In this document: positions 1-64,000 of the stretch, one piece after another
How the letters are laid out: every line of letters starts with the position of its first letter
How positions within the stretch are numbered: position 1 is the first letter of the stretch
From: Stigmatella aurantiaca DW4/3-1
Lineage (GTDB): Bacteria > Myxococcota > Myxococcia > Myxococcales > Myxococcaceae
Assembly: GCF_000165485.1 (NCBI RefSeq)
Contig: NC_014623.1
Coordinates: 5,536,893-5,600,892, forward strand
Reading direction: 5' to 3'
DNA: 64,000 nucleotides
Position numbers and translations under genes: made by a program
Notes under the pieces: generated by a model
Seen by the model: only the letters and a program-made list of their open reading frames with translations
Database searches by the model: none
Told to the model about the DNA's origin: nothing

Positions 1-910
1 CGTCGGGGCGCGTGTGCCCCACGAGCGTGGCGAAGATCGCCGTCAAGAGGCCCACCCCCGCCATCGCCACGCGCACCCCGGGGTGCGCCATCCACAGCGC
101 GCTCGTGCGCAACAGCAGCAGCGGCCCCAGGTGGACGGAGAGCGCGCCATAGAAGATGGCGCTCGAGGAGGCCGGGCCCTCCATGGCGCGGTGGAGCCAC
201 GGCGACATGGGCAGCTGGGCGGACTTGGCCAGCGTGGCGAACAGCAGCACCAGCGCCACCCCCGCCGCCGTGGGCACCGCCGCGTTCTCCGCGAAGTGGG
301 AGAACGTTGGGCTGGGCAGCGCGTGGTGGATCCACATCGCCGCGCCGAGCAGCCCCAGATCGCACACGCGGTAGTAGATGAGGGCGCGCAGGCTGTTCTG
401 GTAGCTGCGCGGGTTGCGCCGGAAGAAGGCGATCAGCATCACCGACGACACCCCCACCAGCTCCCAGCCCAGGTAGAGCACATCGATGTTCCCCGCCAGC
501 GTCACCGTCGTGAGGGCGAAGGCCAGCAACGTCACCAGGAACCAGTAGCGCTGCGAGCCAGGCTCCCGGTGGAACGACGGCCGGGAGAAGCGCACGATGA
601 CCGGGTAGATGAGGGCCACGAGGGCCAGGTACGTGACCGACAACCGGTCGATGAGCAGCACCACCCGCCACTCGTAGCCATGCGTCACGAGCAGCGGCGG
701 CGTTCCCACCTCCACCAGCCGGGCGGGCTCCCGGAGAAACAGGAGCACCAGGCCAACGGTGGCGATGAGCAACCCCATGGCGTGGGCCACGGCGAGCCGT
801 TGGGTGAGCCGCTCCGGAAGCCGGCGCCCGGACAGTTGGGCAAGCCCCAGCACCGCGGGAATCAGCAGCGCCCAGGCAAAGGTGAGCAGGGAGACAATCT
901 GGAGGTTCAC
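1..910 (-). CDS. dabB: DabB-type proton-conducting membrane subunit (NuoL/MrpA-like), 3' end cut by window edge
   Basis: Membrane partner of DabA; by family knowledge it couples a cation (probably proton) gradient to CO2/bicarbonate uptake. I read the frame on the minus strand from a GTG at 910 to the left edge (303 codons, no stop). It is hydrophobic throughout and shows the NuoL-type channel signatures: Glu150 in YLGWELVG, Lys229 in AKSAQLPMSPWLHRAM, then an EGP turn. Lys229 falls at the same index as the essential NuoL lysine. The start is fixed by a GTGA overlap with the dabA stop (GTG 910-908, TGA 909-907), which indicates translational coupling. A genuine complex I subunit is unlikely because the direct neighbour is DUF2309 DabA and no nuo genes are present. 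The C-terminal half is not visible. Confidence 0.9.
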   Translation of the reverse strand, partial: MNLQIVSLLTFAWALLIPAVLGLAQLSGRRLPERLTQRLAVAHAMGLLIATVGLVLLFLREPARLVEVGTPPLLVTHGYEWRVVLLIDRLSVTYLALVALIYPVIVRFSRPSFHREPGSQRYWFLVTLLAFALTTVTLAGNIDVLYLGWELVGVSSVMLIAFFRRNPRSYQNSLRALIYYRVCDLGLLGAAMWIHHALPSPTFSHFAENAAVPTAAGVALVLLFATLAKSAQLPMSPWLHRAMEGPASSSAIFYGALSVHLGPLLLLRTSALWMAHPGVRVAMAGVGLLTAIFATLVGHTRPD

Positions 911-3435
911 GCGTACACCTCGGCCGGCCGGTCGTGACGAAGGTCGAGGATGGGAGGCAGGGCCGTGGACTTCGCCTCCCGAAATTCCCGCCACAGCTCG
1001 CGCCAGGGCACGAAGTTCTTTCCGTCCCAGAGTTCGAGGGCGCGGGTGGATGGATCGACCCGCCCCAGCCGCATCCACTGGCCTTGCACCATGCGGCGCA
1101 TGCGCGGATGGGTTTCGATCAGGTTCCGCAGATCCTTCTCGGCCGCCTCGACGAGCACGAGGATGCGCATGGGCTCATGCAGCTCGACCATCTGCCGGGC
1201 CAGACCGATGCGCAGGTCACTCTTGGAGCCGGTGAGTACGCCCAAGAGCGACACGACGTTCAGCGGCAGCTTGGAGCCCGCGCCGAACCCCTCGTTGTCC
1301 ACGCGCGAGAAGTAGTAGTCCATGGCGATGTTCACCGCCACGGGGACCGTGCCGAGGATGGCCGACCGCATCTGCGCCCCGCCCTGATCCTGCGTCGGAT
1401 CATAGGACACGAGGAACGAGCGGCGATCGAGGAACCGCTGTGCCGTCAGCTCCCGCCGGCCGACAATGCAGGCCGCGACGCGGTTGTGGCCGTACTCGGG
1501 CCGCGGCTGGGAGAGATCGTGCCCGCGGTCGAGCACGTGCTGCGCCGCCGCCTCCGCCCCCGCCCGGGGGCCCTGGCCGAAGCGCTGGCAGCGCTCCACG
1601 GCGTTCATTCGGCAGGCGCGCCCCATCCGCGCCTCCAGCTCCGCCACGTCCGCCAAGCGCTCCGCCGGGAGCCGGTCCCGGTCGAGCACCTCGACGGCGT
1701 CCAGGCTGGTGTCGTGGTAGCAGGGCACGAAGAGCGTGGTGGCCGGAATCTGCAACCCCCGCGCGGCCAGCCGCTCGCGGACCTCGGGGCGGTTGGCCAT
1801 CAGCGCGAACGCCCGGGCATTGGGCTCGCCCGGGTTGCCCGAGCACGCACCACAGCCATACGCCTGGCGGAACGGGTTGTTCGTGTTCGTCGAGCCATGG
1901 GCCACCACCGCCACCACCGGGGCGAACGCGCGCGTCAGACCAATCGTCCGCAGGGCGCCCTCGACGATGTTGGCCTGCTCATCCAGCGAGTAGCCACCTT
2001 GCGCGTCCAGCGCGATGCCGGTGCGCGGGTGCGGGAAGGCCCGGCGCTGGACGGCGCGGCGCAGCCGGTTCATCCGGCTGGGCATCAGCACCTTCAGCAC
2101 GAGCGGCAGGAAGCTCAAGACTCCCAGCGCGAGCGAGACGAAGAAGCCGCGGATCAGCGTCCGCGAATGGTAGAAGCTCAGCAGCTGCGCCTTGCCCCCG
2201 GCCCGGCCCGCGCGGCTCGCGCGCGCCAGCCGCTCGGCCTCTCCGTCGAGGGGAACCTCCTGGATGGTCCGCGAGGGCTCGACGACGGGAGGACACTGGC
2301 GGGTCGCGCGGCTGGCGCCCACGGCCTCGAAGCGCATGTCCACGTTGAAGAAGCCGACGTAGCCCCACGTTTCGATGCCGCACTCCTTCGACTCGAGTGC
2401 GCGCCGCATGGACTCTTCCCGGTCATCCATGCACATCAGCGCCTGGAAACGGGGCGCGGTGCTCACGGGCGCCTTCGTGTCCGGACGGAGCCCCTCCTCG
2501 AGGTAGGAGAGGAAATCCCCCGCGAAGGAGCGCTCATAGGCCTCCTGCCACAGGTGCAGCCGTCCCAAGGAGGCCGTCTCCGGGGCGAGCGCGGGCCGCG
2601 CGATCAGCTCCTCCCGGCGAAGGCCATGACGCTCCAACAGCCACGCGTCGAGCGCGTGCGAGGAGACGAGCATCACCGCGAGCCAGTCTTTCAAGGAAGC
2701 GCGCGGCGCCTCCACGGGGGCCAGCGCGGGCTCGGCCTCCAGGCGCGTGACCATGCCCGACCAGCCCTTGAGCGCGAAGAGCGTCTCCAGGCAATAAGCG
2801 GCCTCACGCCCCTCGGGCGCCGCCTCCCGCGTCTCGGCCTCGATGATCTCGTCCACCGAGCGCCCTGCCCGCTCGTGTGCCCCAAGCCTCGCCTTGAGCG
2901 AGCCCGCCCAATCGAACCCCCAGCCCGGCGCGGCATGCACGCTCGCCAGGAAGAAGCCCCAGAGCGCCCCTTCGCTGAAGGGGTTGGTCCACGCCGCCAT
3001 GCCCTGGTCCAGGAACGAGGCGATGAGCGGCACGACGAAGTCCTGCAACATCCGGTCGTACGAGACGTGGTACCCGGCATCCAGGCGGGGGGCGAGCCTC
3101 AGCAGCGCCACCGGCGCCACCGTGTTGGCCACCGCAGGATCGGCCAGGAAGCGCTCGACCCGGTCCGGCCCGCCGCCGGGCAAGGCCTCCGCGAGCACCG
3201 CCTCCAGGCAGTCGCGCCGGATGCGGCCTCGCCCGAGCTCCGAGCGGTAGAACGCCTCGGTCTCGTAGGGGCGCGCCCGGTAGAGCGCCGCCGCCTCCCG
3301 CACCACCTCCCGGAACGGACGATCCTCCAGGTTGAGCAGGATGTTGTTGTGAATGAACGCCCAGAGCGGGTTCTGGATCGGCAACTTCGGACGGCACTCG
3401 TTCAGCCAGCCGTCCACGAGGGAGGTGGAGTTCAT
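907..3435 (-). CDS. dabA: DabA, inorganic carbon transporter subunit (DUF2309)
   Basis: Cytoplasmic zinc subunit of the DAB inorganic-carbon pump, thought to hydrate CO2 vectorially with DabB. Its 842 aa is normal for DUF2309 proteins. The putative carbonic-anhydrase-like zinc ligands are all present: Cys335 and Asp337 in MCMDDREES, His513 in VVAHGSTNT and Cys528 in YGCGACSG. The C-x-D pair and the 15-residue His-Cys spacing match those described for Halothiobacillus DabA (Cys351, Asp353, His524, Cys539). It starts with ATG, 25 bp after the upstream SulP gene, and its stop overlaps the dabB start. A hydrophobic stretch near residues 430-455 may be a membrane-contacting helix. The order SulP-dabA-dabB makes a single operon likely. 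The system is known from autotrophs and several heterotrophs, where it supplies bicarbonate for carboxylases. Confidence 0.93.
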   Translation of the reverse strand: MNSTSLVDGWLNECRPKLPIQNPLWAFIHNNILLNLEDRPFREVVREAAALYRARPYETEAFYRSELGRGRIRRDCLEAVLAEALPGGGPDRVERFLADPAVANTVAPVALLRLAPRLDAGYHVSYDRMLQDFVVPLIASFLDQGMAAWTNPFSEGALWGFFLASVHAAPGWGFDWAGSLKARLGAHERAGRSVDEIIEAETREAAPEGREAAYCLETLFALKGWSGMVTRLEAEPALAPVEAPRASLKDWLAVMLVSSHALDAWLLERHGLRREELIARPALAPETASLGRLHLWQEAYERSFAGDFLSYLEEGLRPDTKAPVSTAPRFQALMCMDDREESMRRALESKECGIETWGYVGFFNVDMRFEAVGASRATRQCPPVVEPSRTIQEVPLDGEAERLARASRAGRAGGKAQLLSFYHSRTLIRGFFVSLALGVLSFLPLVLKVLMPSRMNRLRRAVQRRAFPHPRTGIALDAQGGYSLDEQANIVEGALRTIGLTRAFAPVVAVVAHGSTNTNNPFRQAYGCGACSGNPGEPNARAFALMANRPEVRERLAARGLQIPATTLFVPCYHDTSLDAVEVLDRDRLPAERLADVAELEARMGRACRMNAVERCQRFGQGPRAGAEAAAQHVLDRGHDLSQPRPEYGHNRVAACIVGRRELTAQRFLDRRSFLVSYDPTQDQGGAQMRSAILGTVPVAVNIAMDYYFSRVDNEGFGAGSKLPLNVVSLLGVLTGSKSDLRIGLARQMVELHEPMRILVLVEAAEKDLRNLIETHPRMRRMVQGQWMRLGRVDPSTRALELWDGKNFVPWRELWREFREAKSTALPPILDLRHDRPAEVYA

Positions 3436-3460
3436 GGGCGTTCAGTCCTCTCGTTCGGCT

Positions 3461-4936
3461 TTAGGCGGCGGGGCTGAGAGGGCGGGGTAGAAGCTCCCGC
3501 CAGAGAACATCCAGCGGCTCCTTGATGACTTTTCCGCCTGCGTTCTGGTACCCCACGCGCCACGCCCGGATGGCCTCGATGGCCGCGTGATCAATCTGAT
3601 CCACCTCGAACCGCATGTGCACGGTCCGGGCGGCCGGGATGGCGCGCAGCCGGGACATCACCGCCGGCACGGACAGGAAGCTCAGGTGGCCCTGGAGCGT
3701 CACGTGGATCTCCTCTCCGCGCGTCTCCGTGGCGAGGCTCACCTTGGCCGTGCGGCGCAGCAGCAGCACGAGCGCCAGCGCGAAGCCAATGCCGATGCCC
3801 CACAGCAGGTTGATGAAGACGACGCCCGCCAGGGTGACCGCGTAGACGATGACCTCGTTGAACTCGGCGATCTTGCGGATCTCCTTGGTCTTCACCAGGT
3901 TCACGCCGACGTGCACGAGCAGCGCCGCGAGCGCCGCCATAGGCACGCGCGCCAGCAGGCCGGAGAAGAGCAGCACGAACACCAGCATCCACACACCGTG
4001 GAGGATGGCGGACAGGCGCGTCTTCGCATCCGCGGCGATGTTCGCGGAGCTGCGCACGATGACGCCCGTGATGGGCAGCCCTCCCAAGAGGCCAGAGATC
4101 GTGTTGCCCACGCCCTGGGCGAACAGCTCGCGGTTCAGGTTCGCCCGCGGCCCGGAGTGGAGCTGATCCGTGGCCACCGCGCACAGCAGCGACTCCGCGC
4201 TCGCGACCACGAAGAGCGCCAGCGCCGCCAACACCAGATCCCCGACGGGGTGCCCGCCCAACGACGGCAGGTGGAAGTCCTGGAAGATGCCGCTGCCGAT
4301 GGACACGTGGGGAATTTCCCCCGGCACGACGAGCGACACGGCCGTGCCCACCACGATGGCGACCAGCGAGCCGGGGATGAGGCGCACCTTCTTGGACACG
4401 AAGCGGTTCCACAGGACGATGACGAGCAGCGTCGTGGCCCCGACGATCAGCGCGCTGACGTTCACATGGGGCACCGAGTCCGCCAACCCCAGGATGTTGT
4501 TGAGCGCCGAGCCCTTGGGCGTGTGGCCCAGGAGCACGTGCATCTGGCCCAGCGCGATGAGGATGCCAATGCCGGCGAGCATCGCCTGGAGCACCGCCGG
4601 GGAGATGGCAAGCGCGGCCTGCGCGATTCCCGCCGACCCCGCGGCGATCTGCAGGATGCCCGCCATCGAGGCGATGACGCACGTGGTCTCGAAGCCGAAC
4701 TTCTGGACGAAGCCGTAGACCATGACGGACAGGCCGGCGGCGGGACCACTCACCTGCAAGGGGGCGCCTCCGAGCACGCCCACCACGATGCCCCCGGTGA
4801 CGGCGGCGATGAGGCCTGCCTGCACCGGGGCTCCCGACGCCACGGCGATGCCCAACGACAGGGGCAGCGCGACGAGGAAGACCACCAGGGAGGCAGGCAG
4901 GTCTTTGAGAAGCGATGACGACAGATTCGAACTCAT
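3461..4936 (-). CDS. SulP-family inorganic anion permease (bicarbonate/sulfate class)
   Basis: Inner-membrane secondary transporter of about 491 aa. The N-terminal ASLVVFLVALPLSLGIAVAS and the QVSGPAAGLSVMVYGFV segment are typical SulP signatures, followed by about 10-12 predicted membrane helices. A C-terminal STAS-like domain lies near residues 400-480 (EIHVTLQGHLSFLSV). I chose ATG 4936 over a GTG nine codons upstream because AAGGA sits 7 nt before it. It is the first gene of the SulP-dabA-dabB set; SulP proteins include bicarbonate transporters (BicA), so carbonate species are a reasonable substrate by context. Sulfate remains possible because the fold does not decide substrate. The 297-bp gap to the divergent gene at 5234 should hold its promoter, but I could not pick convincing -35/-10 boxes. 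Confidence 0.9.
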   Translation of the reverse strand: MSSNLSSSLLKDLPASLVVFLVALPLSLGIAVASGAPVQAGLIAAVTGGIVVGVLGGAPLQVSGPAAGLSVMVYGFVQKFGFETTCVIASMAGILQIAAGSAGIAQAALAISPAVLQAMLAGIGILIALGQMHVLLGHTPKGSALNNILGLADSVPHVNVSALIVGATTLLVIVLWNRFVSKKVRLIPGSLVAIVVGTAVSLVVPGEIPHVSIGSGIFQDFHLPSLGGHPVGDLVLAALALFVVASAESLLCAVATDQLHSGPRANLNRELFAQGVGNTISGLLGGLPITGVIVRSSANIAADAKTRLSAILHGVWMLVFVLLFSGLLARVPMAALAALLVHVGVNLVKTKEIRKIAEFNEVIVYAVTLAGVVFINLLWGIGIGFALALVLLLRRTAKVSLATETRGEEIHVTLQGHLSFLSVPAVMSRLRAIPAARTVHMRFEVDQIDHAAIEAIRAWRVGYQNAGGKVIKEPLDVLWRELLPRPLSPAA

Positions 4937-5233
4937 GAAGCGTTCCTTATGGGGACTCGTCAAGCACGAGGGCTCGGGCAGGAGACAAGCGAGCGCCCTC
5001 GGTTTTGTAATCCATCAAGCAAATCACGCGCCACGGCCTTGCAGTCGGCCGTCTTCAGCCAAAATGCCACCCTGCGTCGTCCGCCTCCCGGGCGCCTGGG
5101 GCAGGCTGCCCCGTGGCTCAATGGACTTGGGGCACTCTGCCCCATCGCTCTCCTCCTCCGAGGGCATCCAAGGGGGCGTGGGCCGGAGAACTTCGGCTAT
5201 GCTCGCCGCAGGCAACGCTTGAAAGGCTGGTGC

Positions 5234-6025
5234 ATGAACCGATTGGGAAGACTGGGGGTGGTGCTTGGGGTGCTCACGCTGACGGCGGCCACCGGCTGTG
5301 AGGAGAAGCCCGAGCCCGCGAAGATCCATCGCGTGAAGGGCAGCGATCACCTCAGCAAGAAGGAGTGGAAGGAGGCCGCCGCGGCATATGAGCTCTCGCT
5401 CCAGGCGGACCCCAAGCAAGACAAGGTCTGGGAGAAGAAGGCCTACGCCCACATGCAGATGGGCGAGACGGACAAGGCCGCGGAAGCCCTCCTCAAGCTC
5501 ATGGAGTTCAAGACCGAGCCCGCCCAGAAGGCGGAGCTGTACCGCGGCCTGGCGAGCCTCCACATGCAGGGGGGCCAGAGCGACAAGGCCGAGCAGTACT
5601 TCAACGAGGCGCTGAAGCTCGAGCCCAAGGACGAGGCGTCCCTGGGGTGGCTGGCGGAGATCTACTCCCAGCGGGGCGGCGCCCGCTCCATGGCCGCCGC
5701 GCCCGTCGAGGCGGACCTGCAGAAGTCCCTCGAGTATTACGACAAGGTGATCGCGCTCAACCCGAACTCCGCCAACACGTACCTCAACAAGCGCATCGTG
5801 ATGGCCAAGTACATGGAGCACGAGAAGCAGCAGAAGGACGTGGCGGAGCTGGAGATCAAGGAGAACGCCAAGGACGCCACCAAGGCCGCCGAGGCGAAGG
5901 CCCGGGCCGAGCAGCACCAGGCGCGCATGGAGGAGTTCAAGAAGCAGTTCGACGAACTCAGCCGGAAGTTCTCCGAAGCCGCCAAGGCGGCCAAGGCCGC
6001 TCAGGCGGGCGCCACCACCAAGTAG
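5234..6025 (+). CDS. TPR-repeat lipoprotein
   Basis: A 263-aa predicted lipoprotein. The signal peptide runs MNRLGRLGVVLGVLTLTAAT with a lipobox ending in TGC, so lipidation is expected at about Cys21. The mature part carries at least three tetratricopeptide-like repeats: around KEWKEAAAAYELSLQADP, DKAEQYFNEALKLEP, and SLEYYDKVIALNPNSANTYL. A long charged, Ala/Lys/Glu-rich coiled coil fills roughly residues 185-263. The frame is open far upstream, but only the ATG at 5234 gives a signal peptide. TPR lipoproteins of this kind are common scaffold or assembly proteins of the myxobacterial envelope; no specific partner can be named. It is divergent from the SulP operon and is followed by a strong hairpin. 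Confidence 0.85.
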   Translation: MNRLGRLGVVLGVLTLTAATGCEEKPEPAKIHRVKGSDHLSKKEWKEAAAAYELSLQADPKQDKVWEKKAYAHMQMGETDKAAEALLKLMEFKTEPAQKAELYRGLASLHMQGGQSDKAEQYFNEALKLEPKDEASLGWLAEIYSQRGGARSMAAAPVEADLQKSLEYYDKVIALNPNSANTYLNKRIVMAKYMEHEKQQKDVAELEIKENAKDATKAAEAKARAEQHQARMEEFKKQFDELSRKFSEAAKAAKAAQAGATTK

Positions 6026-6040
6026 TCCAGGCGCCCCCTC

Positions 6041-6076
6041 CGAAGGCTTGGAACCCGGGCGGGTTCCAGGCTTTCG
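6041..6076. terminator. Bidirectional hairpin between converging genes
   Basis: Arms 6041-6056 (CGAAGGCTTGGAACCC) and 6061-6076 (GGGTTCCAGGCTTTCG) pair over 16 positions with two non-Watson-Crick positions, around the 4-nt loop GGGC. It lies 15 bp after the TPR lipoprotein stop and 11 bp after the kinase stop on the other strand, so it can serve both. There is no T-tract, as is common in GC-rich genomes. Confidence 0.7.
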
Positions 6077-6087
6077 GCCCAGCGCCC

Positions 6088-7161
6088 CTAGCCCACCCGG
6101 GGAAGCCGGAGGCTGAAGGTGGAGCCCTCGCCGAGGTTCGACTTCGCGCTGAGCGAGCCCCCGTGCAGCCGCGCGAGCGCCGAGGCGATGTACAGGCCCA
6201 GGCCGTGCCCGTTGCCGCCCGAGCCCGGCGCGCGGTGAAAGCGCCCGAAGATGTTGGGGATCTCCGAGGCCGCCATGCCCTGGCCCCAATCCCGCACGTG
6301 AACGACCGCGAGCCCCGGGGAGAGGGACAGCCCCACCTCGACGCGCCTGCGCTCGCCACCGTACTTCACCGCGTTGGACAAGAGGTTGTTGAGGATGTTG
6401 CGCACGCGCTCGGGATCAAAGATGAGCGGCAGCGGCTGCTCGGTGCCCTCCAGGGAGAAGTCCACCTGGGGTTGGAGTTCACGCCACTCCTGCACCACCG
6501 CATGGAGGAACGAGGCGAAGTCTCCGGGCTCCTGGTGAAGCACCATCTTGCCATCCGAGAGCCGGGCGGCATCGAGGATGGAGGTGACGAGGCTGTCCAT
6601 CCGGTCGAGCTGCCGCAGAATGGCCTCGGCGTATTTCGCGTCGGCGTCATCCGGTTGCGCCGTCTGCTTGCGCAGCAGCACCTGGGCATTGAGCCGCGCG
6701 GCGCTCAGGGGGGTTTTGATCTCGTGCGCCACCCAGTTGAGCATCTCCTCGCGCATGGTGCCGCCGGGGGACATCGCCGCGAGGCTGGCCTCCGGCGCCA
6801 CGGCCTCGGGGGGACGCACGCGCATCACCCGGCGCACGGCGCTCTCGAAGGTTTCGAGATCCACGGGTTTGCCGAGAAACGCATCGGCCTCTTCCAGGCC
6901 CTGCGGACGCGCGGCGCTCAAGAGCAGGAAGGGCACCTCGCGCAGCCCGGTGTCCGCCCGGATCGCGCGCAGCAGATCCATGCCGGTGCGCCGGGGCATC
7001 ATGTGGTCGCTCACCACGAGATCCGGCGTCTGCGTCCGGGCCAGGAGCAAGGCCTCCTCCCCGTTGTGGGCCCGCAGGGTGCGGTGGCCCATGTCTTCTA
7101 TGATCTGGGCGAAGATGTCGAGCATCGCATCCTCGTCCTCGGCAATGAGGACGAGGCTCAT
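6088..7161 (-). CDS. Receiver-histidine kinase fusion (REC-HisKA-HATPase), soluble
   Basis: A 357-aa cytoplasmic signalling protein with its receiver at the N-terminus. REC occupies about residues 1-115, with phospho-acceptor Asp52 (VVSDHMMP), acidic residues EDED at 8-11 and Lys99 in FLGKPVD. HisKA follows at about 135-205 with His146 in VAHEIKTPL, then HATPase_c with an N-box (NNLLSNAVKYG) and G-boxes (DWGQGMA, GHGLGLYIA). There is no transmembrane or sensory domain, so input must come through REC or a partner. Its ATG overlaps the stop of the KaiC-like gene (ATGA, 7161-7158), which makes the two a coupled pair and suggests the ATPase feeds this kinase. KaiC with SasA-type kinases is a known precedent, but a clock function is not implied. 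Confidence 0.9.
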   Translation of the reverse strand: MSLVLIAEDEDAMLDIFAQIIEDMGHRTLRAHNGEEALLLARTQTPDLVVSDHMMPRRTGMDLLRAIRADTGLREVPFLLLSAARPQGLEEADAFLGKPVDLETFESAVRRVMRVRPPEAVAPEASLAAMSPGGTMREEMLNWVAHEIKTPLSAARLNAQVLLRKQTAQPDDADAKYAEAILRQLDRMDSLVTSILDAARLSDGKMVLHQEPGDFASFLHAVVQEWRELQPQVDFSLEGTEQPLPLIFDPERVRNILNNLLSNAVKYGGERRRVEVGLSLSPGLAVVHVRDWGQGMAASEIPNIFGRFHRAPGSGGNGHGLGLYIASALARLHGGSLSAKSNLGEGSTFSLRLPRVG

Positions 7162-8633
7162 GCGGACTCGCCTCCCTCGGCCGTGCCCAGGGCACGGGCC
7201 TGGCCCGTCAACAGCCCCTCCGCCGAGCGCATGGGGGCCAGCACCCGGATGCCCTCGTCCTTGATCTCGAACTCGCGCAGGTTCCCGTCGTACCGGCTGT
7301 CGCGCATCTTCAGAATGGACAGGACGCGGTGGATGCGCCCGCGCAGTTCCACGTAGCGCAACAGCACCAGGTTCTCGCCAAGCATCGCGATGGGCGTGTC
7401 ATTGAAGTCCAGCTCGGTGCCGGCGACCTTCGACACTTCCTTGGTGAACAGGGACGTGATGCCCAGATGGCGCAAGTGCGCGCCGAGCGTGGCCAGGAAG
7501 AGATGCCGGCGCTCGGGATCCACGATGGACCGCTCCAGCTCGGTCAAACCATCCACCACGAGCCGCCGAACCCCCAGCCGCGCCACCTCTTCCAGAATGT
7601 GATGGACGATGGCATCCGCCTCCTGCTCGGAGGGGGGAAGGTGAAGCATCTTCAGCGTCCCCCGCGCCAGGTGCTCCGCCACATCCAGGCCAATGCGCCG
7701 CGCCCGGGCGATCAACATCCCGGGGGGCTCGAAGAAGGACACGAAGAGCGTCTGCTCCCCTTCCCGGGCCCCTTGCGCGGCGAAGTGCGTGGCGAGCAAC
7801 GTCTTGCCAATGCCCATGCTGCCGGCCAGGAGGGTCGTGCTCAGCGAGGGCAGGCCCCCTTCCATGAGGGCATCGAATTCCGTTAAGCCAAAGCTGGATC
7901 GCTTGAACGCCGGGAGGTCATCGATGTCGTGGGGGGGCTGGGTCTCCAGGCGGGGGATGACTTCCACGCCTTCGTTGCCCAGCCGCATGAAGTGCTCGCC
8001 GGTCAGGTGGTTCCGGCCGCGCAGCTTGACGACCTCCATCCGGCGCAGGCGCCGCCCTCCCCTGCGCAGGACATCCAGGGCCACGATGCCATCCACCGTG
8101 GTGGCCTCTGGCAGCGCCCGGAGCTTCTCCAGGGGGTACTCGGTGGTAAAGAGCCCGATGCAGTCCATCGCGGCCAGGCCAATGCCCAGCTCATAGAGGA
8201 ACTCGCGCAGCTTCGCCTCGTCCTGCCAGAGATCGCGGATGGAGCGCAGCCCGTCGATGAAGAGCAGCTTGGCGCCACGCTCCCGCACGGTGTGCAAGAG
8301 GATGTCGCGGGCCTCCTTGGCGCCCTTCTTGAGCGAGGCATAGGCGCTCACCAGAAAGAGCTTTTCACCCAACAGGGCTTGGTCGAAGAAGGAAAAGCCC
8401 GAGAGCGCTTGGACCAGCTTGTCATGGGGCTCGGAGGTGACGGTGGCCAGCACCACGGGGACGTCGCGCGCGGCGGCACGGAAGGCCACCTGGCCGCACA
8501 GGATCGTCTTCCCGCAACCCGGGTCTCCCGTGATGATGAGTGACTGGCGCCTGGGGATCCCACCGCCCAGCAACGCGTCGAAACTTGGAATGCCAGAAAG
8601 GAAAATCTGCTGAGAACTGGGGGTGTCCGTCAT
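7158..8633 (-). CDS. KaiC-like double RecA-domain ATPase
   Basis: A 491-aa protein with two RecA/KaiC ATPase domains in tandem, as in cyanobacterial KaiC (about 519 aa). Domain 1 (about 10-235) has Walker A GDPGCGKT at 36-43 and a Walker B-like LLFIDGLRS around 123-131. Domain 2 (about 245-480) has GSMGIGKT at 271-278 and RRLVVDGLTELE. Both P-loops look intact. No KaiA or KaiB gene is nearby. The C-terminal tail lacks an obvious KaiC-like adjacent Ser-Thr autophosphorylation pair, so I treat this as a KaiC-family signalling ATPase and not a clock protein. ATGA coupling to the downstream receiver-kinase argues for a two-protein pathway. The 200-bp gap to the divergent gene at 8834 holds no visible gene. 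Confidence 0.88.
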   Translation of the reverse strand: MTDTPSSQQIFLSGIPSFDALLGGGIPRRQSLIITGDPGCGKTILCGQVAFRAAARDVPVVLATVTSEPHDKLVQALSGFSFFDQALLGEKLFLVSAYASLKKGAKEARDILLHTVRERGAKLLFIDGLRSIRDLWQDEAKLREFLYELGIGLAAMDCIGLFTTEYPLEKLRALPEATTVDGIVALDVLRRGGRRLRRMEVVKLRGRNHLTGEHFMRLGNEGVEVIPRLETQPPHDIDDLPAFKRSSFGLTEFDALMEGGLPSLSTTLLAGSMGIGKTLLATHFAAQGAREGEQTLFVSFFEPPGMLIARARRIGLDVAEHLARGTLKMLHLPPSEQEADAIVHHILEEVARLGVRRLVVDGLTELERSIVDPERRHLFLATLGAHLRHLGITSLFTKEVSKVAGTELDFNDTPIAMLGENLVLLRYVELRGRIHRVLSILKMRDSRYDGNLREFEIKDEGIRVLAPMRSAEGLLTGQARALGTAEGGESA

Positions 8634-8833
8634 GAAGGGTGTGACTCAAGCCGAGAAGGCTGCAGGGCTCTGGCCTCCTAGCACCTGCCGCGCTTCTCCA
8701 GGCGAGCCACTCCCGCCCAGCCGTCCAGACGGCAACACTCCTGGCAGCGGGGCGGCCTCGGACCGGGGCCGGTCTCCTGGTCGCTTGCCTTTTGTGGTCC
8801 ACGCGAAGGGCCCGGTGCTAGGGTGGCCGCGCC

Positions 8834-9064
8834 ATGGCCAAGTCCCCCTGCCCCGTTTCCCTGTCGCAGTTCCAAGAGAAGGCCGAGCCCCTGAAGGTGG
8901 TGATCAACGGCCAGGAGCACATCGCCGAGGTCAAGGCGTTCTCGACCGGCTCATTCGGCTGGTACATCAACGGTAAGACGACCGTCACCGTGGATGGCAA
9001 GCCCGTGTCGGTGCAGATCGGCATGAACCTGACCGTCGTCGGCTCGAAGGAAGCCGAGCGCTGA
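8834..9064 (+). CDS. Conserved small protein, 76 aa
   Basis: A short protein I cannot assign to a family. It is soluble and probably a compact beta fold: alternating hydrophobic stretches (LKVVINGQEHIAEVKAF, TTVTVDGKPVSVQIGMNLTV) and many Gly/Asn turns. One Cys (residue 6) is present and there is no signal peptide or membrane segment. It begins with ATG 8834; AGGG about 13 nt before it is a weak ribosome-binding site. Its TGA touches the possible start of the following methyltransferase frame, so the two may be cotranscribed. Coding bias (G/C third positions) supports a real gene. Function unknown. Confidence 0.65.
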   Translation: MAKSPCPVSLSQFQEKAEPLKVVINGQEHIAEVKAFSTGSFGWYINGKTTVTVDGKPVSVQIGMNLTVVGSKEAER

Positions 9065-9150
9065 GCCAAGCGCCCCCAGCCTCCCCACCCCCCACCCCCC
9101 AGGACGAGCTGGAGGACTTCGATCTTCCCCTCCTCCAGCGCTTCGTCCTC

Positions 9151-9804
9151 ATGGTGTCGGTGCTGCTCATCGGCATCTTCACCCGCCTCACCGACGTGGT
9201 GTTGCTGCTGGGCCGTCCCCGGCTGTTGCGGCCCTACCTGGGCCTCTGGCGGGAGGAGTTCCGCCATACCCCGTACCGCGCACGGCGCACCTTCGAGGTG
9301 ATCCGGGCCCTGAAGGCCAGCGGCCAGCGCTTCCGGGAGCTCATCTATGGCGAGACGCCGTTGCTCACGGCGATCCTGGCCTTCCAGCGGGCAGGGGTCG
9401 GCCATGGGAGCCGGCTGGTGGATCTCGGCGCGGGCCGGGGACGGGTGCTGCTCGCGGCACGGTGGCTGGGCGCCGAGGCCCGGGGCATCGAGCTGATCGC
9501 GGATCACGTGACGCGGGTAGAGCCCCTGCTGGCCCGCGCCGGGGCGCGCCTTCAGGTGGGAGACGCCACCCAGGAGGATCTGGAGAACCCCACCCACGTG
9601 TTCACCAACTGGCTGGCCCTCGAGCCTGCGACGAAGGCCCGGCTCATCGAGCGCTTTCGGACCTGCCGTCCCGGGACACGGTTCATCACCGTGACGCGGC
9701 CCATCGAGGCAAAGGACTTCGTCCGCCTCTCCCGGCACTGGATGCTCTTCACCTGGGGCATCGAGTCCGTCTGGATTCACGAGTACCAGCCCGGACAGGG
9801 GTAA
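9151..9804 (+). CDS. Class I SAM-dependent methyltransferase, membrane-anchored
   Basis: About 217 aa from ATG 9151. Motif I of the Rossmann methyltransferase fold is clear (LVDLGAGRGRVLLAA), followed by an acidic strand-2 end (GIELI) and a motif II region GDATQEDLENPTHVFTNWLA. A hydrophobic helix at the N-terminus (VSVLLIGIFTRLTDVVLLL) suggests membrane attachment. The same frame stays open back to a CTG at 9061 that overlaps the stop of the preceding gene. That would add a Pro-rich, acidic segment ending in DLPLLQRFVL, so the true start may be upstream at a non-canonical codon. The fold resembles DOT1/histone-methylase-like and other small-molecule methyltransferases; the substrate is unknown. 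Confidence 0.78.
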   Translation: MVSVLLIGIFTRLTDVVLLLGRPRLLRPYLGLWREEFRHTPYRARRTFEVIRALKASGQRFRELIYGETPLLTAILAFQRAGVGHGSRLVDLGAGRGRVLLAARWLGAEARGIELIADHVTRVEPLLARAGARLQVGDATQEDLENPTHVFTNWLALEPATKARLIERFRTCRPGTRFITVTRPIEAKDFVRLSRHWMLFTWGIESVWIHEYQPGQG

Positions 9805-9893
9805 CGTTGCTGCGTCGAGAGAAACCGGCCAACCAGGCGCTCACCTGTCTGCCCATCGTCTTTGGAGACGGGGGTGGCCATGAACGACTCATC

Positions 9894-10778
9894 ATGGAAA
9901 CAGGCACCAGACGCATGCTGGGAGAGATTCTCTTGGAGCGGGGCGTGTTGAGCCGCGCGCAGCTCCGGCTCGGGTTGGTGCACCACCATGAAGTTCGCGT
10001 TCCGCTGGGCCGCGCGCTCATCCGGGAACGGCTCTGCACCGAGAGCGACGTCCTTCAGGCCCTCTCGGACCAGCTCGGCATCGGCGCCGTCGCCTTGGAG
10101 CGGGAGCGGTTGGATCCCAAGCTCGCCCGGCTCATCCCTGCCCGGATCGCCCAGCAATACCGCGTCGTGCCCCTCCGGCTGGAACAGCGTGACCGCGAGG
10201 TGCTGCACGTCGCCCTCCCCGCCCCTGCCTCCATCGAAGCCCTGGACGCGGTCCGCGCCATCTCCGGCAAGCCTCGGGTCGAGCCTCACCTCGCCTCGGA
10301 CACGGCCCTCTCCCACGCGCTCTCGGGGCTGTACGGCATCCGGGAGTCCGTTCCCGAGCCCCCCGAGGCGCCCCTCCCCCCGTTCGATGAGGCGCCCCTG
10401 CTGCTCTATGGGTGGCCTCCCGTCACGGCGGTGCTGATGTCCCGGGTGCTCTCCCGTCACGGCTTCGAGACGCGGGTGGTCACCCCGCTGGAGGTCCTCC
10501 ACGCGGGCCCCTCCGACATCGTCCTCGCGCCAATGCAAGCGATGGAGGGGCTCCTCATGGGCGAAGCCCGCCTCCACGGCGCGCTGATCATTCACGGGGA
10601 CTCGGACGACGAGGGCTTCGAGCGGGCCCAGGCGCTTGGAGCCCGCGGCTTCCTCGCCAACCCCCTGGACGAAGAGCTGTTGCTGCGGGCCATCCACCGG
10701 CTGCGCCCCCCGCTCACCTCCTCGCCCAGGAACGGCCGCGCCCTCAATGCCTCTGAGCAGGACAGCGCGCCCAGCTGA
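9894..10778 (+). CDS. MshEN (GspE N-terminal) domain fused to a pseudo-receiver
   Basis: A 294-aa protein; ATG 9894 gives METGTRRMLGEILLERG. Residues about 8-60 carry two 24-residue MshEN motifs separated by 5 residues (MLGEILLERGVLSRAQ..., then PLGRALIRERLCTES...SDQ), the arrangement that binds cyclic di-GMP in MshE ATPases. In both copies the leading Arg of RLG is replaced (Met, Pro), so ligand binding may be weakened. A second MshEN-associated region runs to about 150. The C-terminal 110 residues resemble a response-regulator fold but lack the phosphorylation pocket: LLLYGWPP replaces the acidic pair, DIVLAPMQ lacks the Asp, and FLANPLD has Asn for Lys. It is probably a type IV pilus/gliding-related or c-di-GMP-linked adaptor. 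It has no ATPase domain. Confidence 0.75.
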   Translation: METGTRRMLGEILLERGVLSRAQLRLGLVHHHEVRVPLGRALIRERLCTESDVLQALSDQLGIGAVALERERLDPKLARLIPARIAQQYRVVPLRLEQRDREVLHVALPAPASIEALDAVRAISGKPRVEPHLASDTALSHALSGLYGIRESVPEPPEAPLPPFDEAPLLLYGWPPVTAVLMSRVLSRHGFETRVVTPLEVLHAGPSDIVLAPMQAMEGLLMGEARLHGALIIHGDSDDEGFERAQALGARGFLANPLDEELLLRAIHRLRPPLTSSPRNGRALNASEQDSAPS

Positions 10779-10890
10779 TGCCGGGCAGACGAGGGGGCTG
10801 CCGCCTCCCACCTCCTTCGTGCCTCTCACGCGGCCTTTTCCGATCGCACCTTTTTGGCGTGCAACCGCCCCCTCACAGGAGTGAACGGTG

Positions 10891-12003
10891 ATGAAACTTT
10901 CCGCGCCACCAAGAGTGGTCGCTGTCGTGGGTCCTCAGGGAGTGGCCAAGGCCTCCTTCATGGAGTCCTTGATGCGGTTGGCCCACACGGAGGAGGTCCC
11001 CGCGCCGCCAAGCCCCGGGGCTGCGGAGGGGCGTGGCCCGGCCGAGGCCCTCTCGGTGGTGACCGCCGAGTTTCAGGGCGAGCGGTGGACCTTCATCGAT
11101 TGTCCGAGCGCCCCCGAAGGTTTCCAGGAGACCCAGCACGCCTTGATGATCAGCGACGCGGCCCTCGTGGTGTGTGGTGCCCAGGTGGATCACGCGGGGG
11201 CCCTGGCGCCACTGCTGCATTTTCTCGACGCACGCCGCATCCCCCACCTCCTCTTTCTCAATGCCCTCGACGAGAGTGGCGCCTCGGTGCGCGCGCACCT
11301 GAAGTCCCTCCAGGTGCTCTCCGGCCACCCTCTCGTGCTCCGGGAGATGCCCCTCCGGGAAGGTGAGCGGATGGTGGGCGTCGTGGACCTCGTGAGCGAA
11401 ACCTCCTGGGGGATGACGGCCGATCGCGAGGCCTCCCTCATCCCCATTCCCGACTCTCAGCGCCCGATCGAGGAGGCCGCCCGGCGCCAGATGCTGGAGC
11501 GGCTGGCGGATCAGGACGACGAACTGCTCGAGTCGCTCGTCGAGGACTCCGTCCCCCCGCCCGAGACGCTTCACGAGCAGATGGCCCGGGCCCTGCGCGA
11601 CAACCGGCTGGTGCCCGTCTTCATCGGCTCGGCCGAGCGGAGCTGGGGGTTGCTGCGGCTCCTCGAAGGGCTGCGCCAGGAGGCCCCTACGGTGGAAGAG
11701 ACCCGCATGCGCCTGCGGCTCACCGCCGAGGGAGGCCCACTGGCCCAGTGCTTCAAGACGTACCACCTGCCAGAGGAGGGCCGGCAGTGCCTGATGCGCC
11801 TGTGGCGGGGACATGTGGAGGATGGCGATACCCTGGCGGGCATGCGCATCGATGGCCTGCTCAGGCCCCAGGGCGCCACGCAGCACTCCGTGAAGAGCGC
11901 GCTGATGGGCGAAGTGCTGGCGGTGGGGAGGTTGGACCAGGTCCGGGCCGGAGATCTCGTGGGGGCCGACGGCGTCAGCCGCCCGATCGACTGGCCGCAG
12001 TGA
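10891..12003 (+). CDS. Truncated, degenerate EF-G-like translational GTPase paralogue
   Basis: About 370 aa, roughly half the length of EF-G. The order of G-domain landmarks is recognisable: a P-loop position (VVAVVGPQGVAKASFME), FIDCPSAPEGFQETQHAL in place of DTPGH, the ISDAALVVCGAQVD segment, LLFLNALDESGA in place of NKxD, and GVVDLVSETSW. A domain II-like barrel follows (LAQCFKTYHLP, DGDTLAGMRID, VRAGDLVGADG). Domains III-V are missing. The P-loop lacks the GK[ST] core (AKAS), so GTP hydrolysis or even binding is doubtful. AGGAG at 10877-10881 serves either GTG 10888 or ATG 10891; I chose the ATG. It ends 9 bp before the converging kinase gene. Classical elongation is not expected; function unknown. 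Confidence 0.75.
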   Translation: MKLSAPPRVVAVVGPQGVAKASFMESLMRLAHTEEVPAPPSPGAAEGRGPAEALSVVTAEFQGERWTFIDCPSAPEGFQETQHALMISDAALVVCGAQVDHAGALAPLLHFLDARRIPHLLFLNALDESGASVRAHLKSLQVLSGHPLVLREMPLREGERMVGVVDLVSETSWGMTADREASLIPIPDSQRPIEEAARRQMLERLADQDDELLESLVEDSVPPPETLHEQMARALRDNRLVPVFIGSAERSWGLLRLLEGLRQEAPTVEETRMRLRLTAEGGPLAQCFKTYHLPEEGRQCLMRLWRGHVEDGDTLAGMRIDGLLRPQGATQHSVKSALMGEVLAVGRLDQVRAGDLVGADGVSRPIDWPQ

Positions 12004-12012
12004 CGCCTGGGC

Positions 12013-13338
12013 TCAGGCCAGAGAGGTGGAGCCCTCGGAGACTTCCCCCAACGAGAGGATGAGCCGCGCCCCCCCTTCGGGACGGTTCTCCGCCGAGAGC
12101 GTCCCGCCCACCCGGGCCACGTACTCCCGGCACAGCGCCAGCCCCAACCCGGTGCCCTTGCCGGGGGGCTTGGTGGTGAAGAACGGCTCGAAGAGCCGGG
12201 GCAGCACGTGCTGGGGAATGCCCGTGCCGTTGTCCTCCACTTCCAGCCGGACCCCCTCCCGCGTTCTCTTCGCCCGCATCAGGATGCGGGGAGGGCGCGG
12301 AGGCACCACCTCTTCCACCGAATCGGCCGCGTTCAACAACAGGTTCAGCAACACCTGCACGAGGTAGCGCTGCCCCAGCCGCACCGGGGGCAGCTCCGAG
12401 GCCACCTCCAGCACCACCTCGCCCCGGCCATGCAGGCGCATGGCCGCCATGCGCTGCGCCTCCTCCATGGCCTCCTGCGCGCAGCCCTGCTCCTCGGGCT
12501 CCGGGGCCGGGCGGGCAAAGCGCCGCAAGTCCATGACGATCTGCTGGATGCGCAGCACCCCTTGGCGGGTCTCGCTGAGCAGCTCGCGCAGCTCCGCTTT
12601 CTCCGGGGACAGCACCCCTTCCAGCTCCTTGTCGAGGTAGTGCAGGTTGGACTTCACGAAGGCCAGTGGGTTGTTCACCTCGTGGGCCACGCCCGAGGCG
12701 AGCTGACCCACGAGCACCAGCCGTTCCACCTCCGCGCGCTCGGTCTCGGCCTGCCGCCGGACACGCTCGCTCTCGGCCAACTGCTCCAGCGCCCTGAGCC
12801 GTTCCTCCTGCGCCACCCGCTCCGCCTGCGCCAGCTTGCGGTAGGTCCGGCCCCCATAGAGCCCGATGCTGCCGATGAGGACATAGGTCACCACCTGCGG
12901 CAGGAGAACCTGCGGGGACACCCCGGCCCTCACGTTCAGCCCCACCACCGCGCTCACCATCGCCACCAGGCCCACCAGCGTGGAGGCCGAGGAGTCCGGG
13001 GTGAACATCGCCAGCAGCAGCGGCACGGAGATCAACGTCACGAAATAGGGACTCTCCGTCCTCCCGGTGAAGTCGATGATCGCCGTCAGCGACACGATGC
13101 TTACCAGGCCCGACAGGGAGCCCGAGATCCAGGGCGCCAGCCGCCCCGCCCCCACGCACAGGCCCAGCAGCGCGAAGCTCGCGATCCAGAGGGCCTGGAC
13201 CCAGAACAGCAGGGCCGGAGGAGGCCCCCAGAGCAGCGTTTGGAGCCCCATGCTCGCCAAAATCATGCCGGCCGAGACGAAATAGGTTTTCCCCTTTAAC
13301 CGGAGCAAAGCCTCGGGTGTGGAATCTTCGGCATCCAT
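12013..13338 (-). CDS. Membrane sensor histidine kinase
   Basis: About 441 aa from ATG 13338; a TTG 31 codons upstream is in frame but sits in AT-richer non-coding-like sequence. There are five to six predicted transmembrane helices in the first 170 residues with little periplasmic sequence, then a coiled coil (AQAERVAQEERLRALEQLAE). HisKA carries His219 in ASGVAHEVNNPLAFV. HATPase_c shows LLNLLLNAADSVEEV, DNGTGIP and GTGLGLALCREYV. The kinase type is that of NtrB-like 6TM sensors common in myxobacteria. No response regulator is adjacent, so its partner is elsewhere. The 120 bp upstream are markedly more A/T-rich than the surroundings and should hold its promoter. Confidence 0.9.
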   Translation of the reverse strand: MDAEDSTPEALLRLKGKTYFVSAGMILASMGLQTLLWGPPPALLFWVQALWIASFALLGLCVGAGRLAPWISGSLSGLVSIVSLTAIIDFTGRTESPYFVTLISVPLLLAMFTPDSSASTLVGLVAMVSAVVGLNVRAGVSPQVLLPQVVTYVLIGSIGLYGGRTYRKLAQAERVAQEERLRALEQLAESERVRRQAETERAEVERLVLVGQLASGVAHEVNNPLAFVKSNLHYLDKELEGVLSPEKAELRELLSETRQGVLRIQQIVMDLRRFARPAPEPEEQGCAQEAMEEAQRMAAMRLHGRGEVVLEVASELPPVRLGQRYLVQVLLNLLLNAADSVEEVVPPRPPRILMRAKRTREGVRLEVEDNGTGIPQHVLPRLFEPFFTTKPPGKGTGLGLALCREYVARVGGTLSAENRPEGGARLILSLGEVSEGSTSLA

Positions 13339-13424
13339 GGAAACGGAAGATTGCCATTCTACGGAAAATTTGTGAGCCCTTGATGTCTGGTCATCCGCTT
13401 TAGAACAAGAAACGCCGTTCAATT

Positions 13425-13441
13425 CTAGCAATTCATGCTAG
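13425..13441. promoter_or_regulatory. Small palindrome in the kinase upstream region
   Basis: CTAGCA (13425-13430) and TGCTAG (13436-13441) form a perfect 6-bp inverted repeat around ATTCA, followed on the plus strand by ATCATTTTT. It lies 87 bp upstream of the histidine kinase start and next to the chitosanase remnant. It may be an operator or a weak plus-strand terminator; sequence alone does not decide. Confidence 0.3.
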
Positions 13442-13459
13442 ATCATTTTTCCCAGTTAA

Positions 13460-13960
13460 ACCCACACGGTCACGACCAATGCCTACGTGGGCTCGGATTG
13501 GTGGGGCACGCTGGTGTTCAAGAACACGGGCACGAGCACCATCACCAGCCCGCAGGTGCTCTTCAACGTCCCGAGCGGTGTGTTGTGTGACCATGACGAG
13601 CCGGGCTGGACGCACACCCAGAGCGGGCCGACGTGCACGTACTCCAGCTCCAGCGTGACGATCGCCCCGAACGCCTCTTCCTGTCGACGGGCCAGATGCA
13701 GGCCTCGACGGCGGAGCTGGACCGCGTGGGCAACTGGGTGTCCGACTGGGCGGCGAGCTACACCACCACCACCACCCGGGCGGACTTCAAGAGCTGCCAG
13801 GACAAGATCAGCGATCAGCTCTATTACACGCCCGCCATGAACGCGGCCAAGAAGTGGGGGCTCGCCAAGGCGCTCTCGAAGGCCGCGCTCTACGACGCGT
13901 TCATCAACCACGGCGAGGGGGGGCCCTGCAATTCATCAAGGCCGCCAACACGGACTTCAG
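13460..13960 (+). pseudogene. Broken secreted chitosanase (GH46-like) with carbohydrate-binding module
   Basis: Three frames must be joined to read this. Frame A from 13460 (TAA just before it at 13457) encodes an Ig-like carbohydrate-binding segment (GSDWWGTLVFKNTGTST, CDHDEPGWTHTQSGPTCTYS). Near 13680 the reading shifts to a frame giving STGQMQASTAELDRVGNWV, DFKSCQDKISDQLYYTPAM and WGLAKALSKAALYDAFINHG, which resembles the C-terminal lobe of GH46 chitosanases (compare the Streptomyces N174 YYDAIVMHG region). At the 7-G run 13917-13923 it shifts again to give LQFIKAANTDF. No start, signal peptide or N-terminal catalytic lobe (with its Glu/Asp pair) remains, and the 3' end abuts the stop of the minus-strand gene at 13957. 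This is a decayed gene with an internal deletion, two frameshifts and both ends lost. Confidence 0.72.
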
Positions 13961-15630
13961 AAGGAGGCCGTCGCCCCCCACTCGATGTCGATGTGCCGCT
14001 CGCGCGCCACGCCCCCCAGATCCCAGCCAAAGCGGGCACCCCGGCCCGTGAAGGTGTCCTTCACCTGGGACATCCGGCCGCGCACGCGGTACCCGATCGG
14101 GCCCCACACCTCGCCGGCCACCCCCAGCTCCGCGGACCAACCCGAGCTGGACACCTCCTCGCCCAGCTCCCTCACCTCCAGCTCCCGTTCTCCCTTGTCC
14201 GAGAGGATGCCCTGGCCCGCCTTGGGGGAGATGAAGAACAGGCCCCCGGCCTCGACGCGCAGCCACGGCTTGATGGGCAGGGAGACCTCGAGCCCCGCGG
14301 TGGGATACAGCCGGTGCGAACCCGTGAGCGGCACGCGCGCCTGCTCATCCACATCGAAGACGCGGCTTTGCATGCCGCCCCGCAGGCCCACGTAGCCAAG
14401 CTGGAGCTGAGGGTCCGCGAGCAGGCTGAAGGTGTAGCGGTACATGAGCAGGGCGGAGAGCACCGTGTCCGTGGCGACCACGGTCCGCTCGGGGGTTTCC
14501 CCCGTGGAGGTGGTGATGGTCACCTTCGTCTCCGAGTAGCCGCGCGAGGCGCCCAGCTGCAACCCGAACCCGCGCACCCACATCTCCGAGCGCGCCAGCG
14601 GCAGCAGTTCGAGCTGGCCCGTCAGCCCCAGGTAGGGCGTTCCCGATTTGAAATCGATGGTGTCCCCCACCCGCTGCGCCTCGGGCAGCGCGTCGAACTC
14701 ACCGCAGGAGCCGACGCCTGGCCGGGCGCAGTAGTTGCGGAAGGTCGTGATGCCGCCCAGGAACAACCGGACCACCGGAAGGCGGCGGCGAGGGGGCTGG
14801 GTCACCGCCGAGAGGCTCAACGTCCGGGCCCGTGGGGCAGGCTCCCGGAACGCCACCAGCGTGGTGGTGTGGGATTCTTCATCCGGGCGCGGGAGTTCTG
14901 GCCCCCCCCCTGGCGTTTCGGACGGCGCGGGTGGGGCCACCGGGGCGGCCGCAGGGGCAGGCTCCGGCGGGGCCACCGCCTTCGCCACCTCGACGGGCTT
15001 GGGCGCGGGCGGGGCCTCTACCGGGCCGAGCGGCGCGGAGGGCTTGAGGTCTGCGGGCGGAGGGACTGCCTTGGGCGCCTCGGCGACTTCGGGGGCGAGC
15101 GGAGCGGCGGGCGTTTGCGCCACCTCCACCGCCACGGGCGTGGTGGCCAGGGTGGCCACGCCCGCGGCCAACCTGCGGACATCGCTCGCCGTCAGCCGAC
15201 CCCGCTGGAGCTTCAGGTCCTTGGTCCACAGCTCCTGGCCGGTGGCGCTCAGCACCCGGACCTGGAGGGATTTCGCCGCCGTGGCGGTGACGGCGGCATC
15301 CAGCTTGAGGCCCGGCGCCAGGAGCGCCACGGCCTCGGGGGTCCGCGCATTGGCCCCGCGCAGCTTCGCCTTGGTGGCCGCGGCCGTGTATTGCTTGAGG
15401 GAGACGAGTTGGACCTGGCCGCCCTTGCGCAGCGCGGCCTCGACTTGCTTGCGCACGACATCCCGCCGGTCCCCGTCAAAGTCGAGGACCACTACCTTTG
15501 GTTTCGCGGGGCGGGCAGGCTTCTTCTGGGCCAGCGCCACCTGCGAGATCATCACCAAGGCCAGGGCGAGCAGCACGCCCCATCCACTCATCCAGCGTCG
15601 CGAGCACATCATCCGGAGAGCGAGGTTCAC
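13957..15630 (-). CDS. Secreted Pro/Ala-rich protein with predicted C-terminal outer-membrane barrel
   Basis: 557 aa with an N-terminal signal peptide (hydrophobic core GWGVLLALALVMISQVALA, cleavage about ALA-Q). Residues about 40-165 form a globular domain beginning KVVVLDFDGDRRDVVRKQ, like periplasmic proteins that score DNA-K/TolB-type variables in myxobacterial AgmX- or CglD-type families; I cannot name it. A Pro/Ala-rich linker fills about 165-245. The remaining 300 residues alternate polar and hydrophobic residues and end in Phe (IEWGATASF), as expected for an outer-membrane beta barrel. The start is a GTG at 15630; ATGs at 15612, 15609 and 15591 are alternatives. It follows the AI-2E permease gene on the same strand by 33 bp, so cotranscription is likely. 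Confidence 0.72.
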   Translation of the reverse strand: MNLALRMMCSRRWMSGWGVLLALALVMISQVALAQKKPARPAKPKVVVLDFDGDRRDVVRKQVEAALRKGGQVQLVSLKQYTAAATKAKLRGANARTPEAVALLAPGLKLDAAVTATAAKSLQVRVLSATGQELWTKDLKLQRGRLTASDVRRLAAGVATLATTPVAVEVAQTPAAPLAPEVAEAPKAVPPPADLKPSAPLGPVEAPPAPKPVEVAKAVAPPEPAPAAAPVAPPAPSETPGGGPELPRPDEESHTTTLVAFREPAPRARTLSLSAVTQPPRRRLPVVRLFLGGITTFRNYCARPGVGSCGEFDALPEAQRVGDTIDFKSGTPYLGLTGQLELLPLARSEMWVRGFGLQLGASRGYSETKVTITTSTGETPERTVVATDTVLSALLMYRYTFSLLADPQLQLGYVGLRGGMQSRVFDVDEQARVPLTGSHRLYPTAGLEVSLPIKPWLRVEAGGLFFISPKAGQGILSDKGERELEVRELGEEVSSSGWSAELGVAGEVWGPIGYRVRGRMSQVKDTFTGRGARFGWDLGGVARERHIDIEWGATASF

Positions 15631-15663
15631 CCACCCCGCCGGGGATGTCCATAACCCCCCGCA

Positions 15664-16740
15664 TCAGGTCTCGGCGGAAGGGGCGCTCAGCGCCGGGGGA
15701 GTGACCCCCAGGAAGTCACGCCGGTAGATCCGGACCATGGCCATGAAGATGGCGGCGATGAGCGGCCCCACCAGCAGCCCCATCATCCCGAATACGGCCA
15801 TTCCGCCGAACATGGAGAGGAAGACGAGCAGTGGGTGGAGCGCCATGCGCGAGCCGCACAGCCGCGGCCGGATGAAGTTGTCGATGGTGCTCACCACCCC
15901 GGCCCCCCAGGCCAGCACGAAGGTCCCCTCTCCTACCTTGCCAGACAGGAGGAGGAGCAGGCCGATGGGCCCCCAGACGAGCGTGGTCCCCCCCACGGGC
16001 ACCAGCGCCGCGATGACCATGGCCGCGCCCCACACTGGCGCATGCGGAACACCCACGATCAGCAGCCCCACCAGTCCCACAGCCCCCTGCACGAGCGCGG
16101 TGATGGTGTTGCCGTAGACGATGGCGTAGGCCACGTCGGCGAACTCCCGCGCGAAGGCCTGGATGTATCGCTTGTCCAGGGGCACGAGCCGGGTGGCCTC
16201 GGCGAAGAGCCGACGCCCATCGAGGAAGAAGTAGTACATCGACACCGTCATGAGAAACAGGTCGATCAACAGCTCCGAGCCCATGTTCAGCACGTGCTGG
16301 GCGATGGCGGCGCCACCGGCCGCGGCCGACAGGAGCACGCGCTCCGTCTCGGAGCCCTCGGGATCCACGCGCACGTAGCGGCCCAGCCCATGCGGCAGAT
16401 TGGCGATCAGCTCGTTGCGCAGGTCCACCCGCTCCAGCAGCGCCGGCAAGTCCGCCATGAGCTGGAGCAGCTCCCGGCCCACCAGCCACCCCACCCCGGC
16501 CAGCGGCACCAGGATGAGCAGGAAGACCGTTGCCGTGCAGACGGCCGCGCACAGCGACTTTCGTCCCTTCAACTTCCGGCACAGGAAGTCCTGGACCGGC
16601 ATGAACAGGACGACCAGAAAGCCACCCAGCAGCACCGGCATCACGAAGGGCAGCAAGATTCGAGAGAAGAGGATGATCGCCAGGGCGAAGAGCCCGGCAA
16701 AGATCAGATTGGACCACCGCTTGGATTCCGCCGCCGACAC
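15664..16740 (-). CDS. AI-2E family (PerM/YdiK-type) transporter
   Basis: 358 aa from a GTG at 16740, a normal length for the family. There are about eight transmembrane helices: three N-terminal (LIFAGLFALAIILFSRILL, PFVMPVLLGGFLVVLF, ATVFLLILVPLAGVGWLVG), a soluble loop, then the conserved C-terminal block with AYAIVYGNTITALVQG, LVPVGGTTLVWGP, IDNFIRPRL and FMMGLLVGP-like GMMGLLVGPLIAA. The IDNFIRP and PLxA motifs are diagnostic of the family. Characterised members export AI-2 or act as Na+/H+ antiporters; the substrate here cannot be predicted. It heads a two-gene unit with the secreted protein at 13957-15630 and diverges from the lipoprotein at 16841. Confidence 0.9.
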   Translation of the reverse strand: MSAAESKRWSNLIFAGLFALAIILFSRILLPFVMPVLLGGFLVVLFMPVQDFLCRKLKGRKSLCAAVCTATVFLLILVPLAGVGWLVGRELLQLMADLPALLERVDLRNELIANLPHGLGRYVRVDPEGSETERVLLSAAAGGAAIAQHVLNMGSELLIDLFLMTVSMYYFFLDGRRLFAEATRLVPLDKRYIQAFAREFADVAYAIVYGNTITALVQGAVGLVGLLIVGVPHAPVWGAAMVIAALVPVGGTTLVWGPIGLLLLLSGKVGEGTFVLAWGAGVVSTIDNFIRPRLCGSRMALHPLLVFLSMFGGMAVFGMMGLLVGPLIAAIFMAMVRIYRRDFLGVTPPALSAPSAET

Positions 16741-16840
16741 GCCCCACCGCCCTGGCGCCCACGTCCCCCTGCGCCAAGATCAACGTAGGAATGCGAACCA
16801 TCCCCTGGAAGCCCTGACACTCCGAGCGAGGAATCGACCA

Positions 16841-17296
16841 ATGACTTCTGGACGTTTATGGCTCGTTGCCCTGGGCCTCCTGGGCACCGGCTGCGACGGG
16901 GGCACTGCCGCCTGCACGGACTGCCCGCCCATCGAGGGCCGGTATGACCTGGAATTCGCGGAGGGGACGCTCCCAGCGGCCTGCGTGTCGGAGGGGGTGG
17001 GTCTCCCCACGGGGCCCCTGGACATCCAGCGGGCGGGGGCACAGCTCACCGGCTCCGTGGCGGGGGTGACGCTCCAAGGGTCCATCTACCCCAACAGCAC
17101 CTTCCTCTTGCTGGGAAACCAGGTGGCGGATGGGGGCAGTGACAGCCTGAACTTCACCGGCAACTACACACCGGGCAGCGCGGATGGGGGAACAGCAGCC
17201 CAGCTCTCCGGCGCCTTCACCCGGGGGTTCACACGGGCGGGAAGTACCAACGCGCCGTGCTCCCTCACCCGCGCCTTCACGGCCGCCCGCCCGTAG
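16841..17296 (+). CDS. Small Cys-containing lipoprotein
   Basis: 151 aa with signal peptide MTSGRLWLVALGLLGTGC, lipobox LGTGC, lipidated Cys at about residue 18. The mature protein begins DGGTAACTDCPPIEGRYDLE and contains further Cys residues that may form disulfides, plus repeated Gly/Thr/Ser-rich beta strands (AQLTGSVAGVTLQGSIYPNS, LNFTGNYTPGSADGG, LSGAFTRGF). It looks like a small all-beta envelope protein. The frame is open well upstream, but ATG 16841 is the only start that yields a signal peptide. Family unknown. It converges on the 38-aa gene, 28 bp away. Confidence 0.75.
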   Translation: MTSGRLWLVALGLLGTGCDGGTAACTDCPPIEGRYDLEFAEGTLPAACVSEGVGLPTGPLDIQRAGAQLTGSVAGVTLQGSIYPNSTFLLLGNQVADGGSDSLNFTGNYTPGSADGGTAAQLSGAFTRGFTRAGSTNAPCSLTRAFTAARP

Positions 17297-17324
17297 ACAA
17301 GGCAGCCGTGCGGGGCGCGGCGGA

Positions 17325-17441
17325 CTACTTCTTCTTGGCGGCCTCGGCCTTCGCGGCCGCCTTCTTGCGCTTGAAGCGGGCCTTCCACGCCTGACGGTTC
17401 TTCATCTGCACTCGCTTGTGCTTGCTCTTGCTACGGGCCAT
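17325..17441 (-). CDS. 38-aa highly basic protein
   Basis: MARSKSKHKRVQMKNRQAWK plus an Arg/Lys/Ala-rich tail ending AEAAKKK. About 45 percent of residues are Lys or Arg and it contains no Cys, Asp or hydrophobic core. ATG 17441 is preceded by AAGGAG at a spacing of 8 nt, the best ribosome-binding site in this stretch, which is why I call it despite its size. A longer frame runs upstream into the peptidase gene but has no such signal. The composition fits a ribosome-associated or nucleic-acid-binding peptide, similar in style to small basic ribosomal proteins, but it is not one I recognise. Confidence 0.7.
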   Translation of the reverse strand: MARSKSKHKRVQMKNRQAWKARFKRKKAAAKAEAAKKK

Positions 17442-17472
17442 CGGGTGACTCCTTGCTGAAGAGAAAGGGGCG

Positions 17473-18849
17473 CTACGTATCAGAAGAACCCCTGGGAGCG
17501 GAACCCTCCGTGTGCGCGGGGCCGCCATCGCCCTCAACCGCCCCCTCGGCGTCCGCATCCTCCGGGGCCGGCCGGGTCGGATAGGGAATGCCCTCGGCAC
17601 CCCGGACCTCGGTCGGCAGGGCGGCCGCCACCCGCACATCCCCCTCCTTGTCCACGTCCAGGGGCTTCTCCCGCGAGGCGGGGGCGCTGCTCTGCGCCAG
17701 GCGCTTCTTCACCGAGGCGAAGATGGGGCGGCACGCGTCGACGAAGCGCCGGACCTCGTCCAGCGGGAGCGCCGGACAGAAGTTGCCGTTGACCCCCGTC
17801 ATGGGCTCGGCCATGCACATGGCGTTGAGGATGGCCTCCTCGGTGGCCTCCATGACCGCCTCGTAGAGCGGGTCCAGGCGCTGATCCAAGAGGATCTTCA
17901 TCTTGTAGACCATCTTCTGGGTGCGCCGGGGAATGATGTTGGCCGTGGAGAAGCCCACGACGAGCTCCCCCGAGCCGTGCGCCGCGTAGCTGCCCACCCG
18001 GCCGATGCCCAGCCCCACGCGCTTGCAGAGGCGGTTGATCTGATGGCTGAGCAGCGGCGCGTCCGTGGCGACCACCGCGATGATGGAGCCATACGTCTGC
18101 CCCCGCCGGGGCACATCCTTGAACTTCTCCGCCAGCACCTCCCCCACGGGCAGGCCGCCCACCCTCAGGTTGTGCATTTTTCCGAAGTTGGACATGACCA
18201 GCACGCCCAGGGTGTAGCCCCCCAGCGCCTCGGGCAGCTTGCGTGAGGCGGTGCCGATGCCGCCCTTGAAGTCGCACGTCACCATGCCGGTGCCACCGCC
18301 CACGTTGCCCTCGGGCACGGGGCCTGTCTTCGCGTTCTGGATGGCCTGCAACACGTGCTGGTTGCGCACGTGCCGTCCGGAGATGTCGTTGAGGTAGCTG
18401 TCGTCGCACTCGCCCACGATGGGGATGATGACGTCCAGCTCGTCGCCGATGCCCGGGTAGCGCTCCACCAGGTAGCGCGCCACCCCGTCCGACACCGCCC
18501 CCACCGCCATGGTGTTGGTGAGCAGCATGGGCGTCTCCACCAGCCCCCATTCCATGAGCTGGGTCATCCCCGACACCTCTCCGGCCCCGTTGAGCACGAA
18601 CCCGCCGCCGCTCATCCGGTCCATGAAGATGTTGCCGTTGTTGGGGAGGATGGCGGTGACGCCCGTGCGCACGGGGCCGTGGCCTGGCCGCAGGGGCCCC
18701 TCGCCGTGAATGAGCGTGCAGTGGCCGACGAGTACCCCTTCGACGTCGGTGATGGCGTTGAAGCGGCCCGGCTTGAAGCGGCCCAGGGGAAGACCCAGCT
18801 CCCGCGCGCGCACACGCGGTCCATTTGGTTCGAGGGGGGGCGCGGACAT
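17473..18849 (-). CDS. P1-family (DmpA/BapA) N-terminal-nucleophile aminopeptidase
   Basis: 458 aa from ATG 18849; a TTG four codons upstream is less likely. The family cleaves N-terminal D- or beta-amino acids and activates itself by autoproteolysis at a Gly-Ser bond. That site is visible: QTYGSIIAVVATDAPLLSH, with Ser255 as the future N-terminal nucleophile. Other conserved blocks are AITDVEGVLVGHCTL, GNVGGGTGMVTCDFKGGIGT, GYTLGVLVMSNFG and GELVVGFSTAN. The C-terminal 70 residues (after FASVKKRLAQ) are a Pro/Glu/Ala-rich tail with no counterpart in DmpA. No signal peptide is seen. A role in degrading unusual peptides or prey-derived D-amino-acid peptides is plausible but inferred. It is separated from the divergent efflux operon by 386 bp. 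Confidence 0.9.
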   Translation of the reverse strand: MSAPPLEPNGPRVRARELGLPLGRFKPGRFNAITDVEGVLVGHCTLIHGEGPLRPGHGPVRTGVTAILPNNGNIFMDRMSGGGFVLNGAGEVSGMTQLMEWGLVETPMLLTNTMAVGAVSDGVARYLVERYPGIGDELDVIIPIVGECDDSYLNDISGRHVRNQHVLQAIQNAKTGPVPEGNVGGGTGMVTCDFKGGIGTASRKLPEALGGYTLGVLVMSNFGKMHNLRVGGLPVGEVLAEKFKDVPRRGQTYGSIIAVVATDAPLLSHQINRLCKRVGLGIGRVGSYAAHGSGELVVGFSTANIIPRRTQKMVYKMKILLDQRLDPLYEAVMEATEEAILNAMCMAEPMTGVNGNFCPALPLDEVRRFVDACRPIFASVKKRLAQSSAPASREKPLDVDKEGDVRVAAALPTEVRGAEGIPYPTRPAPEDADAEGAVEGDGGPAHTEGSAPRGSSDT

Positions 18850-19089
18850 AAGGGCAGGCAAGCTAGTCCACCCTCACGAGGGGTCAACCGCCTTGCTCGG
18901 TCCTTCGGGCCCTCCCGTACGGCCGCCGAGAAGTGCTGGCGCCCTTCCCCGCTTGCCCATAGTAGAAGCGCGGCATGATGCGGTGCGGCGCGAGGGCACC
19001 CGGCGGCCGGGGAGCCGACCGCCCCCCCGCTGGAGTCACGCCCGTCAGACAGTCCATCACTCCCACACCTGGTGAGGACAGCCCACCAC

Positions 19090-19148
19090 GCAGGATATCC
19101 GGAAACGAAATATTCTGTGTTGCAGGATATCTAGAAAGGGGTATATCC
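19090..19148. promoter_or_regulatory. Repeated GATATC-type operator candidate before the RND efflux operon
   Basis: GCAGGATATC occurs exactly at 19090-19099 and again at 19122-19131, 32 bp apart (three helical turns, same face). A third, inverted half (ATATCC, 19143-19148) pairs with GGATAT 19125-19130. The cluster is an A/T-rich island 90-145 bp before the adaptor start at 19236, in a 386-bp intergenic region that otherwise shows nothing. The operon encodes its own MarR regulator, which makes this the natural candidate for its binding site. MarR sites are typically palindromes of about 16-20 bp; the assignment is inference. Confidence 0.5.
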
Positions 19149-19235
19149 CCGTCCCAGAACTTTAGGCTTGTGTACCGCCGGAGCAGAGCCCCCGAGAGGA
19201 CCCTCTCGCGGCAAGACCGGCAGGAGCGGAAGACA

Positions 19236-20357
19236 GTGACGAAGCAAATCGGAGTGAAGGCAGTGCTGGCAGCGGCGATGGTGGCGGTGACGGTGGGCGG
19301 TTGCTCGGGCGGAGCAAACGCCAAGGCGGCGCTGCCGGCCGCCGACTCCACCGCGGCTCCCAATGCTTTGGGGGTGAAGGCCATTGCCCCGGCCACGAAG
19401 CTGGAGGCCAACGTCATGCAGGCCACTGGCCAGCTGCGCTCCAAGCAAGAGGCCACGCTGAGCCCCCGCGCCTCGGGTCCCCTCACCCGCGTGCTGGTCA
19501 AGGTGGGCGACCGGGTGAAGAAGGGCCAGCTGCTCGCCCAGCTGGACACCGACGCCCTGCAGATCGGCGTGGAGCAGGCGGCCGCCGCCAGGTCCGCCGG
19601 GGCGGCGCTGCTCGATGGCGCCACCATCGACGTGGAGCGTGCCCGCAAGCTCGCCACCTCGGGCAGCCTGGCGCAGTCGGGCCTGGACAAGGCCGAGGTG
19701 GGCTTCCGCCAGGCCCAGGCCCAGGCGGCCCAGGCCTCCGCGGCGTACAAGAACGCCCTGCAGGCGCTGCGCGACGCGAGCATCGTCGCCCCGTTCGATG
19801 GCGTCATCACCGCGCGCAACAAGAACGTGGGGGACATGGTCAACAACGGAACTGCCATCTTCGGCATCGTGGACACGGAGGGCCTCGAGGTCCGCGTGCA
19901 GGTGCCCGAGGCCATCATCGACCGCATCCAGCTGGGCAGCGTCGCCAGCGGGACGCTCAACCCGAGCGGCGCGCGCTTCGAGGCGAAGGTGACCACCCTC
20001 GGCGCGGTCATCGACACGCAGAGCCGCACCGTCGAGGTGCTCGCGGACATCATCCCAGGCAAGGCCGAGGCCACGTTGCGCCCGGGCGCGCTCGTGGAGC
20101 TCGACTTCGCGGCCGCCGCGGCCGAGGGCGATGACGGCAAGAGCCTGTTCCTTCCCGCCCAGGCGGTGAGCAGCAAGGGTCAGCAGGGCTACGTGTGGGT
20201 GGTGCAGGACGGCCGGGTGCTGAAGCGGGACGTGAAGGTCCAGCGCGTGCTGCCCGGCTATGTGCGTGTGGTGGAAGGCCTGAACTCGCAGGAGCAGGTG
20301 GTTGCGGACGCGAGCCTTCCGATGAAGGACGGCACGGCCGTCCGCGTGGTGCAGTGA
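19236..20357 (+). CDS. RND efflux periplasmic adaptor (membrane fusion protein), lipoprotein
   Basis: 373 aa from GTG 19236, with AGGAG at 19222-19226. The signal peptide ends in the lipobox VGGC (about residue 25), so it is anchored in the inner membrane as in MexA/AcrA. Domains in order: barrel-sandwich half (LSPRASGPLTRVLVKVGDRV, typical lipoyl-like edge), a short alpha-helical hairpin around ASGSAL...QAAQASAAYKNALQAL, second lipoyl half (ASIVAPFDGVITARNKNVGD), beta barrel (VEVLADIIPG...) and membrane-proximal domain (QGYVWVVQDGRVLKRDVKVQ). It is the first gene of an operon with the RND pump 28 bp downstream, the MarR regulator and the TolC-type channel. Confidence 0.93.
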   Translation: MTKQIGVKAVLAAAMVAVTVGGCSGGANAKAALPAADSTAAPNALGVKAIAPATKLEANVMQATGQLRSKQEATLSPRASGPLTRVLVKVGDRVKKGQLLAQLDTDALQIGVEQAAAARSAGAALLDGATIDVERARKLATSGSLAQSGLDKAEVGFRQAQAQAAQASAAYKNALQALRDASIVAPFDGVITARNKNVGDMVNNGTAIFGIVDTEGLEVRVQVPEAIIDRIQLGSVASGTLNPSGARFEAKVTTLGAVIDTQSRTVEVLADIIPGKAEATLRPGALVELDFAAAAAEGDDGKSLFLPAQAVSSKGQQGYVWVVQDGRVLKRDVKVQRVLPGYVRVVEGLNSQEQVVADASLPMKDGTAVRVVQ

Positions 20358-20385
20358 ACCTCTGAGCGAAAGCCCCCTGACCACC

Positions 20386-23528
<3,143 letters not shown>

Positions 23529-23532
<4 letters not shown>

Positions 23533-24056
23533 TCGAATCTCCGCTGCCTCCGGAGCAGGCCACGCCGCCGGAGCTGCCAGCCCACCTGCGTGCCATGGGG
23601 GCCAAGCTCCATGGCATGGTGATGAAGATCAGCCGGACCCGCTCCATGCTCAGGGATCCCATCTCGCTGCTGTGCGAGAACCTGCAGCTCAGCTCGCCCC
23701 AGTTTCACGCCATCATCTGGCTGGGGTACGAGGGGCCCCTGCACATCGGGGTGCTCGCGCGGCGCTCGGCCATCCACGACAAGAGCATCACCGGTGTCGT
23801 GGACCGGCTCGAGAAGATGGGGTTCGTCGAGAGGACGCGCTCCCCGGAAGACCGGCGCAGCGTCACCATCGAGCTCACCGCCGAGGGCCAGAAGCTCTAC
23901 GCGCAGATCAACACCCTCATCGAGACGGGGTTGGGAAATCTCCTCTCGATGCTGGAGCCACATGATCAAACCGCGCTCTTCGAGATCGTCGAGCGGCTCA
24001 GCCAGGGTATGCTCGCCAAACAGGCGGGCTGCACCGCCCAGCCCGCGGAGACCTAA
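23529..24056 (+). CDS. MarR-family transcriptional regulator of the efflux operon
   Basis: 175 aa winged-helix regulator. The recognition region and wing are clear: LHIGVLARRSAIHDKSITGV, then DRLEKMGFVERTRSPEDRRS and VTIELTAEGQKLY (the DxRs wing motif of MarR). Flanking N- and C-terminal helices would form the dimer. It is translationally coupled to the pump by ATGA, unusual in that the repressor sits third in the operon instead of first or divergent. Autoregulation through the GATATC repeats near 19090-19148 is likely but not shown. Confidence 0.92.
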
Positions 24057-24063
24057 CCCACCC

Positions 24064-24083
24064 GGGCCCACCGGCACGGGCCC
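24064..24083 (+). terminator. GC hairpin after the MarR gene
   Basis: GGGCCC at 24064-24069 and again at 24078-24083 (self-complementary arms) around the loop ACCGGCAC, eight bases after the MarR stop. There is no T-run. It could reduce readthrough into the TolC gene 100 bp downstream or act as an RNA-processing site. Confidence 0.4.
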
Positions 24084-24187
24084 TTCATCCGTCCAGGTCC
24101 GGCGCATCTTCCCAGCGGGTCCCTGAAGAGGGCCCGCCGCGCCCCCTGTGTACTCTTTCCCTTCCCCGAAGCCGTTTCTCGACCTTT

Positions 24188-25609
24188 ATGTTTATCCGTA
24201 CCTTCCTGTCCGGCTTGCTGTTGACCCAGGCGCCCACTGCCTCCGACGCTCCCGTCAATCCTTCCACGGAAGCGTCCGCCCCTTCCCCCGAGACGCCCTC
24301 CTCCACCACGCCGCCCGCCCTGCCGGTTCTCTCCTTCGAGCAGGCGATCGCGTTGGCGGAGAAGCAGAACCCGAGCCTCGAAGCGGCCCGGGCCCGGCTG
24401 CGCCAGGCCGATGAGCTCAGCAGCAAGGCCTGGTCGGGTTACTTGCCCAACCTCACCGCCAACGGTTCCTATACGCGCCAGCAGGAGGTGGCCATTCCGC
24501 TCAGCCCGGACGCGCCTCCCATCGTCATTCAGCAGGCGAACCAGCTCGGGGCGCAGGTCACCCTGCGGCAGGCGCTGATCGTCCCGCAGTTGTGGCCCGC
24601 CATCCAGAACGCCTACCTGGGCGAGCGCATCACGGCCCTGACCGTGGAGAACACCCGCCGGGAGCTGCTCTTCGCCGTGGCGCAGGCCTACCTTGGCGCC
24701 GCGAGCCTCCGGGACTCCCTCGCCGTCCAGGAGCAGCTGCTCGCGGTGCGCCGAGGCTTCGAGCACGATGCCCAGGTGCGCTTCCAGGTCGGCGACGTGG
24801 AGCGCATCGCGCTGCTGCGGGCGACCTTGGATCGCAAGCAGGCCGAGCAGGAGCTGATCCGCAGCCGCAACGCCTACGCCACCGCCCGGAGCGCGCTGGC
24901 GGCGCTGCTCGCGCGGCCCGTGGACTTCGATGTGGCCCCGCCCCAGGGGCCCGAGGTCGCCGTGCCCGCCGAAGCGGCCAACCCCGAGACCGCCGAGCAG
25001 ACGGCCCTCGACAAGCGCCTGGACGTGGGCGCGGCCCGGCTCGCCGTGGACTCGGCCCGCCTCGGCCGCCGGCAGTACGTCTTCCAGTACTTCCCCAACC
25101 TCTACGCCACCGCCAACTTCTCGGCGAGCAACGCCGCGGGCCTCACCGGCCAGACCACGATCTGGAACGCGGGGCTGGCGCTCTCCTGGACGCTGTTCGA
25201 CGGCGGCCTGCGCGAGGCCAACATCCGCGAGGCCTCGGGCAAGATCGCCGAAGCCAACGCCAACCTGCGCGGGGCCGAGCACAAAGCACGCGACGAGGTG
25301 CGCAAGGCGACGTTCGACCTCGAGAGCGCCGAGGCCAACCTCAGCACGGCCGAGGAGCGGGTGAAGATCGCCCGCGAGTCCGCGCGCCTGACCAAGGAGA
25401 GCTTCGAGGCGGGCGCCGCCACCTACCTCCAGGTGACGGACATCAACGCGTCGCTGGCCGGCGCGGAGCTGTCGGCCGTGGCCGAGGCCCTCAATGTCCG
25501 GCTGTCGCGGCTGGCCCTCGCCCGATCGATGGGGCTGTTCGATCCCACCGGCAACACCCTGGCCGAGCCCTCTGACATGCCGGAGACCCAGAAGTCCCCC
25601 GCGCGCTAA
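24188..25609 (+). CDS. TolC-family outer-membrane efflux channel
   Basis: 473 aa with an N-terminal signal-like segment (MFIRTFLSGLLLTQAPTASD) and a Ser/Thr/Pro-rich linker. Two outer-membrane efflux (OEP) repeats follow: repeat 1 starts LSFEQAIALAEKQNPSLEAA, repeat 2 around TALDKRLDVGAARLAVDSAR. Long coiled-coil helices (EHKARDEVRKATFDLESAEA) and the strand-turn DGGLREANIREA are typical of TolC. It completes the tripartite pump with the adaptor and RND genes. The ATG at 24188 has no clear Shine-Dalgarno; GTG/ATG alternatives downstream would cut the signal peptide. It is followed after 22 bp by an Omp85-type gene. Confidence 0.9.
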   Translation: MFIRTFLSGLLLTQAPTASDAPVNPSTEASAPSPETPSSTTPPALPVLSFEQAIALAEKQNPSLEAARARLRQADELSSKAWSGYLPNLTANGSYTRQQEVAIPLSPDAPPIVIQQANQLGAQVTLRQALIVPQLWPAIQNAYLGERITALTVENTRRELLFAVAQAYLGAASLRDSLAVQEQLLAVRRGFEHDAQVRFQVGDVERIALLRATLDRKQAEQELIRSRNAYATARSALAALLARPVDFDVAPPQGPEVAVPAEAANPETAEQTALDKRLDVGAARLAVDSARLGRRQYVFQYFPNLYATANFSASNAAGLTGQTTIWNAGLALSWTLFDGGLREANIREASGKIAEANANLRGAEHKARDEVRKATFDLESAEANLSTAEERVKIARESARLTKESFEAGAATYLQVTDINASLAGAELSAVAEALNVRLSRLALARSMGLFDPTGNTLAEPSDMPETQKSPAR

Positions 25610-25631
25610 CCTCCTTCGAAGGACTCCGCAG

Positions 25632-26918
25632 ATGTCTGTCCATGGGCTCCTCGCCCTCACCGCCGTCGCCGGGGTGGCCCTGGCCCCTGCGCCCGTGGGG
25701 GCGCAGGAGGAGGCAGTTGCTCCGGAGCCTCCGGAGGCAGCCTCCCCCGAGCCCTTGGGCCCCCGCCTCGAGCGCATCGAGGTCCAGGGCAACACGCGCA
25801 CGCAGGATCTCATCATCCTGCGTGCGCTGCGCGTCGCCCCCGGCGATGCGATCAAGCCCGACATGCAGGGGGAGCTGAAGCGGAGGCTGCTCAACCTCAA
25901 GCTCTTCAAGAGCGTCGAAGTCCTGACCCAGCCCAGCAGCGCCGGCGTGGTGCTCCAGGTCGTGGTGGAGGAGCGCTGGACGCTGTTGCCCGTGCCCTTC
26001 TTCTCCAGCGGGAAGAACCGGTGGCAGGTGGGGATCTTCGCCCTGGAGTCCAACCTGTTCGGCCTCAACAAGATGCTGGTCGGAGGAGGGGTCCTCTCCA
26101 ACCGGGGCGGCAGCGCGTTTGCCCTCTATAAGGATCCCAGCATCCTGGGCAGCCGCTGGACGGGAGACCTCTCCTTCCTCTTCTCGCGGGCGGATCGCGA
26201 GCGCTACAAAGACGATGTCATCGCCGACAGCTACGAGGACCAGCGCCTGGAACTCGGCGGGGTCCTCGGCTACCAGTTGACGCCCGAGCTGAACGCGGGC
26301 GCCGGCTGGTTCAGCCTCACCAACCGTCCCTCCCTCCGGGAGGGCTACACCCTCTCCCCCGCCAAGAGCGAGGTGCACGGGCTGACGGTGGCGGCGGAGT
26401 ACCAGGGGCAGGACTTCCACTTCTATTTCAACGAGGGGTTCTCGGCCCGGATGCGCTACCGCGAGGGTCTGGACTTCCTCGGCTCCTCCCGCTCACTCCG
26501 CCAGCTCTCCCTGGGGGCCAGCTACACCCAAGCGCTCTTCCAGAACCACTCGTTCACGCTGACGGGGGCCTATGAGCGCTCCCAAGGTGATCCCACCTTG
26601 GACGCGGTGCTCCTGGGCGGCCGCACGGGAAGCCGCGGCTTCGTCAACGCGGGCCTCTGGGCCGAGGAGGCCGGGACGCTCACCGCCGAGTACCAGGCCC
26701 CCCTTTGGAGCCCCCGCTTCGCCACCTTCACCGCCCATGCCTTCGTGGATGTCGGCGCCGTACGCTGGAACAGCCACCCCACCCGATATGTCGCTCCGGG
26801 CGTGGGCCTGCGTGCTTACCTGCGCAACCTGGCAATTCCCGCGGTGGGCGTCGACATCACCCGCTCTGCGGAGACGGGAAAGCTCGTACCCAGCGTTGCA
26901 GTCGGCTTCGCCATGTAG
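25632..26918 (+). CDS. Omp85/BamA-like outer-membrane protein with one visible POTRA domain
   Basis: 428 aa from ATG 25632 with AAGGA 9 nt upstream. Signal peptide LTAVAGVALAPAPVGA, then a Pro/Glu segment. A single POTRA-like domain (RLERIEVQGNTRTQDLIILR ... LFKSVEVL) occupies about residues 45-120. The rest is barrel-like, with GGRTGSRGFVNAG standing where Omp85 proteins have the VRGY/F lid-lock region and a C-terminal strand ending VGFAM. BamA has five POTRAs and about 800 aa; this short form resembles the ShlB/patatin-type or FamA-like single-POTRA members. It is placed directly behind the efflux channel, so it may be cotranscribed; a role in inserting or assisting that channel is only a guess. 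Confidence 0.82.
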   Translation: MSVHGLLALTAVAGVALAPAPVGAQEEAVAPEPPEAASPEPLGPRLERIEVQGNTRTQDLIILRALRVAPGDAIKPDMQGELKRRLLNLKLFKSVEVLTQPSSAGVVLQVVVEERWTLLPVPFFSSGKNRWQVGIFALESNLFGLNKMLVGGGVLSNRGGSAFALYKDPSILGSRWTGDLSFLFSRADRERYKDDVIADSYEDQRLELGGVLGYQLTPELNAGAGWFSLTNRPSLREGYTLSPAKSEVHGLTVAAEYQGQDFHFYFNEGFSARMRYREGLDFLGSSRSLRQLSLGASYTQALFQNHSFTLTGAYERSQGDPTLDAVLLGGRTGSRGFVNAGLWAEEAGTLTAEYQAPLWSPRFATFTAHAFVDVGAVRWNSHPTRYVAPGVGLRAYLRNLAIPAVGVDITRSAETGKLVPSVAVGFAM

Positions 26919-27037
26919 GGAATACAGGGAAAACCGTCCAGTTCTACTGGAAAGAGGCGCCCCTCTGGCTGCGCGGGGAATCCCCCTTCGATAGGCTTCT
27001 CTTGGAGACCCCACCGGCAGGGGCTCCAGGGAGCACC

Positions 27038-30000
27038 ATGGCCAGTCGGGCGGGCTACACGTTTCACGAGACCATTCACGAGAGTACGCGCTCGATGCTC
27101 GTTCGGGCCACGCGGCTCAAAGATGAGTGTCCCGTCATCCTCAAGCTGCCTGGAAGCGACTACCTGGACCGGCGCCGGACACTGGAGATCCAGCGTGAGT
27201 ACGCCATCGCCCGCCGTGTCGAGGGCGAAGGCATCATCCGGGTGTTCGGCGTGGAGGAGTTCACCGACCGGGCGGCGCTCGTCCTCGAGGATTTTGGCGG
27301 CCGATCGCTCCACCACCTCCTGGAGGAACGCGGAGCGCTGGGCGTGGACATGTTCCTCGACTACGCCATCCGCATCACCACGGCCCTGGGGCACATCCAC
27401 CGGCATGGCGTCATCCACAAGGACATCAAGCCGCAGAACATCATCGTCAATCCCGACACCGGGATGCTCAAGATCGCCGACTTCTCCATCTCGGTGGCCA
27501 TCGCGCTGGAGTCCGTCACCCCCGACAACCCCACGGTGCTGACGGGAACCCTGGCCTACATGGCGCCCGAGCAGACCGGACGCATGAACCGCGGCGTGGA
27601 CTACCGCGCGGACTTCTATGCCCTGGGCGCCACCTTCTTCGAGCTGCTGACGCACCGCCACGTCTTCGAGTCCGAGACGCCCCTGGAACTGCTCCACGCC
27701 CACGTGGCGCAGATGCCTCCGTCGCCGCGCGAGCTCGTCCCGTCCATCCCGGAGCCCATCTCCGCCATCGTCGTCAAGCTGCTCTCCAAGGATCCCGAGG
27801 CCCGGTACCAGACCGCCTTCGGCCTCATCGCCGATCTGGAGGAGTGCCGGCGCCGTCTCCACGAGTGGCAGCTCGTGTCGCCCTTCTCGCTGGGCACCTC
27901 GGACCGAACGCACCAGTTCCGTTTGCCGCAAGGCTTCTATGGGCGCGCCTCGGACGTCGCCCAGCTCAAGGAGGCCCACGAGCGCGCCGTGAAAGGCGGC
28001 AGCGAGCTGCTGCTCATCACCGGCTCGCCGGGAATCGGCAAGTCGTCGCTCGTCAACGAGCTGCACCGGGTGACGGCCGCGAACCGGGGCCTGTTCGCCA
28101 CGGGCAAGTGTGATCCGCTCCAGCGCGGCGTGCCGTTCGATGCCGTCCACCAGGTCCTGGTCCACCTCGTCCAGCAGCTGCTCACCGAGGGCGGACCGGA
28201 GGTGGCCCGCATGCGCGCGCGCTTGGAAGAGGCCCTCGGCGTGAACACGTCCGTGCTCGTCCAGGCCGTGCCCGAGGTGCGCACGCTGCTGGGCGAGCAG
28301 CCCCAGCCCATCCCCCTGCCCTCCTCCGAGTCCCGCAACCGCCTCAACCGCGTGCTCGTGCAGGCGCTCCAGGCCTTCACGCAACCCGAGCGGCCGCTCG
28401 TCGTCTTCCTGGATGACCTTCAGTGGGCGGACGTCGCCACGCTCTCCCTGATCCAGTCCCTGGCGGTCGAGCCCGACAGCCATCACCTGCTGCTCATCTG
28501 CGCCTACCGGAGCACCGAGGTCTCCGCCTCCCACCCGCTCACCCTGGCGCTGGGAAGCCTGCGCTCCGCCGAGAATCCCCTGCGCGAGATCTGCGTCTCC
28601 CCCCTCGGCATCGAGGAGGTGGTCCGGATGGTTCGCGAGGCCACCTCCGCCGAGCCCCTGAACGCGCTGGAGCTGGGCCAGCTCATCCACGCGCGTACCG
28701 GCGGCAACCCCTTCTCCGTGCGCGAGTTCCTGCGCTTCCTGCACGACCAGCGGCTGCTGCGCTTCGACGCGAGCGCGGGCCGGTGGGATTGGGATCTCGT
28801 CCAGATCGACGCCCGGGAGATCCCCAACGACGTGGCCGATCTGATGGCGGCGGAGATCCGGCGCCTGCCCCCCGAGACCGGGGACCTGTTGCAGTTCGCG
28901 GCCTGCCTCGGCGGTGTGTTCCACTTCAAGGATCTCGCCGTGGTCCACCAGACGACGGCCGCCGAGACCGCGCGCAGGCTGTGGAGCGCCATCGAGCAGG
29001 GGCTCGTGCTGCCCCTCAACAAGGACTACCTGCTGCTGGATCCCCAGGGCGGGCTCACCCTGCCCCCGGATCTGGAGCTGACCTTCCGCTTCTTGCATGA
29101 CCGGGTCCGCCAGGCGGCCTACCTGCTGATTCCCTCCGAGGCGCGCGCCACGCGCCACATGCAGATTGGCCTGCGGTTGCTCGAGGACGCCCGGGCCGCG
29201 GGCATGATCGAAGAGCGCGCCTTCAGCATCCTGCCCCACGTGGCCCATGCCCCGGAGCAGGTGAGCTCCGCCGCGCTGCGCCTGGAACTGTCCGGCCTGC
29301 ACCTGAAGGCCGGACGGCAAGCGAAGACCTCGGGGGCCTACCGCACGGCCTGCACCCTCTTCCGCACGGGCATCGAGCTGCTGCCCCCCACCGCCTGGAA
29401 GGACGAGTACGAGCAGATCCTCGCACTCCAGCTCGAGCTGGCCGAGTCCAGCTACCTGGCCAGTGACTTCGAGGCGGCGTCCGCGGGCTTCGCCACGCTG
29501 CTGGAGCAGGCGAACTCCGTGGAGCAGAAGGCGAGCGTGCTCGCGATGCGGGCCACCCTCGCCTCGCTCAACAGTCAGCACACGGAGGCCATCCAGATTG
29601 GCCTCGAGGGCCTGCGGCTCTTGGGCGTGGACGTGCCCGCCACCCCGGGCCAGGCCGAGTTGGGCGCGGAGCTGACCGCCGTGGCCGAGGGGCTCCAGGG
29701 CCGGCGGGCGGCGCAGCTGCTCGAGCTGCGGCAGATGAGCGATCCGACCCGGGAGCTCACCCTCAACCTGCTGGCCAGCATCGCGGCCTCCGCGTACATG
29801 GTCCATCAGGGGCTCTTCGCGCTGCTGGCGCTGCGCATTGTCCGGCTCTCCCTGGAGCATGGCCACAGCAGCCTGTCCGCCTTCGGCTACGTCATCTATG
29901 GCGTCTTGCTGTCCTCCGTCATCGATGATCCCGCCACCGGCCACGAGTTCGGCCAGCTCGCCGTGGATCTGTCCGCACGCTTCCGTGCGCCCATGCTGCA

Positions 30001-32485
30001 CGCCCGCGTCCGCTACCTGCGCGCGGGGCTCATCGATCACTGGACGCGGAGTGCGCGCGAGGGGATCGCCGAGTTCACCGAGGCCTACAAGGGCTCGATG
30101 GAGAGCGGTGATTGGATCTACGCCGGGCACTGCGTCATCGTGCGGCTGTGGCGCCGCCTCGCGGTGGGAGACCCACTGAAGGATCTCCTGGCGGAGAACG
30201 AGCGCTTCATCGAGTTCCTCCAGACGAAGCAGGATCCGGATGCCCTGGAGATGTTCCTCGCGGCGCACCGCACGGTGCTGGCACTCACCGGCACCGAGGA
30301 ACCCCTGGACTCGCTGCCCCGGAGCGAGGGGAACACGGCGCAGGCCTACCAGGCGCTGGGCGAGCTGGAGCGGCTCTACCTGCTGAGCACCCCCCAAGAG
30401 GCGCTGGCCAAGGCCGAGCAAGCCGAGCCACTGGTCCCCTTCGTGACCGGCCTGTTCCAGGTGGCCACGTATGCCTTCTACCATGCGCTGAGCGCGGCGG
30501 CGGTCGCCACCGACGCCAGCGAGGAGCGGCGCGAGGAGTTGCTCCAGGTGGTGGATCGGCACCGGGCCTTCCTGGAGAAGTGCGCCCTGCGCAATCCCGA
30601 GAACTTCTCGCCCTACCACCTGCTGGTCAGCGCCGAGAAGGCGAGGGCCAAGGGATTGGATGACGAGGCGCTCGTCACCTTCGAGCGGGCCATCGCCGCG
30701 GCCCGCACCAGTGAGTTCTTGGGCGTGGAGGCGCTGGCCTGCGAGCTGACCTTCCGCTTCCTCACCTCCCGGGAGCGCCGCATCATCGCCTCGGCCTACC
30801 TGCTCGAGTCCCTCTACGCCTACGAGCGCTGGGGCGCCACGGGCAAGACCCGGCTGCTGACCCAGGAGCAATCCACCCTGCTGCTGTCCCACGGCTCCAC
30901 GCTGCGCCACTGGAACCCCAAGTCCCGCACCGGGACGACGACCACCACGGATCGCGGCACCACGACCCAACCGAGCCCCAGCCCCAGCCAGAGCACGCAC
31001 CCGGCCACGCACCCCACTACGCCCACCGGCTCCGAGTCCCTCGTCGAGTCGCTGGACATGGCCTCGGCGATGAAGGCCTCCCAGGCCATCTCCAGCGAGA
31101 TCCTCTTCCCGCAACTCGTCGACAACCTCATCCACGTCATCATGGAGAGCGCCGGCGCCCAGCGGGGCGTGCTGGCCCTCAAACGCGGGGCGGACTACTT
31201 CGTCGAGGCCTCGGGCGAGGTGAGGCGCCGCGACGTGCAGCCGGAACCACCGCACCTGCTCTCCCAGAGCGACGCCCTCTGCCTCCTCATCGTCGAGCAG
31301 GCGCTGCGCACCGGGTCGCCCATCCTTCTGGATGACGCGTCCGCCACGGCCCCCTTCCTGCAGGACGAGTACGTCCTCCGCCATGGGGTGCGCTCGGTGC
31401 TCTGCATGCCCATCCGCCACCGGGGGCAGACGCTTGGGCTGTTCTACCTGGAGAACAACCTGACGCCGGGGGCCTTCAACGCCAGCCGGCTCAAGGTGCT
31501 GGGCATGCTCACGGCCCAGGCCTCCATCTCCATCGAGAACGCGGAGCTGTACCGGCGGCTGGAAGACTACAGCCACACGCTGGAGGAGCGCGTCGCCGAC
31601 CGGACCCAGGAGCTGCACAGCAAGAACGCGGAGCTGCACCGGGCGCTCGAGACGCTCAAGGCCATGCAGACGCAGATCATCACCCAGGAGAAGCTCGCCT
31701 CCCTGGGCTCGCTCACCGCGGGCATTGCCCACGAGCTGAAGAACCCGCTGAACTTCGTGACCAACTTCGCCTTGCTCTCCACGGACCGGGTGCGGGAGTT
31801 GCGCCAGGAGATCAACCCCCTGATCAAATCCACCGCCGCGAAGCAGCGGGAAGAGCTCGACTCGTTGCTGGATGAGCTGGAGGTGAACACCCAGAAGATC
31901 CGCGAGCACGGCCAGCGCGCCAGCGGCATCATCGATGGGATGCTGCAACATGCGCGCAGCAACCGGGGCGAGCGGCGCCGCACCAACGTGAACCAGCTGG
32001 TGGAAGAGGCCGTCCGGCTCGTCCACCACGGCTTGAACGCCAAGAGCTCGCGGCGCAACGTGGTGATCGAAACGTCCTACGACACCACGGTGCCCGAGGT
32101 GGACCTGGTGTCCGACGACATCCGCCGGGTGGTGCTCAACCTGGTGGACAACGCCTGCTACGCGGCGAGCGACAAGCTCCGGCCCTCCGAGGCCATCGAG
32201 GAGCCCCGGGTGAAGGTGTCCACCCGGTGGACGGGCAGCAACGTGGAGATCCGGGTCCGGGACAACGGCCAGGGCATCCCCGTGGCGGCGCGGGACAAGC
32301 TCTTCACGCCCTTCTTCACCACCAAGCCCACCGGGGAAGGCACGGGGCTGGGGCTGTCCATCAGCCACGACATCGTCGTGGTCTCCCTGGGCGGCAAGCT
32401 GGTGGTGGAATCGGAGGAAGGCCAGTACGCGGAGTTCATCGTCGTGCTCCCGAGTGGCCCCCGCGCCAACGCCCCCCGCGCCTGA
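27038..32485 (+). CDS. Giant Ser/Thr kinase-ATPase-GAF-histidine kinase
   Basis: 1815 aa from ATG 27038 (GGGAG 5 nt before). Order: a Hanks-type kinase domain (about 14-285) with HKDIKPQNIIV (Asp129) but DFS instead of DFG; an AAA/NB-ARC-like predictor ATPase with P-loop GSPGIGKSS at 329-337 and Walker B VVFLDDLQWAD; a long helical TPR-like middle region; a Thr/Ser/Pro-rich linker (about 1300-1335); a GAF domain from about 1340 (ISSEILFPQLVDNLIHVIME); a coiled coil; HisKA with His1565 in GIAHELKNPLNFV; and HATPase_c (NLVDNACYAAS, DNGQGIPV, GTGLGLSIS). This architecture is known as multi-sensor signal transduction kinase in myxobacteria and cyanobacteria. It converges on the flavoprotein/ADC cassette with only 16 bp between stops, and no response regulator is adjacent. 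Confidence 0.92.
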   Translation: MASRAGYTFHETIHESTRSMLVRATRLKDECPVILKLPGSDYLDRRRTLEIQREYAIARRVEGEGIIRVFGVEEFTDRAALVLEDFGGRSLHHLLEERGALGVDMFLDYAIRITTALGHIHRHGVIHKDIKPQNIIVNPDTGMLKIADFSISVAIALESVTPDNPTVLTGTLAYMAPEQTGRMNRGVDYRADFYALGATFFELLTHRHVFESETPLELLHAHVAQMPPSPRELVPSIPEPISAIVVKLLSKDPEARYQTAFGLIADLEECRRRLHEWQLVSPFSLGTSDRTHQFRLPQGFYGRASDVAQLKEAHERAVKGGSELLLITGSPGIGKSSLVNELHRVTAANRGLFATGKCDPLQRGVPFDAVHQVLVHLVQQLLTEGGPEVARMRARLEEALGVNTSVLVQAVPEVRTLLGEQPQPIPLPSSESRNRLNRVLVQALQAFTQPERPLVVFLDDLQWADVATLSLIQSLAVEPDSHHLLLICAYRSTEVSASHPLTLALGSLRSAENPLREICVSPLGIEEVVRMVREATSAEPLNALELGQLIHARTGGNPFSVREFLRFLHDQRLLRFDASAGRWDWDLVQIDAREIPNDVADLMAAEIRRLPPETGDLLQFAACLGGVFHFKDLAVVHQTTAAETARRLWSAIEQGLVLPLNKDYLLLDPQGGLTLPPDLELTFRFLHDRVRQAAYLLIPSEARATRHMQIGLRLLEDARAAGMIEERAFSILPHVAHAPEQVSSAALRLELSGLHLKAGRQAKTSGAYRTACTLFRTGIELLPPTAWKDEYEQILALQLELAESSYLASDFEAASAGFATLLEQANSVEQKASVLAMRATLASLNSQHTEAIQIGLEGLRLLGVDVPATPGQAELGAELTAVAEGLQGRRAAQLLELRQMSDPTRELTLNLLASIAASAYMVHQGLFALLALRIVRLSLEHGHSSLSAFGYVIYGVLLSSVIDDPATGHEFGQLAVDLSARFRAPMLHARVRYLRAGLIDHWTRSAREGIAEFTEAYKGSMESGDWIYAGHCVIVRLWRRLAVGDPLKDLLAENERFIEFLQTKQDPDALEMFLAAHRTVLALTGTEEPLDSLPRSEGNTAQAYQALGELERLYLLSTPQEALAKAEQAEPLVPFVTGLFQVATYAFYHALSAAAVATDASEERREELLQVVDRHRAFLEKCALRNPENFSPYHLLVSAEKARAKGLDDEALVTFERAIAAARTSEFLGVEALACELTFRFLTSRERRIIASAYLLESLYAYERWGATGKTRLLTQEQSTLLLSHGSTLRHWNPKSRTGTTTTTDRGTTTQPSPSPSQSTHPATHPTTPTGSESLVESLDMASAMKASQAISSEILFPQLVDNLIHVIMESAGAQRGVLALKRGADYFVEASGEVRRRDVQPEPPHLLSQSDALCLLIVEQALRTGSPILLDDASATAPFLQDEYVLRHGVRSVLCMPIRHRGQTLGLFYLENNLTPGAFNASRLKVLGMLTAQASISIENAELYRRLEDYSHTLEERVADRTQELHSKNAELHRALETLKAMQTQIITQEKLASLGSLTAGIAHELKNPLNFVTNFALLSTDRVRELRQEINPLIKSTAAKQREELDSLLDELEVNTQKIREHGQRASGIIDGMLQHARSNRGERRRTNVNQLVEEAVRLVHHGLNAKSSRRNVVIETSYDTTVPEVDLVSDDIRRVVLNLVDNACYAASDKLRPSEAIEEPRVKVSTRWTGSNVEIRVRDNGQGIPVAARDKLFTPFFTTKPTGEGTGLGLSISHDIVVVSLGGKLVVESEEGQYAEFIVVLPSGPRANAPRA

Positions 32486-32501
32486 ACCGGCCGCCCAGGG
32501 C

Positions 32502-34676
32502 TCAGAAGTCGCTCTCGCCGGAGATGTGCTCCGGGTGGCCGGAGATGGCCTGGGCCGCCTGGAGCCCGGACATCACCGCCGCCTCCACGCACCCGCAGTT
32601 GAGCCCCGTGAGCGTCCAGTCTCCGGCCAGGTACAGCCCGTTGTAATCCGACTCGTGCGAGCCGAGCCGGGCCGCGGTCGAGCCGGGCAACGACAGCACA
32701 TAGCGCTCGGATGGATCGATGTTGGCCCTCCAGAACTGGCTGTCGAAGCGCGCGGCGCCCTCGCGCGAGCTGTTCAGGTCCACGAGCAGCTCCCAGTCCA
32801 AAGCCGTGGGGTTGTAGCCCGTCGCCCGGGGCCACAGCGTCCCCGTCCGCTCCCGGAACCAGCGCAGGGAGATCTCCTTCAGCCGCTCGTGCTCCCGCCG
32901 GGGAAAATCCGTGTCGGAGAAAGGCGGAATCTCGGGCGCGTCGATCAGCGGCGCGGTGAAGTAGGCCAGGTCCTTGACGGTGCCCGGCGGCCACTGCTCG
33001 CGCGGCAGAAGCTGGGTCATGTCCGCGTAGGTGTTCAGCGGCTCGGAGTAGGCGGTGGCCACGGTGGGCTCTTCCCGCCACCCCAGTCCCTCCAGGCTGC
33101 GCGACAGCCAGAGCTGCACGCCCAGCGTCTGGTTCGTCTGGAGCGTCTCCACCATCCGTTGCCAGCGCGGGCTGTGCGCCAGCAGTTCCTGACACAGGTA
33201 GGGAAAGGCGCCCAGGGAGATGCCCATCACCAGCAGATCGTAATCCCGGCCGCGCTCCAGGGTGACGGGCCGCTCCCCCTTCCAGGCATGCGCCCAGGAG
33301 GATTCCAGGTGGATGCCAGAAGCTTCGAGATCCTCGCCATCGACGATCTGCTCATAGCGCGGCCGGTCGGGCCAGCAGGGCAGACCGAGCACGTCCACGA
33401 GGGGCTGGTACCCTGCCGCCGGATCCTTCAGCGCCACCTGCTGGATCATCTCCACCCGGTCCACGTGGCGGGTCAGTGAATTGGCGCGCAGCTGGGTCAC
33501 CTTGTGGAAGAAGCGGAACTCCACCCCGCGCCGCTTCAGCACCTCGTAGAGGGGCGCGAACACCACATCCCCCATGCCCGCGCGCATCTTGTAGAAGATG
33601 GCGCCCTTGTACGTGAGGCCCATGCGCAACAGGAAGCGCGTGGCCACGCCCGCCGCCAGGAACTGCTGGGCGGGGTCTCCCTTCACGTAGGCGAACAGCA
33701 GGGTGTACATCCCCTGAACGATGGGGGCACGGTACAGCGTGAAGTCGCTGGCGCCGTGGCGCAGGAGCCAGGCCCGGAAGTCCTCGCCATCGAGGCCGTT
33801 GAAGCCCGTCTCCAGCACGCCATCCCGCAGGATGCCCCGGGCAATGACGAGCCCCAGCTCCAGCAGCGCCCAGAGCTTGCGCACCTCGCTGTTTTCCCAG
33901 TTCCGAACGATGCGCGACGACAGCCGGCTCCACGCCTCCTCGACGAGCCACAGAAGCGCTTGGAGGTGATTCGCGTCCGGCGCGCCCCGCCCTCGCGGGA
34001 GCCGGGCGGCGAGCTGCTGGGCCAGCTGGAGCGTGCGGCCAATGCCGGGCACTCCCCCCTTGGGGATGAGCGAGAGCCCCAGGGTGCGCATCACCCCCTC
34101 GACCTTGCTGGGCAGCGACTCGGGGGCGGGCGTCGCCGCCGCGAGACCGGCGCCCGGCCCCCCGCGCAGCTGATCCACCAGCAGCTCGAGCCCCTTCTCC
34201 AGGGTATCGGCGAGCGCATGCGGCTCCATGCCTTCCCCCACCCCTGGCTCCTTCGAGTTGGTGGGGAAGTGGAAGTTCCAGTCCACCCAATCGGTGGGCG
34301 TGCGCTCGAACAGCGTGATGAGGGAATGCTTCTTGAACGCCTCGTCCAGGGTGGCCAGCGGCGCCCCCCGGGGACGGCCCAGCTCCCCATAGACTTGCCG
34401 CATCATCCGGAAGGCGTTCTCGTAGTGGCCCATCCAGACGTGGAGCCCGTGCTCCTCGATGCGCTGGGCGAAGTCCTTGTTGCGCCCGCTGGCCCCTTTG
34501 CCGCCCAGCCGCCAGCCCAGGCTGTAAAGGATGACCTCGTACTGGTCCTTCCAACCCGGGTAGTTGGTCAACCCGAACGCCGCCGTCATGGCCCCCACGC
34601 CGCCGCCCAGAATGACGATCCTGCGCTTGCGGCCGGGGCGCCCCGCCTGTCCCGAACTCATCACCCTGTCGTTCAT
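32502..34676 (-). CDS. FAD-dependent oxidoreductase, desaturase/amine-oxidase fold (paralogue B)
   Basis: 724 aa. The N-terminal dinucleotide-binding site is RIVILGGGVGAMTAAFGL (residues 19-36), followed by GWRLGGKGASGR and RIEEHGLHVWMGHYENAF (72-89). The C-terminal FAD-closing motif is LYLAGDWTLTGLNCGCVEAA, as in phytoene/zeta-carotene desaturases. It is about 150-250 aa longer than those enzymes, the extra length being a helical insert in the middle. No signal peptide. The start ATG 34676 overlaps the stop of paralogue A (ATGA), so a second Met at residue 6 is less likely. It is clearly homologous to its upstream neighbour along its whole length. Substrate unknown; a lipid or isoprenoid is a family-based guess. 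Confidence 0.8.
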   Translation of the reverse strand: MNDRVMSSGQAGRPGRKRRIVILGGGVGAMTAAFGLTNYPGWKDQYEVILYSLGWRLGGKGASGRNKDFAQRIEEHGLHVWMGHYENAFRMMRQVYGELGRPRGAPLATLDEAFKKHSLITLFERTPTDWVDWNFHFPTNSKEPGVGEGMEPHALADTLEKGLELLVDQLRGGPGAGLAAATPAPESLPSKVEGVMRTLGLSLIPKGGVPGIGRTLQLAQQLAARLPRGRGAPDANHLQALLWLVEEAWSRLSSRIVRNWENSEVRKLWALLELGLVIARGILRDGVLETGFNGLDGEDFRAWLLRHGASDFTLYRAPIVQGMYTLLFAYVKGDPAQQFLAAGVATRFLLRMGLTYKGAIFYKMRAGMGDVVFAPLYEVLKRRGVEFRFFHKVTQLRANSLTRHVDRVEMIQQVALKDPAAGYQPLVDVLGLPCWPDRPRYEQIVDGEDLEASGIHLESSWAHAWKGERPVTLERGRDYDLLVMGISLGAFPYLCQELLAHSPRWQRMVETLQTNQTLGVQLWLSRSLEGLGWREEPTVATAYSEPLNTYADMTQLLPREQWPPGTVKDLAYFTAPLIDAPEIPPFSDTDFPRREHERLKEISLRWFRERTGTLWPRATGYNPTALDWELLVDLNSSREGAARFDSQFWRANIDPSERYVLSLPGSTAARLGSHESDYNGLYLAGDWTLTGLNCGCVEAAVMSGLQAAQAISGHPEHISGESDF

Positions 34677-36835
34677 CGGTACCAGAACGCCTCTCCGGAG
34701 ATGGGCAGCGGCTGCCCGGTCACGGCGCGGAACGCGAGCATGCCGGAGATGACGGCCCCCTCCGCCGCGCCAATGTAGAAGCCGTTGTCCACCCAGTCTC
34801 CGCAGATGGCCAGGTTGACGAAGCCCGTGCGATCCGGACGGATCCGGGCCTTGGACGTTCCAGGCAACGCCAGCGTGTAGCGCTCGCTCGGATCCACATT
34901 GGCGCGCCAGTACTGCGTCTCGAAGCGCGCCTCCCCCTGCTTTCCATTCGAGGGCACCAGCAGCGTCCAGTCGAACACGCCGGGCGCCTTGGGCTGGGTG
35001 GCGCGCGGCCAGAGCACGCTGATGTCATGGCTGAGAAAGTGAACCGCATCCCTCCGGGCCCGCTCCGTCTCCTGGGCCGGAAAGCCGTGCGCCTCCGGCG
35101 GAGGGGGCCGCGAGGGGCCGGGTTGGGGACCGCAGAAATAGGCCACGGTGCGAGGCGCGTTGGGGAGCGCCCATCCCTCCCGGGGCAGCAGGTTCGTCAT
35201 GTCCGCCCACGTATCGATGGGCTCGATGTACCCGGTGAGCATGGGGCTGCCCACGGTCCAGCCCAGGGAACTCAAGTCCTTCGAGGTCCAGAGCTGGAAG
35301 GACTGCGTCTGGATGGTGGCCACATCCGCCACCATCCGCCGCCACTGGGCGCTCTTTTCGAGGAGGCTCGGACACAGGAAGGGCACCGAGGCCACCGGAA
35401 TGCCAAAGACCACATGGTCAAAGTCCCGCCCCACTTCGAGGACCCGCTCCTCCACGCTCTTCCACGGCGTGTAGAAGGACTCCAGGTTCACGCCCTCCTG
35501 GAGGAGCTGCTCACTCTGGACGATCTGGTCCCACAAGGGCTGGCTGGGCCAGCACGGCAGGTTCTTCACGACGATGAGGGGCTCATACTCCTGCGATGGA
35601 GCCTTCAGATCCACCTGGCGCCCGATGCGGATTTGCCGGATCTGCGGGCGGCCCGTCACATCGTCGGCGATCAACTCCTCCACCCGGTGGAAGAACTCGA
35701 AGCGGACGCCGTTCTTCCGGCAGGCTTCGTAGAGCGGCACGAAGACGACGTCCCCCATGGAGGCGGCGAACTCGTAGGCAATGTGCCCCTGGTAGGTCAG
35801 CCCGATGCGCAGCAGCGCCCGGAGCGCGCTGCCCGCGCCGATGGATTGCCGGTCGGGATCGCCGTCCACCATGGACATGGCCGCGTCGTAGATGGCGCGG
35901 GACAGCGCCGAGCGCAGCGTCAGCTCACTGGCCCCGTGCTTCGCCAGCCACTCGCGGTAGTCGAGCTCCTCGATGGCATTGAACCCCTTGGCGAACACCT
36001 GGTCCGAGAGGATGCCGACGAGGTTGGCCACCAGGAAGTCCAGCCCCACACAGAGCTGGAACAGCAGGAAGTTCGACTCGAGCAACGGGGTGAACCGGGA
36101 CCACAACCAGCGCAGGAAGCTCCGGAGCGTGCGGAGGAACAGGTCATCCGGCACCGCCCGCGCCTCCACATCCACCTCCACCCGAAGCACCAGAAGATGC
36201 GCCTGGGCCTGCTCCAGCAACGCCTGGCCCTCTCGCACGATCTCCCGCACGAACTTGAGCAGGTCGGCCCCCCGCTCCAGGCTCTCCGACAGCACGGTCT
36301 TGAGAACACCGAGCGCCTCGTGGCCGGGCCCTTGCGCCGCCGTGCGCACCAACAGTCCCTGGGTCCTGTCGAAGAGCTCGCGGAGCGTCTGAAACAGGGC
36401 CTCGAGGATCTCCTGGACGGAGTCGATGCTGTCGGACTCGCCCGGGGAGCGGGCGTTGGACGGAAAGGGAATGACCCAGCGATGCCAGGTGCCCTGAACA
36501 AGCTCCTGCAAGGCCATCAGATCCCGGGGCAGAAAGGCCTGCTCGAAGGTGGCCAGCGGCATCGTCGCGGGCCGGTTCATCTCCCGGTAACACTCCCGCA
36601 TCAGCCGGAAGGCGTTCTCGTAGAAGCCCCAGAAGACGTGAAGCCCATGCTCCTCGATGCGCCCGTTCGGCCCCCGGCCACTGGCCCCCTTGCCCCCCAG
36701 CCGCCAGCCCACCTGGTAGACGGTGACTTCGTACTGCTCGCGCAGCTCGGGCGTGCGGGACAGGTAATAGGCCGTGGTGAGGGCCCCCGCCCCGCCTCCG
36801 AGCACCACCACCTTCTTGCGCGGGGCCGCCGTCAT
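34673..36835 (-). CDS. FAD-dependent oxidoreductase, desaturase/amine-oxidase fold (paralogue A)
   Basis: 720 aa from ATG 36835, set by an ATGA overlap with the preceding gene; a long open frame upstream of it is in the ADC gene and has no reason to be translated. FAD site KVVVLGGGAGALTTAYYL (8-25), then GWRLGGKGASGR and RIEEHGLHVFWGFYENAF (59-76). The C-terminal motif is LAICGDWVDNGFYIGAAEGA followed by SGMLAFRAVTG. The N-terminal 80 residues and C-terminal 60 residues align easily with paralogue B; the middle (about 130-330) is helical, rich in Leu/Arg/Glu and more diverged. It may work with paralogue B as a heterodimer or on successive steps. It is coupled on both sides to its neighbours, so expression in fixed stoichiometry is likely. 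Confidence 0.82.
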   Translation of the reverse strand: MTAAPRKKVVVLGGGAGALTTAYYLSRTPELREQYEVTVYQVGWRLGGKGASGRGPNGRIEEHGLHVFWGFYENAFRLMRECYREMNRPATMPLATFEQAFLPRDLMALQELVQGTWHRWVIPFPSNARSPGESDSIDSVQEILEALFQTLRELFDRTQGLLVRTAAQGPGHEALGVLKTVLSESLERGADLLKFVREIVREGQALLEQAQAHLLVLRVEVDVEARAVPDDLFLRTLRSFLRWLWSRFTPLLESNFLLFQLCVGLDFLVANLVGILSDQVFAKGFNAIEELDYREWLAKHGASELTLRSALSRAIYDAAMSMVDGDPDRQSIGAGSALRALLRIGLTYQGHIAYEFAASMGDVVFVPLYEACRKNGVRFEFFHRVEELIADDVTGRPQIRQIRIGRQVDLKAPSQEYEPLIVVKNLPCWPSQPLWDQIVQSEQLLQEGVNLESFYTPWKSVEERVLEVGRDFDHVVFGIPVASVPFLCPSLLEKSAQWRRMVADVATIQTQSFQLWTSKDLSSLGWTVGSPMLTGYIEPIDTWADMTNLLPREGWALPNAPRTVAYFCGPQPGPSRPPPPEAHGFPAQETERARRDAVHFLSHDISVLWPRATQPKAPGVFDWTLLVPSNGKQGEARFETQYWRANVDPSERYTLALPGTSKARIRPDRTGFVNLAICGDWVDNGFYIGAAEGAVISGMLAFRAVTGQPLPISGEAFWYR

Positions 36836-37818
36836 GAACCACTCCAGAGGAGGTGACCTTCGTTGAGCCGGAAATCGAACTGGAGCTGAATGCCCCCCGC
36901 GATGGACAACTGCCCCCGGGGGTTGAGCTCCAACCCGAGATCCTCCGCGAGCGGCTGGCTGGCCAGCGAGTCGATTGTCAGCCGAAAGCGCCTCGGCAGC
37001 AGCCGCAGCCCCCGGAGTTTGAGCTGGTCGGCCTCCGCGCCCACGATGGCCTGGTAACAGGCCCCATCGGACGTGCCGACCCCCCGGAACTGCTTGAGAA
37101 AGACCATGGGAAGGGAGGGCCGGAACAAGAAGTCCAGGACCCGCGAGCCCGCCTCGAAGTTGAAGTCGAGCAGCGTGCCCAGCTCGTCCCGGAGCAGCCC
37201 CACCTGCTGAAGCAAGTTGTCTGCCTGGAAGGCCCCCGCCACATCCTGCGTGAAAGGCTGGCCATCCGCCCGCTCGAGCAGCAGCAACCGCGCCACCTCG
37301 GCGCGCGTGTCCGGACTGAAGGTGCGGTACGCCAGGGTCCGCACCTCGAACGCCCCCGCCTCCTGCCCCGTGCCGGGCATGCGGATGTCGGCGGCCTGCT
37401 TCGGAAAGCCGTAGATCTCCCGCCCCCCCGCCACCGCCCACGGGTTGTCCGTGTAGATGTAGGGAACGAACAACTCCACGCGCTTGCACAGCTCGTCCGC
37501 GCCGTGCCGCCGGTAGTCGCTGGCGGCGATCCAGAACGTCACCTCCCGCTCCGAGGTGTAGCCCCAGTCCTGGAACCCTTCCACCGCCGAGGTCAGCCGC
37601 CCCACGTGCTGGAAGGTCAGCATGACGAAGGGCAGCCGCGGGCGGTAGTGCACCGCGCCGCCCGAGGGCTCATTGAGAAACGTGTCACAGAGCGCCTGAA
37701 GCCGGTCCTGCTTGCCCTTGAGGAAGAAGATGTACTGGGTGACGTCCTGGCACAGGCTCGGCGGCGGGAAGACCTGGAGCGATGGGCTGTCGATGTATTT
37801 CCTGCCCGGCGGGCGCAT
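36832..37818 (-). CDS. Acetoacetate-decarboxylase-fold protein (copy 1)
   Basis: 328 aa from ATG 37818, which overlaps the preceding stop by one base (TGATG) and has GGGAGGGG upstream. The acetoacetate decarboxylase (ADC) signature is present: AVAGGREIYGFPKQAADI, with Lys140 at the position of the Schiff-base lysine (Lys115 of clostridial ADC). The following lysine (Lys116), which lowers the pKa of the first, is Gln here. Upstream blocks FVMLTFQHVGRL and VTFWIAASDYRRHG are consistent with the ADC beta cone. The protein is about 80 aa longer than clostridial ADC (244 aa). It may be a decarboxylase, an aldol/dehydratase-type imine enzyme like MppR, or non-catalytic; I cannot choose. Confidence 0.78.
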   Translation of the reverse strand: MRPPGRKYIDSPSLQVFPPPSLCQDVTQYIFFLKGKQDRLQALCDTFLNEPSGGAVHYRPRLPFVMLTFQHVGRLTSAVEGFQDWGYTSEREVTFWIAASDYRRHGADELCKRVELFVPYIYTDNPWAVAGGREIYGFPKQAADIRMPGTGQEAGAFEVRTLAYRTFSPDTRAEVARLLLLERADGQPFTQDVAGAFQADNLLQQVGLLRDELGTLLDFNFEAGSRVLDFLFRPSLPMVFLKQFRGVGTSDGACYQAIVGAEADQLKLRGLRLLPRRFRLTIDSLASQPLAEDLGLELNPRGQLSIAGGIQLQFDFRLNEGHLLWSGS

Positions 37819-38621
37819 CACCCCTCCCGGCCGTGCCAATTGAGGGGCTTGGGCATCACGAAGCGGACCCGGGGCAGGTACTGCACCACCTGGGGCGTGT
37901 AGCGCATCTGCACGAGCGCGCGGCCCAGCGTGCTCTCGCTGGAGAGCGAGAACTCATCGCCCTCGCCGAAAAGCCGCAGGCGGGACTCCATCTCGAAGTG
38001 CATGACGTTGCGTGTCTGGAAGACTTCCTTGGGGGTCACGAAGCCGACGGAGAGACGCTGGTTCTGCGCGGGCTCCTCGGGGTAGCGCACACGGCCTTGA
38101 ACCAGCCGCTTGCCCTCACAAGCGACGTCGAACTGGCACCAGGGCGTGGAGAAAGCGATGTTCACGGGCTGGGGCGACGGGTGCTTGGCGTGGCCGTGGA
38201 CCTCGCGGCCAAAGTCGATGGGAACCTGCTGATCGAGGATCAACTTGTAACAGAAGGTGGTGACGTCAGGATGCGCCAACGGCTGGAGCAGCTCCAGCGG
38301 CGCGTGGACCGGCACCTCGAGCGGCTTCAGCGACACCATGAAGGTGACGATGAGCTCCTTGTAAGGACCGCAGGTGGTGTCGTGGTAGTTGGCCACCCAG
38401 ATCGATACGGCACACTGGCCATGGCCGATGGACACGGGCTGGTAGCGCTGTCCCGCGAGCAAGCTCCGGACAGGTTCGATGTCCGCCGGCCCATGGAGCA
38501 CCACCATGTCCGCGGAGCGACAGACATAGGGAACCGGGCAGACAGCGCCCGAGGAGAGCTCGTACTCCTCGGTGGAGGGATAGGCGTCGAACAGCGAGGA
38601 CTCGGTCAACGGCATTTGCAT
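37818..38621 (-). CDS. Acetoacetate-decarboxylase-fold protein (copy 2)
   Basis: 267 aa, first gene of the four-gene cassette, ATG 38621 with GAGG about 9 nt upstream. The ADC-type motif is IDFGREVHGHAKHPSPQPV, keeping Lys146 at the Schiff-base position while the adjacent residue is His instead of the second Lys. The family block SIWVANYHDTTCGPYKELIV matches the strand preceding the active site. It ends with a Pro/Arg segment PRVRFVMPKPLNW. It is much more distant from copy 1 than a recent duplication would be. Its upstream neighbour on the same strand is the kinase-cyclase fusion, 84 bp away with a small GC hairpin between. Confidence 0.77.
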   Translation of the reverse strand: MQMPLTESSLFDAYPSTEEYELSSGAVCPVPYVCRSADMVVLHGPADIEPVRSLLAGQRYQPVSIGHGQCAVSIWVANYHDTTCGPYKELIVTFMVSLKPLEVPVHAPLELLQPLAHPDVTTFCYKLILDQQVPIDFGREVHGHAKHPSPQPVNIAFSTPWCQFDVACEGKRLVQGRVRYPEEPAQNQRLSVGFVTPKEVFQTRNVMHFEMESRLRLFGEGDEFSLSSESTLGRALVQMRYTPQVVQYLPRVRFVMPKPLNWHGREG

Positions 38622-38640
38622 GCGAGGGGACCTCTATCGG

Positions 38641-38657
38641 CCGCGCGGCATGCGCGG
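38641..38657. terminator. GC hairpin between the kinase-cyclase gene and the ADC cassette
   Basis: CCGCGC (38641-38646) and GCGCGG (38652-38657) around GGCAT, in the 84-bp gap before the cassette. There is no T-run on the minus strand. It may attenuate transcription coming from the kinase-cyclase gene or stabilise the cassette mRNA 5' end. Confidence 0.3.
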
Positions 38658-38705
38658 GCATTTGCTGGGTGTCACTGCCCCCCACTGGAATGACCTTCGC
38701 GGGCG

Positions 38706-40703
38706 CTATTCCGGACCTTTGGCCGAAAGAGCCTCCACGGAAGGGCTTCCCTGCGTATTCGGCTTCGTCGCGGACTCATCGGGCAGCGTCACCGCATTGT
38801 ACGGCCCAATGACCTCGTAGACGTTCACCGGCTCATGGCTCCCCGGAAGGAGACGCGCTGTGAGCAGTTGGCACTTGAAGCTCTCGGCCAACCGCTGGCT
38901 TAGCCGCTCGACGACCAGGATCTGATCCCGCCCGGCCTGGGAGGCCAGGAGGGCCGCGGTGGTCACCACGTCTCCCAGCACCGCGTACTCCAACCGGCCG
39001 AGATCATGGCTGCCCAGCCCACCGGAGACCACCTTGCCCGAATCCAGCCCGATGCTGACGCCATGCGCATAGGGGGATTGCTCTCCGGACCGGAAGGCCC
39101 GCGTCTGGAGCTCCTGGCGGATGGACATGCACGCGCTCAGGGCCCGGTACAGGTGCTCGTGACCGCGGAACACAGCCACCACCGTGTCACCGATGAACTT
39201 GTCCACCACCCCCTGACGCGACGTCAGCTCCGGGACGATGATGTGGATGATGTCGTTCAGCTTCCGGACAATCCCCGCGGGCGCCTCGTTGCGGGTGGCG
39301 GCGGTGAACTCCTTGAAGTTGATGAACACCACCGTGGAGTCCACCCGCTCCCCGGACAGGGCCTCGCGCCCCTGCGTCAATGTGCGCAGCAGCGACAGGA
39401 CCGTGCTCTGGACGAAGAGCGCCAGCAGCTCGTTCTCCTTGATGGAGCGCGCCATCTGGCGCAGCTCCCTCACGTGCCGCAGCGTCTTGTTGAGCGTCGT
39501 CTCGAGATCCTGGAAGTCGAGCGGCTTGACCAGGAAGTCGTACGCCCCGCGATTCATCGCCATGCGCAGGTTGGTCATGTCGCTGTACGCCGAGACGATG
39601 ATGACCTTCGCGAGCGGATAGGCCTCGCTGACGCGGCTGAGCAGGGCCAGACCGTCCATGCGCGGCATGTTGATGTCGGTGACGACCACCTCGATGTCGG
39701 GGTACTGGCGCAGCTTCTCCAGCGCGTTCTCGCCATCGGAGGCGAAGAAGAACTGGTAGACGTTGTCGCGGATCTGCCGGCGGAAGGCCTGCTTCAGCAG
39801 CATCTCCACGTCCGGCTCGTCGTCCACCACGAGGATCCGCGCCGCCTGGGGCCGCTCCGCCGTCTTCACGATCGTCGCGAAGGCGGCGACCATCTCGTGG
39901 GCGGACCCGAAGCGCTGGGTGGGATCCGGGTGCAGGGCGCGCATGAAGAAGCCGTCCAGCTCCGGGCTCAACCCCAGCTTCAGGGTGGAGGGCGCCACGT
40001 CCGGAGGGTGGAAGGTGCCAGACAGCAGGGGCCCGACCAGCTCGATGGGAAAGGGAAACTGGCCGGTGAGGGCCCGGTAGAGCACCACCGCGATGGACCA
40101 GAGATCGCTGCGGTGATCGAGGGCGCGATCGCCGCGGATCTGCTCCGGGCTCATGTATCGCAGCGTGCCGATCATCCCATCCGAAGGTGTATCGAAGGAG
40201 ACTTCCTCGGGGCGCTGAACCAACCGGGCCAGGCCAAAGTCGAGGATCTTCACCACCTCTTCGCCATCGACGCGGGCCAGGAAGATGTTGGCGGGCTTGA
40301 GATCGCGGTGGACGATGCCGGCCGTGTGCGCGGCGGTCAAGGCCTTGCCCACCTGGAGCAGCACGCTCGCCACGGCGGCGGCGGGGACCTGCGGCTGCCG
40401 CCGCAGCCGGGCCTCGAGATCCTCCCCGTCGAGCAGCTCCATGACGATGTACGGGTCCTCGCCCTTGTCCAAGCCGAAGTCGTAGATCTGCACCACGTTC
40501 GGATGACGGAACTGGGCAATGGCCCGCGCCTCTTGCTCGAACTGGCGCCGCGCCGAGTCCGAGGAGATGCGCAGCGAGGTGGTCAGCTTGAGCGCGACCT
40601 TGCGATCCAATTGGGGATCATGCGCCAGCCAGATGGCACCCATGCCACCCCCGGCGATCTTCTTCTCCAGGATGTACCTGCCACCCACCTGGCGTCCCGA
40701 CAT
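38706..40703 (-). CDS. Ser/Thr kinase-receiver-class III nucleotide cyclase fusion
   Basis: 665 aa joining three signalling modules. The Hanks-type kinase (about 10-270) looks active: glycine loop IAGGGMGAIWLA, Lys39 in VALK, Asp134 in HRDLKPANI, and DFG at 155-157. A receiver (about 288-405) has acidic pair VDDEPD, Asp343 in VTDINMPRMDG and Lys393 in LVKPLD. After a helical linker comes a guanylate/adenylate cyclase homology domain (about 455-620) with DKFIGDTVVAVF (Asp506) and the GKVVSGGLGS region. The first metal-binding Asp is replaced: VVFINFKEF has Asn462 where FxD is expected, so cyclase activity is doubtful. No membrane segment. It reads toward the ADC/flavoprotein cassette and may be its regulator. 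Confidence 0.9.
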   Translation of the reverse strand: MSGRQVGGRYILEKKIAGGGMGAIWLAHDPQLDRKVALKLTTSLRISSDSARRQFEQEARAIAQFRHPNVVQIYDFGLDKGEDPYIVMELLDGEDLEARLRRQPQVPAAAVASVLLQVGKALTAAHTAGIVHRDLKPANIFLARVDGEEVVKILDFGLARLVQRPEEVSFDTPSDGMIGTLRYMSPEQIRGDRALDHRSDLWSIAVVLYRALTGQFPFPIELVGPLLSGTFHPPDVAPSTLKLGLSPELDGFFMRALHPDPTQRFGSAHEMVAAFATIVKTAERPQAARILVVDDEPDVEMLLKQAFRRQIRDNVYQFFFASDGENALEKLRQYPDIEVVVTDINMPRMDGLALLSRVSEAYPLAKVIIVSAYSDMTNLRMAMNRGAYDFLVKPLDFQDLETTLNKTLRHVRELRQMARSIKENELLALFVQSTVLSLLRTLTQGREALSGERVDSTVVFINFKEFTAATRNEAPAGIVRKLNDIIHIIVPELTSRQGVVDKFIGDTVVAVFRGHEHLYRALSACMSIRQELQTRAFRSGEQSPYAHGVSIGLDSGKVVSGGLGSHDLGRLEYAVLGDVVTTAALLASQAGRDQILVVERLSQRLAESFKCQLLTARLLPGSHEPVNVYEVIGPYNAVTLPDESATKPNTQGSPSVEALSAKGPE

Positions 40704-40844
40704 GGACCGTCACCTGTGCTTGGTTGCTTCCCCTCATCACAGCACAACTTCCGTCACTGACGTAGAGGGCGGTTCGTCCGGGGCATTCCGTCCTCCCAGG
40801 TTTCTGATTTCTAGACTCTCTCTTGCCCGTTTCCCGGGTTAAAA

Positions 40845-40882
40845 CATGTGACTTCCCGTTTTTTCTGGAGATGTGTCACATG
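40845..40882 (+). promoter_or_regulatory. Inverted repeat enclosing the ribosome-binding site and start codon
   Basis: CATGTGAC (40845-40852) is the exact reverse complement of GTCACATG (40875-40882). The right arm contains the ATG start (40880-40882) of the hydrolase gene, and GGAG (40867-40870) lies in the 22-nt loop. As RNA it could occlude initiation; as DNA it could be an operator. Its exactness and position at the start codon are the reason for listing it. Confidence 0.45.
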
Positions 40883-41944
40883 TCCATGACCCGCCGGCGC
40901 CGTGTCTTGCTTTCCACGCTGGGAGTTCTCGCCCTCCTCGGGGCGGCCGGCGCGGGGGTGGGGTGCCACGCGTTTTCCGCCCCCATGTATCAAGGGCCGA
41001 GGTCGGATCACTTCGATGGGAAGCGGTTCATCAACCAAGATCCGCGCAAAGCGAAGATGAGCTTCCTGGATTGGCAGCTCCACCGGGAGCGGGGCCCCTG
41101 GGCCGATTGGACGGAGGATCCCCCGGGCCCTCCCCCCCCCCAGCGCGTGCCTCGCGGGGCGCTCCGGGTGACGTTCATCAACCACGCCACCACGTTGATC
41201 CAACTGGATGGCCTGAACGTGCTGACGGATCCCATCTGGTCGGATCGCTGCAGCCCGGTGTCCTTCGCGGGGCCCCACCGCGTGCGCCCGCCGGGTCTGC
41301 GCTTCGAGGATCTGCCGCCCATCGACGTGGTCCTCCTCAGCCACAACCACTACGATCACATGGACGTGCCGACGCTGAAGCGGCTGGCGCACCAGTTCCC
41401 GAACGTGCGCTTCTTCGCGGGACTCGGCAACCGGGCATTCCTCGAGTCCAAGGGCCTGCGCAACGCGGTGGACCTCGACTGGTGGCAGGAGGTGCCGCTC
41501 ACCCCGGAGGTGAAGCTGGTCAGCACGCCTGCCCACCACTTCTCCAACCGGGGGCTGAGCGACCAGAACGGCACGCTGTGGACGAGCTACGTGCTCCAGG
41601 GCCCCTCGGGGGTGACGTACTTCGCCGGAGACACCGGGTACGGCAAACACTTCCGCCAGGTGCGTGAGCGCTTTGGCCCTCCCCGGCTCGCCGTGCTCCC
41701 CATCGGCGCGTTCCGCCCCGAGGCCTTCATGGAGGTGGTGCACGTCTCGCCCGAGCAGGCGGTCCAGGCCCACCTCGACCTGGAGGCGCGGCTCAGCGTG
41801 CCCATGCACTTCGGGACCTTCCGGCTGGCCGATGACGGGCAGGAAGAGCCCGTCACCCGGCTGCGCGCGGCCCTGGAGGCCCAACCCGAACCGAAGCCGG
41901 CATTCTGGGTGCTCGGCTTCGGCGAGGGCCGCGACGTGCCCTGA
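40880..41944 (+). CDS. NAPE-PLD-like metallo-beta-lactamase-fold hydrolase, lipoprotein
   Basis: 354 aa from ATG 40880; two nearby in-frame ATGs (40871, 40886) are alternatives, but GGAG at 40867-40870 best fits 40880. The N-terminus MSMTRRRRVLLSTLGVLALL ends in a lipobox (GVGC), so an envelope lipoprotein is predicted; the Arg run is also Tat-like. Zinc-binding motif SHNHYDHMD (HxHxDH) is intact, with further ligands in TPAHHFSNRG, FAGDTGYG and PMHFGTF. The VTFINHATTLIQLDGLNVLTDP block and the overall layout match bacterial N-acylphosphatidylethanolamine phospholipase D and UlaG/RomA-like enzymes. It probably acts on membrane phospholipid derivatives. Its stop codon is directly followed by the stop of the converging ligase gene. 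Confidence 0.87.
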   Translation: MSMTRRRRVLLSTLGVLALLGAAGAGVGCHAFSAPMYQGPRSDHFDGKRFINQDPRKAKMSFLDWQLHRERGPWADWTEDPPGPPPPQRVPRGALRVTFINHATTLIQLDGLNVLTDPIWSDRCSPVSFAGPHRVRPPGLRFEDLPPIDVVLLSHNHYDHMDVPTLKRLAHQFPNVRFFAGLGNRAFLESKGLRNAVDLDWWQEVPLTPEVKLVSTPAHHFSNRGLSDQNGTLWTSYVLQGPSGVTYFAGDTGYGKHFRQVRERFGPPRLAVLPIGAFRPEAFMEVVHVSPEQAVQAHLDLEARLSVPMHFGTFRLADDGQEEPVTRLRAALEAQPEPKPAFWVLGFGEGRDVP

Positions 41945-44122
41945 TCAGGAGATCTTGGGGTCCGTCCGGGGCTCGCCCCCCAGCGCGGAGGAGACCGCGT
42001 GGTGGCCGTTGGCGGGCTTGTCCTCCAGGCCCCCCTTCTCCTGGGCGTTCTTCTCCAGCAACACCTTGGCCGGCGGCTGTTCGTCCGCGGCGCGGCGGGC
42101 CTCCCGCTCCTTGTAGCGGCGGATGGCGGGGGCCATGATCTCACCGATGAGCGTGCGGTAGTCCATGCCAGCGCCCTGGGCGATGAGCACCAGATCGCTC
42201 CAGCCCGGCGTCAGGCCCGGCAGCGGGTTGCACTCGATGAAGTAGAGGCGCCCCTTGTCATCCATGCGGAAGTCGATGCGCGCCACGTCCCGGCACCCGA
42301 GCGCCATGAACGAGCCACGCGCCGCCGCGCGCAGGCGCTCCAGCAGCGCGGGCTCCAGCTTGGCCGGCGCGTCGTAGCGGATGCGGTCGGTCCAATCGAG
42401 CTTGTGCTGGAAGCTGTAGACGGGGTTCTTCTCTTCCTTGTCCAGGAAGACGATCTCCATCGGGGGCAGCACGCGCGGCCGTCGCTCGCCCAGCAACCCC
42501 ACGGTGAACTCGCGCCCGCCGATGTACTCCTCGACGAGGGCCGGCTGCTTGTACTTGCTGGCGATCTCCTTGACCACCTCGCGCAGCTCCGCCTCGCTGT
42601 GGCAGACGCTCTTGCTCACCACGCCCTTGGAAGAGCCCTCCGCCACCGGCTTCACCATCAACGGGAAGGTGAAGTCCTTGTTGAGCCGCTCCTTGCCCGT
42701 GAGCATGAGCTGGAAGTTGGGGGTGTGGATGCCCGCCTGGCGGACGATCTTCTTCGCCAGCGCCTTGTCCAGCGCGATGGAGAGCGTGGCCGGATCGCTT
42801 CCCGTGTAGGGAATGTCCAGCAGTTCCAGCATGGCCGGCACCTGGCTCTCGCGGTTGCGGCCCTTGAACCCCTCGGCGATGTTGAACACCACGTCCAGCG
42901 GGGTGCTGGCCAGCACGCTGGGCAGCTCCTGGTTGGCCTCCAGATCCACCACCTCGTGGCCCCAGGAGGCGATGGCCTCGCGAATGGCCTGGAGCGTGGC
43001 CGGCGAGTCGTACTCGGCCTCGCTGTCCTCGGAGGCATCCACCGTGGGCTTCACGCGCTTGACGTTGTAGGTGAACCCCACGCGCAACGGGCCCGTCTTG
43101 CGCGCGGGCTTGCCCTGGCGCCGGGCCGAGTCCTTGATCTTGTAGCGCTTGGCGGCGCTCTGGATGATGGAGTTGATGACCCCATCCAGGTGCAGCCCAT
43201 CGAGCTCGGCGGAGGCGTAGATGCCCGCGCCCGGCTCCAGGCTGGGCAGCGCGTTGATCTCCAGGAAGTACGGCACGCCGGCGTCGCTGAGCCGGAAGTC
43301 GATGCGGCCCAGATCCCGGCAGTCCAGCACCTGGAAGATCGTCTGCGCCATCTTGCGCACGTCCTCCGCCGTCTTCGCGGAGATGTTCGCGGGGGCGCGC
43401 ACGCGCACGGCGCTGTGGTGCTTCGTCTTCAGCTCGTAGTCGTAGATCGGGTACTTGCGGCCCACGGTGGCGGCCGGGTCAATCACGTACTCCACCGGCG
43501 ACAGGACGCCGTCGTAGTCGTTGTCCACCGCGGCCAGGAACGGCACCGTGAGATCCTTCCCGCCGATGTACTCCTCGACCAGCACGCCGGCCGGGTACTT
43601 GGCGAGCGCCTGGGTCACCTTGGCGCGCACCTCGTCCAGCGTCTCCGCGATGGAGTCCTGGGTGATGCCCTTGGAGGAGCCCTCGAAGTTGGGCTTGACG
43701 ATGACGGGAAAGCGCAGGTTCTCCGCCGTCAGCTCGCTGAGCTTCTCCACGTACTGCCAGCCCGGCGTGCGGATGCCGTGCTTGGCGAGGATGAGCTTGG
43801 TGAGCTGCTTGTCCAGGGTGACCGCCAGCGCGTACGCATCGCTGCCGGTGTAGGGGAAGCCCAGCTCGTCGAAGAGGGCCGGATAGAAGGCCTCGCGGAA
43901 ACGGCCCCGGCGCCCCTCGGCGGTATTGAAGATGAGATCCGGGCTGTAGGCCTCCAACCGGGCCACGGTGCGCGAGGCGGGACCGCTCACCTCGAAGCGC
44001 TCCAGCCGGTGGCCGAGCCGCTCGATGGCGCCCGCCAGGGCGTTGACCGTCTCCTGCGTGTCGAACTCCGCTTCTTCTTCCAGATCGGACAGCCTGAGGT
44101 TGTGCGTCAACGCGATGCGCAC
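41945..44122 (-). CDS. Tandem D-alanine-D-alanine ligase-like ATP-grasp protein
   Basis: 725 aa from GTG 44122 (AAAGGG upstream), made of two Ddl-like units, each about 340 aa, where normal Ddl is 300-360 aa. Unit 1 (1-340): IFNTAEGRRGRFRE, FPYTGSDAYALAVTLDK, FPVIVKPNFEGSSKGI (139-153), LVEEYIGGKDLTV, IDFRLSD and FLEINALPSLEPGAG. Unit 2 (345-690): VFNIAEGFKGRNRESQ, IPYTGSDPATLSIALDK, FPLMVKPVAEGSSKGV (487-501), VEEYIGGREFTV, IDFRMDD and FIECNPLPGLTPGWSD. ATP-grasp and metal-binding motifs look intact in both units. A tail of 45 polar residues follows. It is the last gene of a coupled operon behind the RDD protein. It may ligate two D-amino-acid or peptide substrates; genuine peptidoglycan Ddl is usually single-domain. 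Confidence 0.88.
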   Translation of the reverse strand: MRIALTHNLRLSDLEEEAEFDTQETVNALAGAIERLGHRLERFEVSGPASRTVARLEAYSPDLIFNTAEGRRGRFREAFYPALFDELGFPYTGSDAYALAVTLDKQLTKLILAKHGIRTPGWQYVEKLSELTAENLRFPVIVKPNFEGSSKGITQDSIAETLDEVRAKVTQALAKYPAGVLVEEYIGGKDLTVPFLAAVDNDYDGVLSPVEYVIDPAATVGRKYPIYDYELKTKHHSAVRVRAPANISAKTAEDVRKMAQTIFQVLDCRDLGRIDFRLSDAGVPYFLEINALPSLEPGAGIYASAELDGLHLDGVINSIIQSAAKRYKIKDSARRQGKPARKTGPLRVGFTYNVKRVKPTVDASEDSEAEYDSPATLQAIREAIASWGHEVVDLEANQELPSVLASTPLDVVFNIAEGFKGRNRESQVPAMLELLDIPYTGSDPATLSIALDKALAKKIVRQAGIHTPNFQLMLTGKERLNKDFTFPLMVKPVAEGSSKGVVSKSVCHSEAELREVVKEIASKYKQPALVEEYIGGREFTVGLLGERRPRVLPPMEIVFLDKEEKNPVYSFQHKLDWTDRIRYDAPAKLEPALLERLRAAARGSFMALGCRDVARIDFRMDDKGRLYFIECNPLPGLTPGWSDLVLIAQGAGMDYRTLIGEIMAPAIRRYKEREARRAADEQPPAKVLLEKNAQEKGGLEDKPANGHHAVSSALGGEPRTDPKIS

Positions 44123-44751
44123 GGCTTTCCCTTTCTCACTTTTTTCAGAGCACGGCCGCGGCGCACCTTGGCCGCGGACAGCAATCGTCCCGGGGCACGC
44201 TCGGGCGCCACCGGTGTGCGAGGAGCAACTGTCGCCCCCGCCACAACTTTCCCGTCCACCACCTGGGTCTGGGCCCACATGTCGCCCAGCCTCCAACCGA
44301 GCGGATCTCTCAGGACCCGCCATGCCTCCAGTCCTCCAATGGCCACCAGTCCCGCGGCCGCCGCCACCTGGCCCAGGGGCTGGGGCATCATGCCCAGCAG
44401 CACGATGAGCGCCAGCGGAGCATTTCTCAGGGTGCTGTCCCGGTGACGGGCCGCCGAGCGGGTGGGCAGGTGCATCACCTTCACCCCGAAGATGCGCTTG
44501 CCCACGCTCTGGCCCTGGATCATCCCGTCGGCCAGCAGCAAGAACAGCAGCGCCACCACGGAGCCCGCGGCGCCGCACACGGCCGCCAGTCCCCAAGCCA
44601 CGGCCACGTCCACCAGCCGCGCGCCCACGCGCAGCCAGAGCGACGCCTTGGGATAGGGCGAGCCCGGGGGGGCATCATCCTCGTTGACCAGGCGCAGTGA
44701 GCGGGACCCCCGCTGTGCCGCCATGCACGCACGCTCAGGGGAGGGGCTCAC
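44107..44751 (-). CDS. RDD-family membrane protein
   Basis: About 214 aa. The RDD core is recognisable: WLRVGARLVDVAVAWGLAAV (Arg and Asp in TM1), then VVALLFLLLADGMIQGQSVGKR with GKRIFGVKVM, and a third hydrophobic span around APLALIVLLGM. The C-terminus is basic (KVRRGRALKKVRKGKPCASR). The start is GTG 44751, in a GTGA overlap with the previous gene, and the end overlaps the ligase gene by 16 bp. Function of RDD proteins is generally unknown; some act as Na+ or Li+/H+ antiporters or as folding helpers. Placement between a DUF4177-like protein and the tandem ligase suggests an envelope-linked unit. Confidence 0.82.
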   Translation of the reverse strand: MSPSPERACMAAQRGSRSLRLVNEDDAPPGSPYPKASLWLRVGARLVDVAVAWGLAAVCGAAGSVVALLFLLLADGMIQGQSVGKRIFGVKVMHLPTRSAARHRDSTLRNAPLALIVLLGMMPQPLGQVAAAAGLVAIGGLEAWRVLRDPLGWRLGDMWAQTQVVDGKVVAGATVAPRTPVAPERAPGRLLSAAKVRRGRALKKVRKGKPCASR

Positions 44752-45257
44752 TCCTCGGGCTCCAGGATGAGACCCCGTTCGGGAGGCTCCGCCTCGTCCA
44801 GCCCCGCCAACTGGGCCAGCCGCTCATGGGCACTGATGGGCAGCACCCGGCCCCGCGCGCGCTTCGCGTGGACGCGGGCATGGTCCGCGGCCAGCTCCGC
44901 CGTGAGCGAGCCCGTCTCGGACAGCCGCATCAGCCGCTCCCGGGCCTCTTCCTCGTCGTGCGTGGCCGCGGCCCCCTCCCGGGTGAAGAAGACGAAGGCC
45001 ATGGCGGGCCGCTTGGAGGACTCGCGCATGGCGAACTGCACGCCATCGAGGTTCCAGCCCTGGCCCACCCACTGGTTGACGGTGCGCTCCAGGGCGCCCT
45101 CGTCGACCGTGGACAGCTCAACCACCTTGTACTGGAGGGGACCGGGGGCCCGGACGGCGGACGCCTGGCCCGCCTTGAGCGAAGGACGGGCCCGGCGGGG
45201 GCGTTCAGGCGGAGGTTTTGCCTGCTTGCGTTTCGGCCGCTTCTTCTGAGTGGGCAT
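44748..45257 (-). CDS. DUF4177-like basic protein
   Basis: 169 aa, first gene of the operon running to 41945. The N-terminal 35 residues are strongly basic (PTQKKRPKRKQAKPPPERP). A compact domain follows, LQYKVVELSTVDEGALERTV then NQWVGQGWNLDGVQFAM and AMAFVFFTREG, which resembles the DUF4177 fold (short beta-alpha-beta proteins with the pattern YKVV...LN..G..GW). The C-terminal third is acidic and helical. No signal peptide. The stop overlaps the RDD start by GTGA. No biochemical role is known for the family. Confidence 0.72.
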   Translation of the reverse strand: MPTQKKRPKRKQAKPPPERPRRARPSLKAGQASAVRAPGPLQYKVVELSTVDEGALERTVNQWVGQGWNLDGVQFAMRESSKRPAMAFVFFTREGAAATHDEEEARERLMRLSETGSLTAELAADHARVHAKRARGRVLPISAHERLAQLAGLDEAEPPERGLILEPEE

Positions 45258-45336
45258 CGATTATCCGCCAATCACTTTGCGCGCACTCCGGGGCGCGATC
45301 AAGCGGCTGGACGCGCCGGCCGCCCCGGGGTGTCTC

Positions 45337-46305
45337 CTACAAGAGCTTGGCGGCCTCCAGGGCATGGTAGGTGACGATGAGGTCGGCCCCAGCGCGCTTG
45401 ATGGAGGTGAGCACTTCCATCATGACCCGCTCTCCATCCACCCACCCGTTCTGGGCGGCGGCCTTGAGCATCGCGTACTCGCCGGAAACGTTGTAGGCGG
45501 CCACCGGCACATCACAGCGCTCCTTCACCCGGTGGATGATGTCCAGGTAGGACAACGCGGGCTTGACCATGACCATGTCGGCGCCCTCGGCGAGATCCTG
45601 CGCCAGTTCGTGGAGGGCCTCGCGCGCGTTGCCCGGGTCCATCTGGTAACCCCGGCGATCCCCGAACTGGGGGGTGCTCTGGGCCGCCTCCCGGAAAGGG
45701 CCGTAGAAGCCGGAGGCGTACTTGACCGCGTAGGAGAGAATGGGCGTCTCCCCCTGGTTGGCCTCGTCCAGCGCCTTGCGCAGGGCGAGCACGCGCCCGT
45801 CCATCATGTCCGAGGGTGCGATGATGTCCGCGCCCGCCTGGGCACAGGTCACGGCCATCTGCGCCAGCAACGGGAGCGTCGCGTCGTTGGCCACATGGCC
45901 CCCTTCGAGCACGCCGCAGTGGCCGTGATCCGTGTACTCGCAGAGGCACACGTCCGCGATGACCTGCATGTCGGGGACGGCCTCCTTCACGGCGCGGATG
46001 GCGCGCTGGACGATTCCATCCCGGGCGTAGCCCTGCGTGCCGCGGGCATCCTTGTGGCCCGGAATGCCAAAGAGAATGACGGAGGGAACCCCCAGGGCCT
46101 TGGCCTGCTTGGCCTCCGCGACAGCATGCTCCACCGACAGGTTGAAGATGCCCGGCATGGAGGTGACGGGACGCCGCACATCCCGGCCCTCGACGACAAA
46201 GAGCGGGTAGATGAAGTCAGAGGGGGCGAGCGTCGTCTCTCGCACCATGTCCCGGAGGATGGCGGAGCGGCGCAGGCGGCGGGGGCGATGGAGGGGAAAG
46301 GCCAT
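45337..46305 (-). CDS. hemB: Porphobilinogen synthase (delta-aminolevulinate dehydratase)
   Basis: About 322 aa, the usual length. It condenses two 5-aminolevulinate molecules to porphobilinogen in haem biosynthesis. The metal-site cysteines are present in [17 protein letters not shown] (zinc type), and both active-site lysines are in [15 protein letters not shown] and [12 protein letters not shown] (Schiff base). The C-terminal [16 protein letters not shown] block is also conserved. ATG 46305 is chosen over GTG 46314, nine bases upstream; neither has a Shine-Dalgarno, and TTTATACC just upstream could be a -10 box, so a very short leader is possible. No other haem genes are adjacent. Confidence 0.96.
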
Positions 46306-46419
46306 GGGGTGCACGGTATAAACCGAGACCGGGTGCCCGCCACGACTTCGGAGTCTGGGGTGGCTTCCCCGGCAACCAGCAGGCCAGCCGGTGTCATGCC
46401 CCCCAGGCTCCCAGGGGCC

Positions 46420-46788
46420 TCAGGCGGCCCGTCCCGCCTTGAGACAGTGCTTCTCGACTACCTTGACGAGCTGGGAAACCCCGAAAGGCTTGCGCAGGCA
46501 GGCGGCGACCCCCGGAGGGGGCGTGCTGTCGCTGGCCGTCATCAGAACAACGGGCAACGCGGACTTCTGGGGCTCTTCCCGGAGCTGCTCGAGAAACTCG
46601 CGCCCGGACAGAACGGGCATCCACAGGTCCAGAACGATGACGCAAGGCGAGGTGTTCTGCGCGAGGACGTTCAGGCCCTCTTTCCCGTTGGCGGCCGTGG
46701 CCACCTGGAACCCCGCGTCTTCGAGGACGCCTGCCACTGCTTCTCGGACATCCGCATCATCTTCCAACAGCAACACTGTTCCGCGCAT
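46420..46788 (-). CDS. Stand-alone response regulator receiver (122 aa)
   Basis: A single REC domain with no output domain. Acidic pair Glu9-Asp10-Asp11 (LLLEDDADVRE), phospho-acceptor Asp54 (IVLDLWMPVLSG), Thr in LMTASDS and Lys in CLRKPFG are all present, so it should be phosphorylatable. It is unusually close in sequence to the divergently transcribed receiver at 46963-47400; both share TAANGKEG, DLWMP and ACLRKPF. Single-domain receivers serve as CheY-like or phosphorelay proteins. The upstream 174 bp are shared with the divergent gene. Confidence 0.92.
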   Translation of the reverse strand: MRGTVLLLEDDADVREAVAGVLEDAGFQVATAANGKEGLNVLAQNTSPCVIVLDLWMPVLSGREFLEQLREEPQKSALPVVLMTASDSTPPPGVAACLRKPFGVSQLVKVVEKHCLKAGRAA

Positions 46789-46962
46789 GGGCTTCTCTCC
46801 CGGTTGACCCTTGTCAGCGCGGTCCCTCCCCCCCTTGTCGCAGAGTGCGCCAGGTCCATCGGCTCAAGACCTGTTCAAAGCATGCCAGAGCCATCACCCC
46901 CTGGCACTTGCCGGCTGCTCTCACGATGTCGACCCTGGCCTCCCAACGAGAGGAACTCAACA

Positions 46963-47400
46963 ATGAGCACTCCGGCGAGCATCCCGTGCGCATCCATCGA
47001 GGTCGGATCCAAGACCGGATCGTTGAGCGTGAACCCCCTCGCGCGGCGAGGTCCCCTGCTGGTGGTGGAGGATGATCCCGGCATCCGGGAGGCCCTGACC
47101 GGGCTGCTCGAGGAGGCGGGGTTTCATGTCGCGGCGGCCGCCAACGGGAAGGAGGGGCTTCAGGTCATGGCCCGCCTGGGCCTTCCCTGCCTCGTCCTGG
47201 TGGATCTGTGGATGCCGCTGATGTCGGGCTGCGAATTCATCTCCCACTTGAGGGAGCACCCCAACCGGCGCAACCTCCCGGTGGTGGCCATGACGGCCAG
47301 CGAGAGCCCGGCGCCCGCGGACGTGGAGGCCTGCTTGCGCAAACCCTTCGCGTCATCGGCCCTGCTGGATCTCGTGAAGGCGCACTGCACGCGCAAGTAG
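46963..47400 (+). CDS. Stand-alone response regulator receiver with N-terminal extension (145 aa)
   Basis: REC domain preceded by a 30-residue extension (MSTPASIPCASIEVGSKTGS...). GAGGAA lies 9 nt before ATG 46963. Acidic residues in LLVVEDDPGIREAL, phospho-acceptor in LVDLWMPLMSG, Thr-Ala-Ser in VAMTASES and Lys in CLRKPFAS are intact. The body is a near paralogue of the divergent receiver at 46420-46788, and the N-terminal extension is unique to this copy. A longer frame upstream is non-coding-like. The pair looks like a local inverted duplication that has been kept. Confidence 0.9.
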   Translation: MSTPASIPCASIEVGSKTGSLSVNPLARRGPLLVVEDDPGIREALTGLLEEAGFHVAAAANGKEGLQVMARLGLPCLVLVDLWMPLMSGCEFISHLREHPNRRNLPVVAMTASESPAPADVEACLRKPFASSALLDLVKAHCTRK

Positions 47401-47422
47401 CGCGGAGACGCCGCGGCAGCCG

Positions 47423-47614
47423 TTAGATCGTCTGGCCCCAGTGGGGATCCCGGCCCGCCAGCGTGGCACGGCCCATCGCCCGCTCCGCCTCGTGAAGCGC
47501 CCGGGCATAACGGGTGCGCGCCGCCTCCGTGCCCGCCCGAAGACCTTCCTCGGCGGCCTTCAGTTCACGCTGCGCCTGTGCCAGCTCCTGCTTCACCGCC
47601 TCGGCCCATCTCAT
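47423..47614 (-). CDS. Small coiled-coil protein, 63 aa
   Basis: MRWAEAVKQELAQAQRELKA begins an almost purely helical, Ala/Glu/Arg/Gln-rich peptide with heptad-like spacing through residue 48, then a short tail GRDPHWGQTI. GGAG lies 9 nt before ATG 47614, and G/C-third-position bias is coding-like. No known family. It sits 22 bp beyond the converging receiver gene and is divergent from the ABC operon. Confidence 0.6.
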   Translation of the reverse strand: MRWAEAVKQELAQAQRELKAAEEGLRAGTEAARTRYARALHEAERAMGRATLAGRDPHWGQTI

Positions 47615-47766
47615 GCGTGTTTCTCCGGTGTTCCGGGCTTTCTGGATGCACGGAGCGGACCACCGCCCCCCCCTCGTGGAAGGGTGCGAAAACTGGACAC
47701 CGCCAGGGTTCCTGGGGCAGTCCCCGCGTACTTTTCTCTCCAGGGGCTGCGAAGAGGCTGACGCGG

Positions 47767-47795
47767 TTGACAGCGTTCAGGGCCCGGCAATCGCC
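47767..47795 (+). promoter_or_regulatory. Possible promoter of the ABC operon
   Basis: A perfect TTGACA hexamer at 47767-47772 in the 205-bp gap before the ABC ATPase start. At 17 bp spacing the -10 position reads ATCGCC, which is poor, so this could be activator-dependent or a chance match. No other promoter-like element was seen in the gap. Confidence 0.3.
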
Positions 47796-47819
47796 CGGAG
47801 ACGGCGTCGTCTACAGTGG

Positions 47820-48737
47820 GTGTCCGTGCCAGCCATCGACGTCAGGGGTCTTCAGAAAACCTACAGGCGCGCCTTTGGGCGCCGGGGCCATGAAGCCCTG
47901 CGGGGGGTGGACCTCACGGTCCCCGAGGGGTGTGCCTTCGGGCTGATCGGCCCCAACGGCGCGGGGAAGACGACGTTCATCAAGTCCATTCTCGGCATCG
48001 TCCAGCCCACGGCGGGAACCGTGCGGGTGCTGGGAGGCTCACCGGAGGATCCGCGCATCCGCGCGCGGATTGGCTACCTGCCCGAGCGCCTGCACCTGCC
48101 GGGCGCGTGGACCGCCCTCGCGTTCCTGAACACGGTGGCGCGGCTCAAGGGGCTGCCGGCCGATCGCGCCCAGAGCCAGCGTCTGCTGGAGCGCGTGGGG
48201 TTGACGGCGGTGGAGGGGCGGCGCATCGGCGGCTATTCCAAGGGCATGCGGCAGCGGCTCGGGCTGGCGGCGGCGCTGCTCGGCGCCCCTTCCCTGCTGG
48301 TGCTGGACGAGCCCACGGATGGAATCGATCCCCTGGGCCGGATGGAGGTGCGCGGGATTCTTCAGGAGGAGGTGCGGCGGGGCACCACGCTGTTCCTCAA
48401 CTCGCACCTGCTGGCGGAGACGGAGCGGGTGTGTGACCGGGTGGCCATCCTCGCCAACGGGCGGGTGCTTCGTGAGGGGCGGCTCGAGGAGCTGGCGCGG
48501 CCCCGGCCCCGGTGGACCCTGCGCTTCGCCCCAGGCCTGGACGAGGCCGCGCTGGTGGCCGCGGGGTTCCAGCGGGGCAACACCGAGGGGCTCTACCACC
48601 TGGAGGCGGAAGACCCGAGGGTGCTGAACGCGGCGTTGGACAAGGCCCGAGGCGCGGGGGCCTTGCTGGTGGAACTCACACGCGCCGGGCAGGATCTCGA
48701 GTCCGTGCTGACCTCCACCCTGGGAGAGGCCGCGTGA
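47820..48737 (+). CDS. ABC transporter ATP-binding protein
   Basis: About 305 aa from GTG 47820 (a second GTG at 47826 is possible; no strong ribosome-binding site). Walker A GPNGAGKTT, Q-loop region IGYLPERLHLPG, ABC signature YSKGMRQRLGLA, Walker B LLVLDEPTDGIDP and H-loop FLNSHLL are all intact. The C-terminal 80 residues are the extra domain common in NodI/CcmA/YxlF-type exporters (ALVAAGFQRGNTEG...). It forms a GTGA-coupled operon with the permease, a conserved membrane-anchored protein and a CxxC-cluster protein. Substrate unknown; the layout resembles ABC-2-type export or Gld/Nos-like systems. Confidence 0.93.
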   Translation: MSVPAIDVRGLQKTYRRAFGRRGHEALRGVDLTVPEGCAFGLIGPNGAGKTTFIKSILGIVQPTAGTVRVLGGSPEDPRIRARIGYLPERLHLPGAWTALAFLNTVARLKGLPADRAQSQRLLERVGLTAVEGRRIGGYSKGMRQRLGLAAALLGAPSLLVLDEPTDGIDPLGRMEVRGILQEEVRRGTTLFLNSHLLAETERVCDRVAILANGRVLREGRLEELARPRPRWTLRFAPGLDEAALVAAGFQRGNTEGLYHLEAEDPRVLNAALDKARGAGALLVELTRAGQDLESVLTSTLGEAA

Positions 48738-49570
48738 GCCCCGTGTTCGCCATCGCCGGGTACGTGCTGCGGGAGGCGGCCTCGCGCAAGTTCATCCTGG
48801 CCTTCGTCATCGGCATCACCCTGCTGCTGCTCGTCCTGTCGCTGAGCCTGCGGCTGGAGGTGCTGGACGGGGCCCTGGCCGCGACACGCCTCTTTGGACA
48901 GGACGTGGACACCCGCATCCGCGCGGTGGATGTGGCGCTCCGGCCCCTGTTCCAGGCCTCCGCGTATGCCGTGTTCTACGGAGGGATCCTCTTCGGAATC
49001 GTCGCCTGCTCGGACTTCGCGCCCAGCCTGATGTCGCCAGGCCGCATCGAGCACCTGCTCGCCCTGCCCCTCCAGCGCTGGCACATCCTGGCCGGCACCT
49101 TTCTCGGGGTGCTGACGATGGCGCTGTGTGGCGCGCTCTATGGCTCGGGCGGCTTGTTGCTCATCCTCGGGGTGAAGACTGGATACTGGACGGCCGGCCC
49201 GTTGATCGCCGCGCTGCTGGCCTGCGTGAGCTTCGCGGCGGTGTACGCGGTGATGTTGACCACGGCCACGGTGGTGCGCAGCGCGGCCCTGTGCGCCGCC
49301 ACGGGCACCTTGGCCCTGGTGGGGGGCATCATCGCGGGATACCGCACCTCCATCGCCCGGGTCTTCGAGGACGGGGCGAGCCGGGAGATCTTCCAGGCGG
49401 TAACGCTGGTGCTGCCCCGGCTGTCCTCGCTGGCGGATGCCGCCGCCGAGCTGGCGGCCTCACAGCCCCTGGGGGTGCAATCCCTGGGAACGCTGCTCAT
49501 GGGAGTATTCGTGTTCGGACTGGGCGTGCTGGCGATGGGGTTCTGGCACTTTGAAGGAAAGGACTACTGA
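48734..49570 (+). CDS. ABC-2-type permease
   Basis: 278 aa with about six transmembrane helices: FILAFVIGITLLLLVLSL near the N-terminus, then ASAYAVFYGGILFGIVAC, TFLGVLTMALCGALYGSG, LIAALLACVSFAAVYAVML, AALCAATGTLALVGGII and a C-terminal LGTLLMGVFVFGLGVLAM. GTG 48734 overlaps the ATPase stop (GTGA). It forms the membrane half of the exporter; two copies would pair with two ATPases. Its own stop overlaps the next start (TGATG). Confidence 0.9.
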   Translation: MSPVFAIAGYVLREAASRKFILAFVIGITLLLLVLSLSLRLEVLDGALAATRLFGQDVDTRIRAVDVALRPLFQASAYAVFYGGILFGIVACSDFAPSLMSPGRIEHLLALPLQRWHILAGTFLGVLTMALCGALYGSGGLLLILGVKTGYWTAGPLIAALLACVSFAAVYAVMLTTATVVRSAALCAATGTLALVGGIIAGYRTSIARVFEDGASREIFQAVTLVLPRLSSLADAAAELAASQPLGVQSLGTLLMGVFVFGLGVLAMGFWHFEGKDY

Positions 49571-50685
49571 TGAACCGGCGGCGTGGCGGATGGCTGGCCC
49601 TGGCCTTGGTGCTGCTGGCGCTCGGGACGGTGCTGATGTTCACCGGCTCGGGTGAGGAGCCTGCCTCCGAGGCCCCCCGCGTGGAGTTTCCGCGCCGCAT
49701 GCGGCACGCGGAGTGGCAGCGCGCCGAGAAGCGCCGGACGCAGGCCGTCGCGGTGGCGGACGCGGGCGTGGCGGTGGCCCAGCCCCTGCGCCCCCAGGAT
49801 CCGTTGCTCGCCGCCCTGCCCCGCGGCAAGGGCCGCTCCGCGGTGGTCATCGAGACCAACGCCTTGCGGCACTCCCCCATCGGAGAACTGCTCCTGGCCT
49901 GCTTGATGCGCGACGGAGGCAAGAACCTGGAGCAGTTCAAGCAGCTCAGCGGCATCGATCCCCTGCAAGACCTGGATCGGGTGGTCATCACGGATGATGG
50001 CTTCATGCTCTCGGGGGATTTCTCGAAGGCACACTTCAAGGACATCCTCCAGGAGAGCGTCTCCATGGACTACGGCTCCGGAGCCCGCGTCTACGAGCCG
50101 GGCCCCTGGGTCTTCCCTCAACCGGATGGAGGCGTCACCCGGGGGCAGTCCCCCAAGGCCCTGGGCACCTGGAACAACCAGCTCCTCGTGGTCGGCAACT
50201 CGCCGGACTCGGTGAAGGGCATCATCGATCAGATCGAAGGCCGTGGTTCGGACGAGCCATCCATCATCTCCGAGGACAGCACGTACGGCGAGATGTACGG
50301 GGCGCTGTCGGTGGAGCAGCTCGCACGGTTGCTGCCCCCGGAGCAGCAGGAGCTGGCCCAGCGGTTGAAGGACGTGGCCGACACCGTGGAGCTCCACCTG
50401 GATGCACGTTCGGACGTGGCGATGGTGGCGCAGGTTCGAGGCGTGGATGAGGAGAAGGTGCGCGACCTGGGCAAGTCCCTGGGCGGAGTGCTGTCGATGG
50501 CGCGGCTCAAGGCCCAGGCCGATGGCAAGGACGACCTGGCGCGGCTGCTGGACTTCGCGAACGTGAAGCCGGAGGGCGCCGAGTTCAAGCTGGAGGTCGC
50601 GGTCCCGTTCTCGCTTCTTCAGGAGCGGCTCGCGGCGTGCCGGGAGAGCAAGCCCCCGGAGGACAACGTGGGGACGCAGCCGTGA
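49570..50685 (+). CDS. Membrane-anchored conserved protein in the ABC operon
   Basis: 371 aa. One N-terminal transmembrane segment (WLALALVLLALGTVLMFTGS), then a Pro/Arg-rich stretch and a large periplasmic domain. Within it, AVVIETNALRHSPIGELLLA and the later VELHLDARSDVAMVAQVRGV read as repeated beta-alpha units. I do not recognise a family; such proteins are typical myxobacterial hypotheticals that accompany ABC exporters. Translational coupling on both sides (TGATG before, GTGA after) implies it is part of the export function. Two Cys (one in ACLMRDGG) are present. Confidence 0.78.
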   Translation: MNRRRGGWLALALVLLALGTVLMFTGSGEEPASEAPRVEFPRRMRHAEWQRAEKRRTQAVAVADAGVAVAQPLRPQDPLLAALPRGKGRSAVVIETNALRHSPIGELLLACLMRDGGKNLEQFKQLSGIDPLQDLDRVVITDDGFMLSGDFSKAHFKDILQESVSMDYGSGARVYEPGPWVFPQPDGGVTRGQSPKALGTWNNQLLVVGNSPDSVKGIIDQIEGRGSDEPSIISEDSTYGEMYGALSVEQLARLLPPEQQELAQRLKDVADTVELHLDARSDVAMVAQVRGVDEEKVRDLGKSLGGVLSMARLKAQADGKDDLARLLDFANVKPEGAEFKLEVAVPFSLLQERLAACRESKPPEDNVGTQP

Positions 50686-51197
50686 GTCACCCAGACGAGG
50701 GCTCGTCCGCGGTGTCCACCCTCTGCCAACACTGTGGGCTGTGCTGCGACGGGAACCTCTTCGATCACGTCCCCCTGCGGGAGGCCGAGGTGGACACGAT
50801 GCGCCGGCTGTCGCTGACCATGGTGACCCGGAAGGATGGCTCCCCGGCCCTGGCCCAGCACTGCACCGCATTGAAGGGTCGTGTGTGCACGGCCTATGCG
50901 GATCGTCCCGAGGGGTGCCGTCGCTACCACTGCACCCTGTTCAGCGCCCTCGCCGAGGGCGAAGTGTCCTTGAACGAAGCGCTCTCGGTGGTGGGCGAGG
51001 CGCACGCACGCATCCAAGCAGTGGAGGCGGTGCTGCCCGCGCCAGGAGCGGATGCGCCCCAGGCCGTTCTGCAACGGGCGCGCAGAGAAGACCTTGTTGA
51101 GAACGGAGGTCCTCTCTCCGATCAAAGCCGGGAGATGTGGACGCGGGCCGAGGACTGGCTCGACCGGCACTTCCGGGGACGGCAGCGGCGCCGCTGA
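50682..51197 (+). CDS. YkgJ-type CxxCx-cluster protein
   Basis: About 171 aa from GTG 50682 (GTGA overlap). The metal-cluster signature is clear: LCQHCGLCCDG near the N-terminus, then CTALKGRVCTAYADRPEGC followed by YHC, giving the eight-cysteine pattern of the YkgJ/Fli-like zinc- or iron-binding family. No signal peptide or membrane segment. Last gene of the ABC operon; a hairpin follows 10 bp after its stop. Family members are uncharacterised, with links to metal handling and flagellin modification. Confidence 0.87.
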   Translation: MSHPDEGSSAVSTLCQHCGLCCDGNLFDHVPLREAEVDTMRRLSLTMVTRKDGSPALAQHCTALKGRVCTAYADRPEGCRRYHCTLFSALAEGEVSLNEALSVVGEAHARIQAVEAVLPAPGADAPQAVLQRARREDLVENGGPLSDQSREMWTRAEDWLDRHFRGRQRRR

Positions 51198-51202
51198 TGG
51201 CA

Positions 51203-51267
51203 CCGGGAGCCATCCAAAAAACCGATGGCTCATCCTTTCTTCCGTCTGGTTTACGGATAGCTCCCGG
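51203..51267 (+). promoter_or_regulatory. Mutually exclusive hairpins (attenuator-like) before the YeiH-type gene
   Basis: GAGCCATC at 51207-51214 can pair perfectly with GATGGCTC at 51224-51231, giving an 8-bp stem with loop CAAAAAACC and then CATCCTTTCTTCC. The same left strand, extended (51203-51215), can instead pair with 51255-51267 over 12 of 13 positions (CCGGGAGC ATCC with GGAT GCTCCCGG). The two folds exclude each other. The simple reading is a terminator for the operon ending at 51197; the dual fold also fits an attenuator controlling the gene at 51312. Confidence 0.55.
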
Positions 51268-51311
51268 CGCACCTTGAAGGGGTGATTCCTCATCCGCTGC
51301 CTTCTCCCTCC

Positions 51312-52259
51312 ATGGGACGCCCAGAGCGCTGGAGCGCCGGACACCTGCTGGTGCCCCTGGGCGCGGCCCTCAGCCTCCTGCCCTTCATCTCCACGGGCGT
51401 CGCGCTGGTGGCGGGAGGACTGGTGGCCCTCACCATGGGCAACCCCTACGGGGAGCGCACCCGGCGAGCCATGCCCCTGCTGTTGTCTGTCGCGGTGGTG
51501 GGGCTGGGGGCCGGGATGGACTTGCGCGGGGTCGCCCGCGTGGGAGCCCAGGGCCTCCTCGTCACGCTGGCGAGCATCTCCGTGTGCCTTCTGCTGGGGA
51601 CGGTGCTGGCCCGGACACTCGGGGTGTCCCGGCGTGTGGGCCTGCTCATCAGCGTCGGCACGGCCATCTGCGGGGGCAGTGCGATTGCCGCCGTCGTCCC
51701 GGTGCTTCGCCCGAAGGAGCAGGAGGTGTCCGTGGCGCTGGGAACGGTGTTCCTGCTCAATGCGGTGGCGCTCTTCGCCTTCCCCGCAGCGGGGCACGCG
51801 CTGGGATTGGACGCGGGCCAGTTTGGCCGCTGGTGTGCGCTGGCCATCCACGACACCAGCTCCGTGGTGGGCGCGGCCATGCAATACGGTCCCGAAGCGC
51901 TGGAGGTGGCCACGACGGTGAAGCTGGCACGTGCCCTGTGGATCGCCCCGCTGGCGCTGGCGCTCGAAGCCTGGCAGCGCAGAACCTCTGGACCAGAGAA
52001 CCTGGGCAAGGCGAACAAGCCCTGGTTCATCCTCGGCTTTGTCATGGCCTCGGCCCTCGTGACCTGGGTTCCCCCTCTCCAGGCCACGGGGCACACCGTG
52101 GCGGCGGTGTCCAAGCAACTGCTGGTCCTGACACTGTTTCTTTTGGGAACCAACCTCTCCCGGAGCACGTTGAGCGCCGTGGGCGTGCGGCCCCTGGTCA
52201 TGGGCCTGATTCTCTGGGGCAGCATGGCGGGCCTGAGCCTGGGCGTCCTCCAGAAATAG
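51312..52259 (+). CDS. YeiH/UPF0324-family membrane protein (putative sulfate exporter family)
   Basis: About 315 aa from ATG 51312; a GTG at 51282 is in frame but its AAGG is only 1-2 nt away, too close to work. There are about 9-10 transmembrane helices. Conserved blocks are LLSVAVVGLGAGMDLRGV, LISVGTAICGGSAIAAVVPV and LAIHDTSSVVGAAMQYGPEA, all diagnostic of UPF0324. In other bacteria the gene is divergent from a LysR regulator (YeiE/CbbR-like); here a LysR gene converges on it, 8 bp away. Substrate unproven: members were named for taurine/sulfonate-linked sulfate export. Confidence 0.9.
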   Translation: MGRPERWSAGHLLVPLGAALSLLPFISTGVALVAGGLVALTMGNPYGERTRRAMPLLLSVAVVGLGAGMDLRGVARVGAQGLLVTLASISVCLLLGTVLARTLGVSRRVGLLISVGTAICGGSAIAAVVPVLRPKEQEVSVALGTVFLLNAVALFAFPAAGHALGLDAGQFGRWCALAIHDTSSVVGAAMQYGPEALEVATTVKLARALWIAPLALALEAWQRRTSGPENLGKANKPWFILGFVMASALVTWVPPLQATGHTVAAVSKQLLVLTLFLLGTNLSRSTLSAVGVRPLVMGLILWGSMAGLSLGVLQK

Positions 52260-52267
52260 GCCGCCGG

Positions 52268-53173
52268 CTAACGCTGGGGGGGCACCGCGCGGGCATGCCT
52301 CAGGAAGTGACCGGCCAGCCCCGAAGGCGCATCCACCGGCAACACCCACGAGAACGCGCGATCCACCCGCAGGCCCGGGATGGCCAGCCGCTGGAACCGT
52401 CCCGACACCAGCTCCTCCTGAATGCTCCACCGCGACAGGAACCCCACCCCCAGGCCCAGCGCCACCGCGCCCTTGATCGCTTCGGTGCTCCCCAACTGGA
52501 GATCCCCCGCCTGAAGCCCGCGGCGCACCCCTGCCTTTCTCAGAGCACGCTCCAGCACGGCCCGGGTGCCCGACCCTGGCTCTCGCCAGATCAAGGGAAC
52601 GCCTTGGAGCGCATCCACGGTCCGTATCCGGAGCAACTCTTCCGGAGCGCGCGAGGAGACCACGGGCACGAGCTCATCCTCCAAGTAGCGCTCGAGCCGA
52701 ATGCGGGCTGCACGGGCATGCCCCTCGACCAGCCCCAGCGGCACGTTCCCGTCCGCCACCCAGCCTAACACTTGCGCGGTGTTGCCCACCTCCAGCCTCA
52801 CCTGGAGCCCCCGGTGGACCTGGAGAAAGGAAGCCAGAAGCTCAGGCACGACATAGCTGGCGACGGTGGTACTCGCCGCCAAGACCAGCTCCCCTTCCAA
52901 TGCCTCCTCGCCCGCGACCGCCAGCGCTGCTTGCTCCAGGAGTTGGTGGAGGCGCTGGGCGTACTCGAGCAGGGCCCGGCCGGCCTCGTTGACCTGAACG
53001 CCTCGGGCGGTACGGACCAGCAGAGGCCGGCCACAATCCCGCTCGAGCTGGCGCACCTGCGCGGTGACGGCGGGTTGGGACAGGTGCAGCAACCGCGAGG
53101 CCGCGGAGATCTGCCCCGAGAGGGCCACCACCCGGAAGGTTTCGAGGCGGCGTGGATCGAGGCGGGGAGACAG
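52268..53173 (-). CDS. LysR-family transcriptional regulator (start uncertain)
   Basis: The helix-turn-helix is clear: SGQISAASRLLHLSQPAVTA QV-type sequence near the N-terminus, then the effector domain (LVLAASTTVASYVVPELLAS, GLVEGHARAARIRLERY, GVALGLGVGFLS-like AVALGLGVGFLSRW). The first canonical start is GTG 53131, but it would delete the beginning of helix 1; the frame stays open to CTG 53173 and gives LSPRLDPRRLETFRVV, the usual LysR N-terminus. I therefore extend to 53173, a rare CTG start. A start after sequencing error or a decayed N-terminus is the alternative. Sequence is closest in style to CysB/YeiE-like members, consistent with control of the adjacent YeiH-type gene. Confidence 0.78.
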   Translation of the reverse strand: MSPRLDPRRLETFRVVALSGQISAASRLLHLSQPAVTAQVRQLERDCGRPLLVRTARGVQVNEAGRALLEYAQRLHQLLEQAALAVAGEEALEGELVLAASTTVASYVVPELLASFLQVHRGLQVRLEVGNTAQVLGWVADGNVPLGLVEGHARAARIRLERYLEDELVPVVSSRAPEELLRIRTVDALQGVPLIWREPGSGTRAVLERALRKAGVRRGLQAGDLQLGSTEAIKGAVALGLGVGFLSRWSIQEELVSGRFQRLAIPGLRVDRAFSWVLPVDAPSGLAGHFLRHARAVPPQR

Positions 53174-53778
53174 GAAGGCCTACTTCCTACAAAACGCAGC
53201 GAACCGGACATTTCTCATGGAGCGCTCCCAGGGACTTCACGCGTTGACAAGCTACGAGGCCACCTCCCATCGTGGCAAACAACGTCTCATCTGGGCAACC
53301 CATGAGGGTCGCCGAGTCGCATGGCGGGATGCCTGACAGAGCACGGGAAGTGCTGCGATACTTCGCGAAGGCACGTGCGGCGATGGAGGACAGCGAATGG
53401 CTCCGCGTCCTCTCCCCATCCTCGTCAAGCAGGGGGCCCGCGTCTCGCACTTCGTGCGCTCCCGCCGCGCCACCATGCGGTGCCGCTGTGTGCCGCAGGC
53501 GCGCATCGCGCGTGAGTGGGGTGTGACGGGGGAAGGCACGAACCTGTCAGACAAGCAGACAGGCTCCGCGAGGCTGCGACTGGCACGACGCCCTTGTGAA
53601 TGCCTCAGAACGCGCTCCGCACGAAGTGCGGGAGATCCCAACTACCTGGGCAGCCCGCTGCACCGACTGGGCTTCAGCCCGCAGCGGCCGCCCACCCAGG
53701 CACGTGAGCAGGTGGGACCGGCTGCAGGCCCACCGCGCGGTGGACGTGAGGCGCTTCCTGCACACGGCGTCCAGGGGC
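53174..53778. other. Gene-poor stretch of about 600 bp
   Basis: I see no convincing gene here. Short frames exist on both strands but lack coding bias and recognisable domains, and composition is slightly lower in GC than the neighbours. Two perfect mini-hairpins that are inverted copies of each other occur at 53446-53458 (CGCAC TTC GTGCG) and 53618-53630 (CGCAC GAA GTGCG). A CCTGTC/GACAGG stem lies near 53546-53566. Part of this must hold the LysR promoter. It may be the remnant of a lost gene or element. Confidence 0.5.
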
Positions 53779-55401
53779 TTAGCGGACCTGAATCGCGTCA
53801 GCGACCACCTGGTAGCCCGTCCCCGTCCAGCGGCTGACCTGCACCTTGTTCCAGCCAGCCGTGAAGCTCCAGGTGCCCAAGGTGTTCCACTTGCCACCAT
53901 TCACCTGCTGGTTCACCTTGATGTTGGCCAGCTGGGTACCCGCCGCGTTCGAGACGATGAACGGCGCCGACGTGGAGCGATCCGTGGCCGACGTCCACCA
54001 CGCATCGATGGTCTTCGTCGCCGCCGAAGGCAGGTAGAACCAGAAGGTCGCCGGGTCCGAGATCGCCTGCGTGGGCGCCACGAAATAGCCCGTGCCGTAG
54101 TAGCCCCCCACATTCGTGGACGAGACCCAGTTCGCGGAGACCTCGATGTAGCCCTTCGCGCTGTCGTTGTTCGAGTTGTTGCTGTCGATGATCAGCCCGC
54201 TGGGGGTCGTGCCGCCCCCGCCACAGTGGGCGTTGACCTTGTTGAGGTAGTCCGTCCACGGCCAGTTGGGACCCGGGTCCGTGCGGTTGTACGGCTGGAG
54301 CCGGCCGTGCGCCACGATGTGGTAGCTGTCCCGGGTAATCCCCTGCCCCTTCGAGATGTCGCAGGACAGCTTGGCCGAGGCGTCGATCTGCCCCGCCGGG
54401 AAGCTCGACTGACTGGCGAAGCCGCCGTGCTCGATGCCCACCGTGAAGTTGTTCGAAGACGTGCCGCTGACCCCGCACTCCACGCCTCCATTGAGGGAGC
54501 AGTCGTAGGTGGCCCCCACGTGCCAGCCGCGATCCGACTCGCGGACCAACTGAGAGACCTCGCTGCCGCTCTCGTTCACCACGTAGTGCGCCGAGACCCC
54601 CGATGCCGAGTCCACCAACCAGCCCCAGCACCCCGCGTAGGCGCCCTCGCAGGTGTGGATGACGATCATCGAGATTTTGGTACCCGCGGGCCGGGCGTTG
54701 TAGTTCGGCGAGGGGCGCCAGATGGCGGGCGCGTAGTCCGGCCCGGCCGCCAGCGCCCGGGCCATGGGCAGCGCGAACTTCGCCTCCACCTGCGAAGGCA
54801 TGATGGACGCGGTCACCTGTCCATCGGCGCCCTCGGCGAACACACCGCTGCGCAGCGTGGAGTAGACCTCCTTGTGAATGTACTCGGCCTGCGCGCCGGT
54901 ATCGGTGATGCCACTGAGGCGCGCCACCGCGGGCGCCCAAGCCCCCACGTCCGCGCGCTCCACCTTCAGCTCGTCCGCATGCGCCGACAGCAGCGCCGCG
55001 CCCGCGCGGATGTTGGCCAGCGCATCGTCCCGGACCGCCTCGGCGGAGACACCCGCCAGGGCCGCCCCGCGCTCCAGCGCTGCTCCCCGCAGGGCCATCA
55101 CACCGTGGGCGGCGGGCATGCCGTCGAACTCCTCTTCACCCCGCACCATCTGCCAACGCGTCTCGGTGTAGGAGATGGCCTTGAGCAGATCAACCGGGAC
55201 GTTGAATTCGCGGGCCGCCCGCTCGAAGAGCGGATCCAAGGGCCCCACTCCGCCTCGGTGGACCGCCTCTCCCGCTGCGTCCGCGAAGGCTCCGGAGGGA
55301 GCCTGCACCGGCTCTGGGGTATCAGGACCCTGCTCGGGTCCACAGGCGGCCAGGGACAGGGCTGCGGCGGTCGCCGCGAGCGCATTGCGCAACGTGTACA
55401 T
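53779..55401 (-). CDS. Secreted peptidoglycan hydrolase: lytic-transglycosylase-like, amidase_2 and golvesin-type C-terminal domains
   Basis: 540 aa from ATG 55401, with AGAGGAG 6-7 nt upstream. Lipoprotein signal: [19 protein letters not shown], lipidated Cys at about residue 20. Domain order: a lysozyme/SLT-like segment with [20 protein letters not shown] (catalytic-Glu position in YTE); an N-acetylmuramoyl-L-alanine amidase domain with [14 protein letters not shown] (zinc His), [37 protein letters not shown] and IVAHGRLQP; then a golvesin C-terminal-like beta domain ([19 protein letters not shown] ... [10 protein letters not shown]). It could cut prey or own cell walls; predation is inference. 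The Golvesin_C domain is typical of secreted myxobacterial enzymes. Confidence 0.88.
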
Positions 55402-55516
55402 ACCAACTCCTCTGGACGGGGGGGCTGCGGGTTCAGGGTGCCAAGGGGGTCTGCTCAGCATCCCCCGTGCCAACGGGGCGCCGCTCCGAAGGCGCGCGGG
55501 AGAAGGCCGCCCCCAC

Positions 55517-55534
55517 TGGAGCATGGATGCTCCA
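55517..55534. promoter_or_regulatory. 18-bp palindrome upstream of the amidase gene
   Basis: TGGAGCAT GG ATGCTCCA: 8-bp perfect arms around a two-base centre, 115 bp before the amidase start and 56 bp after the TrmN6-like gene stop. Position and near-perfect dyad suggest an operator for a dimeric regulator; a terminator for the upstream gene is the alternative because an RNA loop of two bases would be strained. Confidence 0.45.
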
Positions 55535-55589
55535 TCTGTCCTGATTTCAGACAAAACGCCCTAAGCGCATCTCGGAGGATTTGCGAGCC

Positions 55590-56387
55590 TTACCCCACCA
55601 TGGCGCTCACCTCGTCGGTGAACGCGTGCTCGTCCTCGGCGTGCAGCACCAAGGGCGGCAGCACCCTCAGGTCCGCGCGCCCTCCCTTCACCGCGTGAAG
55701 GAGCACCAGCTTCGCGGGGCGCTCGGCCCGGGGGTGCACCATGCGCACCGTCTTCGGCTCCAGGCGGTGCTCCCGCAGCACCGCCACCAGCTCCGCGAAC
55801 CGCGCCGCCGGATACACCAGGGACAGCCCTCCCCGAGGCGTCAGCAGGTGCCGGGCCGCGCGCGCCACATCCGGCAGCGAGCACGCCACCTCGTGCCGCG
55901 CGATCGCCCTCTCCATCATCACGCTGCTCCGCCCCGTCGCACAGGCCCGGTACGGTGGATTGCACAGCACGTGGCAGAAGCTCCCCGCGGCGAAGAGCCG
56001 TGACACCTGTCGCAAGTCTCCCTGAACCAGGGTCACCTGCTGCTCACAGCGGTTCAGGTACACGTTGCGCTCGGCCAGCGAGTACAGCCGCGGCTGCAAC
56101 TCCAGCCCCGTCACCTCCCGAAGCCCCAGGCGCTTGGCCAAAACGAGCGGGATGATGCCGCTGCCCGTGCCCAGATCGATCAGCCGTCCCCGGTGCGCCC
56201 CCGCCTCGTAGACGGCGAAGTGCGCCAGCAGGATGGGATCCAGCGAGAAGCGGTAGCCCGCGCGCCGCTGGAGCACCTGCACTTCTCCCCCACAGATGGC
56301 ATCCAGCGTCTCCCCCGGACCGGGCTGCAGGGCGAGCCGCACGCTCTGGGGAAACTCCAGCAGGTGTCGTGGCGACGGAAGCCTCAC
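55590..56387 (-). CDS. TrmN6-like tRNA (adenine-N6) methyltransferase
   Basis: About 265 aa from GTG 56387 (TTG 56393 is an alternative; both lie just after the previous stop). Methyltransferase motif I is RLIDLGTGSGIIPLVLA, and the catalytic NPPY motif of N6-adenine enzymes is intact (LCNPPYRACATG). The N-terminal VLQRRAGYRFSLDPILLAHF matches the TrmN6 (YfiC) family, which methylates A37 of tRNA1(Val). It follows the DUF1015 gene closely on the same strand, so they are probably cotranscribed. Other N6-adenine targets cannot be excluded. Confidence 0.87.
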   Translation of the reverse strand: MRLPSPRHLLEFPQSVRLALQPGPGETLDAICGGEVQVLQRRAGYRFSLDPILLAHFAVYEAGAHRGRLIDLGTGSGIIPLVLAKRLGLREVTGLELQPRLYSLAERNVYLNRCEQQVTLVQGDLRQVSRLFAAGSFCHVLCNPPYRACATGRSSVMMERAIARHEVACSLPDVARAARHLLTPRGGLSLVYPAARFAELVAVLREHRLEPKTVRMVHPRAERPAKLVLLHAVKGGRADLRVLPPLVLHAEDEHAFTDEVSAMVG

Positions 56388-56397
56388 CGGCAAAAGC

Positions 56398-57537
56398 TTA
56401 GGCTTCTGGATCCAGGAACAGGAGGCCCGCGGGCGGCAGGGGTTCAACGCGCAACGTGCGCGGGGGCAACGTGGCCGCCGCTTCCATGACCGCCCTCACC
56501 TCCCACACGGGGGGAGGGTTGAGCGCGAAGCCTGCCTGGAAGAGTCCGGACTCCACCCCTTGGACCAACCCCTCGAGCGCTTGGACCGGGAAGACGTGGG
56601 GATGGCCTGCCTCCTCCGGGTCTCGGATGCCCAGCACCGTTCTCAGCACCAGCGAGTTGAGCAGCGCCAGGTCCAGGCTGCGCAGCGTGGGGTTGCGTGG
56701 CGCACCTTTCAGGTGTGCCAAATCCAACCCTTGCCGGAACCGGAGAATCTTCCCACGCCCCTCGGGCAGCACGAGCAGCACGGCGTGGTGGCCGGAGATG
56801 AGCGTGGCCAGCCGCTCGCGCGCGATGGCCAGCCCCCGCGGTGAGGTCAGCGGCTCGTCCAAGTCATAGACGCGCGCATAGGCCGCGACGAGCGTGAGGA
56901 AGGTCTCTTCCTTGAAGGTCTCCACGCCCTTGAGCGCCCGGTGGATGGGCTCCAGCTGGAGGCCCGGCTCGGACAGGGGCACCACCGCGGCCAGCGCGGG
57001 CCTGTGGCCATCCAGCGCCGCCAGGGGGCGAATGGGCGCCTCATCGAGGACGGCCTGGATGCGCTTGGACACCGGCGAGTTCTCGATGCGCCGCAACACC
57101 ACGTGTGAGCGGTCAAGGGCGCCCTCCCACACCAGGCTGCCCCGCTCGGCGGCCTCGGCCAGCAGGCCCCGCAGAATGCCGTGGTCATCCGCGGCCAGGG
57201 CCACGGAGGGCTCCGCGCACCAGGACCGTGGGCGGTAGGGATCGTGCTCGAGCGGCAGCGCGGCGTCCGGCGTCAGCGAACACAGCAGGAAGCGGACCGG
57301 AGGGCCTCCCAGCACCCCGGCCGGGCTTTGGAGTTCCACGACGTACAGCGCGGGCCGCGGATCCTTGAGGACAGCCCCCGAGGTGCGCCATCGGCCCAGC
57401 TCGGCATCCGGATTCGGTGCCTCGAGCAGTGACCGAACGTGAGAGGGGTGAGGAACACCCCGGGAGTGGGCCCCATCGGTTTCCAGACGGGAACCCAGCG
57501 TGGACAAGAGAGCGGGAAACGGAAGGACTCGAGCCAT
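56398..57537 (-). CDS. DUF1015-family protein
   Basis: 379 aa. The DUF1015 layout is visible: an N-terminal LPFPALL segment, the nucleophile-like region around PALYVVELQSPAGVL, and the C-terminal conserved blocks SGHHAVLLVLPEGRGK, RSLDLALLNSLVLRTVLGI and NPPPVWEVRAVMEAAATLPP. Family members resemble HipA/serine-kinase-like or SerK-type enzymes (free serine kinase in archaea), so a kinase role is possible but unsupported here. The frame ends at 56398, where the TrmN6-like gene begins. Confidence 0.85.
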   Translation of the reverse strand: MARVLPFPALLSTLGSRLETDGAHSRGVPHPSHVRSLLEAPNPDAELGRWRTSGAVLKDPRPALYVVELQSPAGVLGGPPVRFLLCSLTPDAALPLEHDPYRPRSWCAEPSVALAADDHGILRGLLAEAAERGSLVWEGALDRSHVVLRRIENSPVSKRIQAVLDEAPIRPLAALDGHRPALAAVVPLSEPGLQLEPIHRALKGVETFKEETFLTLVAAYARVYDLDEPLTSPRGLAIARERLATLISGHHAVLLVLPEGRGKILRFRQGLDLAHLKGAPRNPTLRSLDLALLNSLVLRTVLGIRDPEEAGHPHVFPVQALEGLVQGVESGLFQAGFALNPPPVWEVRAVMEAAATLPPRTLRVEPLPPAGLLFLDPEA

Positions 57538-57604
57538 ACGGGGTGAAGGTGGGGCTGACCGCTCCCTCCTGCCAGCCCACTTGGCCGTCCGCTCTCCAGG
57601 GGAG

Positions 57605-58756
57605 CTACCACCAGACGTTCTTGTAGGGCTTCTTCCGGGACGACGAGGTAATGGCGGTCCGGTCCACGCTCTCCTCCCACAGCAAGCTCACCGTGGTGAT
57701 GGCCCCCACGGAGCCGAGGAAGGACAGGACATAGGGGGTGGGCTGATCGAACCCTCCCAGCACCAGTCCGGACAGCAGGAGCACCACGGCGCCCACGCCG
57801 CCTCCAAACAGGTCCGCGCGGAGGATCTGTCCCGCGGTCGGATTGTATTGCATCGTCGCGAGCGCCAGCGCCCCGGCCCCGATGCCCGGGGCAATCAGCA
57901 GGGTGTCCGTCCACGTCTTTCCGCTGACATCCGACCCGGAGAAGTGGACGATGGCCAGCAGCAGCGCGCTGTAGGCCAAGCCCCAACCGGCCCCGGAGGT
58001 CACCATCAAGCCATGGTTGAGGGGCATCTGCCCGCCGCCCACGGTGGCGGTGAGCCACGCGCCCAGTTCCGCCCCCACGAAAGAGGACCAGGCCAGCACG
58101 TCCCGGTCATCCGAGAGCAGGTGCATGAACCCGCCCAGGAACATCCCCCCCACGAGCGAGTGGGGAACCCCAAAGTAGGCCATGGGCCGGTCCACCCAGT
58201 TGTTGAACTGCCACCAGGCAGCCGCGCCAAAGCCCAGGCCCGCGCCAATGAGCGTGCCCGCCAGCATGGCCTCCCGGGAACCCCGGTCGAAGCTAAAGTC
58301 GTTCGCGAAGCCCTGGGTGAACAGGCCTCCGGCGGCGCCCAGGAGCGCGTGGTGCATCAGGAAGGTCAGGCTGCCTGGCCCGGACAGGAAGGGCCCCTGA
58401 CGCGGACGGCCATCCAGCAAGGGCCCCCGGCTCTCGGGGGGCGGCGGCGGCCGAAGGGCGGCGGGGGCGGCCCCGTTCCCCGGGCCGTTCTCCGTCAACG
58501 GCGGCTGAGGAACGGTGCGCAGCGAGGCATCCGGCGGCGGCACGAGAGGCGCATCCTGCGTCCCCGCGGGAGGAGGCGGCAGGAGGGCCGGGTCATCGGC
58601 AGGGGCCATCTGCTCCGCGGGGGCCGCCTCTGAGGGAACGGCATCCTCCGGGGGGGCTGGCGGAGACTCAGGCTCCCACTGGGCCCGGGCGGCTCCCGGC
58701 AGCAACAGGGCAACAATGGCAATGGCGAGACAGCTGCAGGTTCTCAGGTGTGGCAC
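57605..58756 (-). CDS. Secretory membrane protein with Pro-rich N-terminus
   Basis: 383 aa from GTG 58756 with AAGGAG 6 nt upstream. Signal peptide LRTCSCLAIAIVALLLPGAARA, then about 95 Pro/Ala/Glu-rich residues, then a hydrophobic domain of roughly eight segments with many Gly (AGTLIGAGLGFGAAAWW, LLIAPGIGAGALALAT, LFGGGVGAVVLLLSGLVLGG). It ends in KKPYKNVWW. This is a recurrent myxobacterial architecture of unknown function. The Gly-zipper-like segments suggest packed helices or a large channel. It is separated by 67 bp from the DUF1015 gene. Confidence 0.75.
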   Translation of the reverse strand: MPHLRTCSCLAIAIVALLLPGAARAQWEPESPPAPPEDAVPSEAAPAEQMAPADDPALLPPPPAGTQDAPLVPPPDASLRTVPQPPLTENGPGNGAAPAALRPPPPPESRGPLLDGRPRQGPFLSGPGSLTFLMHHALLGAAGGLFTQGFANDFSFDRGSREAMLAGTLIGAGLGFGAAAWWQFNNWVDRPMAYFGVPHSLVGGMFLGGFMHLLSDDRDVLAWSSFVGAELGAWLTATVGGGQMPLNHGLMVTSGAGWGLAYSALLLAIVHFSGSDVSGKTWTDTLLIAPGIGAGALALATMQYNPTAGQILRADLFGGGVGAVVLLLSGLVLGGFDQPTPYVLSFLGSVGAITTVSLLWEESVDRTAITSSSRKKPYKNVWW

Positions 58757-58970
58757 GCAAGCTCCTTCCGGCGCCCACCCTAGTCCACTCCCAGGCCGTC
58801 AAGGCTGAATTGTCGAGCCCGGCCCTCCATGCGTTCAACGCCCCCCATTCCCCCCGGGTGAAGGCGGTGGCTGTTGACTTCCCGCGCCCCGGGTGCAAAC
58901 GGCGGTTCCCTTCTGGCGCCATCGTCACTAAACCGGCGTGACGAGCCATAGATCTCAGGAGCCATACCCG

Positions 58971-59291
58971 ATGGGCACGATGAAGTTCGAGGTTCCCCAC
59001 TCCCTGCCGAAGGACGAGGTGAAGAAGCGCGTCGAGCAACTGCTCCAGTACTGGGGCAGCAAGTACGGCGTGAAGGCGGACTGGGCCGGTGACGGCGCCA
59101 AGCTCGTGGGCAAGGTGATGGGCATCAACCTGGATGCCAGCTTCGTCATCACCGACAAGGCCGTTCAGGGGGAAGGCACCGATCCGGGCATGCTGCTGCG
59201 CACCCAGGCGAAGAACTACCTCCAGAAGAAGTTCGGGGCCGTGCTGGATCCAGGCAAGAGCCTGACGGACGTGAAGGGCACCCTGGACTAG
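58971..59291 (+). CDS. Polyhydroxyalkanoic-acid-system small protein (PHA_gran_rgn)
   Basis: 106 aa from ATG 58971, AGGAG at 58957-58961. [20 protein letters not shown] ... [19 protein letters not shown] ... [20 protein letters not shown] matches the PHA_gran_rgn/PF09650-type pattern (an H-x-L start, then beta strands and a C-terminal amphipathic helix). Members occur with PHA synthesis genes, but also alone. The last four bases overlap the stop of the cheR gene on the other strand (CTAG shared). No PHA synthase is in the window. Confidence 0.82.
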
Positions 59292-60949
59292 TTCCCTTCC
59301 TCCTCCAGCGCCGCGAGCGCGTAGCGGGCCACCCGGGCAATGGCCTCGGCGGAATCCGGGATGTCCGGGTAGTGGCCCGCGAGCGGGCGCTGGGGAAAAC
59401 GCAGCTGCGCGATGGCGTTGCGGTAACTGCGCCGGGCCCCGTCGCGATCCTGGGTCCGCTCCTGCACCTGGGCGAGCAGGTAGTGGCCCAGCGCCAGGGT
59501 GGGCTCCAGAAAGAGCGCCTTGCCCAGCTCGGAGCGAGCCTCCACCAGGTTGCCCGCCTGGAGCGCCGCCACCCCCCCGAAGATACGGGCTTCCACGCAC
59601 AGCGGCTCCCGGACCAGCGCCTGCGCAAAGGCCTCGCGGGCCTCCGCGATGCGGCCCGTGAGGGAGTAGAGGTTGCCGAGCGTCAGCAGCGCATCCAGGT
59701 GGCCCGGCTCGTCGATCAGCAGCTTCTCCACATCATGGATGGCGGCCGTGAAGTCGCTCTGCATCATCTTCCGCACCGCCTGCTTCAGCCGCTCGACGGG
59801 AGGAAAGGCCTTGGCCCCGCCGGGCACCTCGGTGGTGCGCACCACCCGGGGATCCGTGGCGGACACCTCCAGCGTGAGCCTCGGTGGGCGCACGGGCTCG
59901 GAGCCGGGGCGGCTGGGAGGGCTGGCGGCCTGCTCCAGGTAGGAAGGCCGGGGCGACGGGGTCATGGGCACGGGCGCATCCGGAGGCCGCAGGCGGCTGA
60001 AGGAGGGCGCGGGCCGCGGCGGAGTCCCCGCCGGGGCGACGGACAAGGGCACCGGGGTGGACACGGACGATGACACCGGCGGGGACATCGGCACGGGCGT
60101 CGTCTTCGCGCGGGCCACGCCCAGCAGGGGCCGCCGGTAGACGAACGCTCCATCCACCTCGATCATCTCGAAGCGGTCATAGACCTTGAAGAGGCTCTCC
60201 GAGTACCCCAGGAAGAGCAATCCCCCGGGCCGCAGCGCGACCAGGAACCGGTCCATCAACGCGCGAATGGTGGGCAGATCGAAGTAGATGATGACGTTGC
60301 GGCAGAGGATGAGATCCAGCGAGCCCGGCGTCACCGCGTCGAACGCGGGCGCGGCGAGGTTCTGCCCCTCGAAGCGCACGTACTCGCGCAGCGTGGGCTG
60401 CACCTCCATGCCATCCTCGACGGGATGGAAGAAGCGCTCCAGCCGCTCGGAAGAGATGCCCGAGGAGCGCCGCACCGAAAAGCGCCCCATCCGCGCGGCC
60501 TCCACCGCGGCCAGGTTGAGATCCGTGGCCCACAGGTCCACCTCGACGGCCAGCGCGCCCAGCTCCGCCATGACCATGGCCACGCTGTACGCCTCCTCCC
60601 CCGTGGCGCACCCGGCCGACCAGATGCACACCCGGCGCATCTCCCGCCGCGCCTTGGCCAGCAGTTGCGGAAGGATGAACCGCTCGAGCGCCCGGAACTG
60701 CTTGGGGTCCCGGAAGAACTCCGTGTGGCCCACCGTGACGAGGGGCAGCAGCGAGCGCAGCTCTTGCTCCCCCCCGATGTCCCGGAGCCGCTGGACGTAG
60801 ACTTCCGGATCGCTGATGCCCGCCACGGGCATGCGCGTCGACAGGGCCAACCGGAGGCTGTGGTAACCATCGGGCGTGATTTTCAGACCGGCCCGTTCCA
60901 ACAGGAGGGCGGCGAGCTGCTGCAAAGCCTTCTGGCTCACGTTCAGCAC
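59288..60949 (-). CDS. cheR: CheR-type protein-glutamate methyltransferase with C-terminal TPRs
   Basis: About 553 aa; normal CheR is about 280. The N-terminal CheR helical domain and SAM domain show [39 protein letters not shown] and [14 protein letters not shown]-like [16 protein letters not shown] Ser/Pro-rich linker (about 290-380) leads to TPR-like repeats ([53 protein letters not shown]). The start is ambiguous among GTG 60961, 60949 and 60940, all overlapping the cheB end; I use 60949. TPR-CheR proteins regulate alternative chemosensory systems in myxobacteria (compare FrzF). The last codons share CTAG with the converging gene. Confidence 0.92.
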
Positions 60950-61962
60950 GTCTCCACCCACTCCAGGAGTGTTGGCCCGATCCGGTCCAGCGGAAGGATC
61001 TCCTCCGCGGCACCCAGTTGCACCGCTTCACGCGGCATTCCGTAGACAACACATGTTTCTGCGTTTTGAGCGATGGTTCTCCCACCCCGCTCGCGGATCT
61101 CCTTCAACCCGCGCGCCCCATCCTTCCCCATGCCGGTGAGAATGACCCCGATACACCGCCGCCCGAACGACTCCGCAGCAGAGGATAGCAGGAGATCACA
61201 TGAAGGCCGGAACCCTCGTACCGGGGGGCGAGGGTCCAATTGGAGCCACCCTTCCGGCCGCACCACCAGGTGAGCGCCCGAAGGGGCGATGTACGCCGTG
61301 CCGGGCAGCATCTTCTCGTCGTGGGGGGCCTCCATCACCCGCAGGCCGGTCTCCGAGGCCAACCAGTGTGCCAACCCTTCCGTGAAACCAACGCTGATGT
61401 GTTGACAAATACAGACCGCCGCCGGGAAATCCTTGGGAAGGCTGCGCAGCAGGATGGAGAGGGCCCGGGGCCCGCCCAGGGAGGCGGCGATGGCCACCAG
61501 GGGAAACGGCGGCTCGGCCCCATCGGCGGGAGGGGGGTGGGCCCGGCGGCGCACCTTGCCCTGGACGTGACGCACCACGCGCACCTGCGAGAGCATCACC
61601 AACTGGCGCGCGATCGACTGCCAGAAGTCCGCCCCGGGCACGGGCGAACGCTCCACCACGTCGAGCGCTCCGAGCGCCAGGGCCTTGAACGCCTCGTCAC
61701 GCGTCAACACGCCCGAGCTCATGGCGAGGATGGGGGTGGGCCGCTCCGCCATCACCTGCGCAATGGCTTCCAGGGCCTCCACCGACGTCAAATCCACCAG
61801 GATGACGTCCGGGGTCTCGTCCTCTACCGTGTCCAGAGCGTCGGCGAAGGAGCACTCGCCGGCGGAGGTGAGCGTCTCACCTTGAAAGAGGTGCCGTGCC
61901 AGGAGGCGAAGTCCGCTTCCCACCAGCAACACCCGGCACGGACTCCCTGGAGTAATGCGCAC
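60943..61962 (-). CDS. cheB: CheB-type protein-glutamate methylesterase
   Basis: About 339 aa from GTG 61962. The C-terminal methylesterase domain is intact: Ser161 in [12 protein letters not shown], His188 in [18 protein letters not shown] and Asp281 in MGKDGARGL form the triad. The N-terminal receiver keeps Asp57 (VILVDLTS) but its acidic pair is lost ([10 protein letters not shown] where VDDS is expected), so phosphorylation-dependent activation is doubtful. It sits between the CheA hybrid (10 bp gap) and cheR (overlap). Confidence 0.92.
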
Positions 61963-61972
61963 ACAGCCCTCG

Positions 61973-64000
61973 TCATGTCAGCCGCTCGATGGTCAGCGCC
62001 AGACTCTCCACGCCCAGCTCACCTTTGACAAGGTACCCATCCGCCCCTGCTTCCAGTCCCCTCCGCTTGTCCTCGGGAGAGGCCAGCGAGGACAGGATGA
62101 TCACGGGGATGCGCGCCACCGCGGGTGTGGTCTTCAGCCTCCGGGTGAACGAGAAGCCATCCAGCTTGGGCATCTGAACGTCGGTGAGGATGAGATCATA
62201 CGAGGTGTTCTGCACCTTGGCATAGGCCTCCTCGCCATCCTGGGCCTCTTCCACGGAGTGGCCGAGCGCCTTGACCAGCGCCCCCTCGGTGGCCCGGGCG
62301 ATGGGAGAGTCATCCACCAGCAGCACGCGCAGCCGCTTGGCCTGGGGCTGCTGGGCGACGGGGCGCGCCATGCGGCGCACCTCGGTCATGATGTCCGGCA
62401 CGTGGCACAGCACCGCGATGCGCCCATCCTCCAGCGCCGCGGTGCCCGCGATGAAGGCGGCACCCTTGAGGAACTCTCCGCCACATGGCTTGACGGCCAC
62501 CTCGCGCTCGTCGACGAAGCCATCCACCACCAGGGCGGCGTGATCGTCGCCGTGACGCACCACCACCGCGGGCGGTTTGTCGAGGCGGTTGCCACCATTG
62601 ACGCCCAGCAGCGGCCCGAGCGCCACCAACGCGGTGGGCTTGTTGCGGTGCTTCACCGCCAGCGTGCCGAAGACCTCCATCCGGTCCTCCGGCTTGACGC
62701 GCGTGACGGCCACGACGTCCGCCGCGGGGATGCCGTAGACATCGTCCCCCAGGCGCACCAGGAGGACCTTCATCAACGCCAGCGACTGCGGCAGGCGCAG
62801 GGTGATGGTGGTGCCCCGGCCCTGCCGGCTGACGACGCCGACCGAGCCGCCCAGGGACTCCACCTTCCGCTTCACCACGTCCATGCCCACGCCGCGGCCG
62901 GAGATCTCACTGACCTGCTCGCGGGTGGAGAAGCCAGGGCGGAAGATGAGATCGATCGTCTCGCGCTCGGAGAGCGCGGCGGCCTGGGCCTGGGTGATGA
63001 GCCGCTTGTTGATGGCCACGGTCCTCAGCCGATCGGGGTCGATGCCCCGCCCGTCATCCTCCACGTCGATCTGGAGCATGTCTCCGTCGACGCGGACGCG
63101 GATGCGCAGCCGCCCCGTTGCGGGCTTGCCAAGCTGCTGACGGGCATCGGGGACTTCCAGGCCGTGATCCACCGAGTTGCGCAGCAGGTGGACCAGCGCG
63201 TCGCGCACATCGGCGAGCATGGAGCGGTCCACGCCGACGTCGGCGTTCTCGATGACCAGATCCACTTCCTTGCCCTGGGCCCGCGAGAGCTCGCGCACCG
63301 CGCGGGGGAAGGCGTCAAACACGGTGGACAGCGGCACCAGCCGGGCCTCCGCCACGGAGTCCGCCATCTTGGCCAGGTTGCCGTGGAGGGTGTTGATGCC
63401 ATCCTCGTTGCGGCGCACGAAGCGGAACGCATCGTCCCGCAGCATGTGCAGATCGCTCTCGATGCCCTCCAGCTCCGACCGCAGTTCGGCGGCGAGGTGG
63501 AGCCGTTCGCCCAGGTGCAGGAAGCGATCGCCCAACCGGGAGAAGCGCTCGAACAAGGTGGCCGTCTCCGTCCCCCTCAGCCTCCCACGAGCGCTCTCCA
63601 CGAGCAGATCGCCCGCGAGCAACCCGAGCGAGTCGAGGATCTCCACGTTCACGCGAATGCTGCGATCCGCGATGGAAGACTTGGCGGCGGCGGGGGCCGC
63701 CTCTTCCTCGGGCTTCGCGGGCGCGACCGGGGGCGGTGTGGCCACGGGCGCCTCTGCCCTGGCCACGGCCGGGGGCGGAGGAACCACCGGGGCCGGTGGG
63801 GCCACGGCGGCCGGTGGGGGCGCGGCGGGCGCGGGCAGGGGGGCGGGCGCGGGCCGGGGCTGGGCGGGCTTGTTGCCCAGCGGCGGCATGGGGTGGCCGG
63901 AGACGCTCGCGAGCGTCTTGCACATCTCCTCGCTGGCTTCCGTCCCCGTGTGGGCGCCGGGCAGGTCATCGGTGAGATCGGACAAGACATCGCAGGCCCG
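61973..64000 (-). CDS. cheA: CheA-type hybrid histidine kinase with C-terminal receiver (5' end cut by window)
   Basis: The frame is open to the right edge (676 codons here), so the start and the expected N-terminal HPt lie outside. In order from the edge: a Pro/Ala-rich linker (about 63640-63900), P3 dimerisation (VNVEILDSLGLLAGDLLVES), HATPase_c (LVHLLRNSVDHGLEVPD, DDGRGIDPDRL, SGRGVGMDVVK), a CheW-like domain (KVLLVRLGDDVYGIPAADVV) and a REC domain with VLLVDDSPIARATEGALV and LILTDVQMPKLDG. The layout is that of FrzE-type kinases that join CheA and CheY. The following cheB and cheR complete an adaptation unit; receptors and CheW must be outside the window. Confidence 0.93.
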   Translation of the reverse strand, partial: RACDVLSDLTDDLPGAHTGTEASEEMCKTLASVSGHPMPPLGNKPAQPRPAPAPLPAPAAPPPAAVAPPAPVVPPPPAVARAEAPVATPPPVAPAKPEEEAAPAAAKSSIADRSIRVNVEILDSLGLLAGDLLVESARGRLRGTETATLFERFSRLGDRFLHLGERLHLAAELRSELEGIESDLHMLRDDAFRFVRRNEDGINTLHGNLAKMADSVAEARLVPLSTVFDAFPRAVRELSRAQGKEVDLVIENADVGVDRSMLADVRDALVHLLRNSVDHGLEVPDARQQLGKPATGRLRIRVRVDGDMLQIDVEDDGRGIDPDRLRTVAINKRLITQAQAAALSERETIDLIFRPGFSTREQVSEISGRGVGMDVVKRKVESLGGSVGVVSRQGRGTTITLRLPQSLALMKVLLVRLGDDVYGIPAADVVAVTRVKPEDRMEVFGTLAVKHRNKPTALVALGPLLGVNGGNRLDKPPAVVVRHGDDHAALVVDGFVDEREVAVKPCGGEFLKGAAFIAGTAALEDGRIAVLCHVPDIMTEVRRMARPVAQQPQAKRLRVLLVDDSPIARATEGALVKALGHSVEEAQDGEEAYAKVQNTSYDLILTDVQMPKLDGFSFTRRLKTTPAVARIPVIILSSLASPEDKRRGLEAGADGYLVKGELGVESLALTIERLT

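Follow-up and report, generated by a model that had tools for sequence, protein, structure and literature searches.

Four genes on the minus strand of Stigmatella aurantiaca DW4/3-1, each overlapping the next, encode two acetoacetate decarboxylase (ADC)-fold proteins followed by two long desaturase-type flavoproteins. What could these proteins do together, and which part of the set is the unit that bacteria have kept? An earlier note on the window, as we call the whole 64,000-nucleotide stretch analyzed here, had proposed a distinct four-gene module of fixed stoichiometry. We addressed both questions by structure prediction, profile searches, and a survey of related loci.

Organization of the cassette

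The genes run in the order ADC-A, ADC-B, FAD1, FAD2 (Table 1), and consecutive genes overlap. Reading the three junctions (ADC-A/ADC-B, GGTGATGCG; ADC-B/FAD1, TTCATGACG; FAD1/FAD2, CGATGAACG) bears out the stop-start overlaps TGATG, ATGA, and ATGA that had been claimed for them. In two relatives that we read, L008 and L088, the first two junctions overlap or abut, and the FAD1/FAD2 overlap is lost to a gap of 13–15 bp. FAD1 and FAD2 are 40% identical across 725 aligned columns, and the two motifs said to be common to them, GGKGASGR and IEEHGLHV..G.YENAF, are present in each. In the family tree, the two flavoproteins sit in separate clades, each on a long stem of its own; this placement leads us to reject a recent tandem duplication, although the tree has poorly supported deep forks (36) and several long branches that meet.

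Table 1. Features of the cassette and its neighbors, in window coordinates.
Feature	Description	Length	Position	Strand	Basis or remark
ADC-A	ADC-fold protein	267 aa	37818..38621	−	Putative Schiff-base Lys146 (GREVHGHAK); PF06314 score
ADC-B	ADC-fold protein	328 aa	36832..37818	−	Lys140 (GREIYGFPK); PF06314 score; model compared with ADC structures
FAD1	Desaturase-type flavoprotein	720 aa	34673..36835	−	Model; variable helical insert, ~residues 140–277
FAD2	Flavoprotein paralogous to FAD1	724 aa	32502..34676	−	Alignment with FAD1; family tree
P0005	Ser/Thr kinase–response-regulator receiver–nucleotide cyclase protein	665 aa	38706..40703	−	Pfam; possible regulator
Giant kinase	Ser/Thr kinase–AAA_16–GAF–histidine kinase protein		26705..32485	+	Pfam; possible regulator or sensor; convergent with the cassette

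A flavoprotein and ADC-B form the conserved core

Of 145 genomes from the taxonomic order, seven, among them the window's own, carry orthologs of all four genes in the same arrangement and without internal stops, so the set is not a product of chance. Six of these genomes belong to the window's genus and one to another genus of its family; the four-gene order is also found in Hyalangium L008. ADC-A is present in 8 of the 145 order-level genomes. ADC-A, like the full four-gene arrangement, is restricted to close relatives, and the conserved core is smaller than four genes, consisting of one large flavoprotein plus ADC-B. The proposed module thus survives in the strict co-occurrence of ADC-B with the flavoprotein and in their fusions, whereas the narrow distribution of ADC-A speaks against the four-gene set as the conserved unit.

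Among 195 Myxococcota genomes, 15 encode ADC-B, and all 15 are among the 23 that encode the flavoprotein. The co-occurrence check called for in the earlier note gave a strict result here: each of the 17 ADC-B places adjoins a flavoprotein gene, and nine lie in its open frame. Plasmid records that carry ADC-B also carry the flavoprotein (9/9). Fusions of the two span three phyla and both domain orders, with the flavoprotein first in L075, L081, L082, L084, L090, and the Planctomycetota locus L010 (whose fusion protein has 1,024 aa), and the ADC domain first in L089 and the gammaproteobacterial L013; in Qingshengfaniella L079, the flavoprotein is fused to a third kind of ADC domain. Adjacency and natural fusion together show a one-to-one coupling of ADC and flavoprotein.

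The core reaches other phyla. Two different flavoproteins accompany ADC-B recurrently in Bradyrhizobium, Azospirillum, and myxobacteria, and in eight of nine loci with such two-flavoprotein sets, one member comes from each of two sister clades. One annotated Azospirillum record places an "outer membrane protein transport protein," which we take to be of the FadL family, between a flavoprotein and ADC-B, a hint of a link to lipids. That flavoprotein and ADC-B recur side by side or fused in very different bacteria suggests an undescribed two-step lipid-modifying machine. Open-access full-text searches aimed at the flavoprotein–ADC pair found no description of it, which accords with the earlier statement that no described pathway has this content; excerpts of two papers that mention ADC (PMC9866976; PMC4070704) place it in other gene contexts. 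No structure combining flavoprotein and ADC domains was found among the listed matches for the ADC-B and FAD1 models.

Many flavoproteins of the family do without ADC-B, including those of 8 of the 23 flavoprotein-encoding Myxococcota genomes, 51 of 65 loci (within the locus DNA scanned), and 48 of 49 genomes searched in full, which implies that the flavoprotein can work without it. L086, in which a stretch with a weak ADC-B score (E 7e-6) yields no ADC-B match under an alternative reading of the region, was counted as lacking ADC-B. ADC-B is rare in an alphaproteobacterial sample, being found in 1 of 385 genomes, the one at the sample's center. Neither a gene neighboring the L080 locus nor the C-terminal stretch of L012 (434 aa) has a Pfam match at E 0.1. 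In the records examined, the annotations are limited to "NAD(P)-binding protein," "FAD-dependent oxidoreductase," and "acetoacetate decarboxylase family protein."

Signaling genes adjoin many flavoprotein loci

On the upstream side of the cassette, P0005 ends 84 bp before ADC-A; L008 and L088 each encode a P0005-like protein (670 and 694 aa, respectively) directly upstream of their cassettes and in the same orientation. The giant kinase at the other end, whose 1926-aa ORF probably has its true start further in, has a counterpart as the next gene in L088; in L008 the gene for a 477-aa histidine kinase comes first, and the counterpart follows it. Signaling-type genes make up 68 of 160 immediate neighbors versus 28 of 759 other genes, in a count that files the window's locus as lacking ADC-B, the gene caller having dropped the overlapping ADC-B frame. 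With one locus per 60%-identity cluster, the figures are 27/71 versus 18/333, and signaling neighbors are present in 24 of 35 clusters. Their kinds vary by lineage (kinase-AAA-HK, AAA with a weak cyclase match, GGDEF, Trans_reg_C-TPR, and TIR-TPR), and flavoproteins that lack ADC-B mostly lie beside such genes. In Rokuibacteriota L012, the gene for a 1,340-aa AAA protein separates ADC-B from the flavoprotein within a tight same-strand row.

These neighbors raise the possibility that the module takes part in lipid signaling, as maker or sensor: its enzymes would supply a ligand to the adjacent kinase, cyclase, or AAA proteins, or would be activated by them. The enrichment and the AAA gene inside the L012 row are what such a role would lead one to expect; however, signaling proteins are plentiful in these genomes, 10 of 24 ADC-B loci have no signaling neighbor, and plain regulation fits the association equally well. 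The count itself is partly circular, since the reference domains were drawn from such neighbors. We regard a signaling role as possible and hold it only tentatively.

A role in anti-phage defense was also considered. PADLOC profiles searched at E 0.001 matched the four cassette proteins with 0 families, and the 40 PADLOC matches of P0005, mostly to PD-T4-6, fall on its kinase domain; we therefore reject a defense system.

The ADC-fold proteins retain the Schiff-base lysine position

The assignment of two ADC-fold proteins held up in Pfam, where ADC-A (34.8 bits) and ADC-B (38.7 bits) both exceed the PF06314 cut-off of 29.8. Structure prediction on this side covered ADC-B alone, and the model matches solved ADCs: Z is 20.6 to the ADC structure 3c8w (rmsd 3.5, 236 aligned) and 18.0–18.7 to the Streptomyces bingchenggensis aldolase-dehydratase, Swit_4259, and MppR. 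The model is weakest near the catalytic loop, with pLDDT <50 at residues 132–137. ADC-B therefore resembles the ADC superfamily (ADC, Swit_4259, the Streptomyces aldolase-dehydratase, and MppR) in fold (Z 17–21), in its above-cut-off PF06314 score, and in the position of its Schiff-base lysine. Unlike the solved members, to which it is only 11–17% identical, ADC-B is longer, lacks an adjacent second lysine, and is tied or fused to a flavoprotein.

Lys140 of ADC-B, which aligns with the GFPKK lysine of 6eej/4zbo, does not vary among the 25 aligned sequences, and neither do Lys242, Gln256, and Asp315. Lys146 of ADC-A is kept in all five rows of an alignment that includes L076, a distant ADC from the same genome. 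In true acetoacetate decarboxylases, a second lysine directly follows the Schiff-base lysine; it is absent from both cassette proteins, which have Gln141 (ADC-B) and His147 (ADC-A) at that position. Given Gln141, ordinary acetoacetate decarboxylation is not implied for ADC-B.

The same substitution would suit ADC-fold proteins that are not enzymes at all but lipid-binding or delivery subunits, feeding the flavoprotein or holding its product, with a lysine that binds a carbonyl lipid without turnover. Such a role is also compatible with the abundance of flavoproteins that lack ADC-B and with the lower identity that aligned ADC-B sequences beyond two close relatives have to P0002 (23–33%) than most flavoprotein family members have to P0003 (32–42%). 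An ADC-family protein is moreover reported, in an excerpt of PMC12923008, from a cyanobacterial lipid-droplet proteome. The four invariant residues nevertheless form a catalytic-looking pattern, and two solved relatives are titled a Schiff-base complex (4zbt) and a covalent complex (6eej). We consider a purely binding role unlikely and prefer to see in ADC-B an enzyme coupled to the flavoprotein.

The flavoproteins are probably distinct from known desaturases

Among PDB structures, the FAD1 model (pLDDT 88.2) is closest to 5mog, the phytoene desaturase of rice, with 453 of 467 residues aligned at Z 29.4; the next best match has Z 24.1, and the Foldseek TM is 0.52 by query length. At E ≤1e-6, a profile from 45 flavoprotein family members matched rice phytoene desaturase alone among PDB sequences, and the family's sequence similarity to that enzyme is restricted to the FAD-binding ends. 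FAD1 thus resembles phytoene desaturase (PDS/CrtP) and zeta-carotene desaturase (ZDS) in its fold, its FAD-binding N terminus, and a GLHxFxGxYxN segment. It differs from PDS in the extra helical insert, which is poorly conserved, is modeled in part with low confidence, and measures 99–143 residues across the family, counted between the alignment positions of FAD1 residues 132 and 274. The excess of 150–250 aa over carotene-type desaturases reported earlier is roughly right; relative to three desaturase models of 453, 474, and 504 positions, FAD1 and FAD2 are ~215–270 residues longer.

Scores against curated families lie far below their equivalog cut-offs. FAD1 and FAD2 reach 28.9 and 16.5 bits against 569.4 for 15-cis-phytoene desaturase (TIGR02731), and 44.8 and 57.5 bits against 283.05 for HpnE (TIGR03467), the best NCBIfam match of both; they are likewise far below the cut-off for ZDS. 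No HpnE above the cut-off was found in the window's own genome. CrtI-family desaturases belong to the same broad flavin-oxidoreductase superfamily as FAD1 and FAD2. Unlike members of the CrtI family, however, neither protein is among the 12 matches to TIGR02734 in this genome at E 0.001, and desaturases over that cut-off are encoded at three places elsewhere in it. Taken with the sub-cut-off scores, this leads us not to favor a host carotenoid or hopanoid enzyme; judged from sequence, the cassette is not the host's carotenoid route, one of the well-known pathways that the earlier note had named as a challenge to its claim.

A broader form of this idea takes FAD1 and FAD2 for divergent desaturases of the carotenoid or squalene pathways (PDS, ZDS, HpnE), with the ADC genes incidental. 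It draws on the plant enzyme as the best fold match and on the NCBIfam best matches across the 45 family members (HpnE in 44, ZDS in 37, and PDS in 17). The low scores and the separate CrtI-family enzymes weigh against it, and the ADC genes are not incidental, since every ADC-B place in Myxococcota adjoins a flavoprotein and nine share its frame; we judge this explanation improbable. That the cassette is an ordinary operon of unrelated enzymes, retained by chance within one genus, would fit the narrow range of the exact four-gene order but is contradicted by the strict adjacency of ADC-B in Myxococcota and by fusions in both orders and three phyla, and we give it almost no credence.

A proposed lipid-modifying module

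We think it fairly probable that the cassette serves to modify a lipid and that, at its core, a PDS-like flavoprotein associated with the membrane is physically joined to an ADC-fold enzyme. Excerpts of a study of phytoene desaturase (PMC5703498) describe its association with liposomes, its reduction of quinone, and channeling between subunits; in the rice enzyme these are arranged as homotetramers, whereas the cassette flavoproteins have ADC-fold proteins as partners. The flavoprotein would draw a long, hydrophobic substrate from the membrane and abstract a hydride from it; by analogy with PDS, the electron acceptor is probably a quinone. The oxidized, carbonyl-bearing product or intermediate would then pass straight to ADC-B within a complex, where Lys140 would form a Schiff base leading to decarboxylation, retro-aldol cleavage, or dehydration. 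FAD2 may contribute a further oxidation and ADC-A, in this lineage, a further Schiff-base step.

More speculatively, two distinct flavoproteins and an ADC-fold enzyme may assemble into a complex at the membrane surface, in which a lipid would be oxidized and then cleaved or decarboxylated in a single passage. The adjacent giant kinase, cyclase, or AAA proteins would control this complex or receive a signal made by it. Such assemblies would constitute a widespread and undescribed class of coupled enzymes, an extension of the module that we offer as a possibility only.

Significance

Each of the two folds is familiar by itself; the tight pairing, which includes fusions in either order, points to successive reactions of which we found no described example in the open-access literature searched. 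The fusion proteins are a ready test object, as a single polypeptide carries two active sites expected to act in turn. If this account is true, it would give functions to proteins whose annotations in the records examined are generic, "NAD(P)-binding protein" being one of them. Should a membrane isoprenoid or fatty acid prove to be the substrate, the pair would reveal a class of lipids, or a lipid signal, produced by bacteria of soils and the sea that include myxobacteria, Bradyrhizobium, Azospirillum, and Pseudoalteromonas.

Co-occurrence supports a flavoprotein and ADC-B core

The earlier note had proposed that two acetoacetate decarboxylase (ADC)-fold proteins, ADC-A and ADC-B, and two paralogous desaturase-type flavoproteins, FAD1 and FAD2, constitute a distinct module. 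Our analysis supports the existence of a module but corrects its core from four genes to the flavoprotein plus ADC-B. The cassette itself was confirmed in its coordinates, strand, and stop-start junctions (TGATG, ATGA, and ATGA in order). It lies in a 10.26-Mb, single-contig genome (C1; window at C1:5536893-5600892), and the best-matching named relative of the window in a genome scan is Hyalangium versicolor (Archangiaceae, Myxococcota). In two relatives, a Hyalangium locus (L008) and a locus from a further genus of the family (L088), ADC-A and ADC-B, and likewise ADC-B and FAD1, overlap or abut, and FAD1 and FAD2 are separated by 13-15 bp.

Cassette genes and other loci discussed in the text (window coordinates unless a contig or locus is named)
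Feature	Coordinates	Strand	Description
ADC-A	38621-37818	-	ADC fold
ADC-B	37818-36832	-	ADC fold
FAD1	36835-34673	-	Flavoprotein
FAD2	34676-32502	-	Flavoprotein
Outer-membrane protein	25494-26918	+	POTRA/Omp85-type (Pfam); between RND efflux set (18975-25609) and giant kinase
ATP-grasp protein	41945-44596	-	883 aa, two ATP-grasp stretches; matches D-Ala-D-Ala ligase C-terminus (Pfam)
Second copy, own genome	C1:6075255-6078203		Flavoprotein-ADC-B fusion
Third ADC gene, own genome	L076:8692-15075 (C1:8121692-8128075)		In a row with three other genes
Relative of same family	L085:6561-10913		Two flavoproteins of the cassette kind, divergently transcribed
Rokuibacteriota	L012:8025-16426		Flavoprotein, AAA protein, ADC-B
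Paraglaciecola metagenome-assembled genome	L071:7005-10168		Frame broken within flavoprotein: true split or assembly error
Qingshengfaniella plasmid	L079:11983-14889		Fusion protein annotated 'NAD(P)-binding protein'
Proteobacterial examples	L044:6386-8020; L099:1716-3428		TIR-TPR or Trans_reg_C-TPR protein adjoining flavoprotein

Among 145 genomes of the order, a FAD1-type flavoprotein is present in 22, ADC-B in 15, and ADC-A in 8; all 15 ADC-B genomes have the flavoprotein, and all 8 ADC-A genomes have both. The gene order of the window is found in seven of these eight; in the other (G121, locus L081) the layout differs, with ADC-B fused to one flavoprotein in the order FAD-ADC-B and both ADC-A and a second flavoprotein also present. 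A profile search of 195 genomes of the phylum located the flavoprotein in 23 genomes and ADC-B in 15, so that 8 of the 23 are without ADC-B. In those 15 genomes, every one of the 17 ADC-B places has a flavoprotein match no more than ≈120 bp away, and in 9 the two share an open frame; six of these fusions were seen in the DNA itself (L075, L081, L082, L084, L089, and L090), and three (in genomes G043, G077, and G109) were inferred from equal open-frame lengths. The host also carries a second, fused copy. The FAD1, ADC-B, and ADC-A queries found no match in a congener (G081), and the module is therefore patchy. The genome of the family relative with two divergent flavoproteins (L085) gave no ADC-B match in the profile search.

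Scanning genome contigs with FAD2 yielded 65 loci, some short, which do not form an unbiased sample because they were picked by FAD2 patterns. ADC-B was found in the DNA around the flavoprotein in 14 of them, including Hyalangium, Pseudoalteromonas, Colwellia, Paraglaciecola, Dyella, Bradyrhizobium, Caulobacteraceae, Planctomycetota, Rokuibacteriota, and others, and is fused to or adjoins the flavoprotein in 13. The exception, from Rokuibacteriota (L012), is a tight row on one strand with a gene for a 1,340-aa AAA protein between the two; its flavoprotein has a C-terminal extension of 434 aa without a Pfam match. Fusions run FAD-ADC in a planctomycetotal locus (L010) and ADC-FAD in a gammaproteobacterial one (L013), and the Paraglaciecola locus begins ADC-FAD with the flavoprotein divided over two frames. 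In whole genomes whose flavoprotein locus is without ADC-B, no ADC-B was detected at E 1e-5 in 48 of 49, many being incomplete metagenome assemblies, and in the 49th ADC-B lies beside another flavoprotein copy.

FAD2 relatives occur in 11 plasmid records and ADC-B in 9, all within the 11. Annotation, read for four records, gives for Azospirillum argentinense the row flavoprotein, outer membrane transport protein, ADC-B, flavoprotein, and AAA ATPase. The Qingshengfaniella flavoprotein is fused to a third, divergent C-terminal ADC domain that is above the Pfam cut-off (34.5 bits) and keeps the lysine; its gene lies beside those for a cyclase and a Crp/Fnr regulator.

Paired flavoproteins fall into separate clades

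FAD1 and FAD2 fall into separate clades of a 92-row tree (quick method, LG+G4). Two sister clades, with support of 99 and 100, each contain one flavoprotein per two-flavoprotein locus, from Bradyrhizobium (three), an alphaproteobacterium, Azospirillum, and Myxococcota (L081, L083, and L086, the last without clear ADC-B). Eight of the nine represented loci have one member of each clade, and L055 has one only, which argues that the paired flavoproteins differ in job and have traveled together. ADC-B presence is clustered on the tree (6 changes versus ≈28 in shuffles), near-copies contributing to this clustering. Long branches, some within the two sister clades, make the deep joins unsafe.

Signaling genes often adjoin the flavoprotein loci

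Pfam matches identify a kinase-receiver-cyclase protein encoded upstream of the cassette on the same strand and a kinase-AAA-GAF-histidine-kinase protein encoded downstream and convergently. A protein like the former occupies the upstream position in L008 and L088, and a gene like the latter adjoins FAD2 in L088 and lies one gene further away in L008. Across 81 loci, signaling-type genes make up 68 of 160 immediate neighbors versus 28 of 759 other genes; with one locus per 60%-identity cluster, the counts are 27 of 71 versus 18 of 333, and 24 of 35 clusters have such a neighbor. This enrichment is inflated in size because the reference domains were drawn from neighbors of this type. A signaling neighbor is present in 14 of 24 loci having ADC-B and 50 of 57 without it, the latter counting the window, which does have ADC-B. 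The neighbors vary in kind (Trans_reg_C-TPR, TIR-TPR, GGDEF, kinase-AAA-HK, and AAA with a cyclase match just under the cut-off). TIR-TPR or Trans_reg_C-TPR proteins adjoin the flavoprotein in many proteobacterial loci.

Folds and conserved residues

FAD1 and FAD2 pass Pfam cut-offs for general families only (NAD_binding_8, and Amino_oxidase for FAD2). Hydroxysqualene dehydroxylase (HpnE) is the top NCBIfam match of both, with phytoene desaturase (PDS) and zeta-carotene desaturase (ZDS) next or close behind, all scoring far under the cut-off; at E 1e-5, HpnE matches 44 of 45 family members, ZDS 37, and PDS 17. An AlphaFold2 model of FAD1 built from an alignment of 45 flavoproteins (mean pLDDT 88.2) has rice phytoene desaturase, 5mog, as its best solved match (Foldseek E 9.1e-18; Z 29.4, rmsd 2.9, 453 of 467 residues; next structure Z 24.1), which is also the sole PDB match of the 45-sequence profile at E 1e-6 or better. 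The model has an additional, mostly helical stretch (residues ≈140-277) with pLDDT ≈40-60 in its middle (roughly 160-230), conservation block means of 0.17-0.34 versus 0.44-0.64 elsewhere, and only 19% identity between FAD1 and FAD2; of all 19-residue segments of FAD1, the most hydrophobic lies within it, beginning at 257. Invariant flavoprotein columns concentrate at the FAD-binding N-terminus and in RIEEHGLH..G.Y.N.

ADC-A and ADC-B both exceed the Pfam ADC (PF06314) cut-off. Against solved structures, the ADC-B model, built from 15 sequences (pLDDT 78.9), scores Z 20.6 for ADC and Z 18.0-18.7 for MppR, Swit_4259, and a Streptomyces aldolase-dehydratase. Eight columns are invariant in 25 ADC-B sequences, among them Gly132, Gly137, Lys140, Lys242, Gln256, Gly295, and Asp315. 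Lys140 aligns to the GFPKK lysine of a solved Streptomyces enzyme, which we take to be the Schiff-base lysine, in keeping with the titles of 4zbt and 6eej; Lys146 of ADC-A is kept in all five aligned rows, one a distant ADC. Unlike the classical ADC-type pattern, the residue after the Schiff-base lysine is not lysine in ADC-A or ADC-B. The third ADC gene of the host (L076) sits in a row with genes for an alpha/beta hydrolase, a patatin-like phospholipase, and a GMC flavin oxidoreductase. Here too ADC and flavoprotein genes lie close together, the flavoprotein being of a different family, and this suggests a second lipid-related pairing.

A proposed membrane-surface enzyme pair

The host has three CrtI-family desaturases above the cut-off, all outside the cassette, and no HpnE above the cut-off in its genome, so ordinary carotenoid desaturation is probably independent of the cassette. 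Full-text searches for the flavoprotein/ADC pair among open-access PubMed Central papers yielded no description. An ADC-family protein is included in a lipid-droplet proteome table (PMC12923008), and ADCs of Bradyrhizobium (PMC4070704) and Streptomyces (PMC9866976) appear in other contexts. A phytoene desaturase study describes a liposome assay, quinone dependence, and channeling between subunits, and proposes a flavin-only mechanism (PMC5703498).

The simplest account of the module is a membrane-surface enzyme pair, in which the product of the desaturase-type flavoprotein would pass to the ADC-fold Schiff-base enzyme. The first half would proceed by analogy with phytoene desaturase, and the second could be decarboxylation or aldolase-dehydratase chemistry, as available to ADC-fold enzymes. 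Oxidation plus decarboxylation is a plausible candidate activity of the module.
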